DNA of 64,000 bases from Sulfurimonas sp. HSL-1716 (GTDB taxonomy: Bacteria > Campylobacterota > Campylobacteria > Campylobacterales > Sulfurimonadaceae): positions 1,426,001 to 1,490,000 of the forward strand of contig NZ_CP147918.1 in the NCBI RefSeq assembly GCF_039645975.1. Direction: 5' to 3'. The notes beneath the pieces are model-generated. The model was not told the DNA's origin. It was given only the letters and a program-made list of their open reading frames with translations, and searched no databases. This document shows, piece after piece, positions 1 through 64,000 of this stretch. Within the stretch, counting starts at the first letter, position 1, and every line of letters starts with the position of its first letter. Made by a program: the position numbers and the translations under genes.

Positions 1-1
1 C

Positions 2-304
2 GTAACCGAACGTACGCGCGAGATAGGCATAAGAATGGCTATCGGAGCGATGGCGCAGGATATCCTCATCCAGTTTCTTATAGAAGCGGTAGTACTTTCC
101 GGGCTCGGAGGGATCGTCGGAGTGATAGTCGGCATCGCCATCACTTACGGCGTCTCGGTCGGCATGGATATCATCCTCATAATCGACCCGACGATCACGA
201 TCGCCGCTTTGATGTTTTCGATGCTCATAGGAATAGTGTTTGGAATAATACCCGCGAGAAAAGCGGCGAACATGAACCCGATCGACGCTTTGAGGTATGA
301 ATAG
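2..304 (+). CDS. MacB/FtsX-family ABC transporter permease, C-terminal part (5' truncated by window edge)
   Basis: The reading frame is open from base 2 and codes for the last 100 residues of a membrane permease. It begins with a match to the MacB/LolC-type hallmark TERTREIGIRMAIGA, which precedes the last transmembrane helices. Two hydrophobic helices follow (about residues 30-55 and 65-85 of the visible part), then the usual ending ARKAANMNPIDALRYE. Family members export substrates from the inner membrane or periplasm with an ATPase partner. The ATPase and any adaptor must lie left of the window, so the substrate cannot be told. The internal ATG at 35 is not the real start. Confidence 0.9.
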   Translation, partial: VTERTREIGIRMAIGAMAQDILIQFLIEAVVLSGLGGIVGVIVGIAITYGVSVGMDIILIIDPTITIAALMFSMLIGIVFGIIPARKAANMNPIDALRYE

Positions 305-321
305 TCTAAAAACTATTCATA
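296..321. terminator. Perfect 10-bp hairpin between the permease gene and thrC
   Basis: TATGAATAGT at 296-305 pairs perfectly with 312-321 across a 6-base loop and overlaps the permease stop codon. It sits between two converging genes, so it could end transcripts from both sides. Neither side has a strong T-run, so the terminator call is an inference. Confidence 0.5.
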
Positions 322-329
322 TTAAAAAA

Positions 330-1799
330 TTACAGGAACTTTAAGATTTCGGACTCTATCATCTCTTTTTCGATGACGGTCTTTTGAGCTATCTCTTTGC
401 TAAAAAGCTCTTTTATCATAACAGGGATAGGCAGCTTCGCTTCTTTTGAAATTGCGTTGAGCGCATCTTCGTCATGTGCGTCAAGTTCGCCCGTGAGTGC
501 ATTTGCGATCGTAGGAGAAAACTTCGTCCACTCTGCGGTCGAATACGCTATGGTCACATGATCTCCGGTCGCACAGCTCTCATACGCTTTAAAACATGTC
601 GCCGTATGAGGATCCATCAGATAACCCGACGCAAACGTATCTTTAATATATTTTTTACCCTCGTCGCCGTTACAAAAATCGGCTGCAAACGATTCTTGAA
701 GTTTTATAAGCTCCTCTGATGTCAGTTCATAGACAAATTTCGTATCAAGATCGTTCATAAGCTCTTTTGTACGCTTGTCTCCGAACATATCGTACAAGAT
801 ACGCTCGACATTCGACGACTTTAAGATATCCATCGCAGGCGATGTCGTAGAGACTACATCGTGCCCTACCAGATCGTATCTTCCCGTGTTGATAAGGCGT
901 GTGAGGACATTGTTCTCATTTGATGCGATGATGATCTTTTCAACAGGCAGTCCCATCTTCATGGCATAGTATCCGCCAAGCGCATTCCCGAAATTTCCGC
1001 TGGGAACATCTAGATAGACCTTCTCTCCCATTGTAAGGGCGCCCTGACGCACAAGTTCCAGGTAGCTGTGGATATGATAGATGATCTGAAAAATGATACG
1101 TCCGAAGTTCACGGAGTTTGCAGCCGAGAGAAGGATGTTCTTTTCTTTTAGGGCCGACTTGAAACTATCGCTTGCAAGAAGACGTTTGAGAGCATTTTGC
1201 GCATCGTCAAAAACACCGTTTATCCCTATGACCTTGAGGTTCGCCGCATCTTCTGTGACCATCTGCAGACGCTGCACATCGCTTGTTCCGCCATCAGGAT
1301 AAAGACATGCAACCTGCACGTTCGCACGATTTTTGAACGTTTCTAAAGCCGCAGGGCCGGTATCTCCGCTTGTCGCAGCCAAGATAAGATAGTTCTCGCC
1401 TCTTTTTTGCGCTATGGATGAAAGCACTACACCAAAAGGCTGCAGCGCCATATCTTTAAAAGCACGCGTAGGGCCGTGGTAAAGTTCGCTCACATAAAGA
1501 TCTTCTCTCACTTTTACCACAGGAACAGGATTATCGGCATCATCAAATTTATCGTAAAGACTCAATGCTTCGTCTATGACGCTTTTGTCTATGTCTATCT
1601 CAAAACGGGAAAGCATATCGCCTGCCAGCTCTTTGTAGCTTGAGTTTAGATGCTTGTCTAAGAAGGCCTGTCCCAGAGCGGGGAGTTCTTTTGGCACATA
1701 AAGTCCGCCAAACGAAGCGATAGGCGAAAGTATCGCTTCTGAAAATGTCACCTCTTTAGGATTTTTACCGTCGTTACCGCGTGTTTCAATAAAGTTCAT
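330..1799 (-). CDS. thrC: Threonine synthase
   Basis: Converts O-phosphohomoserine to threonine with pyridoxal phosphate, the last step of threonine synthesis. The 489-residue protein has the full length of the long bacterial class. The N-terminal part MNFIETRGN is typical, and the cofactor lysine is K115 in GPTRAFKDMALQPFG. ATSGDTGPAALE (near residue 145) and the downstream SGNFGNALGGYYA also fit the fold. It is the last gene of the leftward group nadE-DegT-lpxK-argB-thrC. A TATAAT box inside the 3' end of argB suggests it can also be transcribed alone. nadE-lpxK-thrC is also the order I recall from Campylobacter jejuni. Confidence 0.97.
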   Translation of the reverse strand: MNFIETRGNDGKNPKEVTFSEAILSPIASFGGLYVPKELPALGQAFLDKHLNSSYKELAGDMLSRFEIDIDKSVIDEALSLYDKFDDADNPVPVVKVREDLYVSELYHGPTRAFKDMALQPFGVVLSSIAQKRGENYLILAATSGDTGPAALETFKNRANVQVACLYPDGGTSDVQRLQMVTEDAANLKVIGINGVFDDAQNALKRLLASDSFKSALKEKNILLSAANSVNFGRIIFQIIYHIHSYLELVRQGALTMGEKVYLDVPSGNFGNALGGYYAMKMGLPVEKIIIASNENNVLTRLINTGRYDLVGHDVVSTTSPAMDILKSSNVERILYDMFGDKRTKELMNDLDTKFVYELTSEELIKLQESFAADFCNGDEGKKYIKDTFASGYLMDPHTATCFKAYESCATGDHVTIAYSTAEWTKFSPTIANALTGELDAHDEDALNAISKEAKLPIPVMIKELFSKEIAQKTVIEKEMIESEILKFL

Positions 1800-1824
1800 A
1801 TCTCGTCCAAAAAATTTTTGTGAA

Positions 1825-1830
1825 ATTATA
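1825..1830 (-). promoter_or_regulatory. Probable -10 box of thrC
   Basis: The minus strand reads TATAAT here, about 25 bases before the thrC start and overlapping the argB stop codon. The spacing would give a short leader of about 20 bases. No clear -35 box is visible. Confidence 0.5.
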
Positions 1831-2677
1831 GCGTAATTTGAGTACCGACGCCCTCGGACGTAAACAACTCTAAAAGAAGCGAATGTTCAACTCTGCCGTC
1901 GATGATGTGAGCCTTCTCTACTCCGCCTTCCACCGCTTCAAGACAGGCGTCCACTTTAGGCACCATCCCGCCGTGAATGGTACCGTCGGCTTTAAGCGCT
2001 TCGACCTCATCACGCGTTAGCGAAGGCAGAAGCTCTTTATCGTTGTTGAGCACTCCCGCCGTATCTGTTAAGAAGATGATCTTTTTCGCACCGACAGACT
2101 TTGCGATATATGAAGCCGCAAGGTCCGCATTTATGTTATAACCGGGGTGTCCCATCTCTTCGCCTGCTGCGATAGGCGCAATGACAGGCACAAATTTCTC
2201 GTCCAAAAGGTTTGTAATGACGTCGGCATTGACACTTTTGATCCTGCCCGTAAGTCCCCATTTTGCGAAATCTCTCGGCTCCGCTGTAATAAAATGCGCG
2301 TCTTTTCCGCTGATACCTATCGCTTTTGCACTGTGGGAGTTCAGAAGCGATACGATCTCTTTGTTTATTTCGCCGCTAAGGATCATCTCCACTATACGCA
2401 TAACCTCTTTTGTCGTGACGCGCTGCCCCTCTATGAACTTTGTCTCTATCTTAAGCGCATCAAGCATATCCGTGATGGTTTTTCCCCCTCCATGAACGAT
2501 GATAGGGCGGATACCCACCAGATACATAAGCAGTATATCCTCTGCAAACTGCTCTTTTAACTGCGGTGATGTCTGCGCCGAACCGCCGTATTTTATGACT
2601 ATTTTTTGTTTTGCGAACTGTTTTATAAACGGCAATGCTTCAAGCAGCGTCTTTACTGTCTCGATCTTCTTTTGCAT
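1826..2677 (-). CDS. argB: Acetylglutamate kinase
   Basis: Phosphorylates N-acetylglutamate in arginine synthesis. The 283-residue protein shows the amino-acid kinase fold: KIVIKYGGSAQT near the N terminus, the glycine-rich loop PIIVHGGGKTI near residue 62, and GHPGYNINADLAA followed by KKIIFLTDTAGVL in the C-terminal half. I place the start at ATG 2677 rather than GTG 2680 because AAGGGG lies seven bases ahead of it. This gives a one-base TGATG overlap with lpxK. The arginine gene sits among otherwise unrelated genes; argD is in this window 31 kb away. Confidence 0.95.
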   Translation of the reverse strand: MQKKIETVKTLLEALPFIKQFAKQKIVIKYGGSAQTSPQLKEQFAEDILLMYLVGIRPIIVHGGGKTITDMLDALKIETKFIEGQRVTTKEVMRIVEMILSGEINKEIVSLLNSHSAKAIGISGKDAHFITAEPRDFAKWGLTGRIKSVNADVITNLLDEKFVPVIAPIAAGEEMGHPGYNINADLAASYIAKSVGAKKIIFLTDTAGVLNNDKELLPSLTRDEVEALKADGTIHGGMVPKVDACLEAVEGGVEKAHIIDGRVEHSLLLELFTSEGVGTQITL

Positions 2678-3588
2678 CACATATCCCCTTTGACATAATC
2701 GTCTATTAGTTTAAATATTCTTTCATCGACATCAAGGTCTAGATCCAATATTGAAATATTAATACCAAAATCCTTGATTTTCACATAATCTTTAAAAGTT
2801 ACGAGCAAAGATGCCGCTTTACTCGACTTCATGATCTCTTCAAGCTCCTCTTTTGTAAAGAAATGATGATCTTCGAAATAGTGCCTGCTCACGACCCGGG
2901 GCAAAAATGCATCTAGCCTCTGCGGTCGTGCTATAGCTGTCACAAGCGCCATATTTTCGGTTTCGTTTTCTATACGAACAGCTCTTTTAAAATCAACTCC
3001 CTCTTGTAAAAGCTCTACTTTTTTCCCGCTCCACGCCTTCTCGCGGTAAGGACCCGAAGGCAGACAAAAACCGTTTTTGCTTCGAACATCTATGAGAAGA
3101 TCAAGCTTTTTTATGTGGTGCTTTGAGTATCCGTCGTCCAAAAAAACGATTTTTGCGCCCATCTCTTTGGCTTTTTTGATCCCCTCTTCTCTTTTTTCAC
3201 TGACAATTACTACGGCTTTTGGAACTTTAAGCGCATATATCATAGCTTCATCACCGCTGCATAGCACATCGCAAAGTATTTCGCGGCCGTCAGAAACCAC
3301 CTGCAGCCCTTTTGTCTTTCTTCCGTAGCCGCGAAGGATGATGGCGGCATTCTCATACTTTAAAGCCAGTGCCGTAGTCAAAGGGGTTTTCCCGCTTCCG
3401 CCTACGCTGAGATTACCTATGCTGATGACATCTATGCCATGATCAAAAGGCACTGCCCTTTTATACTTTATCCAGACTATCAAACAGTAAATGAAAGTAA
3501 GCGGAAGAAGTAAAAAAGATAAAAGACGCTGAGAGATATCCGGCTCGTACAGATATCTCTCGATCCAAAAGACTATAGATTTTTTCAA
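2677..3588 (-). CDS. lpxK: Tetraacyldisaccharide 4'-kinase
   Basis: Adds the 4'-phosphate to the lipid A precursor at the inner membrane. The 303-residue protein has an N-terminal membrane helix (about residues 22-42) followed by the P-loop GNLSVGGSGKTP at 58-69, the LpxK signature. DDGYSKHHIKKLDLLID in the middle matches the conserved DDGFQH region of the family. The start is TTG at 3588, sharing TTGA with the stop of the upstream aminotransferase gene, so the two are probably translationally coupled. Confidence 0.95.
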   Translation of the reverse strand: MKKSIVFWIERYLYEPDISQRLLSFLLLPLTFIYCLIVWIKYKRAVPFDHGIDVISIGNLSVGGSGKTPLTTALALKYENAAIILRGYGRKTKGLQVVSDGREILCDVLCSGDEAMIYALKVPKAVVIVSEKREEGIKKAKEMGAKIVFLDDGYSKHHIKKLDLLIDVRSKNGFCLPSGPYREKAWSGKKVELLQEGVDFKRAVRIENETENMALVTAIARPQRLDAFLPRVVSRHYFEDHHFFTKEELEEIMKSSKAASLLVTFKDYVKIKDFGINISILDLDLDVDERIFKLIDDYVKGDM

Positions 3589-4706
3589 ACTCTTGTTTTT
3601 GCTATCTTTTTGATCGTATCTATCACATATTTTATCTCTGCATCGCTCATCGACGCGAAGATAGGGATAGAGAGCACTTTTTGAAACGTTTTAAGAGCGA
3701 CAGGAAAATCGTTTACTCTTAACATATACTTTGTCTTGTAGTATGAAAGCAGATGCAAAGGGATGTAATGCAGAGCCGTTTTTATACCGTTTTCCTCCAG
3801 CTCTTTTGCAAACGAGTCTCTATTTTTGTCCACCTCTATGATAAACAACGCAAACGCATGATCGCCGTTGCTCAAGTTCGGCAAGCTGATATGAGGAGTC
3901 GTATTTAACGCATCGCTGTAGATATGCGCGATTTCGCGCTGTCTTTTTATGTTTTGATCCTGTCTTTCAAGCTGCGCGCTTATATATGCCGCATCAAGCT
4001 GACTCATGGTGTATTTATTCCCTATATCCACGACATCGTAGATATAATCAAGAGTATCTTCGCTTACGACCATGGCATGGTTTCTAAGAAGTCTGGCCCT
4101 GTTTTGTATCTCTTCATCATCCGTCACCATCATACCGCCGTTACTGATGCTGTTTTTAAGATGCGGCGAGAAACTAAAACATGTAATGTCCGCACCTGTC
4201 GCACCGATCTTGCTGCCGTTATATGTCGCACCCAGTGCATCTGCAGCATCTTCGACTATCTTTACGTCGTAGATCTTTGCGATATTGTAAAGACGGTCCA
4301 GATCAACGCATTGACCCGCTATATGACTGACAATCACCGCTTTTAGCTTTCTTGAAGAGTTGTCCTCTAAATAGCTTTCAAGCTTATCAAGGTCTATGTT
4401 ATAGGTTTTAGGATCGATATCTATAAAAGTCGGTTCGGCATCGAAGTGTCGCACGACTTCAGGAACGGAAGGAAACGCATTTACCGAACAGATAACCTTG
4501 TCGCCGCGTTTAAGGTCGATGGCCAGCATAGCCAGATGAAGAGCCGAAGTTCCGCTGGATGTCGCTATGGCATAGGTTGCACCGGTATATGATCTAAAGT
4601 CTTCTTCAAGTTTTTCAACAAAATTTATCTCGTCGCCGTCTAAAACATCAGCGATGTTATCATGCTCCGTGACCCCGCTTTCTTGTCTGTAAAATGGAAC
4701 TTCCAT
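3585..4706 (-). CDS. DegT/DnrJ/EryC1/StrS-family aminotransferase
   Basis: A PLP-dependent enzyme of the family that aminates nucleotide-linked keto-sugars. The 373-residue protein shows GATYAIATSSGTSALHLAM near residue 43, the cofactor-stacking VEDAADALGATYNG near 150, and the presumed cofactor lysine in FSFSPHLKNSISNGG near 180. That lysine motif is shifted by one residue from the usual SFHPVKNITTGEGG. It sits between nadE and lpxK. GnnB of Campylobacter, which aminates UDP-GlcNAc for lipid A, is in the same superfamily, so a lipid A or surface-sugar role is a reasonable guess, but no GnnA partner is visible here. A good AAGGAG site precedes the ATG. Confidence 0.88.
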   Translation of the reverse strand: MEVPFYRQESGVTEHDNIADVLDGDEINFVEKLEEDFRSYTGATYAIATSSGTSALHLAMLAIDLKRGDKVICSVNAFPSVPEVVRHFDAEPTFIDIDPKTYNIDLDKLESYLEDNSSRKLKAVIVSHIAGQCVDLDRLYNIAKIYDVKIVEDAADALGATYNGSKIGATGADITCFSFSPHLKNSISNGGMMVTDDEEIQNRARLLRNHAMVVSEDTLDYIYDVVDIGNKYTMSQLDAAYISAQLERQDQNIKRQREIAHIYSDALNTTPHISLPNLSNGDHAFALFIIEVDKNRDSFAKELEENGIKTALHYIPLHLLSYYKTKYMLRVNDFPVALKTFQKVLSIPIFASMSDAEIKYVIDTIKKIAKTRV

Positions 4707-4715
4707 ATTCTCTCC

Positions 4716-5522
4716 TTATAAATTTATATCCCTTGGATAGTTAAAATCGTGATTTATCGTACGTGACGTCAGTTTTGCGATAACGGGCATCTTACGCTTG
4801 AACTGATTTGCGTAGATTTTCTTGATTATCATATCCAACATCTCTTTATCGACACCGCGTTTGACTATCTCTTCGATGCTCAGCCTCTCTTCGACATAAA
4901 GACGAAGCGCTTCATCCAGCTTGGCATAACTATACCCCAGATCGGATTCATCGCTCTGACCGTCCCAGAGATCGGCAGAAGGCGGCTTATCGATTATGCT
5001 TTTGGTAACCCCCAGATAGCGTGCAAACTCGAATATCTCGCTCTTATATAGATCGCCGATAGGGTTGAGTGCACTCGCCAGATCACCGTATAAAGTCCCG
5101 TATCCTAACATAAGTTCGCTTTTGTTGCTTGTACCAAGGACCAACGCACCCTCTTTTGCCGACATGTCAAAAAGCGTGGCCATCCTGAGTCTGGCAGACA
5201 GATTCCCCTTGCGAAGGTTGTCCATATCGGGATTTTGCGATTCATACGCCTCAAGCAGAGGCGCGATACTTTTCGTAACCGATCTCATCTTAAAATCCAT
5301 ACAGAGACTTTGTGCATCGTCCAAAGAGCTCTGAGAGGAGTATTGAGAGGGCATCTTCACGCATAAAAGATCGTCTTTAAACGCGCGATGCGCCAAAACG
5401 GCGACCACCGCCGAATCGATACCTCCGCTTAATCCGACCACGACACGCTTGAGTCCTGTCTTTCGAACCTCATTATCTAAAAAACGTACCAGATAATCGG
5501 TGATTTGTGCATACTTTTTCAT
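4716..5522 (-). CDS. nadE: NAD+ synthase, ammonia-dependent type
   Basis: Makes NAD+ from deamido-NAD+, ATP and ammonia. The 268-residue protein is the short form without a glutaminase domain. It has the pyrophosphatase loop LSGGIDSAV at 31-39, and GTSNKSELMLGYGTLYGD plus KPPSADLWDGQSDE in the C-terminal half, all typical of NadE. It is the first gene of a leftward operon with the DegT-family aminotransferase gene (9-base gap) and lpxK. A TATAAT box lies 33 bases before the start. Confidence 0.96.
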   Translation of the reverse strand: MKKYAQITDYLVRFLDNEVRKTGLKRVVVGLSGGIDSAVVAVLAHRAFKDDLLCVKMPSQYSSQSSLDDAQSLCMDFKMRSVTKSIAPLLEAYESQNPDMDNLRKGNLSARLRMATLFDMSAKEGALVLGTSNKSELMLGYGTLYGDLASALNPIGDLYKSEIFEFARYLGVTKSIIDKPPSADLWDGQSDESDLGYSYAKLDEALRLYVEERLSIEEIVKRGVDKEMLDMIIKKIYANQFKRKMPVIAKLTSRTINHDFNYPRDINL

Positions 5523-5554
5523 ACTTTATTGAAACCTTATCGTTAACGGAAAAT

Positions 5555-5560
5555 ATTATA
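5555..5560 (-). promoter_or_regulatory. Probable -10 box of nadE
   Basis: The minus strand reads TATAAT, 32 bases ahead of the nadE ATG, in the short gap between nadE and the next leftward gene. It would drive the nadE-DegT-lpxK-argB group. Confidence 0.5.
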
Positions 5561-5581
5561 TCGTAATTTTTGCAAGATGCT

Positions 5582-6400
5582 TTAACACACATCACTGTGC
5601 GCTATCCTCTTCAGCTCGCCGCAGGAAAAACCGGCCTCTTTTCTGGCCTCGACATTGAGTTCTTTCTTCTTGCCGAGCCAAAGAGGATAATATTTGTCTA
5701 TTATAGCAAAATAACTCTCCTTTTCCTTGCCTTCTTGAACGCAGGCATATGAAAACCATCTATCCCCTTTTTGCACATGAGATATCTCTTCATCGACTAT
5801 GATTTGCAAACTCTTTATAATACGTTCGAGAATTTCACTTTTTGGCAGTTTTTGAAGTTTTTTGAGTATTGCGGGAGTCGCATCAAGCCCGTTTGCCTCG
5901 AGATAACGCGGAACCACAGCCATCCTCTCAAGCAGCGAATGCGAAGTGCGCTGCATCGCTTCAAAGAGCGCATCATGCACCTCGACGTCGCCGTAATGCC
6001 CGCCGGCCTCGGTCAAAAGTTTTTCGATCATAAGAAAATGTCTTATCTCGTCATCCGCGACCTCAAGCCAGTCGTCGTAGTACTCTTTTGGCATATCCGC
6101 AAAGCGGTAAGCCGCATCAAGCGCCAAGTCGATGGCACTGTATTCGATGTGCGCGATGGCGTGAAGCAGATATATCTGCCCCTCTTTGGTGGTAAGATTT
6201 TTTCTTTTTGGGACCTCCTGCGGAGGTACGATCTTGCAAAAAGCGCCGTACGAAGGAGAATCAAAAAGTTTTTTTTCATACTTTTTTTCAAAAGAGAAAT
6301 CGCCGTTCTTATATCTTTCGTAAAAATTTTCAAAACTTTTTATCTTGGCTTTATAGTCGGCTTGTAAAAGTATGTTTTCCAGTTGTGCATAGAACTTCAT
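5582..6400 (-). CDS. Ferritin-like protein (DUF455 family)
   Basis: A 272-residue mostly helical protein of the DUF455 ferritin-like family, whose biochemical role is not established. Acidic and histidine residues placed as in four-helix di-iron proteins are visible: HAIAHIEYSAIDLALDAAYR (about 105-124), DEIRHFLMIEKLL (about 135-150) and EEISHVQKGDRWF (about 220). A redox or iron role is an inference. The AATPK-like region between helices is short. The TATAAT box ends only seven bases before the ATG, so the transcript may have almost no leader. Confidence 0.85.
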   Translation of the reverse strand: MKFYAQLENILLQADYKAKIKSFENFYERYKNGDFSFEKKYEKKLFDSPSYGAFCKIVPPQEVPKRKNLTTKEGQIYLLHAIAHIEYSAIDLALDAAYRFADMPKEYYDDWLEVADDEIRHFLMIEKLLTEAGGHYGDVEVHDALFEAMQRTSHSLLERMAVVPRYLEANGLDATPAILKKLQKLPKSEILERIIKSLQIIVDEEISHVQKGDRWFSYACVQEGKEKESYFAIIDKYYPLWLGKKKELNVEARKEAGFSCGELKRIAHSDVC

Positions 6401-6407
6401 GATAAAA

Positions 6408-6413
6408 ATTATA
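6408..6413 (-). promoter_or_regulatory. -10 box very close to the DUF455 start
   Basis: The minus strand reads TATAAT followed by seven bases and then the ATG at 6400. With normal -10 to +1 spacing transcription would begin at or next to the start codon. No in-frame ATG shortly downstream offers a better start. Confidence 0.45.
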
Positions 6414-6523
6414 CACTATTTAGCTCTTTTAACTGCAGCAAAGCTGACAGAGTCTTTTTAGTGATCTTTACTAAAATCTCTTTAATATCTATTTGTATAA
6501 ACTTTTCTTATAAAGGATTTATC

Positions 6524-7708
6524 ATGATAGTTGAAATCGTTTTTGCAGCAGGCTGTTTTTGGGGCGTTGAAAAGTATTATGAGCATGTAGAAGGGGTCAT
6601 AGACGTTAAGTCAGGCTATGTCGGAGGAAATTATCCCAGCCCCACTTACGACGATCTGCTGAAATACAGAAACTCCAAGGATCCAAAGATCATAAACTAT
6701 ACAGAAGCCGTCAAAGTAAAATTTGACAATTCCAAGGTAACAGCAAAAGAGCTGATAAAAGATTTTTGGGAGCTTCACGATCCCACTCAGCTCAACCGTC
6801 AGGGAAACGACATCGGAACAAACTATAGAAGCGCCATATACTATACCAACGAGAACCAGCACAAGATAGCGCTTGAGACCGAAAATGAATATCAAAAGCT
6901 CTTAAATCAAAACGGTTACGGAAAGATAGTGACCGAGATTAAACCGCTTAAAAAGTTCTACGCAGCAGAAGAGTACCATCAAGACTACCTTCAAAAGCAT
7001 CCAAACGGATACTGTCCAAACCATAGTACGGGCGTGAAGTTTAAAAGCGGTTACGTCGCCAAAGATGCGATAGCTCCCCTTGGAGGAAAAGAGATCATAG
7101 TCGTGGTCGCAGAGGGGTACTGTCCCTATTGCGAAAAGTTCAAGCAGGATGTCAGCTCATCCTATCACGGTTCCATCCCGCTGAGAAACGCAACAGCAAG
7201 AGAACTCTCCCGATTCAACATAAAGACAAAGCTGTATGCGACGCCGACGATACTCTTCATCCAAGACGGAAAAGAGGTATCGTCGCATCTGGGCTACATG
7301 GACAAAAAGCAGTTCTATAAAGCTCTGGGTGATTTTAAGCTGGGAAAAAACTCCGAAAGCTACAAAGTGGCTTTTAGTCAAGGAACCGACAACCGTTTTT
7401 GCAAGCAGTACGACATCTTTAAAAATACACCTGATGGCGTCTTTATAGACAAACTCTCGGGTGACGTTCTCTTTGACACAAGAGACAGGTTCAACTCGAA
7501 AACGGGATGGCTGAGTTTTTACAAAGCCGTCGACGGTGCTACGATAGAAAAAGATGATAACAGATTCGGCGTGCATGCAGTCGAGGTCATAGCAAAAAAA
7601 AGCGGCATCCATCTGGGGCATGTCTTTCCCTATGCAAATAACAAAAGAAGGTTCTGTATCAACGCAACGGTATTGGAGTTCGTTCCCAGAGATAAGCTGA
7701 AAAAATAA
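6524..7708 (+). CDS. Three-domain methionine sulfoxide reductase: MsrA, thioredoxin-like domain, MsrB
   Basis: Repairs both stereoisomers of oxidised methionine. The MsrA domain (about 1-170) has GCFWG with catalytic C11. The middle domain (about 185-275) is thioredoxin-like, with CPYC at 200-203 and the cis-proline region YATPTILF at 238-245. The MsrB domain (about 280-394) ends with HLGHVFP and RFCIN, C378 being the expected catalytic cysteine. The four zinc-binding cysteines of common MsrB are absent. I chose ATG 6524 because MsrA normally starts just before its GCFWG motif and TAAAGG precedes it; the frame is open further upstream without MsrA-like sequence. No signal peptide is seen. The middle domain may serve as built-in reductant. 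Confidence 0.92.
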   Translation: MIVEIVFAAGCFWGVEKYYEHVEGVIDVKSGYVGGNYPSPTYDDLLKYRNSKDPKIINYTEAVKVKFDNSKVTAKELIKDFWELHDPTQLNRQGNDIGTNYRSAIYYTNENQHKIALETENEYQKLLNQNGYGKIVTEIKPLKKFYAAEEYHQDYLQKHPNGYCPNHSTGVKFKSGYVAKDAIAPLGGKEIIVVVAEGYCPYCEKFKQDVSSSYHGSIPLRNATARELSRFNIKTKLYATPTILFIQDGKEVSSHLGYMDKKQFYKALGDFKLGKNSESYKVAFSQGTDNRFCKQYDIFKNTPDGVFIDKLSGDVLFDTRDRFNSKTGWLSFYKAVDGATIEKDDNRFGVHAVEVIAKKSGIHLGHVFPYANNKRRFCINATVLEFVPRDKLKK

Positions 7709-7780
7709 TCGTATGGACATAAAGGTATATTTATCAAATAAAAGTTATACTTTTTTATAAAAACTAAAGAACGGGCATCA

Positions 7781-9442
7781 ATGAAATATCGCACTAAACT
7801 TTTGTTACTTCTTTTAACGGGATTTATGATCCCTCCGTTCGCTTGGGTGCTGATCGTCTACTTTTCAAACATATTCAGTCTTGACGAGATAATTACCATC
7901 CTCTTATCCATACAGATGATCGCTTACGTGCTCATCGTGACTTCGGCCGTCGTTTTTTTCTTTAATGCGAAGCTCAAGATCGTCGAAGATGCGGTAGAGA
8001 CGAAAAAAATCACCGAGAAAACACACAAGACCCTGGCCGCTCTTCCCGTATGGTTTATGATTGCACAGTTTCTTTACAGCAGCCTCGGTCCCCTCATAGT
8101 GATCGTAAACTTCGATTTTGTCACCACTCAAAAGTTCATCCTAGCACAGCTCTTTACTCTTCCTCTTATCCTTTTGTTCATTATTCCCGTTTTTATCATA
8201 TCCGTCATAGATCTGGAAAAGTGGACCAAAGATATTGAGCTCTCCGATAGATACCAATTCTTATCGTTTGGCAAGAAGATGATCCTCTCCATTTTCAGCA
8301 CGATCTTTGGAAACATCATCCTGCTCATCCTCTTTAGCGTTACTCTGGCTATTACGAACAGCCGCGTAGAGATGAATGAGATCATCATAAAAAATATCAC
8401 CGTCGGTTTTATCGGTCTTATCATTTCCGCACTTAACATCTATCTTGTAATAAAACAGACCACCTCTTCGGTCAAAAATATTTCAAACGCCGTTTCAACA
8501 GAATACGACAACCTGACAAAATCCATACATGTCTCAAACAGGGACGAGACAGGGATCATGGCAAGAAGTATCAACCTGTTCGTATCTGAACTCCGTCATA
8601 CGGTCGATGAAGCGAAAAACGTCTCAAGCGTGAATCAAGACGACGCACAAAACATGAATATTATCGTCGCGAAGATAAAAGAACATGTCGATGAAGAGTT
8701 CAAGATCGCTACAAAAACGACCGCGCAGGCTCACTCTATCCAAGAGATCATAGAGCTGACATCCAAGAACTTCGAACAGACCAAAGAGAATATGCAGGAG
8801 ACGAACGATCAGCTCTTGCAGGCAAAAAACGATATCTACACCCTTACCGAGAGCGTGAACCACAGTGTGGAACTTGAAGGCGAACTCAACGTAAAACTGA
8901 GCCAGCTCTCTTCTCAGATGGAACAGATAAAAGATGTATTGGTCTTTATCGGCGATATTGCCGACCAGACGAATCTGCTTGCTTTAAATGCTGCCATAGA
9001 AGCTGCGCGCGCGGGTGAGCACGGACGCGGTTTTGCCGTTGTCGCCGATGAAGTGAGAAAACTCGCAGAACGCACGCAAAAAAGCCTCTCGGAGATAAAC
9101 GCAACCATAACCGTCATATCTCAATCGGTGATGGAAGTCACTCAGCAGATGCAGGACAACGCTAAAAACATACAGCATCTTTCCGAGATATCAAAAAATG
9201 TCGAAAGCAACATCAACAACAGCGTAGATGCTATCGACAAGACAACCGCATTGACCGAAAAAAGCGTAGAGGGTTCACATATGATACTCTCGCATAACAG
9301 CGATATGCTGCATCAGATCGATACACTAAACGATATATCAAAGGAAAACGACATAGGAATGAAAGAACTCTCAAACATAGCGGACAATCTTTACAGATCC
9401 GCAAAAGACCTCCACACCAAACTAAACAGATTTAAGACATGA
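7781..9442 (+). CDS. Methyl-accepting chemotaxis protein with membrane-embedded sensor
   Basis: Controls CheA in the chemotaxis pathway. The 553-residue protein has about six hydrophobic helices in the first 225 residues, with no large periplasmic ligand domain between them. A HAMP-like linker and a long coiled coil follow. The signalling hairpin tip [20 protein letters not shown] is near 390-410, with [15 protein letters not shown] after it. No C-terminal receptor pentapeptide for CheR/CheB is present. The sensor may read a membrane-associated signal such as redox state; this is inference. The gene ends in ATGATGA shared with the next start. Confidence 0.93.
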
Positions 9443-10035
9443 TGAAAATAAAAAGAGAACCCATGGGGTCATATCAGACAAACTGCTATATCGTAACGGT
9501 AGAAGGGAAAGATTTTATCATCGATCCGGGTGTCGGCGCGACTCCATGGGTCATGCAAAACGTCACAAATCCCGTAGCCATCCTCAATACGCATGGGCAT
9601 TTCGACCATGTATGGAGCAATCAGGAGCTTAAAGAAAAACTCCATATCCCGCTTTACACTCCAAAAGACGATGTCTTCTTGCTTCAAAACAGCAGCTGGA
9701 TGCCCGGCCTTCCGCCTTCATTTCCCGACGTTGAAGTAGAGGGTGATGCAGAGTTTGATTTTGAAGGCGTAAAGGTCAAGTTCCGCCATTTTCCCGGGCA
9801 TTGTCCGGGATGTTCTACCATTGAGATCGGAGATGTTATGTTTAGCGGAGATTTTATATTCGAACGCTCGATAGGCAGAACGGATTTTCCCTATTCCGAT
9901 CCCGAAGCGATGAAAGAGAGTCTGAAAAAATTCTCGAAATTGGATTACGATAAAACGGTTTTCCCCGGGCACGGCGATTCTACGACGATTGCCGCTGAAC
10001 AGCAAAACGCGCCTTACTGGATAAATATGCTCTAA
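9439..10035 (+). CDS. Metallo-beta-lactamase-fold hydrolase (glyoxalase II-like)
   Basis: A 198-residue enzyme with the zinc-binding motif THGHFDH near residue 52, then FPGHCPGC near 117, FSGDFIF near 135 and FPGHGD near 175. These match the metal ligands of the glyoxalase II / YcbL subfamily, which hydrolyse thioesters or other small esters. The substrate cannot be told. It overlaps the chemoreceptor stop, with starts possible at 9439 or 9442, and its own stop overlaps that of the converging thioesterase gene by four bases. Confidence 0.88.
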
Positions 10036-10544
10036 GCTTCTCCCGCACTGTCGAGAAGTTTAAGTTTTAATACATGTCTTTCGGTGATGACGGTTTTAAA
10101 CACTCCCGTAAAGACTTTTATATCCAATACGAAAGCTTCCACTTCCACGTTTCTTTTGCGCCCCTCTTTATGACGTACTTTTGCCGTAACTTTTACGATG
10201 TCTCCTAGTTTTACGGGTGAAAGGAACTGGCATTCGCTCGCAACCAAGACGACGTTTCTTTCGTTTACTGCGGCCATCGCTGCATAATCTGCGGCACCGA
10301 AGACAAATCCGCCGTGGATCAGTCCCATTTCGTCTGCAAGCATCTCATGCGTAGTTTTCAGCTCGGTTTCGGCATACCCGAACTCCAGTTTATGGATCTC
10401 GCCGCACAGCTCTTGATGTATGCTGTCATGAGTTTTTAGATATACGGTATTTTCGTTACTATACTCTTCTATCCCCAGTTCTTCGTCCTGCTCTTCATTT
10501 TCTTCGTTTTCGTTTTCAATTTCGTTTTTATTTTTCTTAGCCAT
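10032..10544 (-). CDS. Hotdog-fold thioesterase (PaaI/FlK-like)
   Basis: A 170-residue protein with one hotdog domain from about residue 40: [20 protein letters not shown] is the helix-and-turn signature, and [22 protein letters not shown] the following strands. Enzymes of this type hydrolyse acyl-CoA thioesters. An unusual leader of about 30 residues is almost entirely Asn, Glu and Lys and is probably disordered. It overlaps the end of cmoB by eight bases and is probably cotranscribed with it. Confidence 0.82.
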
Positions 10545-11439
10545 TTCTTTCCTTAATAAGTTTTACATATACTCTTTTTGGAGCGGGATATCCCTCTATG
10601 GTTTTACTACTATCGTCAGGATCTAAAAAATCTTCAAGGCTCTGCCCTTCGATCCAGTCGGTTTTTCTCTGTTCATCCGTCGACGTCTTGGATGTTTCTA
10701 AGACTTCAAAACCGGAAAAACCGGCGCGAAGGCACCAGTTTTTAAGTGCGGGTATCGTAGGCACGAAATAGATGTTGGGTATTTTAGAATAACTTCCTTT
10801 TGGTGTCAAAGCCATCTCTTCATCGCCCTCTATATAAAACGTGTCCAGCAGAACCTCGCCCTCGGTATCAAGCCCTTTATAGAGATCTTTTAACATCATC
10901 ACGGGATCACTTCTATGATAAAGCACACCCAGACAAAATATAAAGTCGAACTTCTCTTCATAAAATGGCAGGTGCTCGACGCCTAAAAGTTCATAAACGA
11001 TATTCGTCTTTGCAAAATGGTTTATAAAATCAAACTGCGTCTTGTATAAAGCCGAAGGATCGAAGCCTATCAGCTTTTTAGGGGAATCCTCCTGCATGCG
11101 AAAAAGATAGTATCCGTTGTTGCACCCTATGTCGGCTACCCGCTTATCTTTGAGATCAAAATAGGGACGGATAAGATTGTACTTGATATTGCTTTTCCAT
11201 TCGGTATCTATAAACAGACCAAAAAGATCAAACGGTCCCTTTCTCCACGGCATCATGGCTCTGGCATTCTCTTCTATGAGCTTCAAATCTATCGGCTCAC
11301 TGCACGAAAGCGTCACCGTGTCGCCGAGCTCCATCCTGACATCGACATCGGGCAGATTGTCTATGATATCTCTGAGCGGAGCTATGTTCTTCCACGTCAT
11401 CCACTTTTGTCTGTCTTTTCTAATCTCATCTAAATTCAT
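10537..11439 (-). CDS. cmoB: tRNA U34 carboxymethyltransferase
   Basis: Transfers a carboxymethyl group from carboxy-SAM to 5-hydroxyuridine at tRNA position 34. The 300-residue protein contains the SAM-binding loop [15 protein letters not shown] near 105 and the CmoB-typical [19 protein letters not shown] and [13 protein letters not shown]. The frame is open for another 102 codons upstream, but that part runs through the divergent gene and has no protein-like character. The ATG at 11439 is the sensible start and leaves a normal Campylobacterota CmoB length. No cmoA is visible in the window. Confidence 0.92.
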
Positions 11440-11445
11440 TTCGCT

Positions 11446-11469
11446 ATTGTAACAACTATTTGTTATAAT
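11446..11469. promoter_or_regulatory. Symmetric divergent promoter of cmoB and the cation exporter
   Basis: A 24-base near-palindrome carries TACAAT on the minus strand (11451-11446) and TATAAT on the plus strand (11464-11469), facing opposite ways. The TACAAT lies six bases before the cmoB ATG and the TATAAT 22 bases before the exporter ATG. The two boxes share their upstream sequence, so the two genes are likely linked in expression. Confidence 0.5.
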
Positions 11470-11491
11470 CTCAACAAAAAACAGGATATTT

Positions 11492-12385
11492 ATGCGTATT
11501 GAACAAAAAGCCACCGTTGCGTCCATGTCGGTGGCGGCGATCTTGGTAAGTCTGAAGATGATTATAGGCGTCATGAGCGGCTCGGTCGCGGTACTGGCCT
11601 CGGCGATTGATTCTCTTTTAGACCTTACAGTATCGGCGTTTAACTTTTTTGCACTCGGCCACGCACAAAAAGAACCTGATGACAAATTCAACTTCGGAAG
11701 AGGAAAGCTTGAACCGCTTGCGGCCGTAGTCGAGGGCACCATCATCTCGATGTCGGCAATTTTTGTCCTCTACCAGGCGATCATGAAGATCGCAAACGAC
11801 ACTCCTACGCAGCATCTGCAGGAATCGATCGTGGTGATGGTGCTCTCCATCGTCATAACCGGTGCTTTGGTCCTGTTTTTAAATTATATCGCAAAAAAAA
11901 CGAAAAATATGGTCATCCGTGCAGACGCCCTTCACTATAAGACGGACCTCTTTTCAAACGGTGCCGTCCTTTTGGCTCTTGGTCTCATCTCTATGACCGG
12001 AGTGGAACTCATCGATCCTGTTTTGGGTATCGGTATCGCGGTATATATGTTTTATTCGGCTTTTCCGATCGTTAAAGAGGGAGTACTTATGCTTTTGGAT
12101 GTCGCTTTGGAAGAGGAGGACGTAAACAAGATAAAAGATCTGCTTGAAAGTGAAAAAGAGATAACGACCTACCATTTTTTAAGCACCAGACAAGCGGGTT
12201 CACATATCTATATCTCCGTTCACTTGGTTTTCAACGTCACCGTGACCCTTTATGACGCCCATGTGGTCGGGGACAAGATCGAGATGAAACTCAAAAAGCT
12301 TTTTCCGGAGTATAAGGTCCATACTCTCGTACATCTCGATCCATATGATGACTCGGAAATGAACGAAACGGAAGATGAATACTAA
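11492..12385 (+). CDS. Cation diffusion facilitator, FieF-like metal/proton antiporter
   Basis: Exports divalent metals such as Zn2+ or Fe2+ across the inner membrane. The 297-residue protein has six predicted helices. The transport-site aspartates are D40 and D44 in [10 protein letters not shown], with the matching histidine and aspartate in [10 protein letters not shown] near 155. This DD/HD set is the FieF/YiiP pattern. [16 protein letters not shown] is the conserved loop after helix 2. The C-terminal cytoplasmic domain (about 210-290) carries histidines and an acidic tail. Metal choice cannot be read from sequence alone. Confidence 0.93.
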
Positions 12386-12448
12386 AGAAAGAACACGACG
12401 CATCAAACAGATCGATCCGATCAAATCCCATAAATAAAAAAGACTCAA

Positions 12449-14284
12449 ATGATACAGCTTATAAACATCTCGAAAAGTTTTGCTTCGCAAGAACTTTTTT
12501 CCGACTTGAACTTTAAACTAAATTCCGGCAACAAGGTCGGGCTGGTCGGCAAAAACGGCAGCGGAAAATCTACTCTTTTTAAGATTATCCTCGGCGAAGA
12601 AACGCCTGATGGCGGCGAAATCGTCATACCAAAAGGCTACAAGATAGGTGCGCTCAAGCAGCATCTTGAGTTCAGCGAGCCTAGCATCAAAGATGAAGTC
12701 GCCCTAGCCCTTGGCGAAGATGACAAGTTCAGTATCTACAAGGTCGAAAAGATCCTTTTCGGGCTCGGATTTTCTCATGAAGATCTGGACAAAAGCCCCC
12801 TCTCCTTTTCGGGAGGATATCAGATACGTCTTAATCTGGCGAAGCTTTTGGTAGCCGAGCCCAATCTGCTTCTTTTGGATGAACCTACCAACTATCTCGA
12901 CATCGTCTCGCTCCGCTGGCTGAAAAACTTTTTAAAAACTTTTGAGGGAGAGGTCATTCTCATCACGCATGACAGAGATTTTATGGACGGTGTGACAACC
13001 CATACGATGGGAATCATCCGCAGATCGTTAAACATCATCGCCGGAGATACTCATAAGTTTTACGCCCAGTTAAAAGCAGATGAAGAGCTGCACGAAAAGC
13101 AGAAAATCAACCAGGATAAAAAAGTAAAAGAGCTCGAAGAGTTCATAGCTAAAAACAAGGTGCGCGCCTCCACCGCTGCCCTTGCTCAGTCAAAAGTAAA
13201 ACAGCTGGAAAAAATGGATCTCTTAGATGATCTCGGATATGATCCTACCCTCAAGTTCGACTTCAACTTCAAAGACACGCCGGCAAAGATCCTGCTGGAA
13301 GTAAAAGATCTGAGTTTTGGATACAGTCCGCAGAACATCCTCTTTAAGAACATCTCTTTTGCTCTGGCAAAAGGAGAATGCCTGGGCATCATCGGGAAAA
13401 ACGGCAAAGGAAAATCCACGCTTTTAAATACCATCGCAGGTGAGTTAAAGCCGCTTATCGGAGAGGTTCGTTTTCACACGACGGCCCAACATGCTCATTT
13501 CGGACAAACAAATATTGCCCGTCTGCATCCAAACAATACCGTTATGGACGAGATCTATCTGGGAAATCCGAAGCTCTCGGAATCAACGGTGCGAAGCATC
13601 TGCGGCGCAATGATGTTTAGCGGCGAAAGTGCCAAAAAAAAGATATCGCTCCTCTCGGGCGGGGAGAAAAGCCGCGTCATGCTCGGACAGATACTCGCAC
13701 GCGATGTGAACCTGCTCTTATTGGACGAACCTACCAACCACTTGGATATGGATTCCATAGAAGCCCTCACTCTCGCCATACAAAACTTCAAAGGCTCCGT
13801 TGTCATCGTCACTCACTCTCAGGAGATGCTTCGCCGCGTATGCGACAGACTCATCATCTTCGGCAAAAACGGTGCGGAGTATTTTGACGGCGGTTATGAC
13901 CTGTTTTTGGAAAAAATAGGCTGGGAAGAGGAAGATGCGGAGGAAAAACCAAAACCTGCACCCAAAACGAACAGAGCGGAAAATAAAAAACTCAGAGCCG
14001 CACTCATCCAAGAGAGAAGCAAACTCACTTCGCCGCTGAAAAAAGAGGTTGAAAACGCAGAGAAGTCCATTATAAAGACAGAAGAGGAACTCAAAGTGCA
14101 TCATACCGAACTCATAAAAGCTTCAAACGCTTCGGATAACTCCAAGATAATGGAACTCTCACAGCTCATCTCAAAACTCGAAAATGCCGTAGAGGAAAAA
14201 TTTGAGCTGATGGAAGAGACACAGAACAGGCTTGACGAGCTGTTAGAGAGTTATGAAAGAAGATTAAACGATTTAGAAGGATAA
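12449..14284 (+). CDS. ABC-F family ATPase (YheS/Uup-like)
   Basis: A soluble protein of 611 residues with two ABC domains and no membrane helices. First Walker A GLVGKNGSGKST near 32 and second GIIGKNGKGKST near 312; signatures SFSGGYQIRL and LLSGGEKSRV; Walker B LLLLDEPTNYLD and LLLLDEPTNHLD. The linker between the domains is rich in charged residues, as in ABC-F proteins that act on the ribosome. A C-terminal coiled coil (about 500-611) resembles the Uup/YheS tail. Exact subfamily is uncertain. The next gene starts two bases after its stop. Confidence 0.93.
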   Translation: MIQLINISKSFASQELFSDLNFKLNSGNKVGLVGKNGSGKSTLFKIILGEETPDGGEIVIPKGYKIGALKQHLEFSEPSIKDEVALALGEDDKFSIYKVEKILFGLGFSHEDLDKSPLSFSGGYQIRLNLAKLLVAEPNLLLLDEPTNYLDIVSLRWLKNFLKTFEGEVILITHDRDFMDGVTTHTMGIIRRSLNIIAGDTHKFYAQLKADEELHEKQKINQDKKVKELEEFIAKNKVRASTAALAQSKVKQLEKMDLLDDLGYDPTLKFDFNFKDTPAKILLEVKDLSFGYSPQNILFKNISFALAKGECLGIIGKNGKGKSTLLNTIAGELKPLIGEVRFHTTAQHAHFGQTNIARLHPNNTVMDEIYLGNPKLSESTVRSICGAMMFSGESAKKKISLLSGGEKSRVMLGQILARDVNLLLLDEPTNHLDMDSIEALTLAIQNFKGSVVIVTHSQEMLRRVCDRLIIFGKNGAEYFDGGYDLFLEKIGWEEEDAEEKPKPAPKTNRAENKKLRAALIQERSKLTSPLKKEVENAEKSIIKTEEELKVHHTELIKASNASDNSKIMELSQLISKLENAVEEKFELMEETQNRLDELLESYERRLNDLEG

Positions 14285-14286
14285 CC

Positions 14287-14805
14287 ATGCAGACAGAACT
14301 TTATTTTTTACGCTCGTCCGAGCAGAAGATAGCATCGGATATGCTTTATTTTGCCTACCGTCTGGACGAACTTGGAAAAACATTTCAAGATTTTCCTGAG
14401 CTGGGAAAGTTCACAGAGCACTACGGACTCACTAGCAGAGATCTCGGCATATATCTCTTAAAAGGACACAAGATCGCCGGGGCAGCGTGGATACGCCTGC
14501 TAGATACCCTGCCCGTCTTGACCATCGCCGTAAAACCGGAGTTTCGAGGAGAGGGTTTGGGTTCCATGATGCTTGAACAGCTCCTTTTGGAAGCGGCGGC
14601 AAAGTTTGAACAGATATTTGTGGATGTACTCAAAGAATCTCCTGCCGTAAAATTCTATGAACGTTTTGGATTTACGCCGCTGGAAGGTTCGGATACAAAA
14701 AGCCTCGTTGACGGCAGAGAGATATTTACGATGATAAAAAAACTGGAATATAAGGAGATAGTGCGTCCAAGCGACGGTTATGACGCTTCCAAATGGATGG
14801 ATTGA
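14287..14805 (+). CDS. GNAT-family N-acetyltransferase
   Basis: A 172-residue protein. The acetyl-CoA loop is visible in VKPEFRGEGLGSMMLEQLLLEA near residue 85, followed by IFVDVLKESPAVKFYERFGF, the C-terminal part of the fold. The acceptor substrate is unknown. It follows the ABC-F gene after two bases and probably shares its transcript, which ends at the hairpin just downstream. Confidence 0.88.
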   Translation: MQTELYFLRSSEQKIASDMLYFAYRLDELGKTFQDFPELGKFTEHYGLTSRDLGIYLLKGHKIAGAAWIRLLDTLPVLTIAVKPEFRGEGLGSMMLEQLLLEAAAKFEQIFVDVLKESPAVKFYERFGFTPLEGSDTKSLVDGREIFTMIKKLEYKEIVRPSDGYDASKWMD

Positions 14806-14816
14806 GAGACTCCCGC

Positions 14817-14837
14817 ATGTAAGGCTTTGCCTTACAT
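14817..14837. terminator. 9-bp hairpin between the acetyltransferase gene and rny
   Basis: ATGTAAGGC at 14817-14825 pairs perfectly with 14829-14837 around a three-base loop. It lies 11 bases after the rightward acetyltransferase stop and 7 bases before the leftward rny stop, so it probably works in both directions. Confidence 0.6.
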
Positions 14838-14843
14838 ATGATT

Positions 14844-16412
14844 TTACTTTGCGTAAACGGTAGCTCTTGTCTCGCGTATCACGTTTACTTTTATCTCTCC
14901 GGGATACTGGACCTTTTCCTCTATCTCTTTTGCTATCTCTTTTGCCAGAAGCACGGATTCATCATCGTTTATCAGTGTCGCATTCACGATGACTCTTAGT
15001 TCACGACCCGCATTTATGGCATAGCTCTGTTTGACGCCGTTATGTTTTGAAGCTATCTCTTCGACCAGACTTACCCGCTTCAAAAAACTTTCGAGTACTT
15101 CGCGTCTTGCGCCCGGACGGGCAGCTGAGAGCGCGTCCGCAGCACAGACAGCGCCGCACTCCACACTTTTGATCTCTTCATGCCCGTGGTGAGCATAGAT
15201 GGCGTTTATCACCACTTCGCTCTCGTTGTATCTCGTGCACACCTCTACTCCGAGGTCGACGTGATTGCCGTCGACATCATGCGTCAGAGATTTGCCGATA
15301 TCATGAAGCAGACCCGCCCTTTTTGCCAACAGCGGGTCACCACCCATCTCTGCAGCCATGATGCCCGCCAAGTGCGCCACTTCAAGCGTATGCGCAAGTG
15401 CATTTTGTCCGTAGCTGGCACGGTACCTGAGTCTTCCTATAAGCTTCATCAGCTCGGGGTGCATAGGAGGAAGACCCATCTTCGCAACAACATCTTCACC
15501 CTCTTGCAGTATCTTGTCTTCGAACTCGTCACACACTTTTTGGTAGATATCCTCTATGCGTGCGGGCTGGATGCGGCCATCCTCCACAAGAAGTTCTATC
15601 GTCCGTGTGGCGATGGCGCGTCTGTAAAGATTAAAACTGCTCACAACAATGGTATTTGGCGTATCGTCAATGATGATATCGACGCCCAGAACCATCTCCA
15701 GCGCTTTAATGTTTCTGCCCTCTCTGCCTATGATGCGCCCTTTTAGTTCGTCGCTTTCAAGGTAGATATTGTTCACGAGCCTTTCGCTTGCAAAATCTCC
15801 TGCATAGCGGGTCGTGGCCTGCGCCAGAATGAAGTTGGCTTTTCTCTGCCCTTCCGTTTTTGCTTCGTTTTCATATTTGCGGACAATATGTGAAATATCC
15901 GCACGCGAGCTCTCTTCAACTTTTTGAAGAAGCAACGTTTTAGCCTCTTTTTTTGTCATTCCCGAGGCACCCTCTAAAACTTTTATGACATCGTCGATAC
16001 GCGATTCATAATCATGTTTTATTATTTCTAGAGATTTCTCATTTCTTTTTAATTTCAATCTTTCACTGGATAATGCCAAATTTTCATTTTTTAACTTCTG
16101 CGTTTCGCTCTCTTTATATTTGCCGAACTCACGCTCTTTTCTTTGAAGTTCGTCATCACGCTCCTGCATATCGCGTTTCACGCGGTCTTTGACGCTTTCG
16201 TACTCTTTTTTGGCCTCCAACTCGATCTCTTGAGATTTTAAATTCGCTTTATGTAAAAGTAGTTCGGCCTCGCTCTCGATGGCTTTGGCTTTTGATCTTG
16301 CCTGTTCTACATATATCTCAAAATTGGCACTTGAAACTTTTTTAGAAATGAAAAAACCTGCTACCCCGCTTACGATGGCTATTAAAGCCCCTAACAGTAC
16401 GATAGTCAGCAT
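14844..16412 (-). CDS. rny: Ribonuclease Y
   Basis: A membrane-anchored endoribonuclease that starts mRNA decay. The 522-residue protein has an N-terminal membrane helix (about 3-24), a long coiled coil (about 30-200), a KH RNA-binding domain containing GRIIGREGRNIKALE near 235, and an HD domain with the metal ligands LLHDIGKSLTHDVDGNHVD near 370. Length and order match the family. A strong GAAGGAAAG site precedes the ATG although it lies inside the upstream 5-FCL gene; the two genes overlap by 71 bases. Confidence 0.97.
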   Translation of the reverse strand: MLTIVLLGALIAIVSGVAGFFISKKVSSANFEIYVEQARSKAKAIESEAELLLHKANLKSQEIELEAKKEYESVKDRVKRDMQERDDELQRKEREFGKYKESETQKLKNENLALSSERLKLKRNEKSLEIIKHDYESRIDDVIKVLEGASGMTKKEAKTLLLQKVEESSRADISHIVRKYENEAKTEGQRKANFILAQATTRYAGDFASERLVNNIYLESDELKGRIIGREGRNIKALEMVLGVDIIIDDTPNTIVVSSFNLYRRAIATRTIELLVEDGRIQPARIEDIYQKVCDEFEDKILQEGEDVVAKMGLPPMHPELMKLIGRLRYRASYGQNALAHTLEVAHLAGIMAAEMGGDPLLAKRAGLLHDIGKSLTHDVDGNHVDLGVEVCTRYNESEVVINAIYAHHGHEEIKSVECGAVCAADALSAARPGARREVLESFLKRVSLVEEIASKHNGVKQSYAINAGRELRVIVNATLINDDESVLLAKEIAKEIEEKVQYPGEIKVNVIRETRATVYAK

Positions 16413-16977
16413 TTACTTTCCTTCGATGCAACAATCTTATTCTCGGCGTTATCAACATATCGCACGATATATCATGGGTATCACAAATATCTTTTTCCGT
16501 ATAACAGATCTGTGATTGTAAAAAAATTTTATATGGATCATTTTTGAGTTTTTCAAAGAAACGATCATACATTCCTTTTCCAAATCCAATACGTCGCGAT
16601 TTTTTGTCAACTCCAACCGCAGGAATAATAGCTACATCAATTTTTCTTATATTTTTAAAACTGTTTCCCGCTTCATATATATTAAACTTTTTTCGTGACA
16701 GCGGTAATCTAAATGGTACCATTTTAAAACTGATTTCTTGCATAAACGGAAGAAAAATATTATTATTTTTTCTGATTCTAGCGATCGTTTTTCTTATATC
16801 GACCTCCAGTCCGAGCGGCCAGTAACAAAGTATATTTTGGCCCTTTACCTCTTTAAATAGCGTTATCAGCTGCCTGTTTATCAAATTATCGCGATAAATT
16901 TTGTTGAATTTTGAGGATCTGCAGAATTTTTCCAAACAATTTTTGCGAAAGTTCTCTTTTGTCATGTCCATTTTCAA
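16342..16977 (-). CDS. 5-formyltetrahydrofolate cyclo-ligase family protein
   Basis: Recycles 5-formyl-THF to 5,10-methenyl-THF with ATP. The 211-residue protein shows the family motifs QNILCYWPLGLEVDIRK near 47-63, VAIIPAVGVDKKSRRIGFGKGMYDRF near 115-140 (the GKGYYD-like ATP-binding loop) and HDISCDMLITP near 180. The last 30 or so residues lie beyond the usual end of the family and are encoded in the overlap with rny. By eye the gene is more AT-rich than its neighbours. Confidence 0.88.
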   Translation of the reverse strand: MKMDMTKENFRKNCLEKFCRSSKFNKIYRDNLINRQLITLFKEVKGQNILCYWPLGLEVDIRKTIARIRKNNNIFLPFMQEISFKMVPFRLPLSRKKFNIYEAGNSFKNIRKIDVAIIPAVGVDKKSRRIGFGKGMYDRFFEKLKNDPYKIFLQSQICYTEKDICDTHDISCDMLITPRIRLLHRRKVNADYRTVRGFNSHRKRGSRFFHF

Positions 16978-16985
16978 TCTTTTGA

Positions 16986-16991
16986 TATAAT
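16986..16991 (+). promoter_or_regulatory. Probable -10 box of the TlpA-like gene and ftsY
   Basis: TATAAT stands 31 bases before the start of the TlpA-like lipoprotein gene, with an AAAAGG ribosome site between. It lies in the divergent gap opposite the 5-FCL gene. Confidence 0.5.
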
Positions 16992-17022
16992 TTCGTATAT
17001 TTTATCCAATAAAAGGTTTTAT

Positions 17023-17577
17023 ATGCTAAAAAAATCACTCATACTCTCAGCTTTAGCCGTTACTCTGCTTTTCCAAGCCTGCAGTGACAAGAAAAATGAT
17101 GAAAATTCTATGATAGCCTCAAACAAATTTATGGTAAAGGATTTAAGCAACCAAGAACACACCGTTGTCAAAGAGGGAAATAATTTTACTTTTGACAATG
17201 TCAAAGGCAAGGTCGTACTGTTCGATATATTTGCCACATGGTGTCCGCCGTGCCGCGCCGAAGCATCACATCTGTCGTCGCTGCAGCATAAATATAAAGA
17301 CGATCTGATAGTTGCGGGCATATCCATACAAAAAGATCTGGCAGCATCGGAGGTCGTCAAGTTCAAAAACGATAACGGCGCCGATTATATGATGCTTACC
17401 TCCGAAGACAACCGCAAACTTGCTTTCTCGATCGCTTCTACGCTGGAGGGACTAAGTGCGGACTTTCCTATCCCGTTGATGGTGATGTACAAAGACGGAA
17501 AACTGATAAAGTACTATGTCGGCGCAACACCTGAAGAGTTTATTGAGAGCGACATCAAAAAAGCATTAGGAAAATAA
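17023..17577 (+). CDS. TlpA-family thioredoxin-like lipoprotein
   Basis: A 184-residue periplasmic thiol-disulfide protein. The signal peptide ends in a lipobox, LLFQACSDKK, with the lipidated cysteine near residue 21. The thioredoxin active site is ATWCPPCRAE near 70. FPIPLMVMYKDGKLIKYYVG, with its cis-proline, closes the domain. Such proteins reduce or supply electrons for cytochrome c maturation or other exported proteins; the exact partner is unknown. Its stop overlaps the ftsY start by one base. A thioredoxin-like gene next to ftsY is the Campylobacter arrangement I recall. Confidence 0.9.
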   Translation: MLKKSLILSALAVTLLFQACSDKKNDENSMIASNKFMVKDLSNQEHTVVKEGNNFTFDNVKGKVVLFDIFATWCPPCRAEASHLSSLQHKYKDDLIVAGISIQKDLAASEVVKFKNDNGADYMMLTSEDNRKLAFSIASTLEGLSADFPIPLMVMYKDGKLIKYYVGATPEEFIESDIKKALGK

Positions 17578-18461
17578 TGTTCGGATTTATAAAGCAGGGG
17601 CTTAAAAAGACCGTCGATGCCATAAAAACGGTCGTTCCGAAAAAAAAGCTCACCTTAACAAAAAATGAATTGGAAGATATACTTCTTGAAGCCGATGTCG
17701 AATACGCTTTGGTAGAGATCATTCTAAACGAGATCTATCAAGAAAAAGTAACACGTCAGATACTCGAAGCCAAGCTGCTGGCGACTTTTGCATACTCAAG
17801 CTATGCACAGCCGAAATACGACGCGCCTTTTGTCGACTTGATTATAGGCGTCAACGGTGCGGGTAAAACCACAACCATCGCCAAGCTGGCATCTATGTAC
17901 AAAAACGAAGGAAAACGCGTTATGCTCGGAGCTGCGGACACGTTTAGAGCAGCAGCGATCGAGCAGCTTACCCGATGGGCGGACAAACTCGATATCCCGA
18001 TCGTGTTCTCTCGTCAGGGGCATGATCCCTCTGCCGTCGCTTACGATACCATCGAATCGGCAAAAGCCAAAAATTTGGACAATGTCATCATAGATACTGC
18101 GGGTCGTCTGCACACCCAGACAAACCTCGCAAACGAGCTTAAAAAGATAAACCGTATCTGCGAAAAAGCACATGCGGGAGCCCCGCACAGAACGATACTC
18201 ATCATAGACGGTACGCAGGGCAACTCGGCCATCGCTCAGGCAAAAGCCTTTAACGAGATGATCGGCATAGACGGCATCATCATAACGAAGCTTGACGGGA
18301 CGGCAAAAGGCGGTTCCGTCTTTAGCATTGCTTATGCATTGCAGCTTCCGATACTCTACGTCGGTGTCGGCGAGCAGCCTGAACATCTTATCAAATTCGA
18401 CAAATACGAATTTGTAAACAGTCTGCTTGATGAAATCTTCGCAGCAGAGGAAGAAAATTAA
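17577..18461 (+). CDS. ftsY: Signal recognition particle receptor FtsY
   Basis: The SRP receptor GTPase, which targets ribosomes making membrane proteins. The 294-residue form consists of the NG domain only, lacking the acidic A domain of E. coli FtsY, as in many small-genome Campylobacterota. GTPase motifs: GVNGAGKTTTIAKLA (G1), AADTFRAAAIEQL, DTAGRLHTQ (G3) and TKLDGTAKGG (G4). It is coupled to the TlpA-like gene by TAATG. Confidence 0.97.
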   Translation: MFGFIKQGLKKTVDAIKTVVPKKKLTLTKNELEDILLEADVEYALVEIILNEIYQEKVTRQILEAKLLATFAYSSYAQPKYDAPFVDLIIGVNGAGKTTTIAKLASMYKNEGKRVMLGAADTFRAAAIEQLTRWADKLDIPIVFSRQGHDPSAVAYDTIESAKAKNLDNVIIDTAGRLHTQTNLANELKKINRICEKAHAGAPHRTILIIDGTQGNSAIAQAKAFNEMIGIDGIIITKLDGTAKGGSVFSIAYALQLPILYVGVGEQPEHLIKFDKYEFVNSLLDEIFAAEEEN

Positions 18462-18486
18462 AATATGACAATATGTCATATTTTAA
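18458..18486. terminator. 13-bp perfect hairpin at the ftsY stop codon
   Basis: TTAAAATATGACA at 18458-18470 pairs perfectly with 18474-18486 around ATA. It includes the ftsY stop and ends in TTTT on the plus strand. A terminator of ftsY is most likely; because it is perfectly symmetric and stands 27 bases before the radA -10 box, a regulator-binding site is possible too. Confidence 0.5.
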
Positions 18487-18512
18487 ACTGCAACACGAAC
18501 TTTCTCCTACAA

Positions 18513-18518
18513 TATAAT
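18513..18518 (+). promoter_or_regulatory. Probable -10 box of radA
   Basis: TATAAT lies 44 bases before the radA start, after the ftsY hairpin. The leader would be about 38 bases. Confidence 0.5.
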
Positions 18519-18562
18519 AAATTTCTCCCTTACTCATAAGGCTAGGCTAAAGGTTCATATTT

Positions 18563-19909
18563 ATGGCAAAGAAAAAAGTTCTTTACGAATGTCAACACTG
18601 CGGACTGACGACTCCAAAATGGATGGGAAAATGTACAAATTGCGGTGCGTGGGACTCTTTTGTCGAACTCGATGAAAAAGAGCAGGAGATCGTAAAATCC
18701 CTCTCTTCTTCGAGCAATGCAAAGACAAAAGCCGTATCTATGCCCGATATCACGGAAGTAGATATCCCGAGATTTTCATCGCTAGATTATGAGCTCGATA
18801 CCGTTCTTGGAGGAGGCGTCGTTCCCGGTTCGCTTACGCTCATCGGAGGAAGCCCGGGAGTGGGAAAATCGACTCTGCTTTTAAAGATCGGTTCAAATAT
18901 AGCTTCGACCGGCAAAAACGTCCTGTACGTCACAGGAGAGGAATCCGAGAGCCAGGTAAAACTTCGCGCCAACAGGCTGGGATCGAATGAAAAGAACCTT
19001 TACCTTTTAAGCGAAATAAGGCTGGAACAGGTCTTAGTAGAGCTTCATCACAAAGAGTACGAGTTCATCATCATCGACTCCATCCAGACACTCTACTCCG
19101 AAGCGATTACGTCTGCACCCGGCTCCGTCACGCAGGTCAGACAGATAACGTTCGAGCTGATGCGCCTTGCAAAAGAGAAAAACATCGCTATCTTCATTAT
19201 CGGACATATAACCAAAGAGGGCTCTATCGCAGGACCGAGAGTTTTGGAGCATATGGTGGATACAGTATTATATTTTGAGGGCGATTCATCACAGGAACTG
19301 CGGATACTCAGAGGATTTAAAAACCGATTCGGACCGACCAGCGAGATAGGCGTATTTGAGATGAGAAACGAAGGCTTATTGAGCGCAAAAGATATCTCCT
19401 CGAGATTTTTCAACCGCGCCACCTCCCAGCCGGGTTCGGCGTTAACGGTCGTTATGGAGGGTTCCCGTCCGATAATCCTCGAAGTCCAGGCATTGGTATC
19501 CGAATCGCACACATCCAATCCCAAACGTCAGGCTACTGGCTTTGACAACAACAGGCTCAATATGCTTCTTGCACTTTTAGAAAGAAAGCTTGAGATCCCG
19601 CTGAACGGCTACGACGTATTCATCAACATCACCGGCGGTATCAAGATAACCGAAACCGCGGCGGATCTGGCCATACTCGCGGCAATCATCAGCAGTTTTC
19701 GAGACAGAGCGATATCCAAAGAGACGGTTTTCATCGGAGAGGTTTCGCTTGTAGGCGACGTGAGGGAAGTTTTTCAACTCGACTCAAGACTCAAAGAGGC
19801 AAAAATGCAAAATATCTCAAAAGCGCTGATAGCAAAAAAGACATTGGAAAAATCTACCATAAAGACCTACATAGTGGACGAAGTCACAAAACTTCTGGAA
19901 TGGTTTTGA
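18563..19909 (+). CDS. radA: DNA repair protein RadA
   Basis: A RecA-related ATPase that promotes branch migration in recombination. The 448-residue protein has the N-terminal C4 zinc finger CQHCGLTTPKWMGKCTNCGAW (10-30), Walker A GGSPGVGKSTLLLK near 94, the RadA-specific KNRFG motif near 250, and a C-terminal Lon-protease-like domain (about 290-448) beginning around GSALTVVMEGSRP. The length is normal. The order ftsY-radA matches Campylobacter as I recall it. Confidence 0.97.
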   Translation: MAKKKVLYECQHCGLTTPKWMGKCTNCGAWDSFVELDEKEQEIVKSLSSSSNAKTKAVSMPDITEVDIPRFSSLDYELDTVLGGGVVPGSLTLIGGSPGVGKSTLLLKIGSNIASTGKNVLYVTGEESESQVKLRANRLGSNEKNLYLLSEIRLEQVLVELHHKEYEFIIIDSIQTLYSEAITSAPGSVTQVRQITFELMRLAKEKNIAIFIIGHITKEGSIAGPRVLEHMVDTVLYFEGDSSQELRILRGFKNRFGPTSEIGVFEMRNEGLLSAKDISSRFFNRATSQPGSALTVVMEGSRPIILEVQALVSESHTSNPKRQATGFDNNRLNMLLALLERKLEIPLNGYDVFINITGGIKITETAADLAILAAIISSFRDRAISKETVFIGEVSLVGDVREVFQLDSRLKEAKMQNISKALIAKKTLEKSTIKTYIVDEVTKLLEWF

Positions 19910-19928
19910 TTTGTTTAAAAACTTTTTG

Positions 19929-19934
19929 TATAAT
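19929..19934 (+). promoter_or_regulatory. Probable -10 box ahead of the unknown 85-residue gene
   Basis: TATAAT 33 bases before the ATG at 19967, with AAGGAA as ribosome site. It probably drives this gene and the carbonic anhydrase gene 18 bases downstream. Confidence 0.5.
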
Positions 19935-19966
19935 GTTTTAATTATCACTCAAGGAACATAAAAAAT

Positions 19967-20224
19967 ATGATAACAGCAGAACATAAAAGTGAAGAGCGCT
20001 ACGCAAAACTTTCAATAGTTTTTGATACGAAAGAGGAAGAAGAGAAGGTTTGTTCGGTCGTAGACGACATCGTAAGCAAAAACTCGATCAAACCGGGAAT
20101 ATATACCTGCGAACTTCCAAACAACAAAAAAGTATTGGTCGTTGAGTATCATGACGATTACGACCGCTCATCCGAATCAATTTTTAATAACATGATGAAA
20201 AATCTGGGAATATCACACTGCTAA
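19967..20224 (+). CDS. Unknown small protein upstream of carbonic anhydrase
   Basis: An 85-residue soluble protein that I do not recognise. It is acidic, with a KEEEEKVCSVVDDIVSKN helix in the middle, CELPNNKKVLVVEYHDDYD as likely strands, and two cysteines plus a C-terminal HC. A good promoter and an AAGGAA ribosome site support it as a real gene. It is followed by the carbonic anhydrase gene and is likely cotranscribed with it. Confidence 0.7.
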   Translation: MITAEHKSEERYAKLSIVFDTKEEEEKVCSVVDDIVSKNSIKPGIYTCELPNNKKVLVVEYHDDYDRSSESIFNNMMKNLGISHC

Positions 20225-20242
20225 TATTTAAAGGATATTATT

Positions 20243-20902
20243 TTGGATTTAAAAAAATTTGCTGAAGGAAATGAGCTTTTTCAAAAAGCTTATTTCAAAA
20301 AGAACGAACAGGCTCTTTTAGAACTTGCTCAAAACGGTCAAAATCCGAAAGCTCTTTTTATCGGCTGTTCCGATTCCAGAGTCATACCGGATTTAATGAT
20401 ACAGTCAAATCCCGGCGATCTTTTTGTCATAAGAAACGTAGGAAATTTTGTTCCTCCTTATAAACCAGACGAAGATTATCATGCAACCGCATCGGGGATA
20501 GAATACGCTGTAAGCGTTCTTAACGTGAGCGAGATCATCATATGCGGTCACTCCCATTGCGGTGCGATCAATCATCTGTTTCAAAACATCGAGGACCCTT
20601 CGCTCACGCATACGAAAAAATGGCTTGATCTCGGTGAAAAAGCAAAATCTATGGCTCTTTTAAGTCTAGGCAGAAATGCCGACCGCGAAGAGCTGCTGCG
20701 CGTGACGGAAAGACTCTCCGTAATAACACAGATCGAAAATCTTTTGACGTATCCGACGGTCAAAAAGAGAGTAGCCGAAGAGAATCTGCATATTTACGGC
20801 TGGTATTACGACATACAAACAGGCGGAATACATTACTATGATCCCGATACCTACGAGTTCGAACCTCTAAACTCATTGGTAAAAAAAACCGATATGGTAT
20901 AA
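20243..20902 (+). CDS. Beta-class carbonic anhydrase
   Basis: Interconverts CO2 and bicarbonate. The 219-residue protein shows the zinc-site motifs FIGCSDSRVIPDL (near 45) and CGHSHCGAINHL (near 102), with the conserved GDLFVIRNVGNFVPP between. It starts with TTG, placed nine bases after AAAGGATA; no ATG is better placed. No signal peptide is visible, so it should be cytoplasmic, as expected for supplying bicarbonate to carboxylases. Confidence 0.95.
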   Translation: MDLKKFAEGNELFQKAYFKKNEQALLELAQNGQNPKALFIGCSDSRVIPDLMIQSNPGDLFVIRNVGNFVPPYKPDEDYHATASGIEYAVSVLNVSEIIICGHSHCGAINHLFQNIEDPSLTHTKKWLDLGEKAKSMALLSLGRNADREELLRVTERLSVITQIENLLTYPTVKKRVAEENLHIYGWYYDIQTGGIHYYDPDTYEFEPLNSLVKKTDMV

Positions 20903-20903
20903 T
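20898..20903 (+). promoter_or_regulatory. Probable -10 box of fliL
   Basis: GTATAAT overlaps the carbonic anhydrase stop, about 40 bases before the fliL start. No sigma-28 or sigma-54 consensus is evident to me in the gap. Confidence 0.35.
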
Positions 20904-20942
20904 TATCGAAAAATACAAACTCACAACATCTAAGGACGGATA

Positions 20943-21497
20943 ATGGCGGAAGAGAAAAAAACAGAAGAAACCGAAGCAGGGGCTGAAACCAAAAAATCAA
21001 ATTCATTAATGCTGATTGTTATCATCATAGTTTTGGTGGTCGTTATTTTAATTGGTGCTATCATCGCCGTACTTATGATGGGAGGAGACAGCAGCTCGTC
21101 AAAGCAGGTGCAAAAGAACGTACAGCAGTCTGCAAGTTCTCAGCCGATGAAAAGGTCTCATGCCGAGCTTGACAACTCCAGAACATTGAACAAAATCGGT
21201 ATCTTGTATCCGTTGGACACTTTTACGGTGAATCTCTTAAGCGAGAACGGAAGCCGTTACCTCAAAGCTCAAATATCACTGGAGTTGAGCGGACAGGAAC
21301 TCGCTGCGGAACTCGACTCTAAAAAAGCGGTCATCAGAGACAGGATACTGCGCCTTCTCTCTTCAAAATCACTTGAAGAGGTCTCTACTCTAAAAGGTAA
21401 AGACAAACTGAGCGAACAGATGATGGACGTTTTAAACCCGATGCTTACCGACGGCAGCATAAACGGAATATATTTTACCGAATTCGTCATTCAATAG
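20943..21497 (+). CDS. fliL: Flagellar basal-body protein FliL
   Basis: A single-pass inner-membrane protein around the flagellar stators. The 184-residue protein has a short cytoplasmic head rich in Glu and Lys, a membrane helix (about 22-43) and a periplasmic domain with YPLDTFTVNLLSENGSRYLKAQISLEL, which is the FliL signature. It ends in GIYFTEFVIQ as usual. In Campylobacter jejuni fliL is, as I recall, next to acpS; here 7.5 kb of other genes lie between them. Confidence 0.93.
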   Translation: MAEEKKTEETEAGAETKKSNSLMLIVIIIVLVVVILIGAIIAVLMMGGDSSSSKQVQKNVQQSASSQPMKRSHAELDNSRTLNKIGILYPLDTFTVNLLSENGSRYLKAQISLELSGQELAAELDSKKAVIRDRILRLLSSKSLEEVSTLKGKDKLSEQMMDVLNPMLTDGSINGIYFTEFVIQ

Positions 21498-21508
21498 TTT
21501 AAGATATA

Positions 21509-21530
21509 GAAGCTCATAAATTTGGGCTTC
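21509..21530 (+). terminator. Weak hairpin after fliL
   Basis: GAAGCTC at 21509-21515 can pair with GGGCTTC at 21524-21530, with one G-T pair and an 8-base loop, 12 bases after the fliL stop. There is no T-run, so the call is tentative. The rest of the 195-base gap before the next gene is AT-rich with no clear further element. Confidence 0.3.
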
Positions 21531-21692
21531 AATTCTACCGTTTCTCTCAAAATATACCATTTCATTTAAAACTACTTTCAGTTTCAAACATTAAATTTGC
21601 TATATTTCAGCTAAAAGCTTTTCACTATTACGCATATATGTTACATTAAAGAATGCACTGCATACAAGCATTAAGTTTTGAAAGGAGATGTT

Positions 21693-22859
21693 TTGCATGA
21701 TGAAGAGTTAAATGACATAGATTGGAAAGAGTTAAACTGGTGGAACGAATTAAAGAACAACATTAATTCGATCGATAAATTAAAAAAATATATGAATTTT
21801 CGTGGAGACGAGGAGGAAAAACTGCGTGAAGTAGTTGCTAACCATCCTATGAATATTCCAAGATACTACTTAAGCCTCATCGATCAAGATAATCCCGACG
21901 ACCCCATCAAAAAATTAGCGTTTCCCAACAAAGAGGAGCTGACCGTTTCGGGAAGTATGGGAGAAACCACGCAAGACCCCTACGGCGACGACAAACATAA
22001 CAAGGGCAACGGAATTTTACATAAATACCCCTATTCTGCGCTTATAGTCGCAACAGACTACTGTTCAATGTACTGCAGACACTGTTTTAGAAAAGCGATA
22101 GTAGGTCTTCCAAACGACAAAACCGTCGAAAACTTTCAAAATGCACTAAAATACATAAAAGAGCATAAAGAGATTACCAACGTCATCATATCAGGCGGCG
22201 ACCCAATGCTCATTGACACACCAAAACTGAAAAAGATGCTTAACGGTCTAAAAGAGATCAAACATGTAAACTATGTAAGAATAGGAACAAGAACACCTGT
22301 GGTGTATCCTCTGCGTTTTTTTGACGATGAATTGATGGATTATCTCAAAGAGTTTAACAAAGTCAAAACACTCTATATTCCTACTCATTTTAACCATATC
22401 AATGAGATAACAGAAATCTCTAAAGAAGCTGTTCTGCGTATTAGAGAAGCAGGTATTACAGTTAATAATCAAGCAGTCTTTTTAAAAGGCGTGAACGACA
22501 GTGCGGAGGATATAGAGGAGTTGATGAACGGTCTGACCAGTATCGGTGTCAACCCCTATTATTTGTACCAATGTATGCCTGTCAGCCGCGTAAGAAACCA
22601 TTTTCAGGTTCCTTTATCCGAAGGGATCAATATAGTCGATGAAGCGAAGACAAGACTTGACGGATATGCGAAGAGATTTAAATTTATCATGGGGCACGAT
22701 ATAGGCAAGATAGAGATCATAGGTAAAGTAGACGACAAACTGATCTTAAAGCATATCCATTCCCGCCCCGAAAAACCCAAGGACGCAAGCAAGATAAGAG
22801 TTATGGAACTCACAAAAAATGCCGGCTGGCTAGATGATATGAAAGAGGTCACGATTTAA
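21693..22859 (+). CDS. KamA-family radical SAM protein (aminomutase-like)
   Basis: A 388-residue member of the lysine 2,3-aminomutase family. The [4Fe-4S]/SAM motif CSMYCRHC is at 124-131, and the N-terminal PRYYLSLIDQDNPDDPIKKL is close to true aminomutases. The cofactor lysine can be matched in HDIGKIE near 335-340. The two aspartates that bind the side-chain amino group in lysine 2,3-aminomutase are not conserved: YQCD reads YQCM (295) and VDAPGGGGK reads MGHDIGK. The substrate is thus probably not lysine. I set the start at TTG 21693, five bases after AGGAG. The nearby ATG at 21699 is out of frame. Confidence 0.85.
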   Translation: MHDEELNDIDWKELNWWNELKNNINSIDKLKKYMNFRGDEEEKLREVVANHPMNIPRYYLSLIDQDNPDDPIKKLAFPNKEELTVSGSMGETTQDPYGDDKHNKGNGILHKYPYSALIVATDYCSMYCRHCFRKAIVGLPNDKTVENFQNALKYIKEHKEITNVIISGGDPMLIDTPKLKKMLNGLKEIKHVNYVRIGTRTPVVYPLRFFDDELMDYLKEFNKVKTLYIPTHFNHINEITEISKEAVLRIREAGITVNNQAVFLKGVNDSAEDIEELMNGLTSIGVNPYYLYQCMPVSRVRNHFQVPLSEGINIVDEAKTRLDGYAKRFKFIMGHDIGKIEIIGKVDDKLILKHIHSRPEKPKDASKIRVMELTKNAGWLDDMKEVTI

Positions 22860-22876
22860 ATCATAGATACAGAGTA

Positions 22877-22938
22877 AACTGTGCTTTTAAAATTTTTCAC
22901 TCTTTTTTAGAGCCTTTATCTCTTACAATAGCACAGTT
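22877..22938. repeat. 8-bp inverted repeat between converging kamA-like and cytochrome genes
   Basis: AACTGTGC at 22877-22884 is repeated inverted at 22931-22938, 46 bases apart, in the gap between two converging genes. A long-loop terminator is possible; T-rich stretches lie inside the loop. Confidence 0.25.
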
Positions 22939-22963
22939 CGCATTTTATTTATCATCGCAAAGA

Positions 22964-24781
22964 TCACTCATCTGCAAACTCTTTTTCCACTTTTTTCACT
23001 TCCACTACAGGCGGACTCGGAAGCTGCGGGTATATTCTTTGAACAGCGTTGCTTACCCATTGCGGATATATCCTAAAGTTCAGTTTTACCGTCACTTTCA
23101 GCGGATATTGCAGCTTCGTTCCCACCTCATACGTCTCAATGCGTCTTTCTTTTGCAGGGATCGTCGTATCGCTTAAAAGCTTCGCGGCTTTCCAAAACAT
23201 CAGACCGACTGGTTTGTCGTTTTTGTCGCCGAATACTTTCATAAAGACCCTCGAGCCTTTTTCTATGCTGCCGTCTTTTGTCAGTTTTCCGCTTGAAAAC
23301 ACAGTCTTGTTGTTTTTGTCCTGTACGGTAACGTCTAACCAAAGCTCTCTAAAGTCGGCTACTCCCGTAGGCAGATTGTGTCCGGCTCCCACATTTTTGA
23401 CACCCACGAGTATTTTGCCGTCTTTGATATCTACGTCAAGTTTTGCCGATGTCCTTAACAGCTGTAAGGTCTGCTCTTCATGCGCTTTGTTTTTCAGTCC
23501 CACAAGAAAATGGTTCGAACCTGCGAAATAATGGACCTTTATATCGCTTTTTATCTCGCCTCCGTCGGTAGAAGCACCTCGCAGAGGTGAGAACTTGCCG
23601 TCTTTTAGGTTTGTCATGTGGCAATCGATACAGGTTTTGTTTTTTGTTTTGTCCTTCGGATCGTTATACGGCGATTTTTTCCATTGCTCATAGGTGGAGA
23701 CTATCTTAAACCCGGTTACGGGATGAAACTCGTCATGGCATGAAGCACAGAACTTGCTTTGTTTGTATACGTCGTTGGAATAGCTGCTTTTGTGTACGCC
23801 AGGTTTTGAGTTAATGAATTTCTGTCCCACCCATCGGCCGATATCCGATCTGCTCTCTTCTAGCATATATTTTTTTCGGTCTGTCAGATCCAGCGTATAC
23901 GAAGCGTTTCCTGTACTGTTTACATCTTCGATCCTATGGCATGCTATACACGACACTCCCTCTTCAAGCCTAAAGTTATCCTGATCGGCGAAATCCTCTT
24001 TTGAGGCTTGTGCGTTCTTTTCAAATATATCGTTGCTGAGAAAATTACCCTGCATCCCGTGCGTCGTTTTCTCATGTTCGGTTGTAAGCGCGCTGGGGTT
24101 ATGGCATCCCATACACCATTTTCTAAATCCCTGTCCCTGATCTTCTCCCGCAAGTGTCTCCATGACCATATAGTAAGGGTTGGAACCCGCTATATGCTTG
24201 TGATTGGAATCTGCCCACTCGTTAAAGATCTCGCTGTGGCACGACTTGCATTTTACGGAGTTGGTCCAGTCTTCGCTGTGGTATCTTTGGACATGATCGC
24301 CGAGCTTTATCTTGGAAAGTTTCTCCTCGGCGTATGACGATGCCGGATATGCAACGCTTATGAGCAGTATGAGGAGAGATATCTGCACTTTTAGATCTTT
24401 TACATGTTTGCGCATATGATAAAACAGCATTCCAAGCAGAACAAAAGAGCCGTAGAGATGAACATAAAAGGATGCGCTGCCTAAAATATCTCCGCCACGG
24501 TTACCGACTAAAAACAGATATGTCCCGCTGATGAGGATAAGCAAAAGAGCTCCTCCAAGCAGTGCCCCGTCCCTGTAATCCACTTTCTCGATAACGGCAT
24601 AATAATAAACGTGTCTTTTTATCAGCGGTATAAGAAAAAAGATCGTTACAAAGATGGAACCGAGGATGTGTACGGCTTGAGTCAGCGTAAAAAATTCCCA
24701 TTTTATATGGAGCTGGTCCAATTGCAAAATTCCCGTTATAAACATTAAAATTATAGATATCTTAACAATATATATTTTCAT
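22964..24781 (-). CDS. Membrane pentaheme cytochrome c with cytochrome b-like N-terminal domain
   Basis: A 605-residue electron-transfer protein. The first 150 residues form about five membrane helices. H38 and H57 flank the second and H108 and H122 the fourth, which could hold b-type hemes (inference). A periplasmic part follows with five CxxCH motifs at 178, 223, 278, 345 and 384, spaced as in cytochrome c554-like multiheme proteins, and a beta-rich C-terminal domain (about 410-605) with GAGHNLPTGV. It begins 12 bases after the peroxidase gene stop, with AGGAAC as ribosome site. It may carry electrons from quinol to the peroxidase. Other acceptors cannot be excluded. Confidence 0.85.
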   Translation of the reverse strand: MKIYIVKISIILMFITGILQLDQLHIKWEFFTLTQAVHILGSIFVTIFFLIPLIKRHVYYYAVIEKVDYRDGALLGGALLLILISGTYLFLVGNRGGDILGSASFYVHLYGSFVLLGMLFYHMRKHVKDLKVQISLLILLISVAYPASSYAEEKLSKIKLGDHVQRYHSEDWTNSVKCKSCHSEIFNEWADSNHKHIAGSNPYYMVMETLAGEDQGQGFRKWCMGCHNPSALTTEHEKTTHGMQGNFLSNDIFEKNAQASKEDFADQDNFRLEEGVSCIACHRIEDVNSTGNASYTLDLTDRKKYMLEESRSDIGRWVGQKFINSKPGVHKSSYSNDVYKQSKFCASCHDEFHPVTGFKIVSTYEQWKKSPYNDPKDKTKNKTCIDCHMTNLKDGKFSPLRGASTDGGEIKSDIKVHYFAGSNHFLVGLKNKAHEEQTLQLLRTSAKLDVDIKDGKILVGVKNVGAGHNLPTGVADFRELWLDVTVQDKNNKTVFSSGKLTKDGSIEKGSRVFMKVFGDKNDKPVGLMFWKAAKLLSDTTIPAKERRIETYEVGTKLQYPLKVTVKLNFRIYPQWVSNAVQRIYPQLPSPPVVEVKKVEKEFADE

Positions 24782-24793
24782 ATGTTCCTCTTT

Positions 24794-25987
24794 TCAATCT
24801 TTTTTCTTTTTGGTGTAATCGACTATATCCCCGTTAAGCGTTTTTAGAAACGCCACTATCTCGTCTATCTGTACACTGGTCAAAGGAAGTCCGACTTGAT
24901 GCTTTGCCATGGTCGCGACGGCTTCTCTGAGTTTTGGCACCGCTCCGTTATGAAAATAGGGAGAGGTTTTTGCCACATTTCTTAAAACAGGGACCCTGAA
25001 AAGGTGGTTGTTGTCTTTGCCCAGAAACCCGCCGTTGTTCTTAAATGGAAACTCGTCATCACTGTATTCTATGTGCGCGATCGTCTCGATATTAGGCCTG
25101 AAATAGGAGATAAGAGCGAACTTTCTCAACGGGAATCTCTGGATACTCTGCCCACCTATGCTCATCCCCGAGTGACAGCCCTTGCATCCGAAATTGATAA
25201 AATCGGCCAGTCCTCTTTTTGCTTCGGGGCTTATGGCAGTGTTGTCGCCGTCTAAAAACCTGTCGTAACTGCCTCTTGTTATAAGGGTCTTCACATACGC
25301 CGCTATGGCTTTTGTCGCATCTTTGAAGTTGGCATCTTCGTTAAAGACCCTTTTAAACTCTTCTCTGTAGAGGTTGTTTTCATTTAGCCTTACCTCCGCC
25401 TCGCTTGTTGATAGGTCCATCTTATAATTTAGATGTATAGAGTTGGCGGCTTCATCCTCTATGCTTTTAACTTCGGCGCTCCATGTGTAGAATTTTGCCA
25501 ACGCGGAGTTGAGAATGGTCTGGGTATTTAGCAGATGAGGATGCTTGCGTCCGCCCTCTCCCACAGAGAACGTAAACCTGTCCGTACCGCTTTGATCCTG
25601 CAGATGGCAGGCGGCACAATTCGTGGTCTTGTCATTTTTGGACGTAAGCGTCTTTAAAAGAGCGCCTTTGTTGGCTTCGTCTTTGTCAAAGGAGTGGCAG
25701 GTAGCACAGCTTATATCCCTGTTTTTAGAGAGGTTCGCGTCAAAGAACAGCTGTTTGCCCAGAGCTATTTTTTCAGGTGTCAAAGGATTACTCGGAGTGT
25801 CCATGAGCTTTTTGAGTTCTTCAAAAGAGCTCGGCGTCGGTTTCAAACCTTTTGACAAAGCAAGTTTGCGCAGTTCGTTGTCGGTGTAATGAGGCCACTC
25901 ACGTGTCGGCCAGATAAAAGGCAGTGATAATGCGATCAAGACAAGAACAGGAGGCGTAATAAGTATAATAAATAAATATTTCTTCAT
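24794..25987 (-). CDS. Cytochrome c peroxidase / MauG-family protein with three heme sites
   Basis: A 397-residue periplasmic heme protein tethered by an N-terminal hydrophobic helix (about 4-25). GKQLFFDANLSKNRDISCATCH (77-98) and the C-terminal GCKGCHSG (268-272) are the two standard hemes of the peroxidase family. An inserted stretch of about 30 residues adds a third motif, CAACH at 124-128. FRVPVLRNVAKTSPYFHNG near 330 is also typical. Members reduce hydrogen peroxide with electrons from cytochromes. A GGAG site precedes the ATG, and the gene leads an operon with the pentaheme gene. Confidence 0.87.
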   Translation of the reverse strand: MKKYLFIILITPPVLVLIALSLPFIWPTREWPHYTDNELRKLALSKGLKPTPSSFEELKKLMDTPSNPLTPEKIALGKQLFFDANLSKNRDISCATCHSFDKDEANKGALLKTLTSKNDKTTNCAACHLQDQSGTDRFTFSVGEGGRKHPHLLNTQTILNSALAKFYTWSAEVKSIEDEAANSIHLNYKMDLSTSEAEVRLNENNLYREEFKRVFNEDANFKDATKAIAAYVKTLITRGSYDRFLDGDNTAISPEAKRGLADFINFGCKGCHSGMSIGGQSIQRFPLRKFALISYFRPNIETIAHIEYSDDEFPFKNNGGFLGKDNNHLFRVPVLRNVAKTSPYFHNGAVPKLREAVATMAKHQVGLPLTSVQIDEIVAFLKTLNGDIVDYTKKKKD

Positions 25988-26055
25988 TTTTACTCCATAA
26001 ACGGATATTTAACGTTTTATCTCTCATTTTAACCGTATTTGATCCATTTCTTATT

Positions 26056-26138
26056 GAGTTTAGTCAAGAAGATAAGCTGATTTTATAGATAACTGCACTT
26101 GCGGGATCGATCTCGTTAAGACGGATAAAATGAAAAAA
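26056..26138 (+). repeat. Diverged left copy of the acpS promoter and 5' end
   Basis: Bases 26056-26102 match 28926-28972 at roughly 85%, and 26103-26122 (GGGATCGATCTCGTTAAGAC) is identical to acpS codons at 29013-29032, with similarity going on for about 16 bases. Compared with the right copy, about 40 bases including the -10 downstream part and the acpS ATG are deleted, and the -10 box is mutated. It is non-coding debris. Confidence 0.8.
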
Positions 26139-26185
26139 TAATAATTTTGGCTAATTGTATAAAAGTTTTTACAGCTGTTACTTAC

Positions 26186-26998
26186 TTATACACCAAAAGT
26201 TTCCTTTATGTGTCGCTCGAATTTTTCATTGCTCAACTCCTGTCTAAGAGGAACGAACGTTTCTGCTTCAGCGCCTACAGGCATAGAGATATCGGCGTTT
26301 TCGTTTTCAATGATATATTTAACCGCATCGGCTATGGGCTGAGAATTCGGGCCTTCATTGATAGCTTTTGCGACAATAGGAACAAAGTGGTCTACCAAAG
26401 TTTTATAAGGTGAAGTCTCACTTACTGTTCGCGCATTGGCTACAAGTCCTTTTTTGACAAAGTTTGTACCAAATAATCCCGATTGAATCGAATGGACACG
26501 GATATTAAACGGCAAGCTCTCAAAACGTAAAGAGTCTACGATGCCTTCGACTGCATATTTGCTGGCATTATAATGTGCTAAAAGCGGAAGCCCCATTTTG
26601 CCTAGAAACGAACTGATATTAATGATAACGCCGTTTTTTTTCTCTCTCATATACGGAAGCACTTCTCTTGTCATTTTAAGAAGTCCGAAAACGTTGACAT
26701 TGAACTGGTCAAACATCTCTTCGTCAGTACCCTCTTCAACTGTTGCCAGCAGACCGTATCCGGCATTATTTACCAATACGTCTATCTTTCCTTCTTGCTC
26801 TATGACGTACCTTACCGCATTTTTAATACTCTTGGTATTTGTAACATCGAGATAGATATTTTTAAGATTATGTTTATCGGATACAGTATCGAAAGTTCTG
26901 CTGCCTGCATAAACCATATAATTATTTTGCGCTAGAAACGCTGCTGTGAGTTTCCCCATACCTGAACTCGCCCCCGTGATCAGTACTACTTTTGCCAT
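26186..26998 (-). CDS. Short-chain dehydrogenase/reductase, copy 1
   Basis: An NAD(P)-dependent oxidoreductase of 270 residues. The cofactor loop VLITGASSGMGK is at 4-15, NNAGYG near 82 marks the central strand, and the active-site set is S (INISSFLGKMG), Y and K (YNASKYAVEG, near 145-155). The frame is open 32 codons further upstream, but the ATG at 26998 follows GAGGAG and fits the family start. The protein is clearly paralogous to the SDR encoded at 27980-28795. Substrate unknown. Confidence 0.9.
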   Translation of the reverse strand: MAKVVLITGASSGMGKLTAAFLAQNNYMVYAGSRTFDTVSDKHNLKNIYLDVTNTKSIKNAVRYVIEQEGKIDVLVNNAGYGLLATVEEGTDEEMFDQFNVNVFGLLKMTREVLPYMREKKNGVIINISSFLGKMGLPLLAHYNASKYAVEGIVDSLRFESLPFNIRVHSIQSGLFGTNFVKKGLVANARTVSETSPYKTLVDHFVPIVAKAINEGPNSQPIADAVKYIIENENADISMPVGAEAETFVPLRQELSNEKFERHIKETFGV

Positions 26999-27065
26999 AA
27001 TATTTCTCCTCAAATATTTTTGTAGCATAAGTATATTGGATTGTATTTTCCGAAACAACCCTTTT

Positions 27066-27980
27066 TTAGCACGAAAAGAATTTTGTTTTAGCACGAAAAG
27101 AATTTTGTTTTTTTAGTAGATCTTTAGGATAAACACCAAAATTCTTAAAAAAAAGTTTTGAAAAATGTCCTTGGTGTTTATATCCTACTTTATGTGCGAT
27201 CTCTCCGATAGAGTATATCTGCTCCATAAGCAGAAGATTGGCCATCTCCAGCCTTTGTTTTTGGATGTAGTTATAAATGGTAGTCTGATAAACTTTTTTA
27301 AAAACCATTTTAAGCTTCGACTCATTTGTCGCACATTTATGTGCCAGTTCCGATATGGTAGGCGGATTTGCAAGATCATGCAAAAGATGTGTTTTTGCTC
27401 TTTTTGCTATTGTTAGTTCATCCTCGCCGATAGAGGTATCAAATATATCAAGCTGTAAAAATCTATGTATCATAAGCTCCATGACATTGTGTTCACAACG
27501 GATACTGTTCATATTTTGATGCCGGGCCGTGATCTTATTGATGAGATATAAACTAAGCGCGTCTATGGTTTTTTTGTCCAAAGATATCAAAGAGATATCG
27601 TTTTGCAGTTTTTGATAGAGAAAATCTATCGGTTCTTTTTGTGTTGACAAAAGATAGCGCTTCAAGAAAAAATCTGCAATAAAAAGAATAAAGGCATCAC
27701 CCTCGGCTTTAATAGTCAAGTCTTGTCTCGTCGTACAAAAGATCTCGCTTGTGTTTGCATGGGAGATAAACTCTTTTTGAGACAGATGATCCGATATAGA
27801 GAATTTTCCCTCTTGAACTATGACCAAAATAATCATCCGATCGATATTTTGTATATTCAATTGAGTGAAAGCATGAATATCCAAAAAAACGATACCGTTT
27901 GAGATATCGACTCTGTTGAAAGATTTTTCTTTAGTTATTTTGTAGCTTCGGTCGGTGATGTTGAAGAAAAAACTTTCCAT
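27066..27980 (-). CDS. AraC-family transcription regulator
   Basis: A 304-residue DNA-binding protein. The N-terminal 190 residues are an unassigned ligand-sensing part, and the C-terminal part has two helix-turn-helix motifs: TISELAHKCATNESKLKMVF (near 205-225) and IGEIAHKVGYKHQGHFSKLFF (near 255-275), ending in the AraC-typical GVYPKDLL. Its ATG overlaps the stop of the upstream SDR gene by one base (TAATG), so the two are translationally coupled, and it probably controls the SDR genes. The last 15 residues are encoded by a 22-base tandem repeat. By eye it is AT-rich compared with nearby core genes. Confidence 0.9.
   Translation of the reverse strand: MESFFFNITDRSYKITKEKSFNRVDISNGIVFLDIHAFTQLNIQNIDRMIILVIVQEGKFSISDHLSQKEFISHANTSEIFCTTRQDLTIKAEGDAFILFIADFFLKRYLLSTQKEPIDFLYQKLQNDISLISLDKKTIDALSLYLINKITARHQNMNSIRCEHNVMELMIHRFLQLDIFDTSIGEDELTIAKRAKTHLLHDLANPPTISELAHKCATNESKLKMVFKKVYQTTIYNYIQKQRLEMANLLLMEQIYSIGEIAHKVGYKHQGHFSKLFFKNFGVYPKDLLKKQNSFRAKTKFFSC
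27068..27111. repeat. 22-bp tandem repeat at the 3' end of the araC-like gene
   Basis: Two exact copies, 27068-27089 and 27090-27111, each starting AGCACGAAAAGAATTTTG. Twenty-two is not a multiple of three, so the second copy moves the frame and replaces the original C terminus and stop of the regulator. Confidence 0.85.
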
Positions 27981-28795
27981 TATAGATTGTAATACCTTTG
28001 TACATGTCTTTCAAAATCTTCATCGCTCAGCTCTTTTCGCATAGGAATAAATTTTTTGGCTTTGTCGCCTATCGTCGCACGGGCAGAAAAGTTGTCATTA
28101 GTGATGATCTCCAATATCATTTTGGCAACTTCATCAGCATTGTTGCCGAAATTGATCTGATCTACGATGGTAGGAGCCAGATTGTCGACAAGCGCTGCAT
28201 AAGGCGAATTTTTATCAAAGGTTTTAGCATTTACGGCCAAGTTGTCTTTTGCAAAATCGGTATCGAAAAATCCGGGCAGGATAGAATGTACTCTGATGCC
28301 GAAATCTTTTAATTCATATCTCAAAGAGTCGGTTATGCCCTCCACGGCATATTTGCTTGCATTGTAAAATGTAAAAAGAGGAAGCCCGATCTTGCCCAAA
28401 AACGAACTGATATTTATTATGATGCCGTCCTGCTGATTTCTCATTTTTGGTATCACTGCTTTACAAACTCTAAGGATACCAAAAACATTGATATCGAACT
28501 GATCGAACATCTGCTTTTCCTGCACGTCTTCAACGGTTGAAACGAGACCGTATCCTGCATTGTTGATAAGAATATCGATTTGATCTATTTTAGAAACAGC
28601 ATCGGCGATGGACTGCATATCTGTTAGATCAAGTTTGACGGGATGAATATTTTCACTGATCAAGTCACTGATCTTTTCGGGTGTTCTTGTTCCGGCATAT
28701 ACGGTAAAACCGTTTTTTGCTAAAAAAAGCGCACTTGCTTTTCCCATTCCGGAACTACAACCGGTAATAAGAACTACTTTTCGGGGAGCTTGCAT
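27980..28795 (-). CDS. Short-chain dehydrogenase/reductase, copy 2
   Basis: A 271-residue NAD(P)-dependent oxidoreductase. The cofactor loop VVLITGCSSGMGKA lies at 6-19, NNAGYG near 87, and the active-site residues are in INISSFLGKIG and FYNASKYAVEG. It is paralogous to the SDR encoded at 26186-26998. I chose the ATG at 28795 because the upstream extension of the frame runs through promoter-like sequence. It is first in the leftward group SDR-AraC-SDR and diverges from acpS. Confidence 0.9.
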   Translation of the reverse strand: MQAPRKVVLITGCSSGMGKASALFLAKNGFTVYAGTRTPEKISDLISENIHPVKLDLTDMQSIADAVSKIDQIDILINNAGYGLVSTVEDVQEKQMFDQFDINVFGILRVCKAVIPKMRNQQDGIIINISSFLGKIGLPLFTFYNASKYAVEGITDSLRYELKDFGIRVHSILPGFFDTDFAKDNLAVNAKTFDKNSPYAALVDNLAPTIVDQINFGNNADEVAKMILEIITNDNFSARATIGDKAKKFIPMRKELSDEDFERHVQRYYNL

Positions 28796-28925
28796 GTATC
28801 GATCTTTTAAGTCTATATTTTTTATCAAATTCAGATGCAGAATGTGTTTTGTTAGAAGATGGTAACACTTTTTCAAGGCGGAAACATTGACTTTTGTCAA
28901 AATACGTTTTTAGATCGATCATTTT

Positions 28926-29047
28926 GAGTTTAATCAATAAGATAAGCCGATTTTCTATATAATTGCATTTGCAATAGAAAAATATTTGAAAAATTGGATT
29001 TTAAAGATGATAGGGATCGATCTCGTTAAGACTGACAGGATGAAAAA
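28926..29047 (+). repeat. Right copy of the repeated acpS promoter / 5' segment
   Basis: This is the intact version, holding the acpS -10 box and first codons. Its diverged direct repeat lies at 26056-26138. Together they bracket the SDR-AraC-SDR block. Confidence 0.8.
28958..28963 (+). promoter_or_regulatory. Probable -10 box of acpS
   Basis: TATAAT 49 bases before the acpS ATG. The left repeat copy has lost this box. Confidence 0.45.
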
Positions 29048-29357
29048 TATGATGGAAAAATTCGGAGAGAAAGCTCTTTTAAGATTTTTATCCCCGAAAG
29101 AGTCTCTTCTAGTCAAAAATCATAAAACTGCGGCGGGTTTTTGGGCCGCGAAAGAGGCTTGTTCAAAAGCTCTCGGGGTCGGGATAGGTTCGGAATGCGG
29201 CTTTTTCGATATAGTAATATCCAAAACGCAAAAAGGAGCTCCGCAGATCACTTTCAGCGAAAAAGTACAAAAAAATTTCAATATAAAAGACTCTTCTCTT
29301 TCGATCACGCATGACGGCGATTACGCCATAGCCGTCGTCGCCATAGAGAGGTTTTAG
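29007..29357 (+). CDS. acpS: Holo-[acyl-carrier-protein] synthase
   Basis: Attaches 4'-phosphopantetheine to acyl carrier protein. The 116-residue protein starts with [12 protein letters not shown], the family's standard start with the metal-binding aspartate D5, and contains RFLSPKES and [15 protein letters not shown] (near 45-60). It ends [16 protein letters not shown]. The frame reaches back to TTG 28986, but the ATG fits all relatives. The ribosome site is weak (AAAG). Confidence 0.95.
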
Positions 29358-29366
29358 CCGCTTTAA

Positions 29367-29567
29367 TCACCCTCCGCCTACAAAATCGAGCAGTTCGACC
29401 CTGTCTTTGTCTTTCAATCTGCAAGAGGCCCAGTTCTCCTGTTTGACAACCTCCATGTTAAGAGCTGCAGCCATGACCTTGTCCTGCAGGCCCAGTTCGT
29501 TTATCAGCTCTTGCATAGAGATCCCCTCTTTGACCTCTCTCATATTTCCGTTTACCGTTATGTTCAT
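29367..29567 (-). CDS. thiS: Sulfur carrier protein ThiS
   Basis: A 66-residue ubiquitin-like protein that carries sulfur as a C-terminal thiocarboxylate for the thiazole part of thiamine. It begins MNITVNGNMREV, has SMQELINELGL, and ends in the essential di-glycine (DFVGGG). I chose ATG 29567 for the normal ThiS length. It stands alone here, converging on acpS with a nine-base gap; no thiazole synthase gene is visible in the window. Confidence 0.9.
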   Translation of the reverse strand: MNITVNGNMREVKEGISMQELINELGLQDKVMAAALNMEVVKQENWASCRLKDKDRVELLDFVGGG

Positions 29568-29631
29568 TTTTACTCTTTTCATCTTTTTTATTCAAAAAGA
29601 ATATTACTATTTTTTTATTAATTTATTACGA

Positions 29632-29637
29632 TATAAT
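29632..29637 (+). promoter_or_regulatory. Probable -10 box of the helicase-C-like gene
   Basis: TATAAT 29 bases before the ATG at 29666, with TAAGGA as ribosome site. Confidence 0.5.
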
Positions 29638-29665
29638 TCCACTAATATACGACTTAAGGAACCAT

Positions 29666-30208
29666 ATGTCATCCTCTGCAATAAAGCGTCATAATCACCG
29701 AGTTCTGCCTTGTGATAAAGACCGCAAGATCGAGCTCATAAACTTCCTTATAGAAAAGAACAGCGACCTTGACATTGCGATCATAGCAAAAGAAACCATA
29801 GATGATTTTAAAGCTGTCTCATCAAACGAAAGAGTAAAGATCCTAGACGACAGCCGTTTGGATTCAAAGTACGATCTGATCATAAACTACGATCTTCCCA
29901 AAGATGCACAGCAGTATCTCAACCGCATCTCTTTAGCAAAGACCTACGCTTTCATCCTGCTTGATCCCGAAGAGCAGAAACTGCTCTACCCGATAGAAAC
30001 GCTTCTGGGACGCTCTCTTGTAGAAGAGGTCATCAAAAAGTTTGAGACGACACAAAGCCAAGAACGTAAAAAGGCAAAAGCGAAAAAAGAGAAAAAAGCA
30101 AAACGTTTTGAAAAAGAGCGTCAAAAAGAGAGAGACAAAGAAGAGAAAAAAGCTCAGTCCCAGCTTCCTCCAAAGCGTACCGTCAGAAAGATAGTGAAAA
30201 AAGACTGA
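29666..30208 (+). CDS. Stand-alone helicase C-terminal-like domain with lysine-rich tail
   Basis: A 180-residue protein that I do not know by name. Residues 8-130 can be aligned with the second RecA domain of DEAD-box RNA helicases: the linker IKRHNHRVLPCDKDRKIELI, then KYDLIINYDLPKDAQQYLNRI (motif V and the start of motif VI), then LLDPEEQKLLYPIETLLGRSL. Motif VI, normally HRIGRTGRAG, is reduced to NRISLAKT, so ATP hydrolysis is unlikely. The tail (131-180) is mostly Lys, Glu and Arg, as in RNA-binding helicase tails. No DEAD domain is encoded nearby. It could bind RNA or ribosomes; function unknown. Confidence 0.7.
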   Translation: MSSSAIKRHNHRVLPCDKDRKIELINFLIEKNSDLDIAIIAKETIDDFKAVSSNERVKILDDSRLDSKYDLIINYDLPKDAQQYLNRISLAKTYAFILLDPEEQKLLYPIETLLGRSLVEEVIKKFETTQSQERKKAKAKKEKKAKRFEKERQKERDKEEKKAQSQLPPKRTVRKIVKKD

Positions 30209-30210
30209 CG

Positions 30211-31170
30211 CTACTTTTTCACCTCGTTTAGAGGCGAAGTGCTGAGATAGGGAACTTTTCCCGAAGGAACAAACTTCGATGCTGCTTCAAGATGCAGCTC
30301 CTGGTCGTCAAAAAAGATATGAGGCTTAAACGCCTTGAGTATCTTCGATTTTTCAAGCCCTCCCAAAAAAAACACTTCATCGACATACACACCCCACTGC
30401 CGGAGCGTCTTTATGACTCTGAGCTCCGCAGGTGCGTTTCTTGCCGTCACTATCGCTATTCTTACCGGAGAGAACTCCGTACTAAAAGGCAGCCTCTCCT
30501 GCAGCCTTGCGAGTTTTTTAAGCAGCGCCGCATAAGGCCCTTCTGCCATCGGGACATCTTGATTCGTATCCTCGTTTTTATGAAAGCCGCTGAGCCCTTC
30601 GGCTTTATATACGATCTCGCTGCTGTCGTCGAACAAGACGGCATCCCCGTCAAACGCTATACGCACCTGTCCTTCTGCAATACGACTCAAATCTTCGGGC
30701 GGATTTTTAACAATAGCCGCCGCACATGTAAAGCCGTCTATCACTTTTTGCGCGTCATCTATGTTCGTCGTCAAGAACAGATCGACATCGTACGCTTCAA
30801 GATAATCCACAACGGATTCCCCGCCGGTAAAAGCGTGTCTTGAAATATTAAGCTTCGTTCTTCTGATGTTGTTAAAGACCTGTATACCCGTTTCGGGACT
30901 GTTTCTGGACATGACAACCACTTCGATGAGAGGCGATTCTCCCTTCGGCTGATATCTGTTTAGCTCCAAGAGGGCCTTGACAAGAGGCATCCCCGTACCG
31001 TCTTTTAAAGGTTCATTCTCACGCTCGAGCATATATTTTCTATACTCGTTCATTGCCGTCTCTTTGTCCTCTTTGTATTTTGACTGAAAAACCGCATCCG
31101 CTTCACTGAGATCAAACAAAGCCGTCGCCGAAATGCCTACGACAAGAGTATCGGAGAGGTCAAGTGCCAT
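30211..31170 (-). CDS. 5'-nucleotidase (cytosolic 5'-nucleotidase 1 family)
   Basis: Dephosphorylates nucleoside monophosphates. The 319-residue protein matches the bacterial relatives of mammalian cytosolic 5'-nucleotidase 1: VGISATALFDLSEADAVF at 11-28, VVMSRNSPETGIQVFNNI near 85, RIAFDGDAVLFDDSSE near 170 as the acidic metal site, and VTARNAPAELRVIKTL near 245. It is probably cytoplasmic. It starts ten bases after the MidA-like gene and closes the leftward group. Confidence 0.87.
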   Translation of the reverse strand: MALDLSDTLVVGISATALFDLSEADAVFQSKYKEDKETAMNEYRKYMLERENEPLKDGTGMPLVKALLELNRYQPKGESPLIEVVVMSRNSPETGIQVFNNIRRTKLNISRHAFTGGESVVDYLEAYDVDLFLTTNIDDAQKVIDGFTCAAAIVKNPPEDLSRIAEGQVRIAFDGDAVLFDDSSEIVYKAEGLSGFHKNEDTNQDVPMAEGPYAALLKKLARLQERLPFSTEFSPVRIAIVTARNAPAELRVIKTLRQWGVYVDEVFFLGGLEKSKILKAFKPHIFFDDQELHLEAASKFVPSGKVPYLSTSPLNEVKK

Positions 31171-31180
31171 AGTGTTCCTT

Positions 31181-32185
31181 TTAGGATTTTCTTATCCGTA
31201 TCATCTTAAATCTCTCGCCTAAGAGATTTGGCATGATGAGCATTTTAACTTTTTGAAGCTCCTGCTCGTATATCTTCTCGTCCACGTTGATGCGAAGCAT
31301 CTCCAAAAGCTCCAATATACCCATATCCACCAAAGCCGTCATTTGGGCTTTTAGCGCCACAAACTCGCATCCTGCTTCGACAAAAGCGTCTTTTACATGT
31401 TCAAACGTCACGTCATACGTGATGTCGGAGTTTTTAAACAGTTCTTTAATATCTATCTTCTCGTCAAAGAAAGGAAACACTTCGTGATCTTTGTAGATTC
31501 TAAGCGAAAAATCGGGGCGGGCTTTCATCTCGCCGTAATCAAAACTGACAAACTCAAATTTTTTACATGAGCCGTACATCTCTTTTGCAAACTCCTCGTA
31601 TCCCACGGCTATCTCACCTTTGTCTTTATGGTACTTCGCAGCTTTTTGCAGGATCTTTTCATCGACAGTATCAAACTCCACCTTGCCGTTGGTGACAGAA
31701 GCGATCTTACCGTCATATAAAAGCTCGCAGCCGAATGCATCGAATATCTCGTTTGCAATAAAAAATGCGTTCTCGCATCTAAGCTCGCCAAGCGACTTAT
31801 AATGCGTCAAAGAGACCACATCGCCGAAAGACTCCTTAAAATATGCGCGCTGACGCTCTTGAAGCGCATCGAAACGCTCTATGATGACAAACTGCAGACT
31901 CTCCAGAAGTTCGGGATAAAGGGTATAAATAAACTCTACCACATCGGCCAAAAAATAGCCGTGATGCGCGCCTATTTCGCAGATGACGGCATCACGCTGT
32001 AAAAAACCGTCCTCGATCAAAGAGAGGATATGTTTGGCGATCGTACCGCCGAAAAATTTCGAAGTGCTCACGGAGGTGTAAAAATCACCCTCTTTTCCTA
32101 TCTGTTTGTAGTTCGTGTAGTAGCCGTCTTTACCGTAGAGCCACTCGTTCATGTATTCGCTAAATCTCATCTTTAAACTTTTCAT
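31181..32185 (-). CDS. MidA/NDUFAF7-family SAM-dependent methyltransferase
   Basis: A 334-residue protein related to NDUFAF7, which methylates an arginine in mitochondrial complex I. KEGDFYTSVSTSKFFGGTIAKHI near 32-54 and the SAM loop VICEIGAHHGYFLADV near 67-82 are the family signatures, with FIIERFDALQERQ and NEIFDAFGCELLY further on. The bacterial target is unknown. The start may be ATG 32185 or 32170; both overlap the end of the TolC-like gene. Confidence 0.85.
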   Translation of the reverse strand: MKSLKMRFSEYMNEWLYGKDGYYTNYKQIGKEGDFYTSVSTSKFFGGTIAKHILSLIEDGFLQRDAVICEIGAHHGYFLADVVEFIYTLYPELLESLQFVIIERFDALQERQRAYFKESFGDVVSLTHYKSLGELRCENAFFIANEIFDAFGCELLYDGKIASVTNGKVEFDTVDEKILQKAAKYHKDKGEIAVGYEEFAKEMYGSCKKFEFVSFDYGEMKARPDFSLRIYKDHEVFPFFDEKIDIKELFKNSDITYDVTFEHVKDAFVEAGCEFVALKAQMTALVDMGILELLEMLRINVDEKIYEQELQKVKMLIMPNLLGERFKMIRIRKS

Positions 32186-33383
32186 ACAGACTCAGCAGTT
32201 CAAGCTGCTTGTCCATCTCATAAATTTTTGTGTCGAGCTTTTGGATCTCGACGGAGTTTTTCAGCGTGTCTACGTCATATTGCGTTTTATACCCCGCTTG
32301 AAAAAGCTGTGCCGTATCCTCCAAGAGTTTTTCATACAACTCTTTATTTTTTTTTGAAAGCTGTATCTTGTTCTCAAAGTTTTTTATGTTCTGCATTACC
32401 TGCTCGAAAAGCGCTTTGAGCTCTCTTTTTTTGTCTATGACCACGACTTGGGATTTGAGGTACTCCACTTTTGCGGATTCGACGTCTCTAAAGGTGTTTA
32501 TATCAAGAGGGATGGAAGCCTTGATGCCGTAATTGTAGTAATCCGTTTCACCTGAAGAGGTGATACCCGATCCTCCATACTGCTGGTTTTTTGTTTTGTC
32601 CCAGTTGTAGCCGGCCGTTATGCTGATCTTTGGAAGATATTTGGACACGGTCACGTTTTTGTTGTATCTGTCTCTTTCCTCTTGGCTTCTTATCTGATAA
32701 ATGTCTATATTGTTTTTTAAAAATTCGCTCTCGTTTAAGATTCTGAGTTTTGGAATCTCTGCCGTTTCATAATTCATATCGCTTATGCTTTTAAACTGTG
32801 ATATCAATTTTTGTTCGTTTGCTTCGATATCAAAAAGAGCCTGATTTGCTTCATTTGTCTGTATGATCGCACTGTCTAAAAAGCCAGAATCCAATTGCCC
32901 GTTTAGATACTCCTCTTTTTTCTGCTCCAGATTTATCTCGGCATTTTTTATCTGAAGTTTCTGCTTTTGCTTCTTGAACTCCGTCTGCTTTATCTGCATC
33001 AAAAGGGCGACGGTGTCTTTTATGAGTTTTCTTTTTGCGACGTCTATGGTATAGTCGGAGTATTTTCTTGAGGCTTGAGCGAATTTGATTCCGTAGTAGA
33101 TACCGCCGCTTTGAAAGATGGGTTGATCCATCACTATCGCGGCTTTTTGGGACTCCTGAGAGTTTTTGTACGGATCGCTTTTAGAGTAGGCGTAACTGAT
33201 GATGAGCGGTTGTATCCAGGAATCTCTCAGTTTTGAGCTGTCGGCTTCGACCTTTTTGTAATCGTAAGAGAACTCCTGCTTTTTGATATCGGAAAGATAG
33301 CTCTCAAGCTTTTGACCGCTTTGTTGTGCAAAAGCAGGATTAAAGACCGCTAACAGCAATATTAAGACGTTTAAAGCCCTCAT
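32160..33383 (-). CDS. TolC-family outer-membrane protein
   Basis: A 407-residue outer-membrane channel component. A signal peptide ends near AVFNPAFAQQ (about 20), and the rest is long helices with two internal repeats, as in TolC (about 90-190 and 280-400), separated by strand-rich parts. A periplasmic adaptor gene is read in the same direction three genes upstream. No inner-membrane pump is nearby. Its first 44 bases lie in the end of argD, yet a good GAGGAGAT site precedes the ATG. Confidence 0.85.
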   Translation of the reverse strand: MRALNVLILLLAVFNPAFAQQSGQKLESYLSDIKKQEFSYDYKKVEADSSKLRDSWIQPLIISYAYSKSDPYKNSQESQKAAIVMDQPIFQSGGIYYGIKFAQASRKYSDYTIDVAKRKLIKDTVALLMQIKQTEFKKQKQKLQIKNAEINLEQKKEEYLNGQLDSGFLDSAIIQTNEANQALFDIEANEQKLISQFKSISDMNYETAEIPKLRILNESEFLKNNIDIYQIRSQEERDRYNKNVTVSKYLPKISITAGYNWDKTKNQQYGGSGITSSGETDYYNYGIKASIPLDINTFRDVESAKVEYLKSQVVVIDKKRELKALFEQVMQNIKNFENKIQLSKKNKELYEKLLEDTAQLFQAGYKTQYDVDTLKNSVEIQKLDTKIYEMDKQLELLSLYEKFKDEI

Positions 33384-34521
33384 CGATCTCCTCTTTTGTA
33401 ATAGTCAGCGGCGGCAGCAGTCTCAGCGTATTTCTGCCCGCTTTTAAGACCATGACACCGTTTTCTCTTGCACTGTTTATGATTTTTGCAAGGGTATCGG
33501 CATCTTTGACACGAAGACCGCACATCATGCCAAGGCCGACTTTCTCCGTGAAAATATTTTTGTGAGCATTATAAAATTTCTCAAGTGCTTTATCGAAAAA
33601 GAGCATACTTATCTCCAGATTTCCGCTGCTCACGTACTCGTCAAGTATGTCCATGACCTCGCAGACCGCAGTCGTGCTCAAATAATTCCCGCCGAACGTC
33701 GAACCATGATCGCCTGCGCCGAAAATATCTTTTAATGTTGTCATCACGACGCCCACAGGCACTCCGCCGCCCACGCCTTTTGCCAGGCTCACGATATCGG
33801 GCTCTATCTCGTAAAGGTTTGACGCAAGAAATTTTCCTGTTCTGTAAACACCCGTCTGCACCTCATCGACGATAAGCAGTATATCTTTACTCTTTAAAAA
33901 TTTTGCAAGCGCCTGTACTTTCTCTTTATCCTGAGGCTGTACTCCGCCCTCTCCCTGCACCAATTCTATCATCACCGCAACCGTGTGGTCGTCGACAAGA
34001 GATTCTATCTCATCGATGTTTTTCGCGTACACGAAGCCGTCGGGGAACGGTCCGAAATAGTTGTGCATGCTTTCCTGCCCCGTTGCTTTGACGGTCGTGA
34101 TAGTACGTCCGTGAAACGAGTGATCTAAAGTTATTATCTTGTATTTTTTTACCTGACCGTCTTTTTCACCGTATTTGCGCGCTATCTTGATGGCACCCTC
34201 GTTGGCTTCGGCTCCGCTGTTTCCAAAGAAACATTTCATGTCATAACCGCTCGCTTTTACGAGTTTCTCCGCAGCACGTGCCTGAGGAGCTATGTAATAC
34301 AGGTTTGACATATGTACCACGTTTTTTATCTGGGCGCACAATGCGTTTGAAAGTCTTTCGTTTCCGTGCCCCACACTCACTACGGCGATGCCCGAAGTAA
34401 AATCTATATACTCTTTTCCGTTGACATCGAAAAGTCTCGCATTTTTACCGCTTACAAACTCTACGTCCGCTCTGGCGTATGTAGGCAAAACATATTTGTT
34501 ATCTAATTCTTTTGTTGTCAT
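33340..34521 (-). CDS. argD: Acetylornithine aminotransferase (class III PLP aminotransferase)
   Basis: Makes N-acetylornithine in arginine synthesis. The 393-residue protein has FGNSGAEANEGAIKIARKYG near 100 (phosphate-binding turn), VDEVQTGVYRTGKF near 220 and the cofactor lysine in VSLAKGVGGGVPVG near 250, followed by GDHGSTFGGNYLS. It may also serve as succinyldiaminopimelate aminotransferase, as ArgD does in other bacteria. A TATAAT box lies 39 bases upstream. Confidence 0.93.
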   Translation of the reverse strand: MTTKELDNKYVLPTYARADVEFVSGKNARLFDVNGKEYIDFTSGIAVVSVGHGNERLSNALCAQIKNVVHMSNLYYIAPQARAAEKLVKASGYDMKCFFGNSGAEANEGAIKIARKYGEKDGQVKKYKIITLDHSFHGRTITTVKATGQESMHNYFGPFPDGFVYAKNIDEIESLVDDHTVAVMIELVQGEGGVQPQDKEKVQALAKFLKSKDILLIVDEVQTGVYRTGKFLASNLYEIEPDIVSLAKGVGGGVPVGVVMTTLKDIFGAGDHGSTFGGNYLSTTAVCEVMDILDEYVSSGNLEISMLFFDKALEKFYNAHKNIFTEKVGLGMMCGLRVKDADTLAKIINSARENGVMVLKAGRNTLRLLPPLTITKEEIDEGFKRLNIAVSGL

Positions 34522-34559
34522 TTCACAACCTTCATACTGTTTTCTATTTTATTATCCGA

Positions 34560-34565
34560 ATTATA
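34560..34565 (-). promoter_or_regulatory. Probable -10 box of argD
   Basis: The minus strand reads TATAAT 39 bases before the argD ATG, in the 86-base gap after the oxidoreductase gene. argD-tolC-midA-nucleotidase can thus form a separate transcript. Confidence 0.5.
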
Positions 34566-34607
34566 TCTAATCATCCAGAGAATTATTTAACTCTTTTAAA
34601 AACAGGA

Positions 34608-36338
34608 TCATATGATCTTGATCTTCACTTTATTTTCCTGAAAGACCGCACTGTTCCCCTCAAAGCTTCGCTTAGAGGTGGTAAGATTGTTCACTCCGTC
34701 CGTTCCCGAATAGATGAGTACGCAGTCAGGTCTTAATCTGCCGTCTAACGCCACAGATAAAACCACGCTTCCCGTTTTTGAGACGATCTCCACCGTTTGT
34801 CCCTCTATATAGCCCAAAGAAGGGTTTATATAGACTTTATTGTCCGTTTTGAACTGCGAGTTGAGGCTTGTCGGCGACTTGCTGGTGATGAGGAAAAAAT
34901 CGTCCGTCATGTTGAACTCTATGTCTATCTCCTCCAAAAATGCGAACTCTTCATCATCGGTCGTAAAACCCTCTTCATAAGATATAACACTTCGTCCTTT
35001 TACCTCTAAAAGCCCCTCTTCGTTTTGTCTGGCAAAGGATTTGAAATGCTCCAAATACTCCTCTTCGCTTTTAAGCACAATACCGAATTCGTCGCATAAA
35101 ACGCGTGCAAGCCCATATTCGCTTATGCCGATATCGCTCTCTTTTTGTTTAGGCATCAACGAGAGATAATGCGTGCCGTAATACGTTCTGACATCATCCT
35201 TTTCCAAAAAGTTCTTCGCGGGAATGATAAGGTCCGCCATTGCCGAAGTCTGGTTTTCAAAGAGACCGAAATAGATGAGATTTTCTACGTTCTGCATCTC
35301 TTTTTTTACCCGTGCGGTATCTGGCATCTGGTTTAGCGGGTTTGTTCCCTGCACAAACACCGTATCGAAATCGCCGAATCTCGTATCTACTTTGCTCACT
35401 TTTTTTGCAGCAGAAGCAAAAGGAGATTCTATACCCGCTCTTGAAGAACCGAGATAGCTCACACCGCATCCCTCTTTGCCAAACAGCCCCAACAATGCGG
35501 CAAAAGAGTCTATGGCGCGTATGACATCGGCTCCGTCACGATATTTTTGTATCCCCACCCCGCAGATGATGGCCACGCGTTTGTCTTTGATGATCTCAAG
35601 GAACTTGCCGATATCTCCGAGCGTCGCACCGATCTCGTCCAAAACGGCTTTGATGCGTACCGTCTGCGTCAGTTCGTAAAAATCCTCATGCTCGCTCGCA
35701 CATCTGTTGACAAAAGAGAGATCGACACTGCCTTCTATACATAAAAAACGGGAAAGCAGCATGGCAAACTGCAAGTCACCATGCGGTTTTATCTGTACAT
35801 GAAGGTCGGCATGTTCTGCCGCCTTTGTCTTCACGGGATCGATAACTATCACCTTTTTATCTTTTATAAGCGGCAGCAGATGCGAAGAGGTCGCATGAGG
35901 ATTTCTCCCCCAAAATACGACCACTTCGGACTTTGCTATCTGTGAGGGTGTCATAATGTCATTGTGCCCTCTTCCCTCTATGATGCCCGCTTCGCCTGCT
36001 CCGTCGCAGAGCGTACCGTTTGTAAGAGTCGCGCCGTAAGAGGTAAAAAAATGATCGGTCACTTCCTGCATAAGCCCGAAATTGCCGTTACCTTTGTAGT
36101 GAAGGATGTTTTTGCTCTGTTTGAGTATCGTTTTAAGGTGCCCTATCGCTTCGTCCATCGTAATGGTCTCGCCTTTGTATCTGGGTTCTTCTATCCTTTT
36201 AAAATCGGCGTAATGGTTGAGATGCGGACATAAAAATCCCTGCGTAAGTCCCTTTTTATAGCCTTTTAACTTTTTATCCGTGTACTCTACTACACAAGCA
36301 TCGTAACAATCCAGCGGGCATGCGGTAATATTATTCAT
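34608..36338 (-). CDS. Molybdopterin oxidoreductase, DMSO reductase superfamily, compact form
   Basis: A 576-residue cytoplasmic-looking molybdenum or tungsten enzyme. An N-terminal [4Fe-4S] motif CPLDCYDAC ... FLCPH is at 7-37. VVFWGRNPHATSSHLLP near 140 and VFVQGTNPLNQMP near 330 are cofactor-binding motifs, and the C-terminal barrel starts near 470 (FFLITSKSPTSLNSQF). It has no Tat signal. Most relatives are 700 or more residues; this one is short in the middle. The substrate is unknown. The ATG at 36338 overlaps the end of the adaptor gene by eight bases. The frame also allows a start seven codons earlier. Confidence 0.85.
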   Translation of the reverse strand: MNNITACPLDCYDACVVEYTDKKLKGYKKGLTQGFLCPHLNHYADFKRIEEPRYKGETITMDEAIGHLKTILKQSKNILHYKGNGNFGLMQEVTDHFFTSYGATLTNGTLCDGAGEAGIIEGRGHNDIMTPSQIAKSEVVVFWGRNPHATSSHLLPLIKDKKVIVIDPVKTKAAEHADLHVQIKPHGDLQFAMLLSRFLCIEGSVDLSFVNRCASEHEDFYELTQTVRIKAVLDEIGATLGDIGKFLEIIKDKRVAIICGVGIQKYRDGADVIRAIDSFAALLGLFGKEGCGVSYLGSSRAGIESPFASAAKKVSKVDTRFGDFDTVFVQGTNPLNQMPDTARVKKEMQNVENLIYFGLFENQTSAMADLIIPAKNFLEKDDVRTYYGTHYLSLMPKQKESDIGISEYGLARVLCDEFGIVLKSEEEYLEHFKSFARQNEEGLLEVKGRSVISYEEGFTTDDEEFAFLEEIDIEFNMTDDFFLITSKSPTSLNSQFKTDNKVYINPSLGYIEGQTVEIVSKTGSVVLSVALDGRLRPDCVLIYSGTDGVNNLTTSKRSFEGNSAVFQENKVKIKII

Positions 36339-37128
36339 CTTTAAACTCGATCTGTACAAGTTTTGAGAATCTGTGAGGCGTTTTTACGATGATCTGAGCT
36401 TTGTAGCTCGATATATGCGTCTCATCCGTAATATTCCAAAGTCTACTTATTTTATAGTTCGTCTTTTGTCCGTCGATATAGATCTTTTTGCTTTCAATAC
36501 CTTTGACATCTTTTTCGTCAAGAAATACGGTCAGAATGGCTTTTGATACATCGGCGACCTTGGCTAGGGGTGTGCCAGGCGAAACTACCTGCCCCTCTTT
36601 TACCATCAGATCGTAAAGAACGAAATTTTTTGCATTTAAGTGTTTGTCTTTTACCGATTTGTTCAGCCTTGCTATCTGTAAAGAGGTGTCTAAAAGCTGC
36701 ATCTTCAGACTGTCAAGCTCTTTTTTTGTAGAAAGATATTGATTTTGCGTCGTATAAAGATCGTAAAACTCTTTATCTTTTTCGACGGTCGATTTTATTT
36801 TCAGAACTTTGATTCGGTCATAATTTACATTTTTTTTCTCTAAAATATTTCGATAGTTCTTTACTATCTCTTCATCCAGTTTGACGGTATCGTTTAGCAA
36901 AACGGTTTTTTCTTTGAGCTGTTTGAGTTCTACGAGATCAAGTTCATCGTCAAGTTTTATGTAATCATCGGCATCAAGAAGTTTGCCGAGTTTTTTTTCA
37001 TCCGTAAAAACGACTTGTGCAGATACGTTTGAGGAGATGCTCCGTATCTCGTACGGCTCGATTTTCGAGTAGTAGACCTTTGCGTTCAAAGAAACCGCGA
37101 TCAAAGCAAAAAAGATAGATCTGTTCAT
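36331..37128 (-). CDS. HlyD-like periplasmic adaptor protein
   Basis: A 265-residue exported protein resembling membrane-fusion adaptors of efflux pumps. Signal peptide 1-15, a long helical hairpin (about 65-170), then a lipoyl/barrel segment YDLMVKEGQVVSPGTPLAKV near 185 and a beta domain. I chose the ATG at 37128, placed after AAGGGTG, which starts right at the signal peptide. The usual partners would be a TolC-like channel, which is encoded three genes downstream, and an inner-membrane pump, which is not visible. Confidence 0.8.
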   Translation of the reverse strand: MNRSIFFALIAVSLNAKVYYSKIEPYEIRSISSNVSAQVVFTDEKKLGKLLDADDYIKLDDELDLVELKQLKEKTVLLNDTVKLDEEIVKNYRNILEKKNVNYDRIKVLKIKSTVEKDKEFYDLYTTQNQYLSTKKELDSLKMQLLDTSLQIARLNKSVKDKHLNAKNFVLYDLMVKEGQVVSPGTPLAKVADVSKAILTVFLDEKDVKGIESKKIYIDGQKTNYKISRLWNITDETHISSYKAQIIVKTPHRFSKLVQIEFKDE

Positions 37129-37244
37129 CAATACACCCTTAATGATCGTTAAAAATTTTATATGCATTCTACTCACATATCACTTTTAAAAAGATAAGTA
37201 AACGAATATAAACTCATATTCATATTTATTTTGATAATATTACA

Positions 37245-37250
37245 TATAAT
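37245..37250 (+). promoter_or_regulatory. Probable -10 box of cheV
   Basis: TATAAT 19 bases before the cheV ATG, with ACAAAGGA as ribosome site. The 140-base divergent gap also holds a TATAAA on the minus strand that could serve the adaptor gene. Confidence 0.5.
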
Positions 37251-37268
37251 CGCACAAAGGATAATGGT

Positions 37269-38219
37269 ATGTCCGTATTAGACAATGTAGATGCATCCAC
37301 AAATTTAGCAAAAAACAATGAAGTACAGCTATTAGTATTTAAAGTGAGCAACAATGACGATTCGGCTTTTTACGCCATCAATGTTTTTAAAACACGTGAA
37401 GTCGTCGAATCTAAAAATCATTATCTAACGCAGATCCCATCTTCACATCCTTTGCTCGAAGGAACCATCACGCTTCGAGGAATCCAGATCCCGATACTCA
37501 ACCTCCCTTCCTGGCTGCATATGCCTCTCAACAAAGAGGAGATGAAAAAATCAAATATCCTCATATGCGACTTCAACGGCATTATCATCGGTCTTCGCAT
37601 CATGTCAGCATACAGAGTCATCAAGAAAAACTGGAATGAAATGCATGCTCCGGAAAGTTACAGACTCGGCGAAGACGGTGTCGTCATCAACGATACGCGG
37701 CTTGAAGACGGCAATATGTGTCTGATTCTGGATTACGAAAAACTTTTGGCAGATGTGGTCCCTCAGGCGATGGTCGACGTCAGTGAAGGAAAAAGAGCTC
37801 TTGAAGAGGTCGATATTCCTAAAAAACTTAAAAAAGGGACTATCTTAATTGCCGAAGATTCAAAAACCGCACAAAAACATCTGATGCAGATATTTGACAA
37901 CGCCCTTTTAAAATACAAAATATTCAACAACGGAAAACTGCTGCTCGAATATATATTCTCAATGGAAGACCCGAGTATTATTCCTGTCGTCATCACGGAT
38001 ATCGAGATGCCTGAAGTCTCAGGATTTACGGTCATAAAAGAGTTAAGAGCAGATCCAAGAACATCCAAAATGCCTATTATCGTAAACAGTTCGATGACTG
38101 GTTCGAACAACAAGCGCGAAGCAACGGGACTTGGAGCCGACGGATTTATCGACAAAACAAAAAGCCATAACATCATACCTTTGATAGTACAGGCTATGAA
38201 CGGGAGAGGACATCTGTAA
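37269..38219 (+). CDS. cheV: Chemotaxis coupling protein CheV
   Basis: Couples receptors to CheA and can be phosphorylated. The 316-residue protein has an N-terminal CheW-like domain (about 15-165), with ITLRGIQIPILNLPSWL in the middle, and a C-terminal receiver domain (about 190-316) with the acidic pair in ILIAEDSKTAQ, the phospho-accepting aspartate in VVITDIEMPEVSG near 242, and the lysine in GFIDKTK near 300. The next gene encodes a converging diguanylate cyclase. Confidence 0.95.
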   Translation: MSVLDNVDASTNLAKNNEVQLLVFKVSNNDDSAFYAINVFKTREVVESKNHYLTQIPSSHPLLEGTITLRGIQIPILNLPSWLHMPLNKEEMKKSNILICDFNGIIIGLRIMSAYRVIKKNWNEMHAPESYRLGEDGVVINDTRLEDGNMCLILDYEKLLADVVPQAMVDVSEGKRALEEVDIPKKLKKGTILIAEDSKTAQKHLMQIFDNALLKYKIFNNGKLLLEYIFSMEDPSIIPVVITDIEMPEVSGFTVIKELRADPRTSKMPIIVNSSMTGSNNKREATGLGADGFIDKTKSHNIIPLIVQAMNGRGHL

Positions 38220-38240
38220 AAAGATGCCGCCGATATCAGG

Positions 38241-39524
38241 TTAACAATATTCGATCTGGTTTCTGCCGTTCTTTTTAGCAGAATAAAGCCTTTGATCCGC
38301 TAAACCGAGATATTCATCTAAAAAATGCTGTTTATATTGTATTTGCGGCATTATCTCCGTAAAGCCGATACTTACACTGTGCTGGATCGGCTTCTTGTCG
38401 ATCTCTAAAATATCATCGTAAAAATCTTTACGTATCTTTTCTAAAACGATATGAGCTTTTTCTTTATTAACGGCGGGAAGTATTATTATGAACTCTTCGC
38501 CTCCATATCTTACGACAATATCCGAATTACGAATATTTCTTTTTACCACATTAACAAAATGAACCAAAATCTTATCACCGAAGAGATGACCGTGAGTATC
38601 ATTCAGATTTTTAAAATAGTCAAGATCGCACATTGCAATGATAAAAGGATTGCTTGTAGCCAAAGAAAGCTCATATTGATTTTTAAATATGTTTTTTAAA
38701 TTATGTCTATTGAGCGCATTTGTCAAAGGATCTTTGATGACTCTGCTGTTCATTAGGATGTTATCCACAAGAGCCAGCTCCGTTCCTATGCTTAAAGAGA
38801 GCATTTCACATTTTTCAAGATAGGTAATAATCACGTGATGCTCTTGTGTAAACATGCTGTCGAGAATCTTTTTTGCAAAAAGGTGCAGACTTTTGTGCAG
38901 GTTGTCTATGGTGTTGTATTTTGAATTATTTTGTATGATCTTTTTTCCCTCTTCATGCATCCATTTTCCGAAATCGCATGTCAAGGGGTTCAGTTCCGGA
39001 AATTTGTTTATAGTTTTATTCTTGATACAATCTGCAAGATCGGAAAGCCATACAAGATGCGCTTCGTAATGAACTAAAATTTTTTTTTCCATTAAATCGG
39101 AAAGAGAAGCTATACGAACGTTGTTTATCGATTTTATATTCTCTGCATATGATTCCAGATATACGGATGCGATTTTATTGTATATATTGTTAAACAGTCT
39201 AAACAGATCAGTGAAATTAGCCTTTGTCTGATTTTCATCAATCTTGTTTATCAGAATATTTTTGAGGTTGTTTATCTCATTTGTTATTATTATGTAGTGT
39301 GTGCCTGAAGATATCTTATGGTTTGCAAACAGTTCGAACTGCTCGAGCAGATCCTCTTCTTCAAATTCTCTGCTGAGCATCTGTATGATGTTCTTATAAT
39401 ATTTCATATGCAGATCATAGTTTGTATCATCTTGATTTGATTGAAAATAGGATGTGTATTTATCTATAAACTCTTCTAAAATAATTTCTGTATTGTCAAA
39501 TAGTTTTGAGAAATTATATTTCAT
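38241..39524 (-). CDS. Diguanylate cyclase with zinc-sensing CZB domain
   Basis: Makes the second messenger c-di-GMP. The 427-residue protein has an N-terminal helical part (1-145) I cannot assign. A CZB domain follows, with candidate zinc ligands H152 or H156, C183 in CDFGKWMHEEG, H210 and H214. The GGDEF domain (about 262-427) has the active site GGEEF at 341-345 and the feedback-inhibition site RNSD at 332-335. The CZB-GGDEF pairing matches E. coli DgcZ, which is inhibited by zinc, but DgcZ lacks this extra N-terminal part. No membrane helix is seen. Confidence 0.92.
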   Translation of the reverse strand: MKYNFSKLFDNTEIILEEFIDKYTSYFQSNQDDTNYDLHMKYYKNIIQMLSREFEEEDLLEQFELFANHKISSGTHYIIITNEINNLKNILINKIDENQTKANFTDLFRLFNNIYNKIASVYLESYAENIKSINNVRIASLSDLMEKKILVHYEAHLVWLSDLADCIKNKTINKFPELNPLTCDFGKWMHEEGKKIIQNNSKYNTIDNLHKSLHLFAKKILDSMFTQEHHVIITYLEKCEMLSLSIGTELALVDNILMNSRVIKDPLTNALNRHNLKNIFKNQYELSLATSNPFIIAMCDLDYFKNLNDTHGHLFGDKILVHFVNVVKRNIRNSDIVVRYGGEEFIIILPAVNKEKAHIVLEKIRKDFYDDILEIDKKPIQHSVSIGFTEIMPQIQYKQHFLDEYLGLADQRLYSAKKNGRNQIEYC

Positions 39525-39565
39525 TGTTTATATCCTATACACCTGCACGGTTTTTTTAAGGGACG

Positions 39566-39571
39566 ATTATA
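39566..39571 (-). promoter_or_regulatory. Probable -10 box of the diguanylate cyclase gene
   Basis: The minus strand reads TATAAT 42 bases before the ATG. The remaining 110 bases up to the oad operon are AT-rich and hold its terminator hairpin. Confidence 0.5.
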
Positions 39572-39645
39572 TTTAAATAATACTTTAATTGCACTTTAAA
39601 AAATAAACAAAAAAAAACATCTATAAAGAGGTGTGTCATGGACTC

Positions 39646-39664
39646 ACATGCAAAAACTGCATGT
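39646..39664 (-). terminator. Terminator hairpin of the oad operon
   Basis: ACATGCA at 39646-39652 pairs with TGCATGT at 39658-39664 across five bases, 17 bases past the oadB stop. In the leftward direction a long T-run follows about 30 bases later. Confidence 0.5.
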
Positions 39665-39680
39665 AAGTTAGAAGTTCTTA

Positions 39681-41009
39681 CTATTTAAAGATAGAAAGAA
39701 GTACGCCTGCTGCGACCGCAGAACCGATAACACCCGCAACATTCGGACCCATTGCATGCATTAAGAGCATATTCGTTCTGTCATACTCCATACCGACCTT
39801 GTTCGATACGCGCGCAGCCATAGGAACTGCAGAAACACCCGCCGAACCGATAAGAGGATTGATCTTATGTCCTGGAAACATGTTCATAATCTTCGCCATA
39901 AGCACACCCGCCGCAGTTCCGACCGAGAATGCAAGGCTTCCAAGCAAAAGAATCGCCAGCGTATCGGGTACCAAAAACTGATCGGCCGCGAGTTTTGAAC
40001 CGACACCCAGACCGAGCATGATTGTAGTGATATTGATAAGTGCGTTTTGCATCGTGTCAGAAAGACGATCGACCACACCCGATTCTTTTAAGAAGTTACC
40101 AAACATGAACGCACCGATAAGCGGTGTCGAATCAGGCAGTACCAAGATAGAAAGAGTCAAAACCAACAAAGGAAATATCAATTTCTCTACACGCGATACG
40201 TGACGAAGCGTCGTCATTTTGATGCGACGCTCTTTATCGGTAGTCAGCGCTTTCATGATCGGAGGCTGGATGATAGGAACCAAAGCCATATATGAATACG
40301 AAGCCACGGCGATTGCACCTAAAAGCTCGGGAGCAAGGTTTGTCGCAATAAATATCGACGTCGGTCCGTCCGCTCCGCCGATGATAGAGATAGCAGAAGC
40401 CTGTTTGAGAGTAAAGTCAAAAATATCGGTGTACTGTGCAAGAGCGACGGCTCCTACGAGAGTACCGAAGATTCCAAACTGCGCCGCACCGCCCAAAAGA
40501 GCGGTTTTCGGGTTAGAGAGCAACGGACCGAAATCGGTCATCGCACCTACGCCCATAAATATGATGATAGGGAAAAGTTCGTTTGAAAGACCGGCATGAA
40601 AGATCACGCCCAGAAATCCGTGAGGACCTGCGATATCCGCGACGGGAATGTTTGCCAAAAGCCCGCCAAAACCGATCGGCAGAAGCAGAAGCGGTTCAAA
40701 TCCCTTTTTAATAGCCAGCCAGAAGATCAAAAACGTCACGAGTATCATCAGTACACGGCCCCAGCCCTTATGAAACTCGCTCATAGGTTCTCCGGTCGCA
40801 CTGAGTTCGTTCGGATCAGGATGCAAAATAGCATTGACCCCCGTCGTTTTTAAAAAGTTGCTGACCATAACAGAAAAATCTTTTGCCACATAGGTTTCTT
40901 TTTTTTCCGTTGTCTGTGCCGCAGAAGCCGCTTGATGCTCGTTCGCACCGACACCGACAAATCCAAACAGGACTAAAAGTGTTAAAAACCTGACTAGAAA
41001 TGTTTTCAT
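39681..41009 (-). CDS. oadB: Oxaloacetate decarboxylase, sodium-pump beta subunit
   Basis: The membrane subunit that couples decarboxylation of carboxybiotin to sodium export. The 442-residue protein begins with a cleavable or anchoring hydrophobic stretch and a linker of about 60 residues, then has nine or more helices. [18 protein letters not shown] near 210 is the family's re-entrant signature with the key aspartate, and [19 protein letters not shown] near 380 is also conserved. It lies four bases after oadA, in the order oadG-oadA-oadB. Confidence 0.94.
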
Positions 41010-41013
41010 AAAA

Positions 41014-42840
41014 TTATCCTATTACTGCTACGACTTGACCTTCTACTACCTTGTCGTTTACGCTTACATTGATAGATTTTACGACTCCGCCTTTAGGAGC
41101 GACTACATCTATTTCCATTTTCATGGATTCAAGGATCAGAATAACATCGCCTTCAGCAACGCTTTGTCCCGGATTAGCAACTATTTTCCAAACTGCACCC
41201 GGTAGAAGCGCTTTGATAGTCGTACCATTGGTCGATGGCGGTACGGCCGTATTTTTCGGAGCAGAAACACTTTCACCGTTTACCGCCGTTACTTGGATAT
41301 CTGCATCACCTTCTGCTATTTGAACACTGAATTTTTGTCCGTCTACTACTACCGTATAAGTTCCTGTACCCATGCTTTTGACTCCTTCGTTATTTGTTGT
41401 TTTTGCTTGGCTTGCTTCTTGTGCCGCCATTAATGATTTTTTTCTTACGTTTACTTCGGCTTCACCCTTAAGGAAAGTGATCCCTTTATCCTGACAGGCT
41501 GCTGCGATGAAGATGTTTTCTTCAGTCGTCTCGATCCCTTCGAGTTCAAGTCTTTTAATCCAATGGTCTAAAGATTTCGTCTCGTCCGCATCCGCCAGAT
41601 CCAAAGCTTTTTCGGTCGTCGGCTCTAAATGCAGCTTTTCAGAAGCTATCTTGACTACTTCCGGATCCGGCGCGACGGGAGTCTTGCCGAAATATCCAAG
41701 AACCATTTTTCCGTAACCCGGAGCGATAGCTTTCCAAGGACCTTGCATAACATTATTAAGCGCTTGTTGGAAATAGAACTGTGAAACAGGAGTTACAGAT
41801 GTACCGTACCCGCCTTTTTCTACGACTTCGCGCATCGCTGCGATCACCTCAGGATATCTGTCCAAGATATTGTTGTCACGCATCATCTGAGTATTTGCAG
41901 TAAGTGCACCGCCCGGCATAGGAGAGAACGGGATAAGAGGAGAAACCATAGTAGCTTCGGGAGGCATAAAGTAATCTTCCAAACAGCGTTCTACCTCTTT
42001 TTCATAAGAAAGGATCTTATCGATCTCCAGACCGCCGAGGTCGTAATCCATCCCTTTGGTAGCGTGCAGCATAGTAAGGATATCGGGTTGAGACGTTCCG
42101 CCGCTTACAGGAGAAGCCGCCATGTCGATACCGTCGATTCCGGCATCAAGCGCAGCCAGATAAGCAGCGACCGAAACACCTGCGGTTTCGTGAGTATGAA
42201 GACGAAGATGGGTTCCCTCAGGGACCAAAGCACGAGCCATTTTTATGGTCTCATACACTTTTTTAGGGCTTGAAGTTCCGCTGGCATCTTTAAAACAGAT
42301 ACTGTCATAAGGGATACCGCTGTCTAGAATATCGCGGAGAGTCTTTTCATAAAAGGCGACGTCATGAGCTCCAAAACATCCCGGAGGAAGATCCATCATG
42401 GTTACGACCACTTCATGTTTAAGTCCGTGGTGGGATATTCTCTCGCCTGAATATTTAAGGTTTTCAACATCATTTAGCGCATCGAAGTTACGGATAGTCG
42501 TAGTTCCGTGCTTTTTAAACATTTTTGCATGAAGATCGATCAGTTCTCTGGAACCCGTATCGAGCATAACGGTATTTACACCGCGGGCAAGGGTCTGAAG
42601 ATTTGCATCCGGTCCAACAATTTCACGGAATCTGTCCATCATTTTGAATGCATCTTCATTCAGATAAAAATACAGCGATTGAAATCTTGCCCCTCCGCCA
42701 AACTCGAAATGTGTGATGCCGGCATGTTTTGCTGCTTCCACAGCCGGAAAAAAATCGTCCATAAGCACGCGGCCGCCGAAAACGGATTGGAACCCGTCCC
42801 TGAATGTGGTATCCATGATATCAATAAATTTCTTTGCCAT
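41014..42840 (-). CDS. oadA: Oxaloacetate decarboxylase alpha subunit (carboxyltransferase plus biotin carrier)
   Basis: Transfers CO2 from oxaloacetate to biotin. The 608-residue protein begins [16 protein letters not shown], the carboxyltransferase metal site. It has [15 protein letters not shown] near 180 with the active-site lysine and [13 protein letters not shown] near 210 with metal-binding histidines. The biotin-accepting lysine is in LESMKMEID near residue 578, in a C-terminal lipoyl-like domain joined by a flexible linker. With oadB and oadG present, a sodium-pumping decarboxylase is more likely than the related pyruvate carboxylase B role. Confidence 0.93.
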
Positions 42841-42842
42841 AT

Positions 42843-43091
42843 CTATCCTTGTCGTCTATGATGCATAATAGCTGCCGTAATGGCGGCGACTATCTTTTTA
42901 TTGTCTTGCGCACTCTGCGTATGGGCCTCATGTGTCTCTGTCTTAGGTATGCTTACAGGTTCCGGAAAAAATCTGTTTATGACTTTAGAAACGATGTTCG
43001 TCGCCACGATCATAATAAACAGAAATACGAAAACTGTTCCCATACCCAGAAACATAAACTTTGTTCCTTCAAGAACTAAATTTGTCTCCAT
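42843..43091 (-). CDS. oadG: Oxaloacetate decarboxylase gamma subunit
   Basis: An 82-residue single-helix membrane protein that holds the decarboxylase complex together. One helix (about 14-35) follows a short N terminus; the cytoplasmic tail ends in AAITAAIMHHRRQG, the usual C-terminal pattern of OadG in this phylum. It leads the operon, with AAGGTGAA as ribosome site and two bases before oadA. Confidence 0.88.
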   Translation of the reverse strand: METNLVLEGTKFMFLGMGTVFVFLFIMIVATNIVSKVINRFFPEPVSIPKTETHEAHTQSAQDNKKIVAAITAAIMHHRRQG

Positions 43092-43231
43092 CTCATTTCA
43101 CCTTAAAAAATAATCCGTAATGGTAGTATAAATAATATTAAACTTTTTATAGATTTTCATCTAACTTCAATATTTTATAATCCTTGTTACTTTTTTTAGA
43201 TTATTTTACGAACATATAAAGTTAAGACGAT

Positions 43232-43237
43232 ATAATT
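43232..43237 (+). promoter_or_regulatory. Probable -10 box of ppa
   Basis: TATAAT 32 bases before the ppa ATG; AAAAAAGG serves as ribosome site. The 177-base divergent gap is very AT-rich and should also hold the oad promoter, which I cannot place exactly. Confidence 0.5.
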
Positions 43238-43268
43238 TCGGTACTAAAAATAAAAAAAGGCAGAATTT

Positions 43269-43787
43269 ATGAACTTAGATAAAATAGGTTACGGCGAAAA
43301 CCCGGACAAAGTAAAAGCTATCATAGAGATCCCATGCGGTTCGAACATAAAATATGAAGTTGAAAAAGAGAGCGGTGCGGTAGTTCTTGACCGTGTTATG
43401 CATTCGGCTATGTATTATCCGGCAAACTACGGTTTTGTCAACAAAACTCTTTCTCAAGACGGCGATCCTGCCGACGTTTTAGTTCTTGCCGAGTATCCTA
43501 TGCAGGCAGGTTGTGTCGTAAACTGCCGTTTGGTAGGAGTATTGATCATGGAGGATGAAAGCGGAATCGATGAAAAACTTCTTGCAGTTCCTACATCAAA
43601 GATCGATCCTACGTTTGAAGAGATACAAGATCTAGGCGATATCCCAAAACACACTTTGGCAAAGATCAAGAACTTCTTTGAAACATACAAGATGCTTGAA
43701 CCGAACAAATGGGTAAAAGTAAAAGGTTTTGAAGACAAAGCAAGTGCGACGAAGATCCTTCAAGACGCAATAAACAACTATAAATAG
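43269..43787 (+). CDS. ppa: Inorganic pyrophosphatase, family I
   Basis: Hydrolyses pyrophosphate, pulling biosynthetic reactions forward. The 172-residue protein shows IEIPCGSNIKYEVEKESG near 18, YPANYGFVNKTLSQDGDPADVLVL near 49-72 with the metal-binding aspartates, and DEKLLAVP near 97. Length and motifs are standard. A small membrane-protein gene follows after 13 bases. Confidence 0.97.
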   Translation: MNLDKIGYGENPDKVKAIIEIPCGSNIKYEVEKESGAVVLDRVMHSAMYYPANYGFVNKTLSQDGDPADVLVLAEYPMQAGCVVNCRLVGVLIMEDESGIDEKLLAVPTSKIDPTFEEIQDLGDIPKHTLAKIKNFFETYKMLEPNKWVKVKGFEDKASATKILQDAINNYK

Positions 43788-43800
43788 GACATAAAAGATT

Positions 43801-44094
43801 ATGATAGCGCAGATGTATGAACAAGATTTTATCGCTTATTTCATATTCGGAATAGTGCTGAATTTTGTTTTTTCCATACTGTTTGGGATCTATCTCAGCA
43901 AAAACATCGGTATGCAGGAGATGATAACGAGCAAAGGGGAAAAAGAGCAGTCTTCACTGGTCGCTATCTCTCTTTTTATCCCCTATGCAAAGATGATAAT
44001 AACACTTTACAGAGTGGCAATACTACAGTTTTACTTTTTAAACAAAGGCAAGACGCATAAAGAGTTCTGGATATATATGACTCACGAAGAGTAG
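43801..44094 (+). CDS. Small membrane protein of unknown function
   Basis: A 97-residue protein with two hydrophobic helices (about 9-31 and 50-75) and a charged loop GMQEMITSKGEKEQS between. I do not recognise it. It is 13 bases after ppa, so probably cotranscribed, and its stop overlaps the converging flippase gene by 13 bases. Confidence 0.7.
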   Translation: MIAQMYEQDFIAYFIFGIVLNFVFSILFGIYLSKNIGMQEMITSKGEKEQSSLVAISLFIPYAKMIITLYRVAILQFYFLNKGKTHKEFWIYMTHEE

Positions 44095-45341
44095 ATATCT
44101 CGGTCTGCTCTTTGCAGCTCTTTTAATATCTTTCTCTCTTTATACAGCGAAACCAAAAACATAGATATATAGCTGCCAATAAGCGCAACGACGACGGCGA
44201 TAATATTTTTTGAATAAAAATAATAGATCCCGTAAAATATCATTACCAGCGAAGCGATTCCCCACAAACGGATAAAAAGGGCTGAAAGAAAATCTCCGCT
44301 GGCCTTTATAACCGATATCTGATAAGCATTGAGCATAACGAAGATAAAGAAAAACGATATGTGTATGATCATCAAAGACGCCTCGGCATACTCTTTTGAA
44401 AAAAGAAACAAAACGACTCTGTTTGCAAAAAGAAGCGAAAGCACGATAAAAGTCGTGCTTACCGTAAATGCGAACTTCATTACCCACCTTTTGACCCTCT
44501 TGAGCTCATCATACTTTTTCTCGCTGTAAAGTCTTGAAAGCTCCGGCAGAACGAATCTGAAGATCGGAAAAACGAAAAGCATGATCATATAAGTGAATAT
44601 AGGTTTGACGACCACTTGAAAATCACCGAGCTCTTCTAGTGTAAAATATTTCATAATCAAAAGCACGGCGGTATACATCATAACGATTCCCGAACCGAAC
44701 TCTATGGTGGAGATAAGAGAGTTTTTCAAGAACTTCGGCGTATCGTGTTTATGTTTGGGTTTGTCTACGGAGACACTTTTTATCTCGCGCGTCTTTTTTA
44801 TATAGATGTAAAGAGATATGCTAAACGCCGTCATGATAGTCGATATGAACAGAGGCTGAAGTCCGTGCGTGTGGACAAAGAAATACGCTATCAAAAACCA
44901 GACGATGAGAAGTGCCGGTTCTAAAAAGGTTACGAAGTTTATGACCTTGTACATCCTGTACATCGCGATGAGATTTGTAAAATAAACGCTGAATCCAAGC
45001 GATATGACGGTAAAGACCAGATACCAATAATCTATGTGCACGCCTATCCTGTGCTTTAGGTAAGGGATGACAAATCCCCACACCGCCAAAACGGTCACGA
45101 ACAAAACGGTTTTAAAAACCTTTAATATCTTATAGTCATCCTTTGTCTGGGCAAAAGTAACCACCATCGAACTTCTAAACCCGACAAGCACCAAAAGGGT
45201 CATGGTAAAGATATCTATCGCGGTAAAATACAAAGCCAGATCCGCTTTTGGCATGAGCCTTGCCAGAAATATTTTAAATCCGAAATTTAAAATGACGCTC
45301 AGCGACGATATCCAGATGCTGTGATAAACGGCTTTTTTCAT
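44082..45341 (-). CDS. Polysaccharide flippase-like membrane protein (MOP superfamily)
   Basis: A 419-residue protein with about 12 to 14 hydrophobic helices, resembling Wzx-type oligosaccharide flippases that move lipid-linked sugars across the inner membrane. It begins KKAVYHSIWISSLSVILNFGFKIFLARLMPKADLALY, cut here to MPKADLALY as the recognisable part, which is the typical start of this superfamily. The sugar is unknown and no glycosyltransferase is nearby. It overlaps the end of the upstream nuclease-like gene by four bases. Confidence 0.82.
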   Translation of the reverse strand: MKKAVYHSIWISSLSVILNFGFKIFLARLMPKADLALYFTAIDIFTMTLLVLVGFRSSMVVTFAQTKDDYKILKVFKTVLFVTVLAVWGFVIPYLKHRIGVHIDYWYLVFTVISLGFSVYFTNLIAMYRMYKVINFVTFLEPALLIVWFLIAYFFVHTHGLQPLFISTIMTAFSISLYIYIKKTREIKSVSVDKPKHKHDTPKFLKNSLISTIEFGSGIVMMYTAVLLIMKYFTLEELGDFQVVVKPIFTYMIMLFVFPIFRFVLPELSRLYSEKKYDELKRVKRWVMKFAFTVSTTFIVLSLLFANRVVLFLFSKEYAEASLMIIHISFFFIFVMLNAYQISVIKASGDFLSALFIRLWGIASLVMIFYGIYYFYSKNIIAVVVALIGSYISMFLVSLYKERKILKELQRADRDIYSS

Positions 45342-45835
45342 TTGTAAAAGCTCTTTACGCAGCTCTGCAGAGTTTTATCGCTCCAGATTCCGCTATTTCT
45401 GTTCTTTGCACGGGTTTGCGCTCTAAGAAAGAGATATCCGAATTCATCGTCTTTTAGGCTTGGCTTTTTTATCGCAAGGCCCTGCTCCAGAAGAGCTTCG
45501 GAGATCGTTTTTTGTCCGAAGGCGTATACCAGACATCTTTTATCTTTAAATTCTATATGGTAGTTTTGTCTTAGATGCAGGTTCATCTGTATAAAATATT
45601 TTTGTACGGGATTTTTAGAAAAATATTCTTCGATCCTTTTTTTGCATATCGGTATCGTATTCTTATCTGCCAGAATCTCTTCGAGCGTAACGACACCGTA
45701 AGGCTCACAGATAAAACTGTTCATTTTTATACTGAACTTCTGCATATCGTTCGAATATACGCTTCTTAATTCTGCAATCTGTATAGATTGGGCATTGAGA
45801 GTAAAAAAAATCATCAATAAAAAAATAGTTCTCAT
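45338..45835 (-). CDS. Exported nuclease-like protein (staphylococcal nuclease fold, weak)
   Basis: A 165-residue protein with a signal peptide (about 1-16). The second half resembles staphylococcal nuclease: KDKRCLVYAFGQ, ISEALLEQGLAI and RAQTRAKNRNSGIW. One catalytic arginine (R100 region, KDKRC) may be retained, but the position of the first catalytic arginine is lysine and the glutamate is not evident. It may be inactive or have another role. It is coupled by a four-base overlap to the flippase gene. Confidence 0.65.
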   Translation of the reverse strand: MRTIFLLMIFFTLNAQSIQIAELRSVYSNDMQKFSIKMNSFICEPYGVVTLEEILADKNTIPICKKRIEEYFSKNPVQKYFIQMNLHLRQNYHIEFKDKRCLVYAFGQKTISEALLEQGLAIKKPSLKDDEFGYLFLRAQTRAKNRNSGIWSDKTLQSCVKSFYK

Positions 45836-45980
45836 GCCCTAATGATAGCATTTAATCGATTTGAAAAAGGCAGATTCGATTTTTTATACGATTCAAGACA
45901 ATATTGTTGAAATAATCAACAAACTTTCTTAAAAACTTTATTTATTTCTAAATCATTGGACTTTTTATGCTGTTTTTGGA

Positions 45981-45986
45981 TATAAT
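45981..45986 (+). promoter_or_regulatory. Probable -10 box of the transglycosylase-like gene
   Basis: TATAAT 27 bases before the TTG start, in a 177-base divergent gap that is otherwise AT-rich and shows nothing else I can name. Confidence 0.5.
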
Positions 45987-46012
45987 TCCACTCTTTTTTA
46001 TATGGAGTGGTT

Positions 46013-46537
46013 TTGAAATTATTATTATTAGTATCATTTATATTTATGACTTCGCTGTTTGCGATAACGGACGATCAATTACGTACTCTTCAGATAGTCA
46101 GAGACGTCGCCAGAACCGTACCCGCAAAAAACGGCGAAACTTATGAGGACACGCTTAGTGCGATCTGTCTGACCGAAAGCAGTGCAGGAAAAAACCTCAT
46201 AGGCGATTTCAATAAAAACGTTATTTTAACAAAAGCTTCTCTTGGCGTTATGCAGGTTCAAGTAGCAACTGCACGTTTTGTAGCAGGAAAAGTAGAGAGT
46301 ATGAGCTGGATATCTTCCATGTCAAACGCTCAGATAGCCAACCGTCTGCTTACGGATGTGGAGTTCTCAGCACGTATAGCCGCCCACTATTTCGTCATAC
46401 TCAGGGACACCAGAAAAAAATATCTTCATTCGGTAAGCGGTTATAACGGCGGTATGGTAAATATGCCTTACTACTCCAGAGTCATGAAAAATCTGACCAT
46501 TATAAATAAACTCAAAGAGAATAAAAAACTATCTTGA
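46013..46537 (+). CDS. Lytic-transglycosylase-like exported protein
   Basis: A 174-residue protein with a signal peptide (about 1-17). The remainder has the lysozyme-fold motif order of SLT enzymes: AICLTESSAGKN with a candidate catalytic glutamate, SLGVMQVQVATARF in place of the usual GLMQ-PATA, and VSGYNGG in place of AYNAG. It may cut peptidoglycan. The best start is TTG 46013, five bases after GGAG; GTG 46007 overlaps that ribosome site. Confidence 0.78.
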   Translation: MKLLLLVSFIFMTSLFAITDDQLRTLQIVRDVARTVPAKNGETYEDTLSAICLTESSAGKNLIGDFNKNVILTKASLGVMQVQVATARFVAGKVESMSWISSMSNAQIANRLLTDVEFSARIAAHYFVILRDTRKKYLHSVSGYNGGMVNMPYYSRVMKNLTIINKLKENKKLS

Positions 46538-46582
46538 GATTTCGTAAGTCTGCTGTAAACAAATATCTAGTAAAATCATCCT

Positions 46583-46759
46583 ATGAATGATTTTAAAATA
46601 AAGATCCTTATCAGCATACTGAGCGGCTTGATATTCTCTTTTATATTTATACTTATTGCTTTGGTCGTACCTATAAAAGACAATAACGACACTCCGCTTG
46701 TCATGGAGAAGCCAAAAGGCAAGCTTGCTGAAATATCGCATGCTATGAAAAATAAATAA
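46583..46759 (+). CDS. Small single-helix membrane protein
   Basis: A 58-residue open frame with one clear membrane helix (about 8-29), then a charged tail ending SHAMKNK. It lies 45 bases after the transglycosylase-like gene and fills the gap up to a converging gene, three bases beyond its stop. The ribosome site is weak and I do not recognise the protein, so it could be chance; its neat fit and hydrophobic pattern favour a gene. Confidence 0.5.
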   Translation: MNDFKIKILISILSGLIFSFIFILIALVVPIKDNNDTPLVMEKPKGKLAEISHAMKNK

Positions 46760-46762
46760 CGA

Positions 46763-47593
46763 TCAGTTTTTGATAGTCTGAAGAATCTTCTCTTTATTTG
46801 AATAAAACTTTTGAAATCTTTTTAACTCTTCTACGGAATCAAACATCGCTTCGCAAGCTTTTTTCGGTTTTAATTTTATCGTACGGCTAATAAGCAGATT
46901 TAAATACCTAGATATTTTATCCAGATCATTTTCATTTTTTATCTCTTTTAAAAGTGCGATGCCGTCTTCGATGCGAAGATTCTTGGCAACACCCAGATTT
47001 TTATGCGCCAGATCGCGTAAGGGCGTATAATCAAGCGGCTGATCCAGAAAACGGCACTCCCATAAAGCAGACAGATAAAGTTTAAATTCCCCGTATGTAC
47101 GCAGTATCTGCTCTACGTAATCTTCTACCAGTTCATACACCAGCTGTTCTGAAAGACCGAGCTCATTGATGGCTTCTGAAGGGTCGTATATATAATCGAA
47201 ATTATAAAAAGCAGCACCGTAAGCTTCATCTTTTGCATTGCAGATATTTTCCGCGAATTCAAGATATGAAGCCTCCAGCTCTTCTAATCTATTTAATTTT
47301 GAAATGTTCATAATATCGATCGAAAATTCTTTGTTTTTGAGCTGCATTAAAATATGTTTGAGGTGTTCGTCATAAGTTATCGCTTTTTTAAGCTTTTTGT
47401 CTTCGAGTATCGCTTGAGTGTAGTGTGCTTCCGGCGGAAGATATGAGGCACCGAAAAATTTATATATAAAATCTCTTACTTTTTCATTGCGTATCGTGAC
47501 ATTGTTTAATGCCGTTTGCAAGTGACATATTTTTACGCACTCGCTATTTTCCTGCAGCGCTTTAACTTTTGCGATAAGTAATATGTTTTTCAA
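46763..47593 (-). CDS. Unknown soluble protein, 276 residues
   Basis: I do not recognise this protein. It is helical, without membrane segments or signal peptide, and has several cysteines (near 18, 23, 117, 185 and 251) and aromatic pairs. It starts at TTG 47593, six bases after AGGGG. It is AT-rich by eye compared with truD beside it, with which it shares direction. Confidence 0.7.
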   Translation of the reverse strand: MKNILLIAKVKALQENSECVKICHLQTALNNVTIRNEKVRDFIYKFFGASYLPPEAHYTQAILEDKKLKKAITYDEHLKHILMQLKNKEFSIDIMNISKLNRLEELEASYLEFAENICNAKDEAYGAAFYNFDYIYDPSEAINELGLSEQLVYELVEDYVEQILRTYGEFKLYLSALWECRFLDQPLDYTPLRDLAHKNLGVAKNLRIEDGIALLKEIKNENDLDKISRYLNLLISRTIKLKPKKACEAMFDSVEELKRFQKFYSNKEKILQTIKN

Positions 47594-47653
47594 AAGTCAC
47601 CCCTAAAAACTTAACAACATATTATCATATTAAAATAATTTATATATTAAAAT

Positions 47654-48652
47654 TCAATTGAAATTTTTGTTTGCAATATTTTCTATAAAGACGGTGGCAT
47701 ACGAAGCTTTTGGAAGCACGAAAGAAAGTTCCATCGCAGAATCCTTTTTGCGGTATTTGCATGTAAGATCTTGCGGATACACCCAGGCACGGCGTCTTAA
47801 ACCCTTTTCCTGCAGCAGTTCGTCATCATATTTTTTTTCTATCTCTCTTGCCTCATCTCTGGCACGGAACACTTCGCGCCCGACAAGCAGACCCGTAAGA
47901 ACGATCTTTTTATCTCTGAAATCCGTAAGTGAAGGAGATTTTGGAGTGAAAAGCTTGTCATCGTCACTCATCATCACATCGCCCTTTAAAAGCTTAAATC
48001 CGTTTATTGCATCCGCTTTACTGATCTCGACACGCTCTTTTAGCCATTCATTGAATTTTTTGCTTTGATACACGCTCGTTAAAAACTTCTTTAACTTCTT
48101 ATCTTGTATAAATATCTCGCCTTCTATCATCTGCTGTGCCTGTGTCTCACTGTCCTGTCCGAATCTCTGATATCCGAAATAGTTCGGAAATCCGATCTTT
48201 TCGATATTTCTCGCAACTTTTTCTATCTTTCCGGCCTTTATGTCATCGACATTGCGTAACGTAACGGTAAATCTGTTTGATTTTAAATCACCGATGCTTA
48301 TCTTTTTACTGTCTTTAAAGGTCTCGAGTATCGTTATCTGCTTATCTTGAAGCTTATTTAAAGATCTTTCATATTTTAGAGGCAGGGAAAGATACTGCGT
48401 CGTAGTGGCGTATTTGTCTTTGAGCCCTGCATATCCTATCGAACTCGCCGGTATATTTAAAAAAGACGCGATCCTTTCTATCATCTCCCATGTCGTCATA
48501 TTCACCTTTTTGACATGCAGGATCAGAAAGTTTCCCTTTGTTTTAAAAGGTTTTGCAAATATCTCATCGACTATAAAATCGTCCCTGTTTTGTTCAAAAA
48601 GAAAATCTATCGGCTCATGGTCTTGTAAAAAGATTCTTACCGTCTCATTCAT
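47654..48652 (-). CDS. truD: tRNA pseudouridine synthase D
   Basis: Makes pseudouridine 13 in tRNA-Glu. The 332-residue protein shows the TruD motifs HVKKVNMTTWEMIERIA near 46, IGYAGLKDKYATTTQYLSLP near 73-92 with the catalytic aspartate (D80 region), and FPNYFGYQRFGQD near 153. The length is close to E. coli TruD. It overlaps the end of ribF by four bases. Confidence 0.93.
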   Translation of the reverse strand: MNETVRIFLQDHEPIDFLFEQNRDDFIVDEIFAKPFKTKGNFLILHVKKVNMTTWEMIERIASFLNIPASSIGYAGLKDKYATTTQYLSLPLKYERSLNKLQDKQITILETFKDSKKISIGDLKSNRFTVTLRNVDDIKAGKIEKVARNIEKIGFPNYFGYQRFGQDSETQAQQMIEGEIFIQDKKLKKFLTSVYQSKKFNEWLKERVEISKADAINGFKLLKGDVMMSDDDKLFTPKSPSLTDFRDKKIVLTGLLVGREVFRARDEAREIEKKYDDELLQEKGLRRRAWVYPQDLTCKYRKKDSAMELSFVLPKASYATVFIENIANKNFN

Positions 48653-49488
48653 AGTTCAAGCATCTTTAATTCTCTCTTTGCGATATTTATATCCATGTTT
48701 ATCTGCTTTTTCAACTCTTCAAGTGTTTCGAACTTCATGTTCTCGCGTATAAAATTCACAAAACCGATACTTGCGCTGCTGGTACATATCACTTGACCGT
48801 CAAGCAGATGAGTTTCGACCGCAAAACTCCCGTCTGTACTGACCCTATGACCTATGAAACTCACAGAGGGGTGAAAATGCTCTTCGTCATCTATACGTGT
48901 CAGAGTGGTATAGACACCCTCTTTTGGCAGGATATAATCGCTGACATGCAGGTTTATGGTGGCAACGAGCTCTTTTGCCCCTATGCCCTGGCCTTTTACA
49001 AGACTTCCGTGTATCGTATAGTTATGCCCGAGTAGAGAGTTGGCACTCTTTATATCTCCGTGTGAGAGCTTTTTTCTAATAGTACGGGAGTGAACCGACT
49101 CTCCGTTTACTTTAACCTCGTCGATGACCATCACTTCACCCTCGAATATCTCTTTGAGGTCATCATAGTTATGGGCTCTGTCTTTACCGAAATGAAAATC
49201 GTACCCCACGACTATCTTTTTCAATTTCGGAAAATTTTCTTTTAAAAGTTTCACAAATCCTTCGCCCTCAAGGTGACGGATACTCTCAAGAGCAAAATAA
49301 AACACGGGATAGTGCGTAAACTTTTCTCTGTCTTTGTTTGGGGTAATATTTGTATAGCCGGAATCTATAACGACGATACATCCGTTGTCTCCCAGCTCGC
49401 GAAAAAGATGCTGATGTCCGACATGCATACCGTCAAATCCGCCGATGGCGATAGTATCACTGTTTTTTATAGTAATAGCAGTATTCAA
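48649..49488 (-). CDS. ribF: Riboflavin kinase / FAD synthetase
   Basis: Makes FMN and FAD from riboflavin. The 279-residue protein has the nucleotidyl-transferase loop IAIGGFDGMHVGHQHLF near 12-28 and VVGYDFHFGKDRAHNYDDL near 92, then the kinase part with VHSRTIRKKLSHGDI and GHNYTIHGSLVKGQGIGAKEL near 155-175. The start is TTG 49488, seven bases after AGGAGG, inside the 3' end of tlyA (32-base overlap). Confidence 0.93.
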   Translation of the reverse strand: MNTAITIKNSDTIAIGGFDGMHVGHQHLFRELGDNGCIVVIDSGYTNITPNKDREKFTHYPVFYFALESIRHLEGEGFVKLLKENFPKLKKIVVGYDFHFGKDRAHNYDDLKEIFEGEVMVIDEVKVNGESVHSRTIRKKLSHGDIKSANSLLGHNYTIHGSLVKGQGIGAKELVATINLHVSDYILPKEGVYTTLTRIDDEEHFHPSVSFIGHRVSTDGSFAVETHLLDGQVICTSSASIGFVNFIRENMKFETLEELKKQINMDINIAKRELKMLEL

Positions 49489-50169
49489 GATTACCCTCCT
49501 TTCCTGTGATTTTTGACGGTGATTTTACCACAAGATTCCATCCTTTTATGACACAGGCGTCTTCAAAATGTATCATCGCTTTTTGTATGATTTTTTCATC
49601 CGTAACAACACCGTTTTTATCCCGTTTTGCTTCGCGTCCGACCTCGAACTGCGGTTTGAAAAGAAGAATAATCTTATCGGACGACAAACGGTCTATATCG
49701 TCTAGTATGTGTAACAGCGATATAAAAGAAACATCGCTTGTAACAAGATCAAAACGTTCAACTGTTTGAAACTCTCTGATATCCCGATCTTCATAAACGC
49801 TTACTCTTGCGTCTTCGCGCAGCGATCTGTGAAGCTGATCGCGTCCGACATCCACGCAACTGACATGAAAGGCTCTGTTTTCAAGCAGCACCTGCGTAAA
49901 ACCTCCCGTAGAAGATCCGATATCCAGCACATTCGCACCCTCTATATTTATCGCTATTTCGTCTAAAAATGCTGCAAGTTTAAACGCCGCCCGACTGACA
50001 TAATCCTTATGTTCTTTGACTTTTACGATCGATTCCCCGCCGTCTACTTTGAACGAACTTTTGAGCATCACTATGCCGTCAACCGAGACCAGTCCCTCTT
50101 TTATGATGTTTTGCGCTTTGTTTCTGGTTTCTGCCAGACCGGCTTCTACGAGATACTGGTCCAAACGTT

Positions 50170-50173
<4 letters not shown>
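49457..50173 (-). CDS. tlyA: TlyA-family rRNA 2'-O-methyltransferase
   Basis: The 238-residue protein has an N-terminal S4 RNA-binding domain (MKRLDQYLVEAGLAETRNKA on, about 1-60) and a methyltransferase domain with NVLDIGSSTGGFTQVLLE near 82. VTSDVSFISL near 147 and LFKPQFEVGR near 175 are the K-D-K-type catalytic region. TlyA methylates 16S and, in some species, 23S rRNA cytidines. ribF-tlyA-ligA is the gene order I recall from Campylobacter. Confidence 0.93.
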
Positions 50174-54904
<4,731 letters not shown>

Positions 54905-54914
<10 letters not shown>

Positions 54915-55234
54915 GTAGAAGCACTGACCATATCACTGTAATACGGTGTATTTTCTTTCCCTATAAATGTGTATGTGCCTACACTTAGCGTGTAGAACGT
55001 GGAGTTTATATCTTTGCCGTTGCAGACAAGGGTCTTGCCGTTTTGAAAATCTCTTACCGTCTTTAGTATCTTTTCCTGCTCATTTTGCGTAGAAGTATTA
55101 TACAGATACGCCAACAGGACGAAAAGCCCAAAGAGTGAAGATACGGCAAACTTCTGTTTATTGTTCAGTTCAGTAAAGTAGTTTAAAAGGGTAAATAACA
55201 ACCCCAGAACAATTAAACCGTAAATATATCCCAC
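54905..55234 (-). CDS. Small membrane protein between mutS2 and murC
   Basis: A 109-residue protein with two hydrophobic helices (about 3-17 and 30-46) and a C-terminal domain with two cysteines (near 71 and 108). I do not know its function. A small membrane-protein gene in the same position between murC and mutS2 is what I recall from Campylobacter jejuni, so it is likely a conserved gene. It starts directly after the murC stop. Confidence 0.75.
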
Positions 55235-56545
55235 TTAAATTATTCCTCTTAACTGGTATGTGATATCTCCCGCGCCAAAACCGATTATAAGTCCGTTATC
55301 GAGTGTTTTGAAGATATGCTCATCTTTTATAAGGTCGATCTTGTCGTTTTCTCTTTTTATATTGTCGGCCATGGTGAGGTTGTAACGGCTGAACTTGTCT
55401 GCAAAATCTATCTCTCTTGCGGTTTCGCCTGCTGCCCAGACAGGAAGAATGATAAGTTCCTGCGCACCGTCGAAACATTTGATGAACTCATCGAGGTTAT
55501 CGATGGTTCTTGAGTATTTATGCGGCTGCCAGATAGCGGTTATCTTGTCGAAACCTTTAAGTCTCGCATACTCTTTTACAGACTGCAGCGTTGCACGGAT
55601 CTCTGTGGGATGATGTCCGTAATCGTCGATCATAATGCTGTTTTGCTGAATATTTATGATGTCAAAGCGCTTTTTGATACCCTTGAAATTCAGTATGTTT
55701 TTACGGATATCTTCTATATCCATCTCCTCTGACGCCGCCAGGATAGCCAGCGACGCATCAAGAGCAATATGTTCTCCAAATCCCCAGACGTCGAAATATC
55801 CCATATCTTTGAGCTCGAATCTCGTGTGAGGCTCGTCGTTGATAAGAACATACTCGATATTTTTTATATCCATGCTCGGATACAGACGTACCGCTTCGAT
55901 ATCTGTCAATGTCGCCAAAAACGGGTCTTCGGCATTTATGACTCTGTGTTTTGCAGAGGTGATGAACCTGCGGTACGACTCATAAAAAAGCTCGTAATTA
56001 TAGTCGTAATACTCCATATGTTCCGGTTCTGTGTTGATAACGATCGCACAGTAAGGGTTCGAATTGATAAAACTGCCGTCGCTTTCGTCCGCTTCAAAGA
56101 GCATCACATCTGTTTCTTTGTCGTATCTCACGTTCGAGCCGAACTCTTTTGCCTCGGCTCCGATGATCGCCGAACCTTTCATTATGGCGGTAAGGATCGC
56201 GGTCGTCGTACTTTTTCCGTGAGCAGCCGCGACCGAATATACCTTTCTGTCGTCAAGTATCTCTAAAAGTGCTTCACGGCGGGCAAGGACGCGTATCCCT
56301 TTTTCCACGGCCGCTTCGATCTCCGGATTATCGGGACGGATGATTGCAGAATGGACGACTAGATCCTGGTTCGTAATGGCATCGCCCGAATGCGGAATAT
56401 TTACATCTATGCCGAGTGTTCTTAATTTTTTAGTGATGATGGTATCTTTGATATCCGAACCGCTGACAGTATGTCCTTTATAGTGCATATACTGCGCCAG
56501 TCCCGATATTCCGATTCCGCCGATTCCGATAAAATGGATCTTCAT
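55235..56545 (-). CDS. murC: UDP-N-acetylmuramate-L-alanine ligase
   Basis: Adds L-alanine to UDP-MurNAc, the first step of the peptide stem of peptidoglycan. The 436-residue protein starts with HFIGIGGIGISGLAQYMHY and has the ATP loop AAHGKSTTTAIL near 108 (GKT in most relatives is GKS here), FEADESDGSFI near 163, and YGHHPTEIRATLQSV near 325, typical of MurC. Confidence 0.96.
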   Translation of the reverse strand: MKIHFIGIGGIGISGLAQYMHYKGHTVSGSDIKDTIITKKLRTLGIDVNIPHSGDAITNQDLVVHSAIIRPDNPEIEAAVEKGIRVLARREALLEILDDRKVYSVAAAHGKSTTTAILTAIMKGSAIIGAEAKEFGSNVRYDKETDVMLFEADESDGSFINSNPYCAIVINTEPEHMEYYDYNYELFYESYRRFITSAKHRVINAEDPFLATLTDIEAVRLYPSMDIKNIEYVLINDEPHTRFELKDMGYFDVWGFGEHIALDASLAILAASEEMDIEDIRKNILNFKGIKKRFDIINIQQNSIMIDDYGHHPTEIRATLQSVKEYARLKGFDKITAIWQPHKYSRTIDNLDEFIKCFDGAQELIILPVWAAGETAREIDFADKFSRYNLTMADNIKRENDKIDLIKDEHIFKTLDNGLIIGFGAGDITYQLRGII

Positions 56546-57043
56546 TTACTTCTCCGCCGATTTTTTTGAATCACTTAGCAATTTTTGTGCCTCATTTGTA
56601 AAAACGCTGACATAAAAAGTACCGGCAGATTGAGTCGCTTCGATATCAGCTATTTGATTTATGAAATCATCCAAACTCATCTTTGCATCTGCAGCTTTTT
56701 GATGGATCTTCATCGCATCTGAAAACGCTTTATCATGACTGAGCCCGCTTAAAACTTCAAAAAGCGCGGACGCGTCATGCAGACCGCCTGCACTGTAATG
56801 TTCGACGGCGTATTCATACAAAGCCCGAAGCGTTGCAAAATCCTGAACGTCGTTCATATCCATTCTCACTTTTTTCTCCAAAACATCCGTCAAACGCTCA
56901 AGTGCAAGCTCCAAAATATTGGAGTAGTAGCGCATCAGTTCATCTTCACCAAGTTCATCCTGCGCACGCTGTTCAAGCACGTAAAGTTTTGCTATATCAC
57001 CGCTTTCTTGAGCCTTTAAGACCTCTTTTTTCAGATCTCTCAT
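56546..57043 (-). CDS. Unknown helical protein upstream of murC
   Basis: A 165-residue soluble helical protein that I do not recognise. It is rich in Ala, Glu and Leu, without signal peptide or membrane helix. The ATG at 57043 shares ATGA with the stop of the aminotransferase gene, which I prefer to the one three codons upstream. Its stop touches the murC start, so it sits inside a tight operon with cell-wall genes. Confidence 0.7.
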   Translation of the reverse strand: MRDLKKEVLKAQESGDIAKLYVLEQRAQDELGEDELMRYYSNILELALERLTDVLEKKVRMDMNDVQDFATLRALYEYAVEHYSAGGLHDASALFEVLSGLSHDKAFSDAMKIHQKAADAKMSLDDFINQIADIEATQSAGTFYVSVFTNEAQKLLSDSKKSAEK

Positions 57044-58179
57044 GATAAACACTCCTTTATGCGTTTTAATGCTTCTTTCGTCCGATCTTCACTTTCGACA
57101 AGCGCTATGCGGATATACCCTTCTCCAGGATTGATGCCGTTTTTATCACTGCGCCCCAAAAACTCTCCGGGAAGTACTTTTACATTATACTCCTCATAAA
57201 GCCTGCATGTAAAGTCTAAAGCATCATCGACCTTCAGCCAGACATAAAAGGTCGCATCCGAGATCTCGCATCCAAGTATCTCCTGTGCGAGTTCGAAGTT
57301 TCTTTTATATATATCTCTTGATACCGCCACGTGCGCTTCATCGCTCCAAGCCGCAGCAGCCGCACTTTGAAGAGGCAGCGGAGATGCACAGCCTACATAC
57401 GTTCTGTATTTCATGTACTCTTTTAATATCTCTTGATCACCGGCGATAAACCCGCTGCGCAGCCCCGGTGCGGATGAGCGTTTTGAGATCGAGTTTATCA
57501 CCAGCACGTTTTTAAAACTCTCGTTTTTTGCATAAATGGAAGCTTCTAAGAGCGAAGGTACGGACTTGTTCGTATATATCTCGCTGTAACACTCGTCGTT
57601 TAGCAGGACAAAGTCATATTTTTGTGCCAGCTTGACCCACTCTGCAAGTTCATCGAGAGTAAGTACGGATGCCGTGGGATTATTTGGAAAGTTCAAGATC
57701 ACGAGATCGCATTTTTTCAGGCTCTGTTCGTCTATAACGGGTTTGAACGCGTTTTTTTCTTCAAGGTTGATGTGGATCACTTCGGCTTGAGAAGCGATAG
57801 CCGCACCTTCGTATATCTGATAGAATGGATTCGTATACGCCATTACGGGCTTTTCTTTGCCGAACAGCAGGAATTGAGGGAAGTTAAACAACACCTCTCT
57901 TGTGCCGAAAGTAGGTATTATCTCGCTCTCTTGCAGAGAAACACCGAACCTTTTTTGCACGAAACCGGTCATACTCTTTACAAGATAGTCCTCACCGCTT
58001 GTTTTTGGATATTTTTTTAGCTGAGAGGAGTTTTCGCAAAGCGTTTTTTGTATGAACGCAGGCGTTTCGAACTGGGGCTCTCCTATGGTCAGTGTAAGGG
58101 CTTCATAATTTTTCGATGGAGTTATATCTTTTAATAATGTATTTAATTTTTCAAACGGATACGGTTCAAAGTCTATCAA
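57040..58179 (-). CDS. Class I/II aminotransferase, probably succinyldiaminopimelate transaminase
   Basis: A 379-residue PLP enzyme. FPNNPTASVLTLDELAEWV near 165, LNDECYSEIYTNKSVPSLLE near 195 and the cofactor lysine in NSISKRSSAPGLRSGFIAG near 235 show the fold. In Campylobacterota this gene type is usually assigned to the diaminopimelate pathway, which fits its place beside murC; the substrate is not proven by sequence. The start is TTG 58179, with AAAGG upstream. Confidence 0.85.
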   Translation of the reverse strand: MIDFEPYPFEKLNTLLKDITPSKNYEALTLTIGEPQFETPAFIQKTLCENSSQLKKYPKTSGEDYLVKSMTGFVQKRFGVSLQESEIIPTFGTREVLFNFPQFLLFGKEKPVMAYTNPFYQIYEGAAIASQAEVIHINLEEKNAFKPVIDEQSLKKCDLVILNFPNNPTASVLTLDELAEWVKLAQKYDFVLLNDECYSEIYTNKSVPSLLEASIYAKNESFKNVLVINSISKRSSAPGLRSGFIAGDQEILKEYMKYRTYVGCASPLPLQSAAAAAWSDEAHVAVSRDIYKRNFELAQEILGCEISDATFYVWLKVDDALDFTCRLYEEYNVKVLPGEFLGRSDKNGINPGEGYIRIALVESEDRTKEALKRIKECLS

Positions 58180-58262
58180 TATTTCTTACCTTTAAAACAG
58201 ATGCGCAATTTTAACATAATATTAGAACAGTTATATTAGGTAGTTCAAACTAAATTTTGTGC

Positions 58263-58268
58263 TATAAT
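58263..58268 (+). promoter_or_regulatory. Extended -10 promoter of the unknown membrane gene
   Basis: TGCTATAAT, an extended -10 element, lies 32 bases before the ATG at 58301. Confidence 0.55.
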
Positions 58269-58300
58269 GTTTTCAAATAAGATATTAAAAGTGAAATCAG

Positions 58301-58702
58301 ATGCCAAAGAATAAAGACCAGCTCGGTGACGATGTGTTGTTCAGCTCTGAATCAAGCGATACGCAAAAATATCTAGAGCGGATGAAGGATGCCAGAAAAA
58401 TAAAAAAAGAGAGTTTCGGTTCGCAGAAAGTGGACCTTAACGACTACATACTTTCTCCCGAAGGGTGGGAAGGATTAATGCTTTTTCTTTATTTCATATC
58501 TTTACCTTACCTCGTAGGCGCTTTGTTCTTGTTCATATTCATAGCACACGGCAGCGTAACGAACTTTTTTGTCCTTGACATAGGTGCCTTCTTTATAGTC
58601 TGGGCGATCGGTTACGAAGTGATCGCCGTACTCCTCTTAAGCGCGATTTTCATCTCTTATCTGAAATATCTGAAAGATTCTATAAAAAACCCTATCCATT
58701 AA
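58301..58702 (+). CDS. Unknown membrane protein, 133 residues
   Basis: The first 55 residues are hydrophilic and charged; two long hydrophobic helices follow (about 60-84 and 90-120). I do not recognise it. It has its own extended -10 promoter. Genes of unknown function follow on the same strand. Confidence 0.7.
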   Translation: MPKNKDQLGDDVLFSSESSDTQKYLERMKDARKIKKESFGSQKVDLNDYILSPEGWEGLMLFLYFISLPYLVGALFLFIFIAHGSVTNFFVLDIGAFFIVWAIGYEVIAVLLLSAIFISYLKYLKDSIKNPIH

Positions 58703-58738
58703 TACGGCTTATTGTAATTTTTTGTAATATTTCTCTAT

Positions 58739-58744
58739 TATAAT
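58739..58744 (+). promoter_or_regulatory. Probable -10 box of the 132-residue unknown gene
   Basis: TATAAT 19 bases before the ATG at 58764, with AAAAAGGAAA as ribosome site. Confidence 0.5.
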
Positions 58745-58763
58745 TTTAAAAAAAAGGAAAAAC

Positions 58764-59162
58764 ATGGCTTATTTTGACGATGTAAAAAAAGGCGACAAAC
58801 TTTACGGACTGGTATTTGGTAAAGGAAAGGTCATAGAGGTATTTGAAAACAGCCACTACAAGATGATGGTCTCTTTTAAAAACGGATATGAAGTCCCCTA
58901 TACCGAAGACGGCATTCCGGGCTGGGGAAACTTCAAAAAACAGACTATATTTTATAAAAAAGATATCGATCTTACCGATGTGGACTTCACTCCTACGAAA
59001 AAAGTCCTCTCTACCAAGAAGATCATCAAGCTCAGGGAAAAGAAAAAACTTGAGGTCAGGCTTCCTTCTGGTATCTGGACCGATTGTACGAAATGCGTAA
59101 AAGGTTATATCGAAGATATGCTGGAGAAGGAAAAATATCACCTTTTCAGAAAGAAAAAGTGA
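58764..59162 (+). CDS. Unknown basic protein with a CxxC motif, 132 residues
   Basis: The N-terminal half (1-65) looks like a small beta domain: GDKLYGLVFGKGKVIEVFEN and YKMMVSFKNGYEVPYTEDG, a pattern like SH3-type domains that bind nucleic acid or protein. The C-terminal part is rich in Lys and has TDCTKC near 108-113. It is cytoplasmic. Function unknown. The membrane gene 13 bases downstream is likely cotranscribed. Confidence 0.7.
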   Translation: MAYFDDVKKGDKLYGLVFGKGKVIEVFENSHYKMMVSFKNGYEVPYTEDGIPGWGNFKKQTIFYKKDIDLTDVDFTPTKKVLSTKKIIKLREKKKLEVRLPSGIWTDCTKCVKGYIEDMLEKEKYHLFRKKK

Positions 59163-59175
59163 TTTTAGAGAAGAG

Positions 59176-59994
59176 ATGAAGATATTTTTAACGATCATTA
59201 TCGTTTTTCTCTCATTAATAAATATCTCGACTTATATAGACTCTGCCGCATTGGCTTTGCATGACCTTTCTTTTCAGCGGTCACTGGCCGCTTTTGGGAT
59301 CGCCAAAGCGCTCAATGCCGTTATCTCCGTCTTTCAAGGCACAGAGTTTTCTTTTTCGCCTATGGGTATGGGCGTCAATATAAGTATCGGAGAGATACTC
59401 GATCCCTTAAACGATCTGATCGAACGCTTCTCCTGGCTTATGCTTGCAGCCACGATATCTATCGGCGTTCAAAAATTCTTTCTTCTCATCGGCACGAAGC
59501 TCTTTGTTCAGCTAGCATTTATCTTCAGTTCTGTTTTTTTAATGATGCTTTTGTGGATAAAGAACTTTCAAGACCGCAGATGGGTAAATATCTCGGTGAG
59601 AATATTTATCGTCATGTTCATCTTTCGGTTTGCGACCATCCTTTTTATCTATCTCAACCAGTTCGTATACACCTCTTTGCTTGAAAATGACTATAACAAC
59701 GCCTCTGTTGTCCTTACAAAAACAGATCGACAGCTGGACAAAGAGTTCGCTTTGCAGCAGACAAACGCGCAGGATCTCGGCCAGATCTTTGACGTACGAC
59801 AGAAACTCCAGACATTAAAATCGATTATTGACGATGCTTCCAGACAGATCATAACCCTAAGCGCCATCTTTGTGCTCAGCAGTATTCTCCTCCCGCTTTT
59901 GTATATCTGGATATTCGTACTTTGCATGAAATATGCCCTAACGGGTAGAATCGAAACTGAAACTATCCTGCGGCTAATAAGAAATAAAAGTTGA
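59176..59994 (+). CDS. Unknown membrane protein, 272 residues
   Basis: About five hydrophobic helices (near 3-22, 85-105, 107-127, 140-165 and 222-250) with a helical, charged stretch (about 168-220) before the last. I do not recognise the family. It follows the CxxC gene after 13 bases. Confidence 0.7.
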   Translation: MKIFLTIIIVFLSLINISTYIDSAALALHDLSFQRSLAAFGIAKALNAVISVFQGTEFSFSPMGMGVNISIGEILDPLNDLIERFSWLMLAATISIGVQKFFLLIGTKLFVQLAFIFSSVFLMMLLWIKNFQDRRWVNISVRIFIVMFIFRFATILFIYLNQFVYTSLLENDYNNASVVLTKTDRQLDKEFALQQTNAQDLGQIFDVRQKLQTLKSIIDDASRQIITLSAIFVLSSILLPLLYIWIFVLCMKYALTGRIETETILRLIRNKS

Positions 59995-60020
59995 TAATTA
60001 TTTTTTAACCATTTTCCACT

Positions 60021-60026
60021 TATAAT
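60021..60026 (+). promoter_or_regulatory. Probable -10 box of the lipoprotein cytochrome gene
   Basis: TATAAT 30 bases before the preferred ATG at 60051. Confidence 0.5.
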
Positions 60027-60050
60027 TTTGTATCAAAAAGAAGGAAGATG

Positions 60051-60464
60051 ATGAAATATATATTACCCTTGATCATATCACTGTTTTTTACGGCTTGCAA
60101 CAATTCAGATAAAACCGCTAACGAAAAGATGAGTGTAAACTCTACTTCCATAGAACAGGCCGTTACACAGGTCGAAGAGGAAAAACCCGATACGAAACCT
60201 GCTCAGGAAAATGCAAAAGCAGAGATGAACGGCGAAACGATTTTCAGCAAGTGCAAAGGCTGCCATGGAAACAGCGCCGAAAAGAAAGCTCTCGGCTCAT
60301 CACAGATCATCAAAGGCTGGGATGTCTCAAAAATCGAAGAAGCTCTGCACGGATACAAAAACGGTACATACGGTGCGAAGATGAAAAATATCATGTCGGC
60401 ACAGGCCAAAGGGTTATCTGATGAAGAGATCAAAAAAGTCGCTGTCTACATCCATTCATTATGA
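60051..60464 (+). CDS. Monoheme cytochrome c lipoprotein
   Basis: A 137-residue periplasmic electron carrier. The signal peptide ends in the lipobox LFFTACNNS (lipidated cysteine near 16). An acidic linker (about 20-60) leads to a class I cytochrome domain with heme motif CKGCH near 68, a probable axial methionine in KMKNIMSAQAKGLS, and the final DEEIKKVAVYIHSL. ATG 60051 lies five bases after AGGA; the ATG one codon earlier is too close. Partner oxidase or peroxidase unknown. Confidence 0.9.
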   Translation: MKYILPLIISLFFTACNNSDKTANEKMSVNSTSIEQAVTQVEEEKPDTKPAQENAKAEMNGETIFSKCKGCHGNSAEKKALGSSQIIKGWDVSKIEEALHGYKNGTYGAKMKNIMSAQAKGLSDEEIKKVAVYIHSL

Positions 60465-60471
60465 TTAGAAC

Positions 60472-60496
60472 GATAAAGGAGCTAAGCCCCTTTATC
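60472..60496 (+). terminator. Hairpin after the lipoprotein cytochrome gene
   Basis: GATAAAGG at 60472-60479 pairs perfectly with 60489-60496 across nine bases, just after the cytochrome stop. A second small hairpin (GATGC/GCATC, 60525-60537) lies closer to the converging gene. Confidence 0.45.
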
Positions 60497-60544
60497 TACG
60501 CTGGGCGCTATGCCACTGAAGTTTGATGCTTCGCATCGGAAGTG

Positions 60545-61216
60545 TTAGGCTGTCGGAAGTGAAAACTTTTGAGTGACGAATTCTCCCTCTTGATTGAAAA
60601 AAAGATAATATAAAAAATCTTTCTTCACGCTCAAACCCGCTAAAAAACGCAAAGCCAGATTTGCCTGAAGAGAGGCTATATGCATCACTATGGGAGCGGC
60701 TATGCCCGCAGGCGTCTTTTGCGTTATCTTGAACACATCGTTAAAAGAGGCTTTGTCAAAAAAACATACCTGCCCGTTAAAAGCTTCCACGCTTCCATAG
60801 ATCCAGGGAGTATTCACACTTTTTGCGTAAAGGTTTATCTCGCCGCGCACTGGAAGGTTGTCCGTCGCATCGATAATAAGGTCGACTTTTATCTTCTTCT
60901 CTTTAAATCCGTTAAAATCACACTCATGGGCAACCACTTTTACATAAGGAGATCTCTCTTGAATGATCTTTGCGTTCACTGCGGCTTTGTTCTTACCTTC
61001 GTCTCCCACTTTAAAAGCTATTTGACGGTGGATGTTATGGGTGCTCACTTCATCGAAATCAACCAGATGTATCTCGCCGATTCCGCTGGAACCCAAAGCA
61101 AAAGCAAGGGACGATCCAAGCCCGCCGCAGCCTATGACGGCTATCTTTTTATCTTGCAGCGAGCGCTGGGTCTCTTCTCCCCACAGCTGGACTTGACGAT
61201 GAAAATAGTGCATCAT
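60545..61216 (-). CDS. ThiF/MoeB/HesA-family protein
   Basis: A 223-residue protein of the family that adenylates ubiquitin-like sulfur carriers. It has the nucleotide loop IAVIGCGGLGSSLAFALG near 25, DFDEVSTHNIHRQ near 53 and IIDATDNLPVRGEIN near 115. The zinc-binding CxxC pairs and the catalytic cysteine region of MoeB are missing. Its partner could be ThiS or another carrier, or it may act on a different substrate. I chose ATG 61216, after AAGGAG. Confidence 0.83.
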   Translation of the reverse strand: MMHYFHRQVQLWGEETQRSLQDKKIAVIGCGGLGSSLAFALGSSGIGEIHLVDFDEVSTHNIHRQIAFKVGDEGKNKAAVNAKIIQERSPYVKVVAHECDFNGFKEKKIKVDLIIDATDNLPVRGEINLYAKSVNTPWIYGSVEAFNGQVCFFDKASFNDVFKITQKTPAGIAAPIVMHIASLQANLALRFLAGLSVKKDFLYYLFFNQEGEFVTQKFSLPTA

Positions 61217-61302
61217 TTCAAATCTCCTTATATATGAATTGTCTATTTTATCACTAATGCGCTCATACACGAACAAATATGAGTCAAATCATCAGGAATG
61301 GA

Positions 61303-62091
61303 TCAATACTTCGTATTTATATCCCGAAATCCCCATGCACGTCTGGCTTCCACCGCTTCTGCATGACTCATCTCCACTATCATCAGCTCTTCGCTGTTGC
61401 CGAGTTCGTTGATAACGTCTCCGTTAGGATCGATTAAAAACGAATCCCCGTAAAATCTCCATGTATGATCTTTGTCTTTATACTCGCCTATCCTGTTTGC
61501 ACGGAGCACGTAGCAGTTATGGGTAAATGCACGCATACGGGCGAGTTCTTTCCATCTTTGGGAAGATTCAAACGTCGAAACGCTCGGAACGATTACCGCA
61601 TCGACGTTCTTTTGTGAAGCAAAATGCCAGAGTTTGTCCGCATGCATCTCAAAGCCGCTCATGACCGCGAATCTAAAACCATCGACGCTAAAGACCATCG
61701 GCGATTTTAAGAAAGTGGTTTCATTGGCAAAAAACTTCGCTTCGTTCCAGTGAGGATAGTTGATAAGGATCTGCTGGTAATAGTATGACGCGGATGTCGG
61801 CGAAAACTTGACTATACATTTATAGGGCTGTTTCTTCTTTACGATTACAAGCGGGGCTATGATGGTCATGGAGTATGTAGCGGAAAGCTCTTTAAGTATC
61901 TTTATCTGATGCTGTGACTGCTCTTGTATCATCGCAGTAGACATACTCTGCAGCTCTTTGAAAAAAGAGTTTAGGAGATACTCTCCCATGACAAGCACTT
62001 TAACACCCTTTTTATTCGCTATGCGGATGTAGTGGTAAAGTTTTGTCGAGCTCATTCCGATGGAGGGAAGCTGTAAAACGGCGGCCGTCAT
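61303..62091 (-). CDS. Nitrilase-fold (carbon-nitrogen hydrolase family) protein without the active cysteine
   Basis: A 262-residue protein with the carbon-nitrogen hydrolase fold: a candidate catalytic glutamate in MGEYLLN near 37, VDAVIVPSVSTFES near 170 and MRAFTHNCYVLRANRIGEY near 190. The usual nucleophile motif ICYD reads VMSGFEMH near 145, so the cysteine is replaced. It may be a non-catalytic member or use other chemistry. It overlaps xseB by four bases. Confidence 0.8.
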   Translation of the reverse strand: MTAAVLQLPSIGMSSTKLYHYIRIANKKGVKVLVMGEYLLNSFFKELQSMSTAMIQEQSQHQIKILKELSATYSMTIIAPLVIVKKKQPYKCIVKFSPTSASYYYQQILINYPHWNEAKFFANETTFLKSPMVFSVDGFRFAVMSGFEMHADKLWHFASQKNVDAVIVPSVSTFESSQRWKELARMRAFTHNCYVLRANRIGEYKDKDHTWRFYGDSFLIDPNGDVINELGNSEELMIVEMSHAEAVEARRAWGFRDINTKY

Positions 62092-62276
62092 TTTGAGCTT
62101 TTTATCTCTTGGATTTTCAACTGGGCGTCTTCGAGCATCTTTTGGGCATCTTGAAGCTCTTTCATCCCCTCTTCGTAAGCTTTTATGCTGTTCTCCAGCG
62201 TTACTTCAGGATCCATCAGAGTCTCAAGTATCTTTTTTGAGTTTTGAAGCTTTGTCTCAAAATCATTCTTTGCCAT
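62088..62276 (-). CDS. xseB: Exodeoxyribonuclease VII small subunit
   Basis: A 62-residue helical protein that is part of exonuclease VII. It shows the typical LQNSKKILETLMDPEVTLEN and SIKAYEEGMKELQDAQKML. The large subunit gene xseA is not in the window. It overlaps metX by 14 bases. Confidence 0.92.
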   Translation of the reverse strand: MAKNDFETKLQNSKKILETLMDPEVTLENSIKAYEEGMKELQDAQKMLEDAQLKIQEIKSSK

Positions 62277-63375
62277 CTAGCACCTCTTTTACGTAGTAAT
62301 CAAATCTGTTCAACTCGACAAGAAAAGCATCATGACCGTAATCGCTGTCGACTTCGAAATAACGGTGATTGCTGTTTCCAATACTTTTTAAAGTATCGCC
62401 AATATGCTTCATCTCGTCGCTCAAGAACAGCATATCGCTTTTAAAGCCTATAAGATGAAGCTCAGAACAGATGTTCTTAAGTGCATCTTCCAATGAATCG
62501 TATCCGCGTGCCAGATCGTAGATATTTATCGCTTTTGTTATATAAAGATATGCAAGCGGATCGAACCATTTTGTAAAATTATTCCCGTTATACTCCAGAT
62601 ACGATTCGACCTGAAACTTCCCGAAAAGCTCAAAAAGGCCGTCGTTTCTCTTGTATTCACGGCCAAACTTCTCGGCCATGGAGTGATGCGACAAGAAACT
62701 GATATGTCCCGCCATCCTGCCGATAGCCATACCGCTGAGTCCATTTTCTTTTATCTCTTGCGGATCGTAATACCCGTTTTTGAAGTTCGGGTCTTTGAGT
62801 ATCGCTTCTCCCGCTACTTTGTTAAAAGCTATCGCCCATGGCTGAGTCGCGTACGTCGCCGCCATCGAGATCACTTTTTTTGCGAAGTTTGGAAAATTGA
62901 TGGCAAACTGCAGCGCCTGCATACCGCCCATAGAACCGCCTATGATAGCTTCTACGGAGTGGATATCAAGCCTATCGAAAAGTATGCGCTGGGCTTTGAT
63001 CATATCCTTTATGGAAACAACAGGAAATTTGTAACGGTACGGCTCTTGATGGGGGTACATATTTGACATCGGACCGGTAGAACCAAAACAGCTGCCTATC
63101 ACGTTCGTGCAGATGACAAAGTATTTGTTCGTGTCTACCGCTTTGCCAGGACCGATAAAACCGTCCCACCAGCCCGCTTTGTTCTCACCTTCGTAAATAC
63201 CGGCCGCATGGTGTGAACCGGTGAGTGCATGACAGATAACGACCACATTGCTTTTATCTTCGTTTAGAGTCCCGTATGTCTCATACGTTATGTCGTAAGG
63301 CTCTAATATACGCCCGCTTTCAAGGTAAAGCGGATTGGTAAAATGCTCGGTATGTGTTTGCAGGTTCAACGACAA
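62263..63375 (-). CDS. metX: Homoserine O-acetyltransferase
   Basis: Acetylates homoserine on the way to methionine. The 370-residue alpha/beta hydrolase has GPTYETYGTLN-like YDITYETYGTLNEDKSN near 28, VICHALTGSHHAAG near 46, and the nucleophile serine in AIIGGSMGGMQALQF near 145. The aspartate and histidine follow in the C-terminal half (SDMLFL, DYGHDAFL). The start is TTG 63375. It leads the group with xseB, the nitrilase-fold gene and perhaps the ThiF-like gene. In some species MetX uses succinyl-CoA instead. Confidence 0.93.
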   Translation of the reverse strand: MSLNLQTHTEHFTNPLYLESGRILEPYDITYETYGTLNEDKSNVVVICHALTGSHHAAGIYEGENKAGWWDGFIGPGKAVDTNKYFVICTNVIGSCFGSTGPMSNMYPHQEPYRYKFPVVSIKDMIKAQRILFDRLDIHSVEAIIGGSMGGMQALQFAINFPNFAKKVISMAATYATQPWAIAFNKVAGEAILKDPNFKNGYYDPQEIKENGLSGMAIGRMAGHISFLSHHSMAEKFGREYKRNDGLFELFGKFQVESYLEYNGNNFTKWFDPLAYLYITKAINIYDLARGYDSLEDALKNICSELHLIGFKSDMLFLSDEMKHIGDTLKSIGNSNHRYFEVDSDYGHDAFLVELNRFDYYVKEVLDGKE

Positions 63376-63447
63376 TTTCTACGCTCTTTTCAAAATGATT
63401 ATGTTATTTTAGCGAAAATGACTTAATGCAAATTCAATTTTGTCTTT

Positions 63448-63996
63448 TTATATCCAGTATCTCGGATAATGCCTTTTCGGATTGCCGGAAAGATTGTTTA
63501 CAAAAAGAGCGACGGTGAGTAAAATAAAGGCTCCCGTAGCGATAGGGGAGAGCACAAACAGATACCCCGTACTGTGAACCTGCGCGCTTCCCGTTACTGC
63601 GATCAATGCCGTAGCGCCTCCCGGCGGATGCAGCATACGCGCAAAATGCATCGCAACGATGGACAAAGAGACCGCAAGCGCCCCCAAAACAGCTACATCC
63701 AAGGAGAGATACCTATATATCGTCACCCCGATAAAAGCAGATATCACATGCCCTCCTACCAGATTGCGCGGCTGCGAAAGATCGGCTTGAGGAACGCCGT
63801 AGATAAGTACGGCGGATGCTCCGAAAGATCCGACCAAGAACATGCTGTTAAGCAGGTTGAAATGTGTCAGACGGCTCAGAATCGAGACAAGATATATCCC
63901 CATAAAGGCACCAAGCCAGGACCATGCGATCTTACTGAAAGGTTTTCTGGGCGGAGATTTTTCTCCGCCTCTCATCTTTTTGAAAAAGGTCTTCAT
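63448..63996 (-). CDS. HPP-family membrane protein
   Basis: A 182-residue integral membrane protein with about four helices. ARMLHPPGGATALIAVTG near 118-135 contains the HPP family motif. Plant members of the family transport nitrite; the role in this bacterium is unknown. The start is only four bases from the window edge, so the upstream region cannot be seen and a longer form is possible. Confidence 0.88.
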   Translation of the reverse strand: MKTFFKKMRGGEKSPPRKPFSKIAWSWLGAFMGIYLVSILSRLTHFNLLNSMFLVGSFGASAVLIYGVPQADLSQPRNLVGGHVISAFIGVTIYRYLSLDVAVLGALAVSLSIVAMHFARMLHPPGGATALIAVTGSAQVHSTGYLFVLSPIATGAFILLTVALFVNNLSGNPKRHYPRYWI

Positions 63997-64000
63997 CTTT

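Follow-up and report, generated by a model that had tools for sequence, protein, structure and literature searches.

The 64,000-nucleotide stretch of Sulfurimonas DNA analysed here (the window) carries a dead fragment of acpS, the holo-ACP synthase gene, in the middle of an operon of short-chain dehydrogenase (SDR), AraC regulator, di-haem peroxidase and cytochrome genes. Together with the acpS promoter region the fragment forms the left copy of a direct repeat, which we read, on balance and with modest assurance, as the scar left where the parts of a composite operon, assembled in two steps between fliL and acpS, were joined. The argument makes use of the following features, given in window coordinates.

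20943..21497, plus strand: fliL, which bounds the insertion site on the left (Pfam FliL 1.2e-25; NCBIfam FliL above cutoff)
21498..29006, no strand: 7.5-kb insert between fliL and acpS, not present in same-genus relatives
21678..22859, plus strand: KamA-family radical SAM protein, aminomutase-like (TIGR00238, 287 bits, above cutoff)
22964..24781, minus strand: cytc, multihaem cytochrome c of the left module (Pfam Cytochrome_C554)
24794..25987, minus strand: ccp, MauG/MbnH-like di-haem peroxidase of the left module (PF03150, 3e-38)
26054..26102, plus strand: left copy of the acpS promoter region (41/49 identical to 28924-28972)
26103..26137, plus strand: dead acpS 5' fragment, codons 3 to about 14, lacking the start codon and followed by stops (31/35 identical to 29013-29047)
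26186..26998, minus strand: SDRb, short-chain dehydrogenase of the right module (PF00106, 2.7e-45)
27064..27094, minus strand: probable AraC operator, a GTGCTAAAA-N13-GTGCTAAAA direct repeat with 22-bp spacing, conserved at the araC 3' end
27066..27980, minus strand: araC, AraC-family regulator of the right module (HTH_18, 1.5e-18)
27980..28798, minus strand: SDRa, short-chain dehydrogenase of the right module (PF00106, 8.6e-48)
28924..28972, plus strand: right copy of the acpS promoter region (alignment to the left copy)
29007..29357, plus strand: acpS, the sole functional holo-ACP synthase gene (TIGR00516 above cutoff)

In direct orientation, positions 26054-26137 match positions 28924-29047. 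The promoter parts align without a gap, and the acpS codon parts share an identical stretch of 20 bases, GGGATCGATCTCGTTAAGAC. Between these two parts 40 bases (28973-29012) are missing on the left, among them the acpS start codon (ATG, 29007-29009), and the acpS frame of the left copy runs for about 12 codons into TAA TAA. Where the right copy has the −10-like TATATAAT, the left copy has TAGATAAC. About 124 bp of shared sequence are thus found on either side of 26138-28923, and each copy lies upstream of a minus-strand gene, the left one of ccp (25987) and the right one of SDRa (28798). An earlier note on this DNA had reported the repeat with the 20 identical coding bases in both copies, the loss of about 40 bases with the start codon and the damaged −10 box on the left. 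These observations could be verified; the coordinates were about right, with the left edge at 26054, perhaps 26049, instead of 26056.

The region is AT-rich, and a chance likeness of such intergenic DNA might produce repeats of this kind. We consider this explanation negligible here, as the acpS codons stand in register and the whole repeat reaches a local alignment score of 93.5, whereas 2000 dinucleotide shuffles average 19.5 and never exceed 33.7, which rules out chance similarity. In the pairwise alignment that the earlier note had proposed, the promoter part by itself reaches 63.0, while 5000 shuffles give no score above 32.4, so that the similarity outside the 20-base match exceeds that of AT-rich promoter DNA. 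The repeat was thereby confirmed as genuine and the left acpS copy as dead. In the other 227 of 228 family genomes the promoter sequence of the repeat gave short chance-like matches only.

fliL and acpS were neighbours ancestrally, and the 7.5-kb insert now lies between them. In the same-genus genome G006 the homologue of 18000-21496 runs straight into the homologue of 29007-34500, with the acpS start overlapping the fliL stop (TAATG), and the junction is likewise closed in G007, G002 and G001 of the same genus. No more than 30 bp separate the two genes in 69 of the 83 family genomes counted, namely those with fliL and acpS on one contig and strand. From acpS onward the window is collinear with its relatives, and acpS has one match in the whole 2.26-Mb genome. 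The identity of the acpS segment to G006 and G003 is slightly low (0.73 and 0.71, compared to 0.79 between these two genomes), and a scan of the right flank for a recombination breakpoint gave a weak dip at acpS and nothing else. The earlier note had regarded the 2.9-kb block between the repeats as the inserted unit, and had suggested looking among close relatives for strains with one copy and no block. The empty site is instead the fliL|acpS junction, closed in same-genus relatives, and the insert measures 7.5 kb, including the kamA-family gene, ccp and cytc; the search of 228 family genomes for the promoter sequence did not reveal any strain that has a single copy and lacks the block.

Six genes make up the insert (kamA-like, cytc, ccp, SDRb, araC and SDRa), and no integrase, transposase, plasmid or IS signature was found among them. 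The KamA-family gene has a partial match (E 1e-60) in G097 only, among 120 family genomes searched, falls far short of the cutoff scores set for the named aminomutase equivalogs and is not linked to the operon described below at other loci. It would accordingly represent a separate acquisition within the insert.

Inserts of more than 400 bp, with sizes of 0.86-9.6 kb, occupy the fliL|acpS junction in 10 of the 83 family genomes: the window genome (21497/29007), G003, G026, G083, G097, G101, G111, G113, G127 and G131. The same-genus G003 carries a different insert of 4.3 kb at this junction. Judged from the open reading frames by eye, the cargo of the inserts is varied and mostly unrelated; it includes genes of sensor kinase and cytochrome-like type as well as a large membrane-protein pair and PAS-like proteins, among others. 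A fragment of acpS or fliL at the left end was sought in ten other fliL|acpS inserts and found in none, and a common insertion mechanism for all of them was rejected on these grounds.

A set of 36 relatives was searched for SDRa and araC, and the genome collection for araC. Beyond this genus, within the Campylobacterota, both recur in an operon of the form SDRa-araC-(SDRb)-ccp-(cytc), for which a literature search returned no description. The loci L125 and L101 contain all five genes in the order and orientation of the window, L118 contains four of them, and many further loci show SDRa-araC-(SDRb)-ccp; cytc follows ccp in L125, L101, L118, L109 and L110. SDRb and SDRa of the window are 69-81% and 59-74% identical, respectively, to those of relatives. 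Judged by this conserved arrangement, ccp and cytc, which lie left of the left-hand repeat copy, are operon partners of the SDR and araC genes, and the block between the repeats is not a self-contained unit with ancestral DNA on its left. Since ccp-cytc belong to the same conserved operon elsewhere, the acpS scar is internal to a composite operon. It lies between SDRb and ccp in a gap of 198 bp; at other loci with both genes this gap measures about 0-90 bp. SDRb-araC-SDRa have no close relative in seven same-genus genomes, which supports the earlier proposal that the duplicated acpS promoter and 5' end, dead in its left copy, is linked to foreign gene acquisition.

Two side observations concern the relatives. 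At L109 and L110 (same genus) and at L101 a neighbour gene MDFFKYIHAVGTG... was observed, beside which ccp-cytc stand without SDR-araC genes in G002 and G007; in G008 this gene flanks a full operon. This suggests that the MDFFKYIHAVGTG... neighbourhood is an older family location of the operon. In L125 (11027-12835) the cytc of Sulfurimonas BM502 shows up as two open frames (253 and 290 aa) and may be interrupted or frameshifted.

At the araC 3' end the GTGCTAAAA-N13-GTGCTAAAA motif is free of mismatches in the window, and 16 distinct relatives have it there with no more than one; the matches in control loci all have 3 mismatches. By its conservation it is the probable operator of an uncharacterised AraC regulator of the SDR and di-haem peroxidase genes, and it bears no relation to the acpS repeat. 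The position of the two repeat copies, each upstream of a minus-strand gene, could also mean that the repeat is itself a functional operator or promoter, for example an AraC site, which was duplicated to drive ccp and SDRa and carried the acpS codons along. By inspection, however, relatives lack the repeat upstream of SDRa and ccp, and the conserved operator is a different motif located elsewhere. The repeat as AraC operator is ruled out by this difference, and a regulatory origin of the duplication in general appears very improbable.

Gene ancestry and base composition both change at the acpS fragment. The clades tested were picked after the trees had been seen, and the p values are indicative. 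In the ccp tree the window groups with L125 (support 100/99), and a grouping with L112 is rejected (p-AU 1.8e-44); cytc, like ccp, groups with L125. In the AraC tree the window groups with L112 (99/97), and groupings with L125 (0.0025) or with L125, L118 and L101 (0.020) are rejected. For SDRa the support for L112 is only 82/81, and a position of the window inside the L125/L118/L101 clade is rejected (0.0066), as is a grouping of window and L125 for SDRb (0.020). With SDRa and AraC joined, window and L125 together are rejected both with L112 (9e-6) and without it (0.037), and with L112 left out the looser window/L125/L118/L101 grouping is not rejected (p 0.26). A common ancestry of all five operon genes in the window copy was not obtained, as the ccp tree conflicts with those of AraC and SDRa for these clades picked post hoc. 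GC3 amounts to 0.49 in cytc and 0.52 in ccp on one side of the fragment, and to 0.38 in SDRb, 0.36 in araC and 0.40 in SDRa on the other. The difference of 0.14 between ccp and SDRb is larger than the 0.02-0.10 of four control operons with both genes.

These changes bear on the possibility that the five-gene operon entered fliL|acpS as a whole and that a unit of SDRb-araC-SDRa, promoter and acpS 5' end was later duplicated in tandem, after which the first copy was largely lost, or that a short templated copy was made. Such a history would directly yield the gene order of the intact operon in L125 and L101, and it needs neither a second donor nor a lucky re-creation of that order. It leaves, however, the tree conflict and the GC3 step at the same junction unexplained, unless the operon was of mosaic origin in the donor and chance placed the scar at the seam (~1/4). 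We regard entry of the whole operon as conceivable but rather improbable. The tandem duplication considered in the earlier note likewise does not account for the change of gene trees and GC3 at the scar.

A further line of evidence comes from the remnant itself. In a comparison that covers 35 bases and four substitutions, the left coding remnant is as similar to the acpS genes of four same-genus genomes as the live acpS is (matches of remnant/live acpS: 27/27, 22/22, 25/25 and 25/25). The changes between remnant and live acpS include two synonymous changes and one Arg-to-Lys change. The remnant could thus represent a once-functional acpS allele, a reading that suits these data no less well than duplication followed by decay. 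The earlier note had assumed the latter; the copy is indeed dead and without ATG, but it is no more diverged from relatives than the live gene.

Decay of this kind would be expected if the recipient's acpS promoter and 5' end (~124 bp) had been duplicated locally, or by a Campbell-type single crossover, as the SDR-araC-SDR block entered a ccp-promoter-acpS locus, and the left copy had then decayed neutrally. The repeat geometry, with ~124 bp of shared sequence flanking 26138-28923, and the left copy with its altered −10 and missing start codon are in accordance with this. Neutral decay predicts otherwise than a remnant without excess divergence and with synonymous or conservative changes, few as the sites are, and the insert's genes carry no plasmid, integrase or IS signature; we consider this origin unlikely. 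The repeat also offers less opportunity for deletion of the block than the earlier note had foreseen. A crossover within the 20-base identity would fuse acpS to the copy without start codon, so that a usable acpS would be left only by crossovers in the diverged promoter half.

In the two-step history, which we prefer, the ccp-cytc module would have entered beside acpS first, with ccp and acpS then pointing away from a promoter region between them, and the kamA-family gene would have arrived next to acpS in a separate entry. Later, DNA with SDRb-araC-SDRa that ended in a related promoter-acpS sequence would have recombined at acpS: its right end would have paired with acpS by homology, and its left end would have been joined without homology, at 26137/26138. 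This would strand the recipient's acpS start beside ccp and place the incoming promoter-acpS sequence on the right-hand side; the same structure might result if a circular molecule entered by a single crossover. In a last step, the 40 bases including the ATG would be lost from the stranded copy. Both the order of the steps and the recombination route are what we infer from the present arrangement. As a consequence, araC and its operator would again lie upstream of ccp-cytc, and read-through from SDRb may restore regulated ccp-cytc expression. The two-step model must also re-create the operon order of the relatives. Neither an intermediate (ccp-promoter-acpS without the SDR block) nor a donor was found in the genomes searched, and as the promoter sequence was found in no other family genome, a donor sharing it is hypothetical.

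A wider and more doubtful idea is that fliL|acpS serves as a preferred landing site in the Sulfurimonadaceae, where unlinked modules are gathered and swapped among strains via the common acpS sequence. The regulated AraC operon of the window would then have been rebuilt from two separately inherited halves, with the acpS fragment as the record.

Operons are thought to be partly assembled by horizontal joining of separate pieces, and the joint is seldom visible. Here a gene fragment of an essential neighbour marks the joint, coinciding with the changes in ancestry and base composition. The locus also shows how acpS, severed from the flagellar operon, acquired different upstream DNA, and suggests that insertions recur at fliL|acpS. 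The acpS fragment is a genuine and informative trace of stepwise horizontal gene acquisition, the general kind of which is already known and fairly ordinary.

Some integrative elements target the end of a housekeeping gene for insertion and leave a fragment of that gene behind, as in the islands of the tRNA and guaA type. Similar to these, a gene-end direct repeat flanks acquired DNA in the window and the gene is intact on one side. In contrast, the window insert has no recombinase gene, the fragment consists of the 5' gene end and the promoter, and the ten other inserts at fliL|acpS lack an acpS fragment.

Both competent bacteria and E. coli are documented to integrate DNA by homology at one end together with illegitimate joining at the opposite end (PMC3240628). 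The scars of such homology-facilitated illegitimate recombination resemble the structure proposed here in the foreign segment beside a homologous gene, the homology expected on one side only, the putative non-homologous join on the opposite side and the recipient sequence left at the seam (PMC3240628). They are known from laboratory events, whereas the event considered here is deduced from an old natural locus with no known donor. With the Campylobacterota operon the window copy shares gene content, order, orientation and the operator with its 22-bp spacing, but it differs in the 198-bp SDRb-ccp gap with the acpS fragment, in the conflicting ancestry of its modules and in its location between fliL and acpS.
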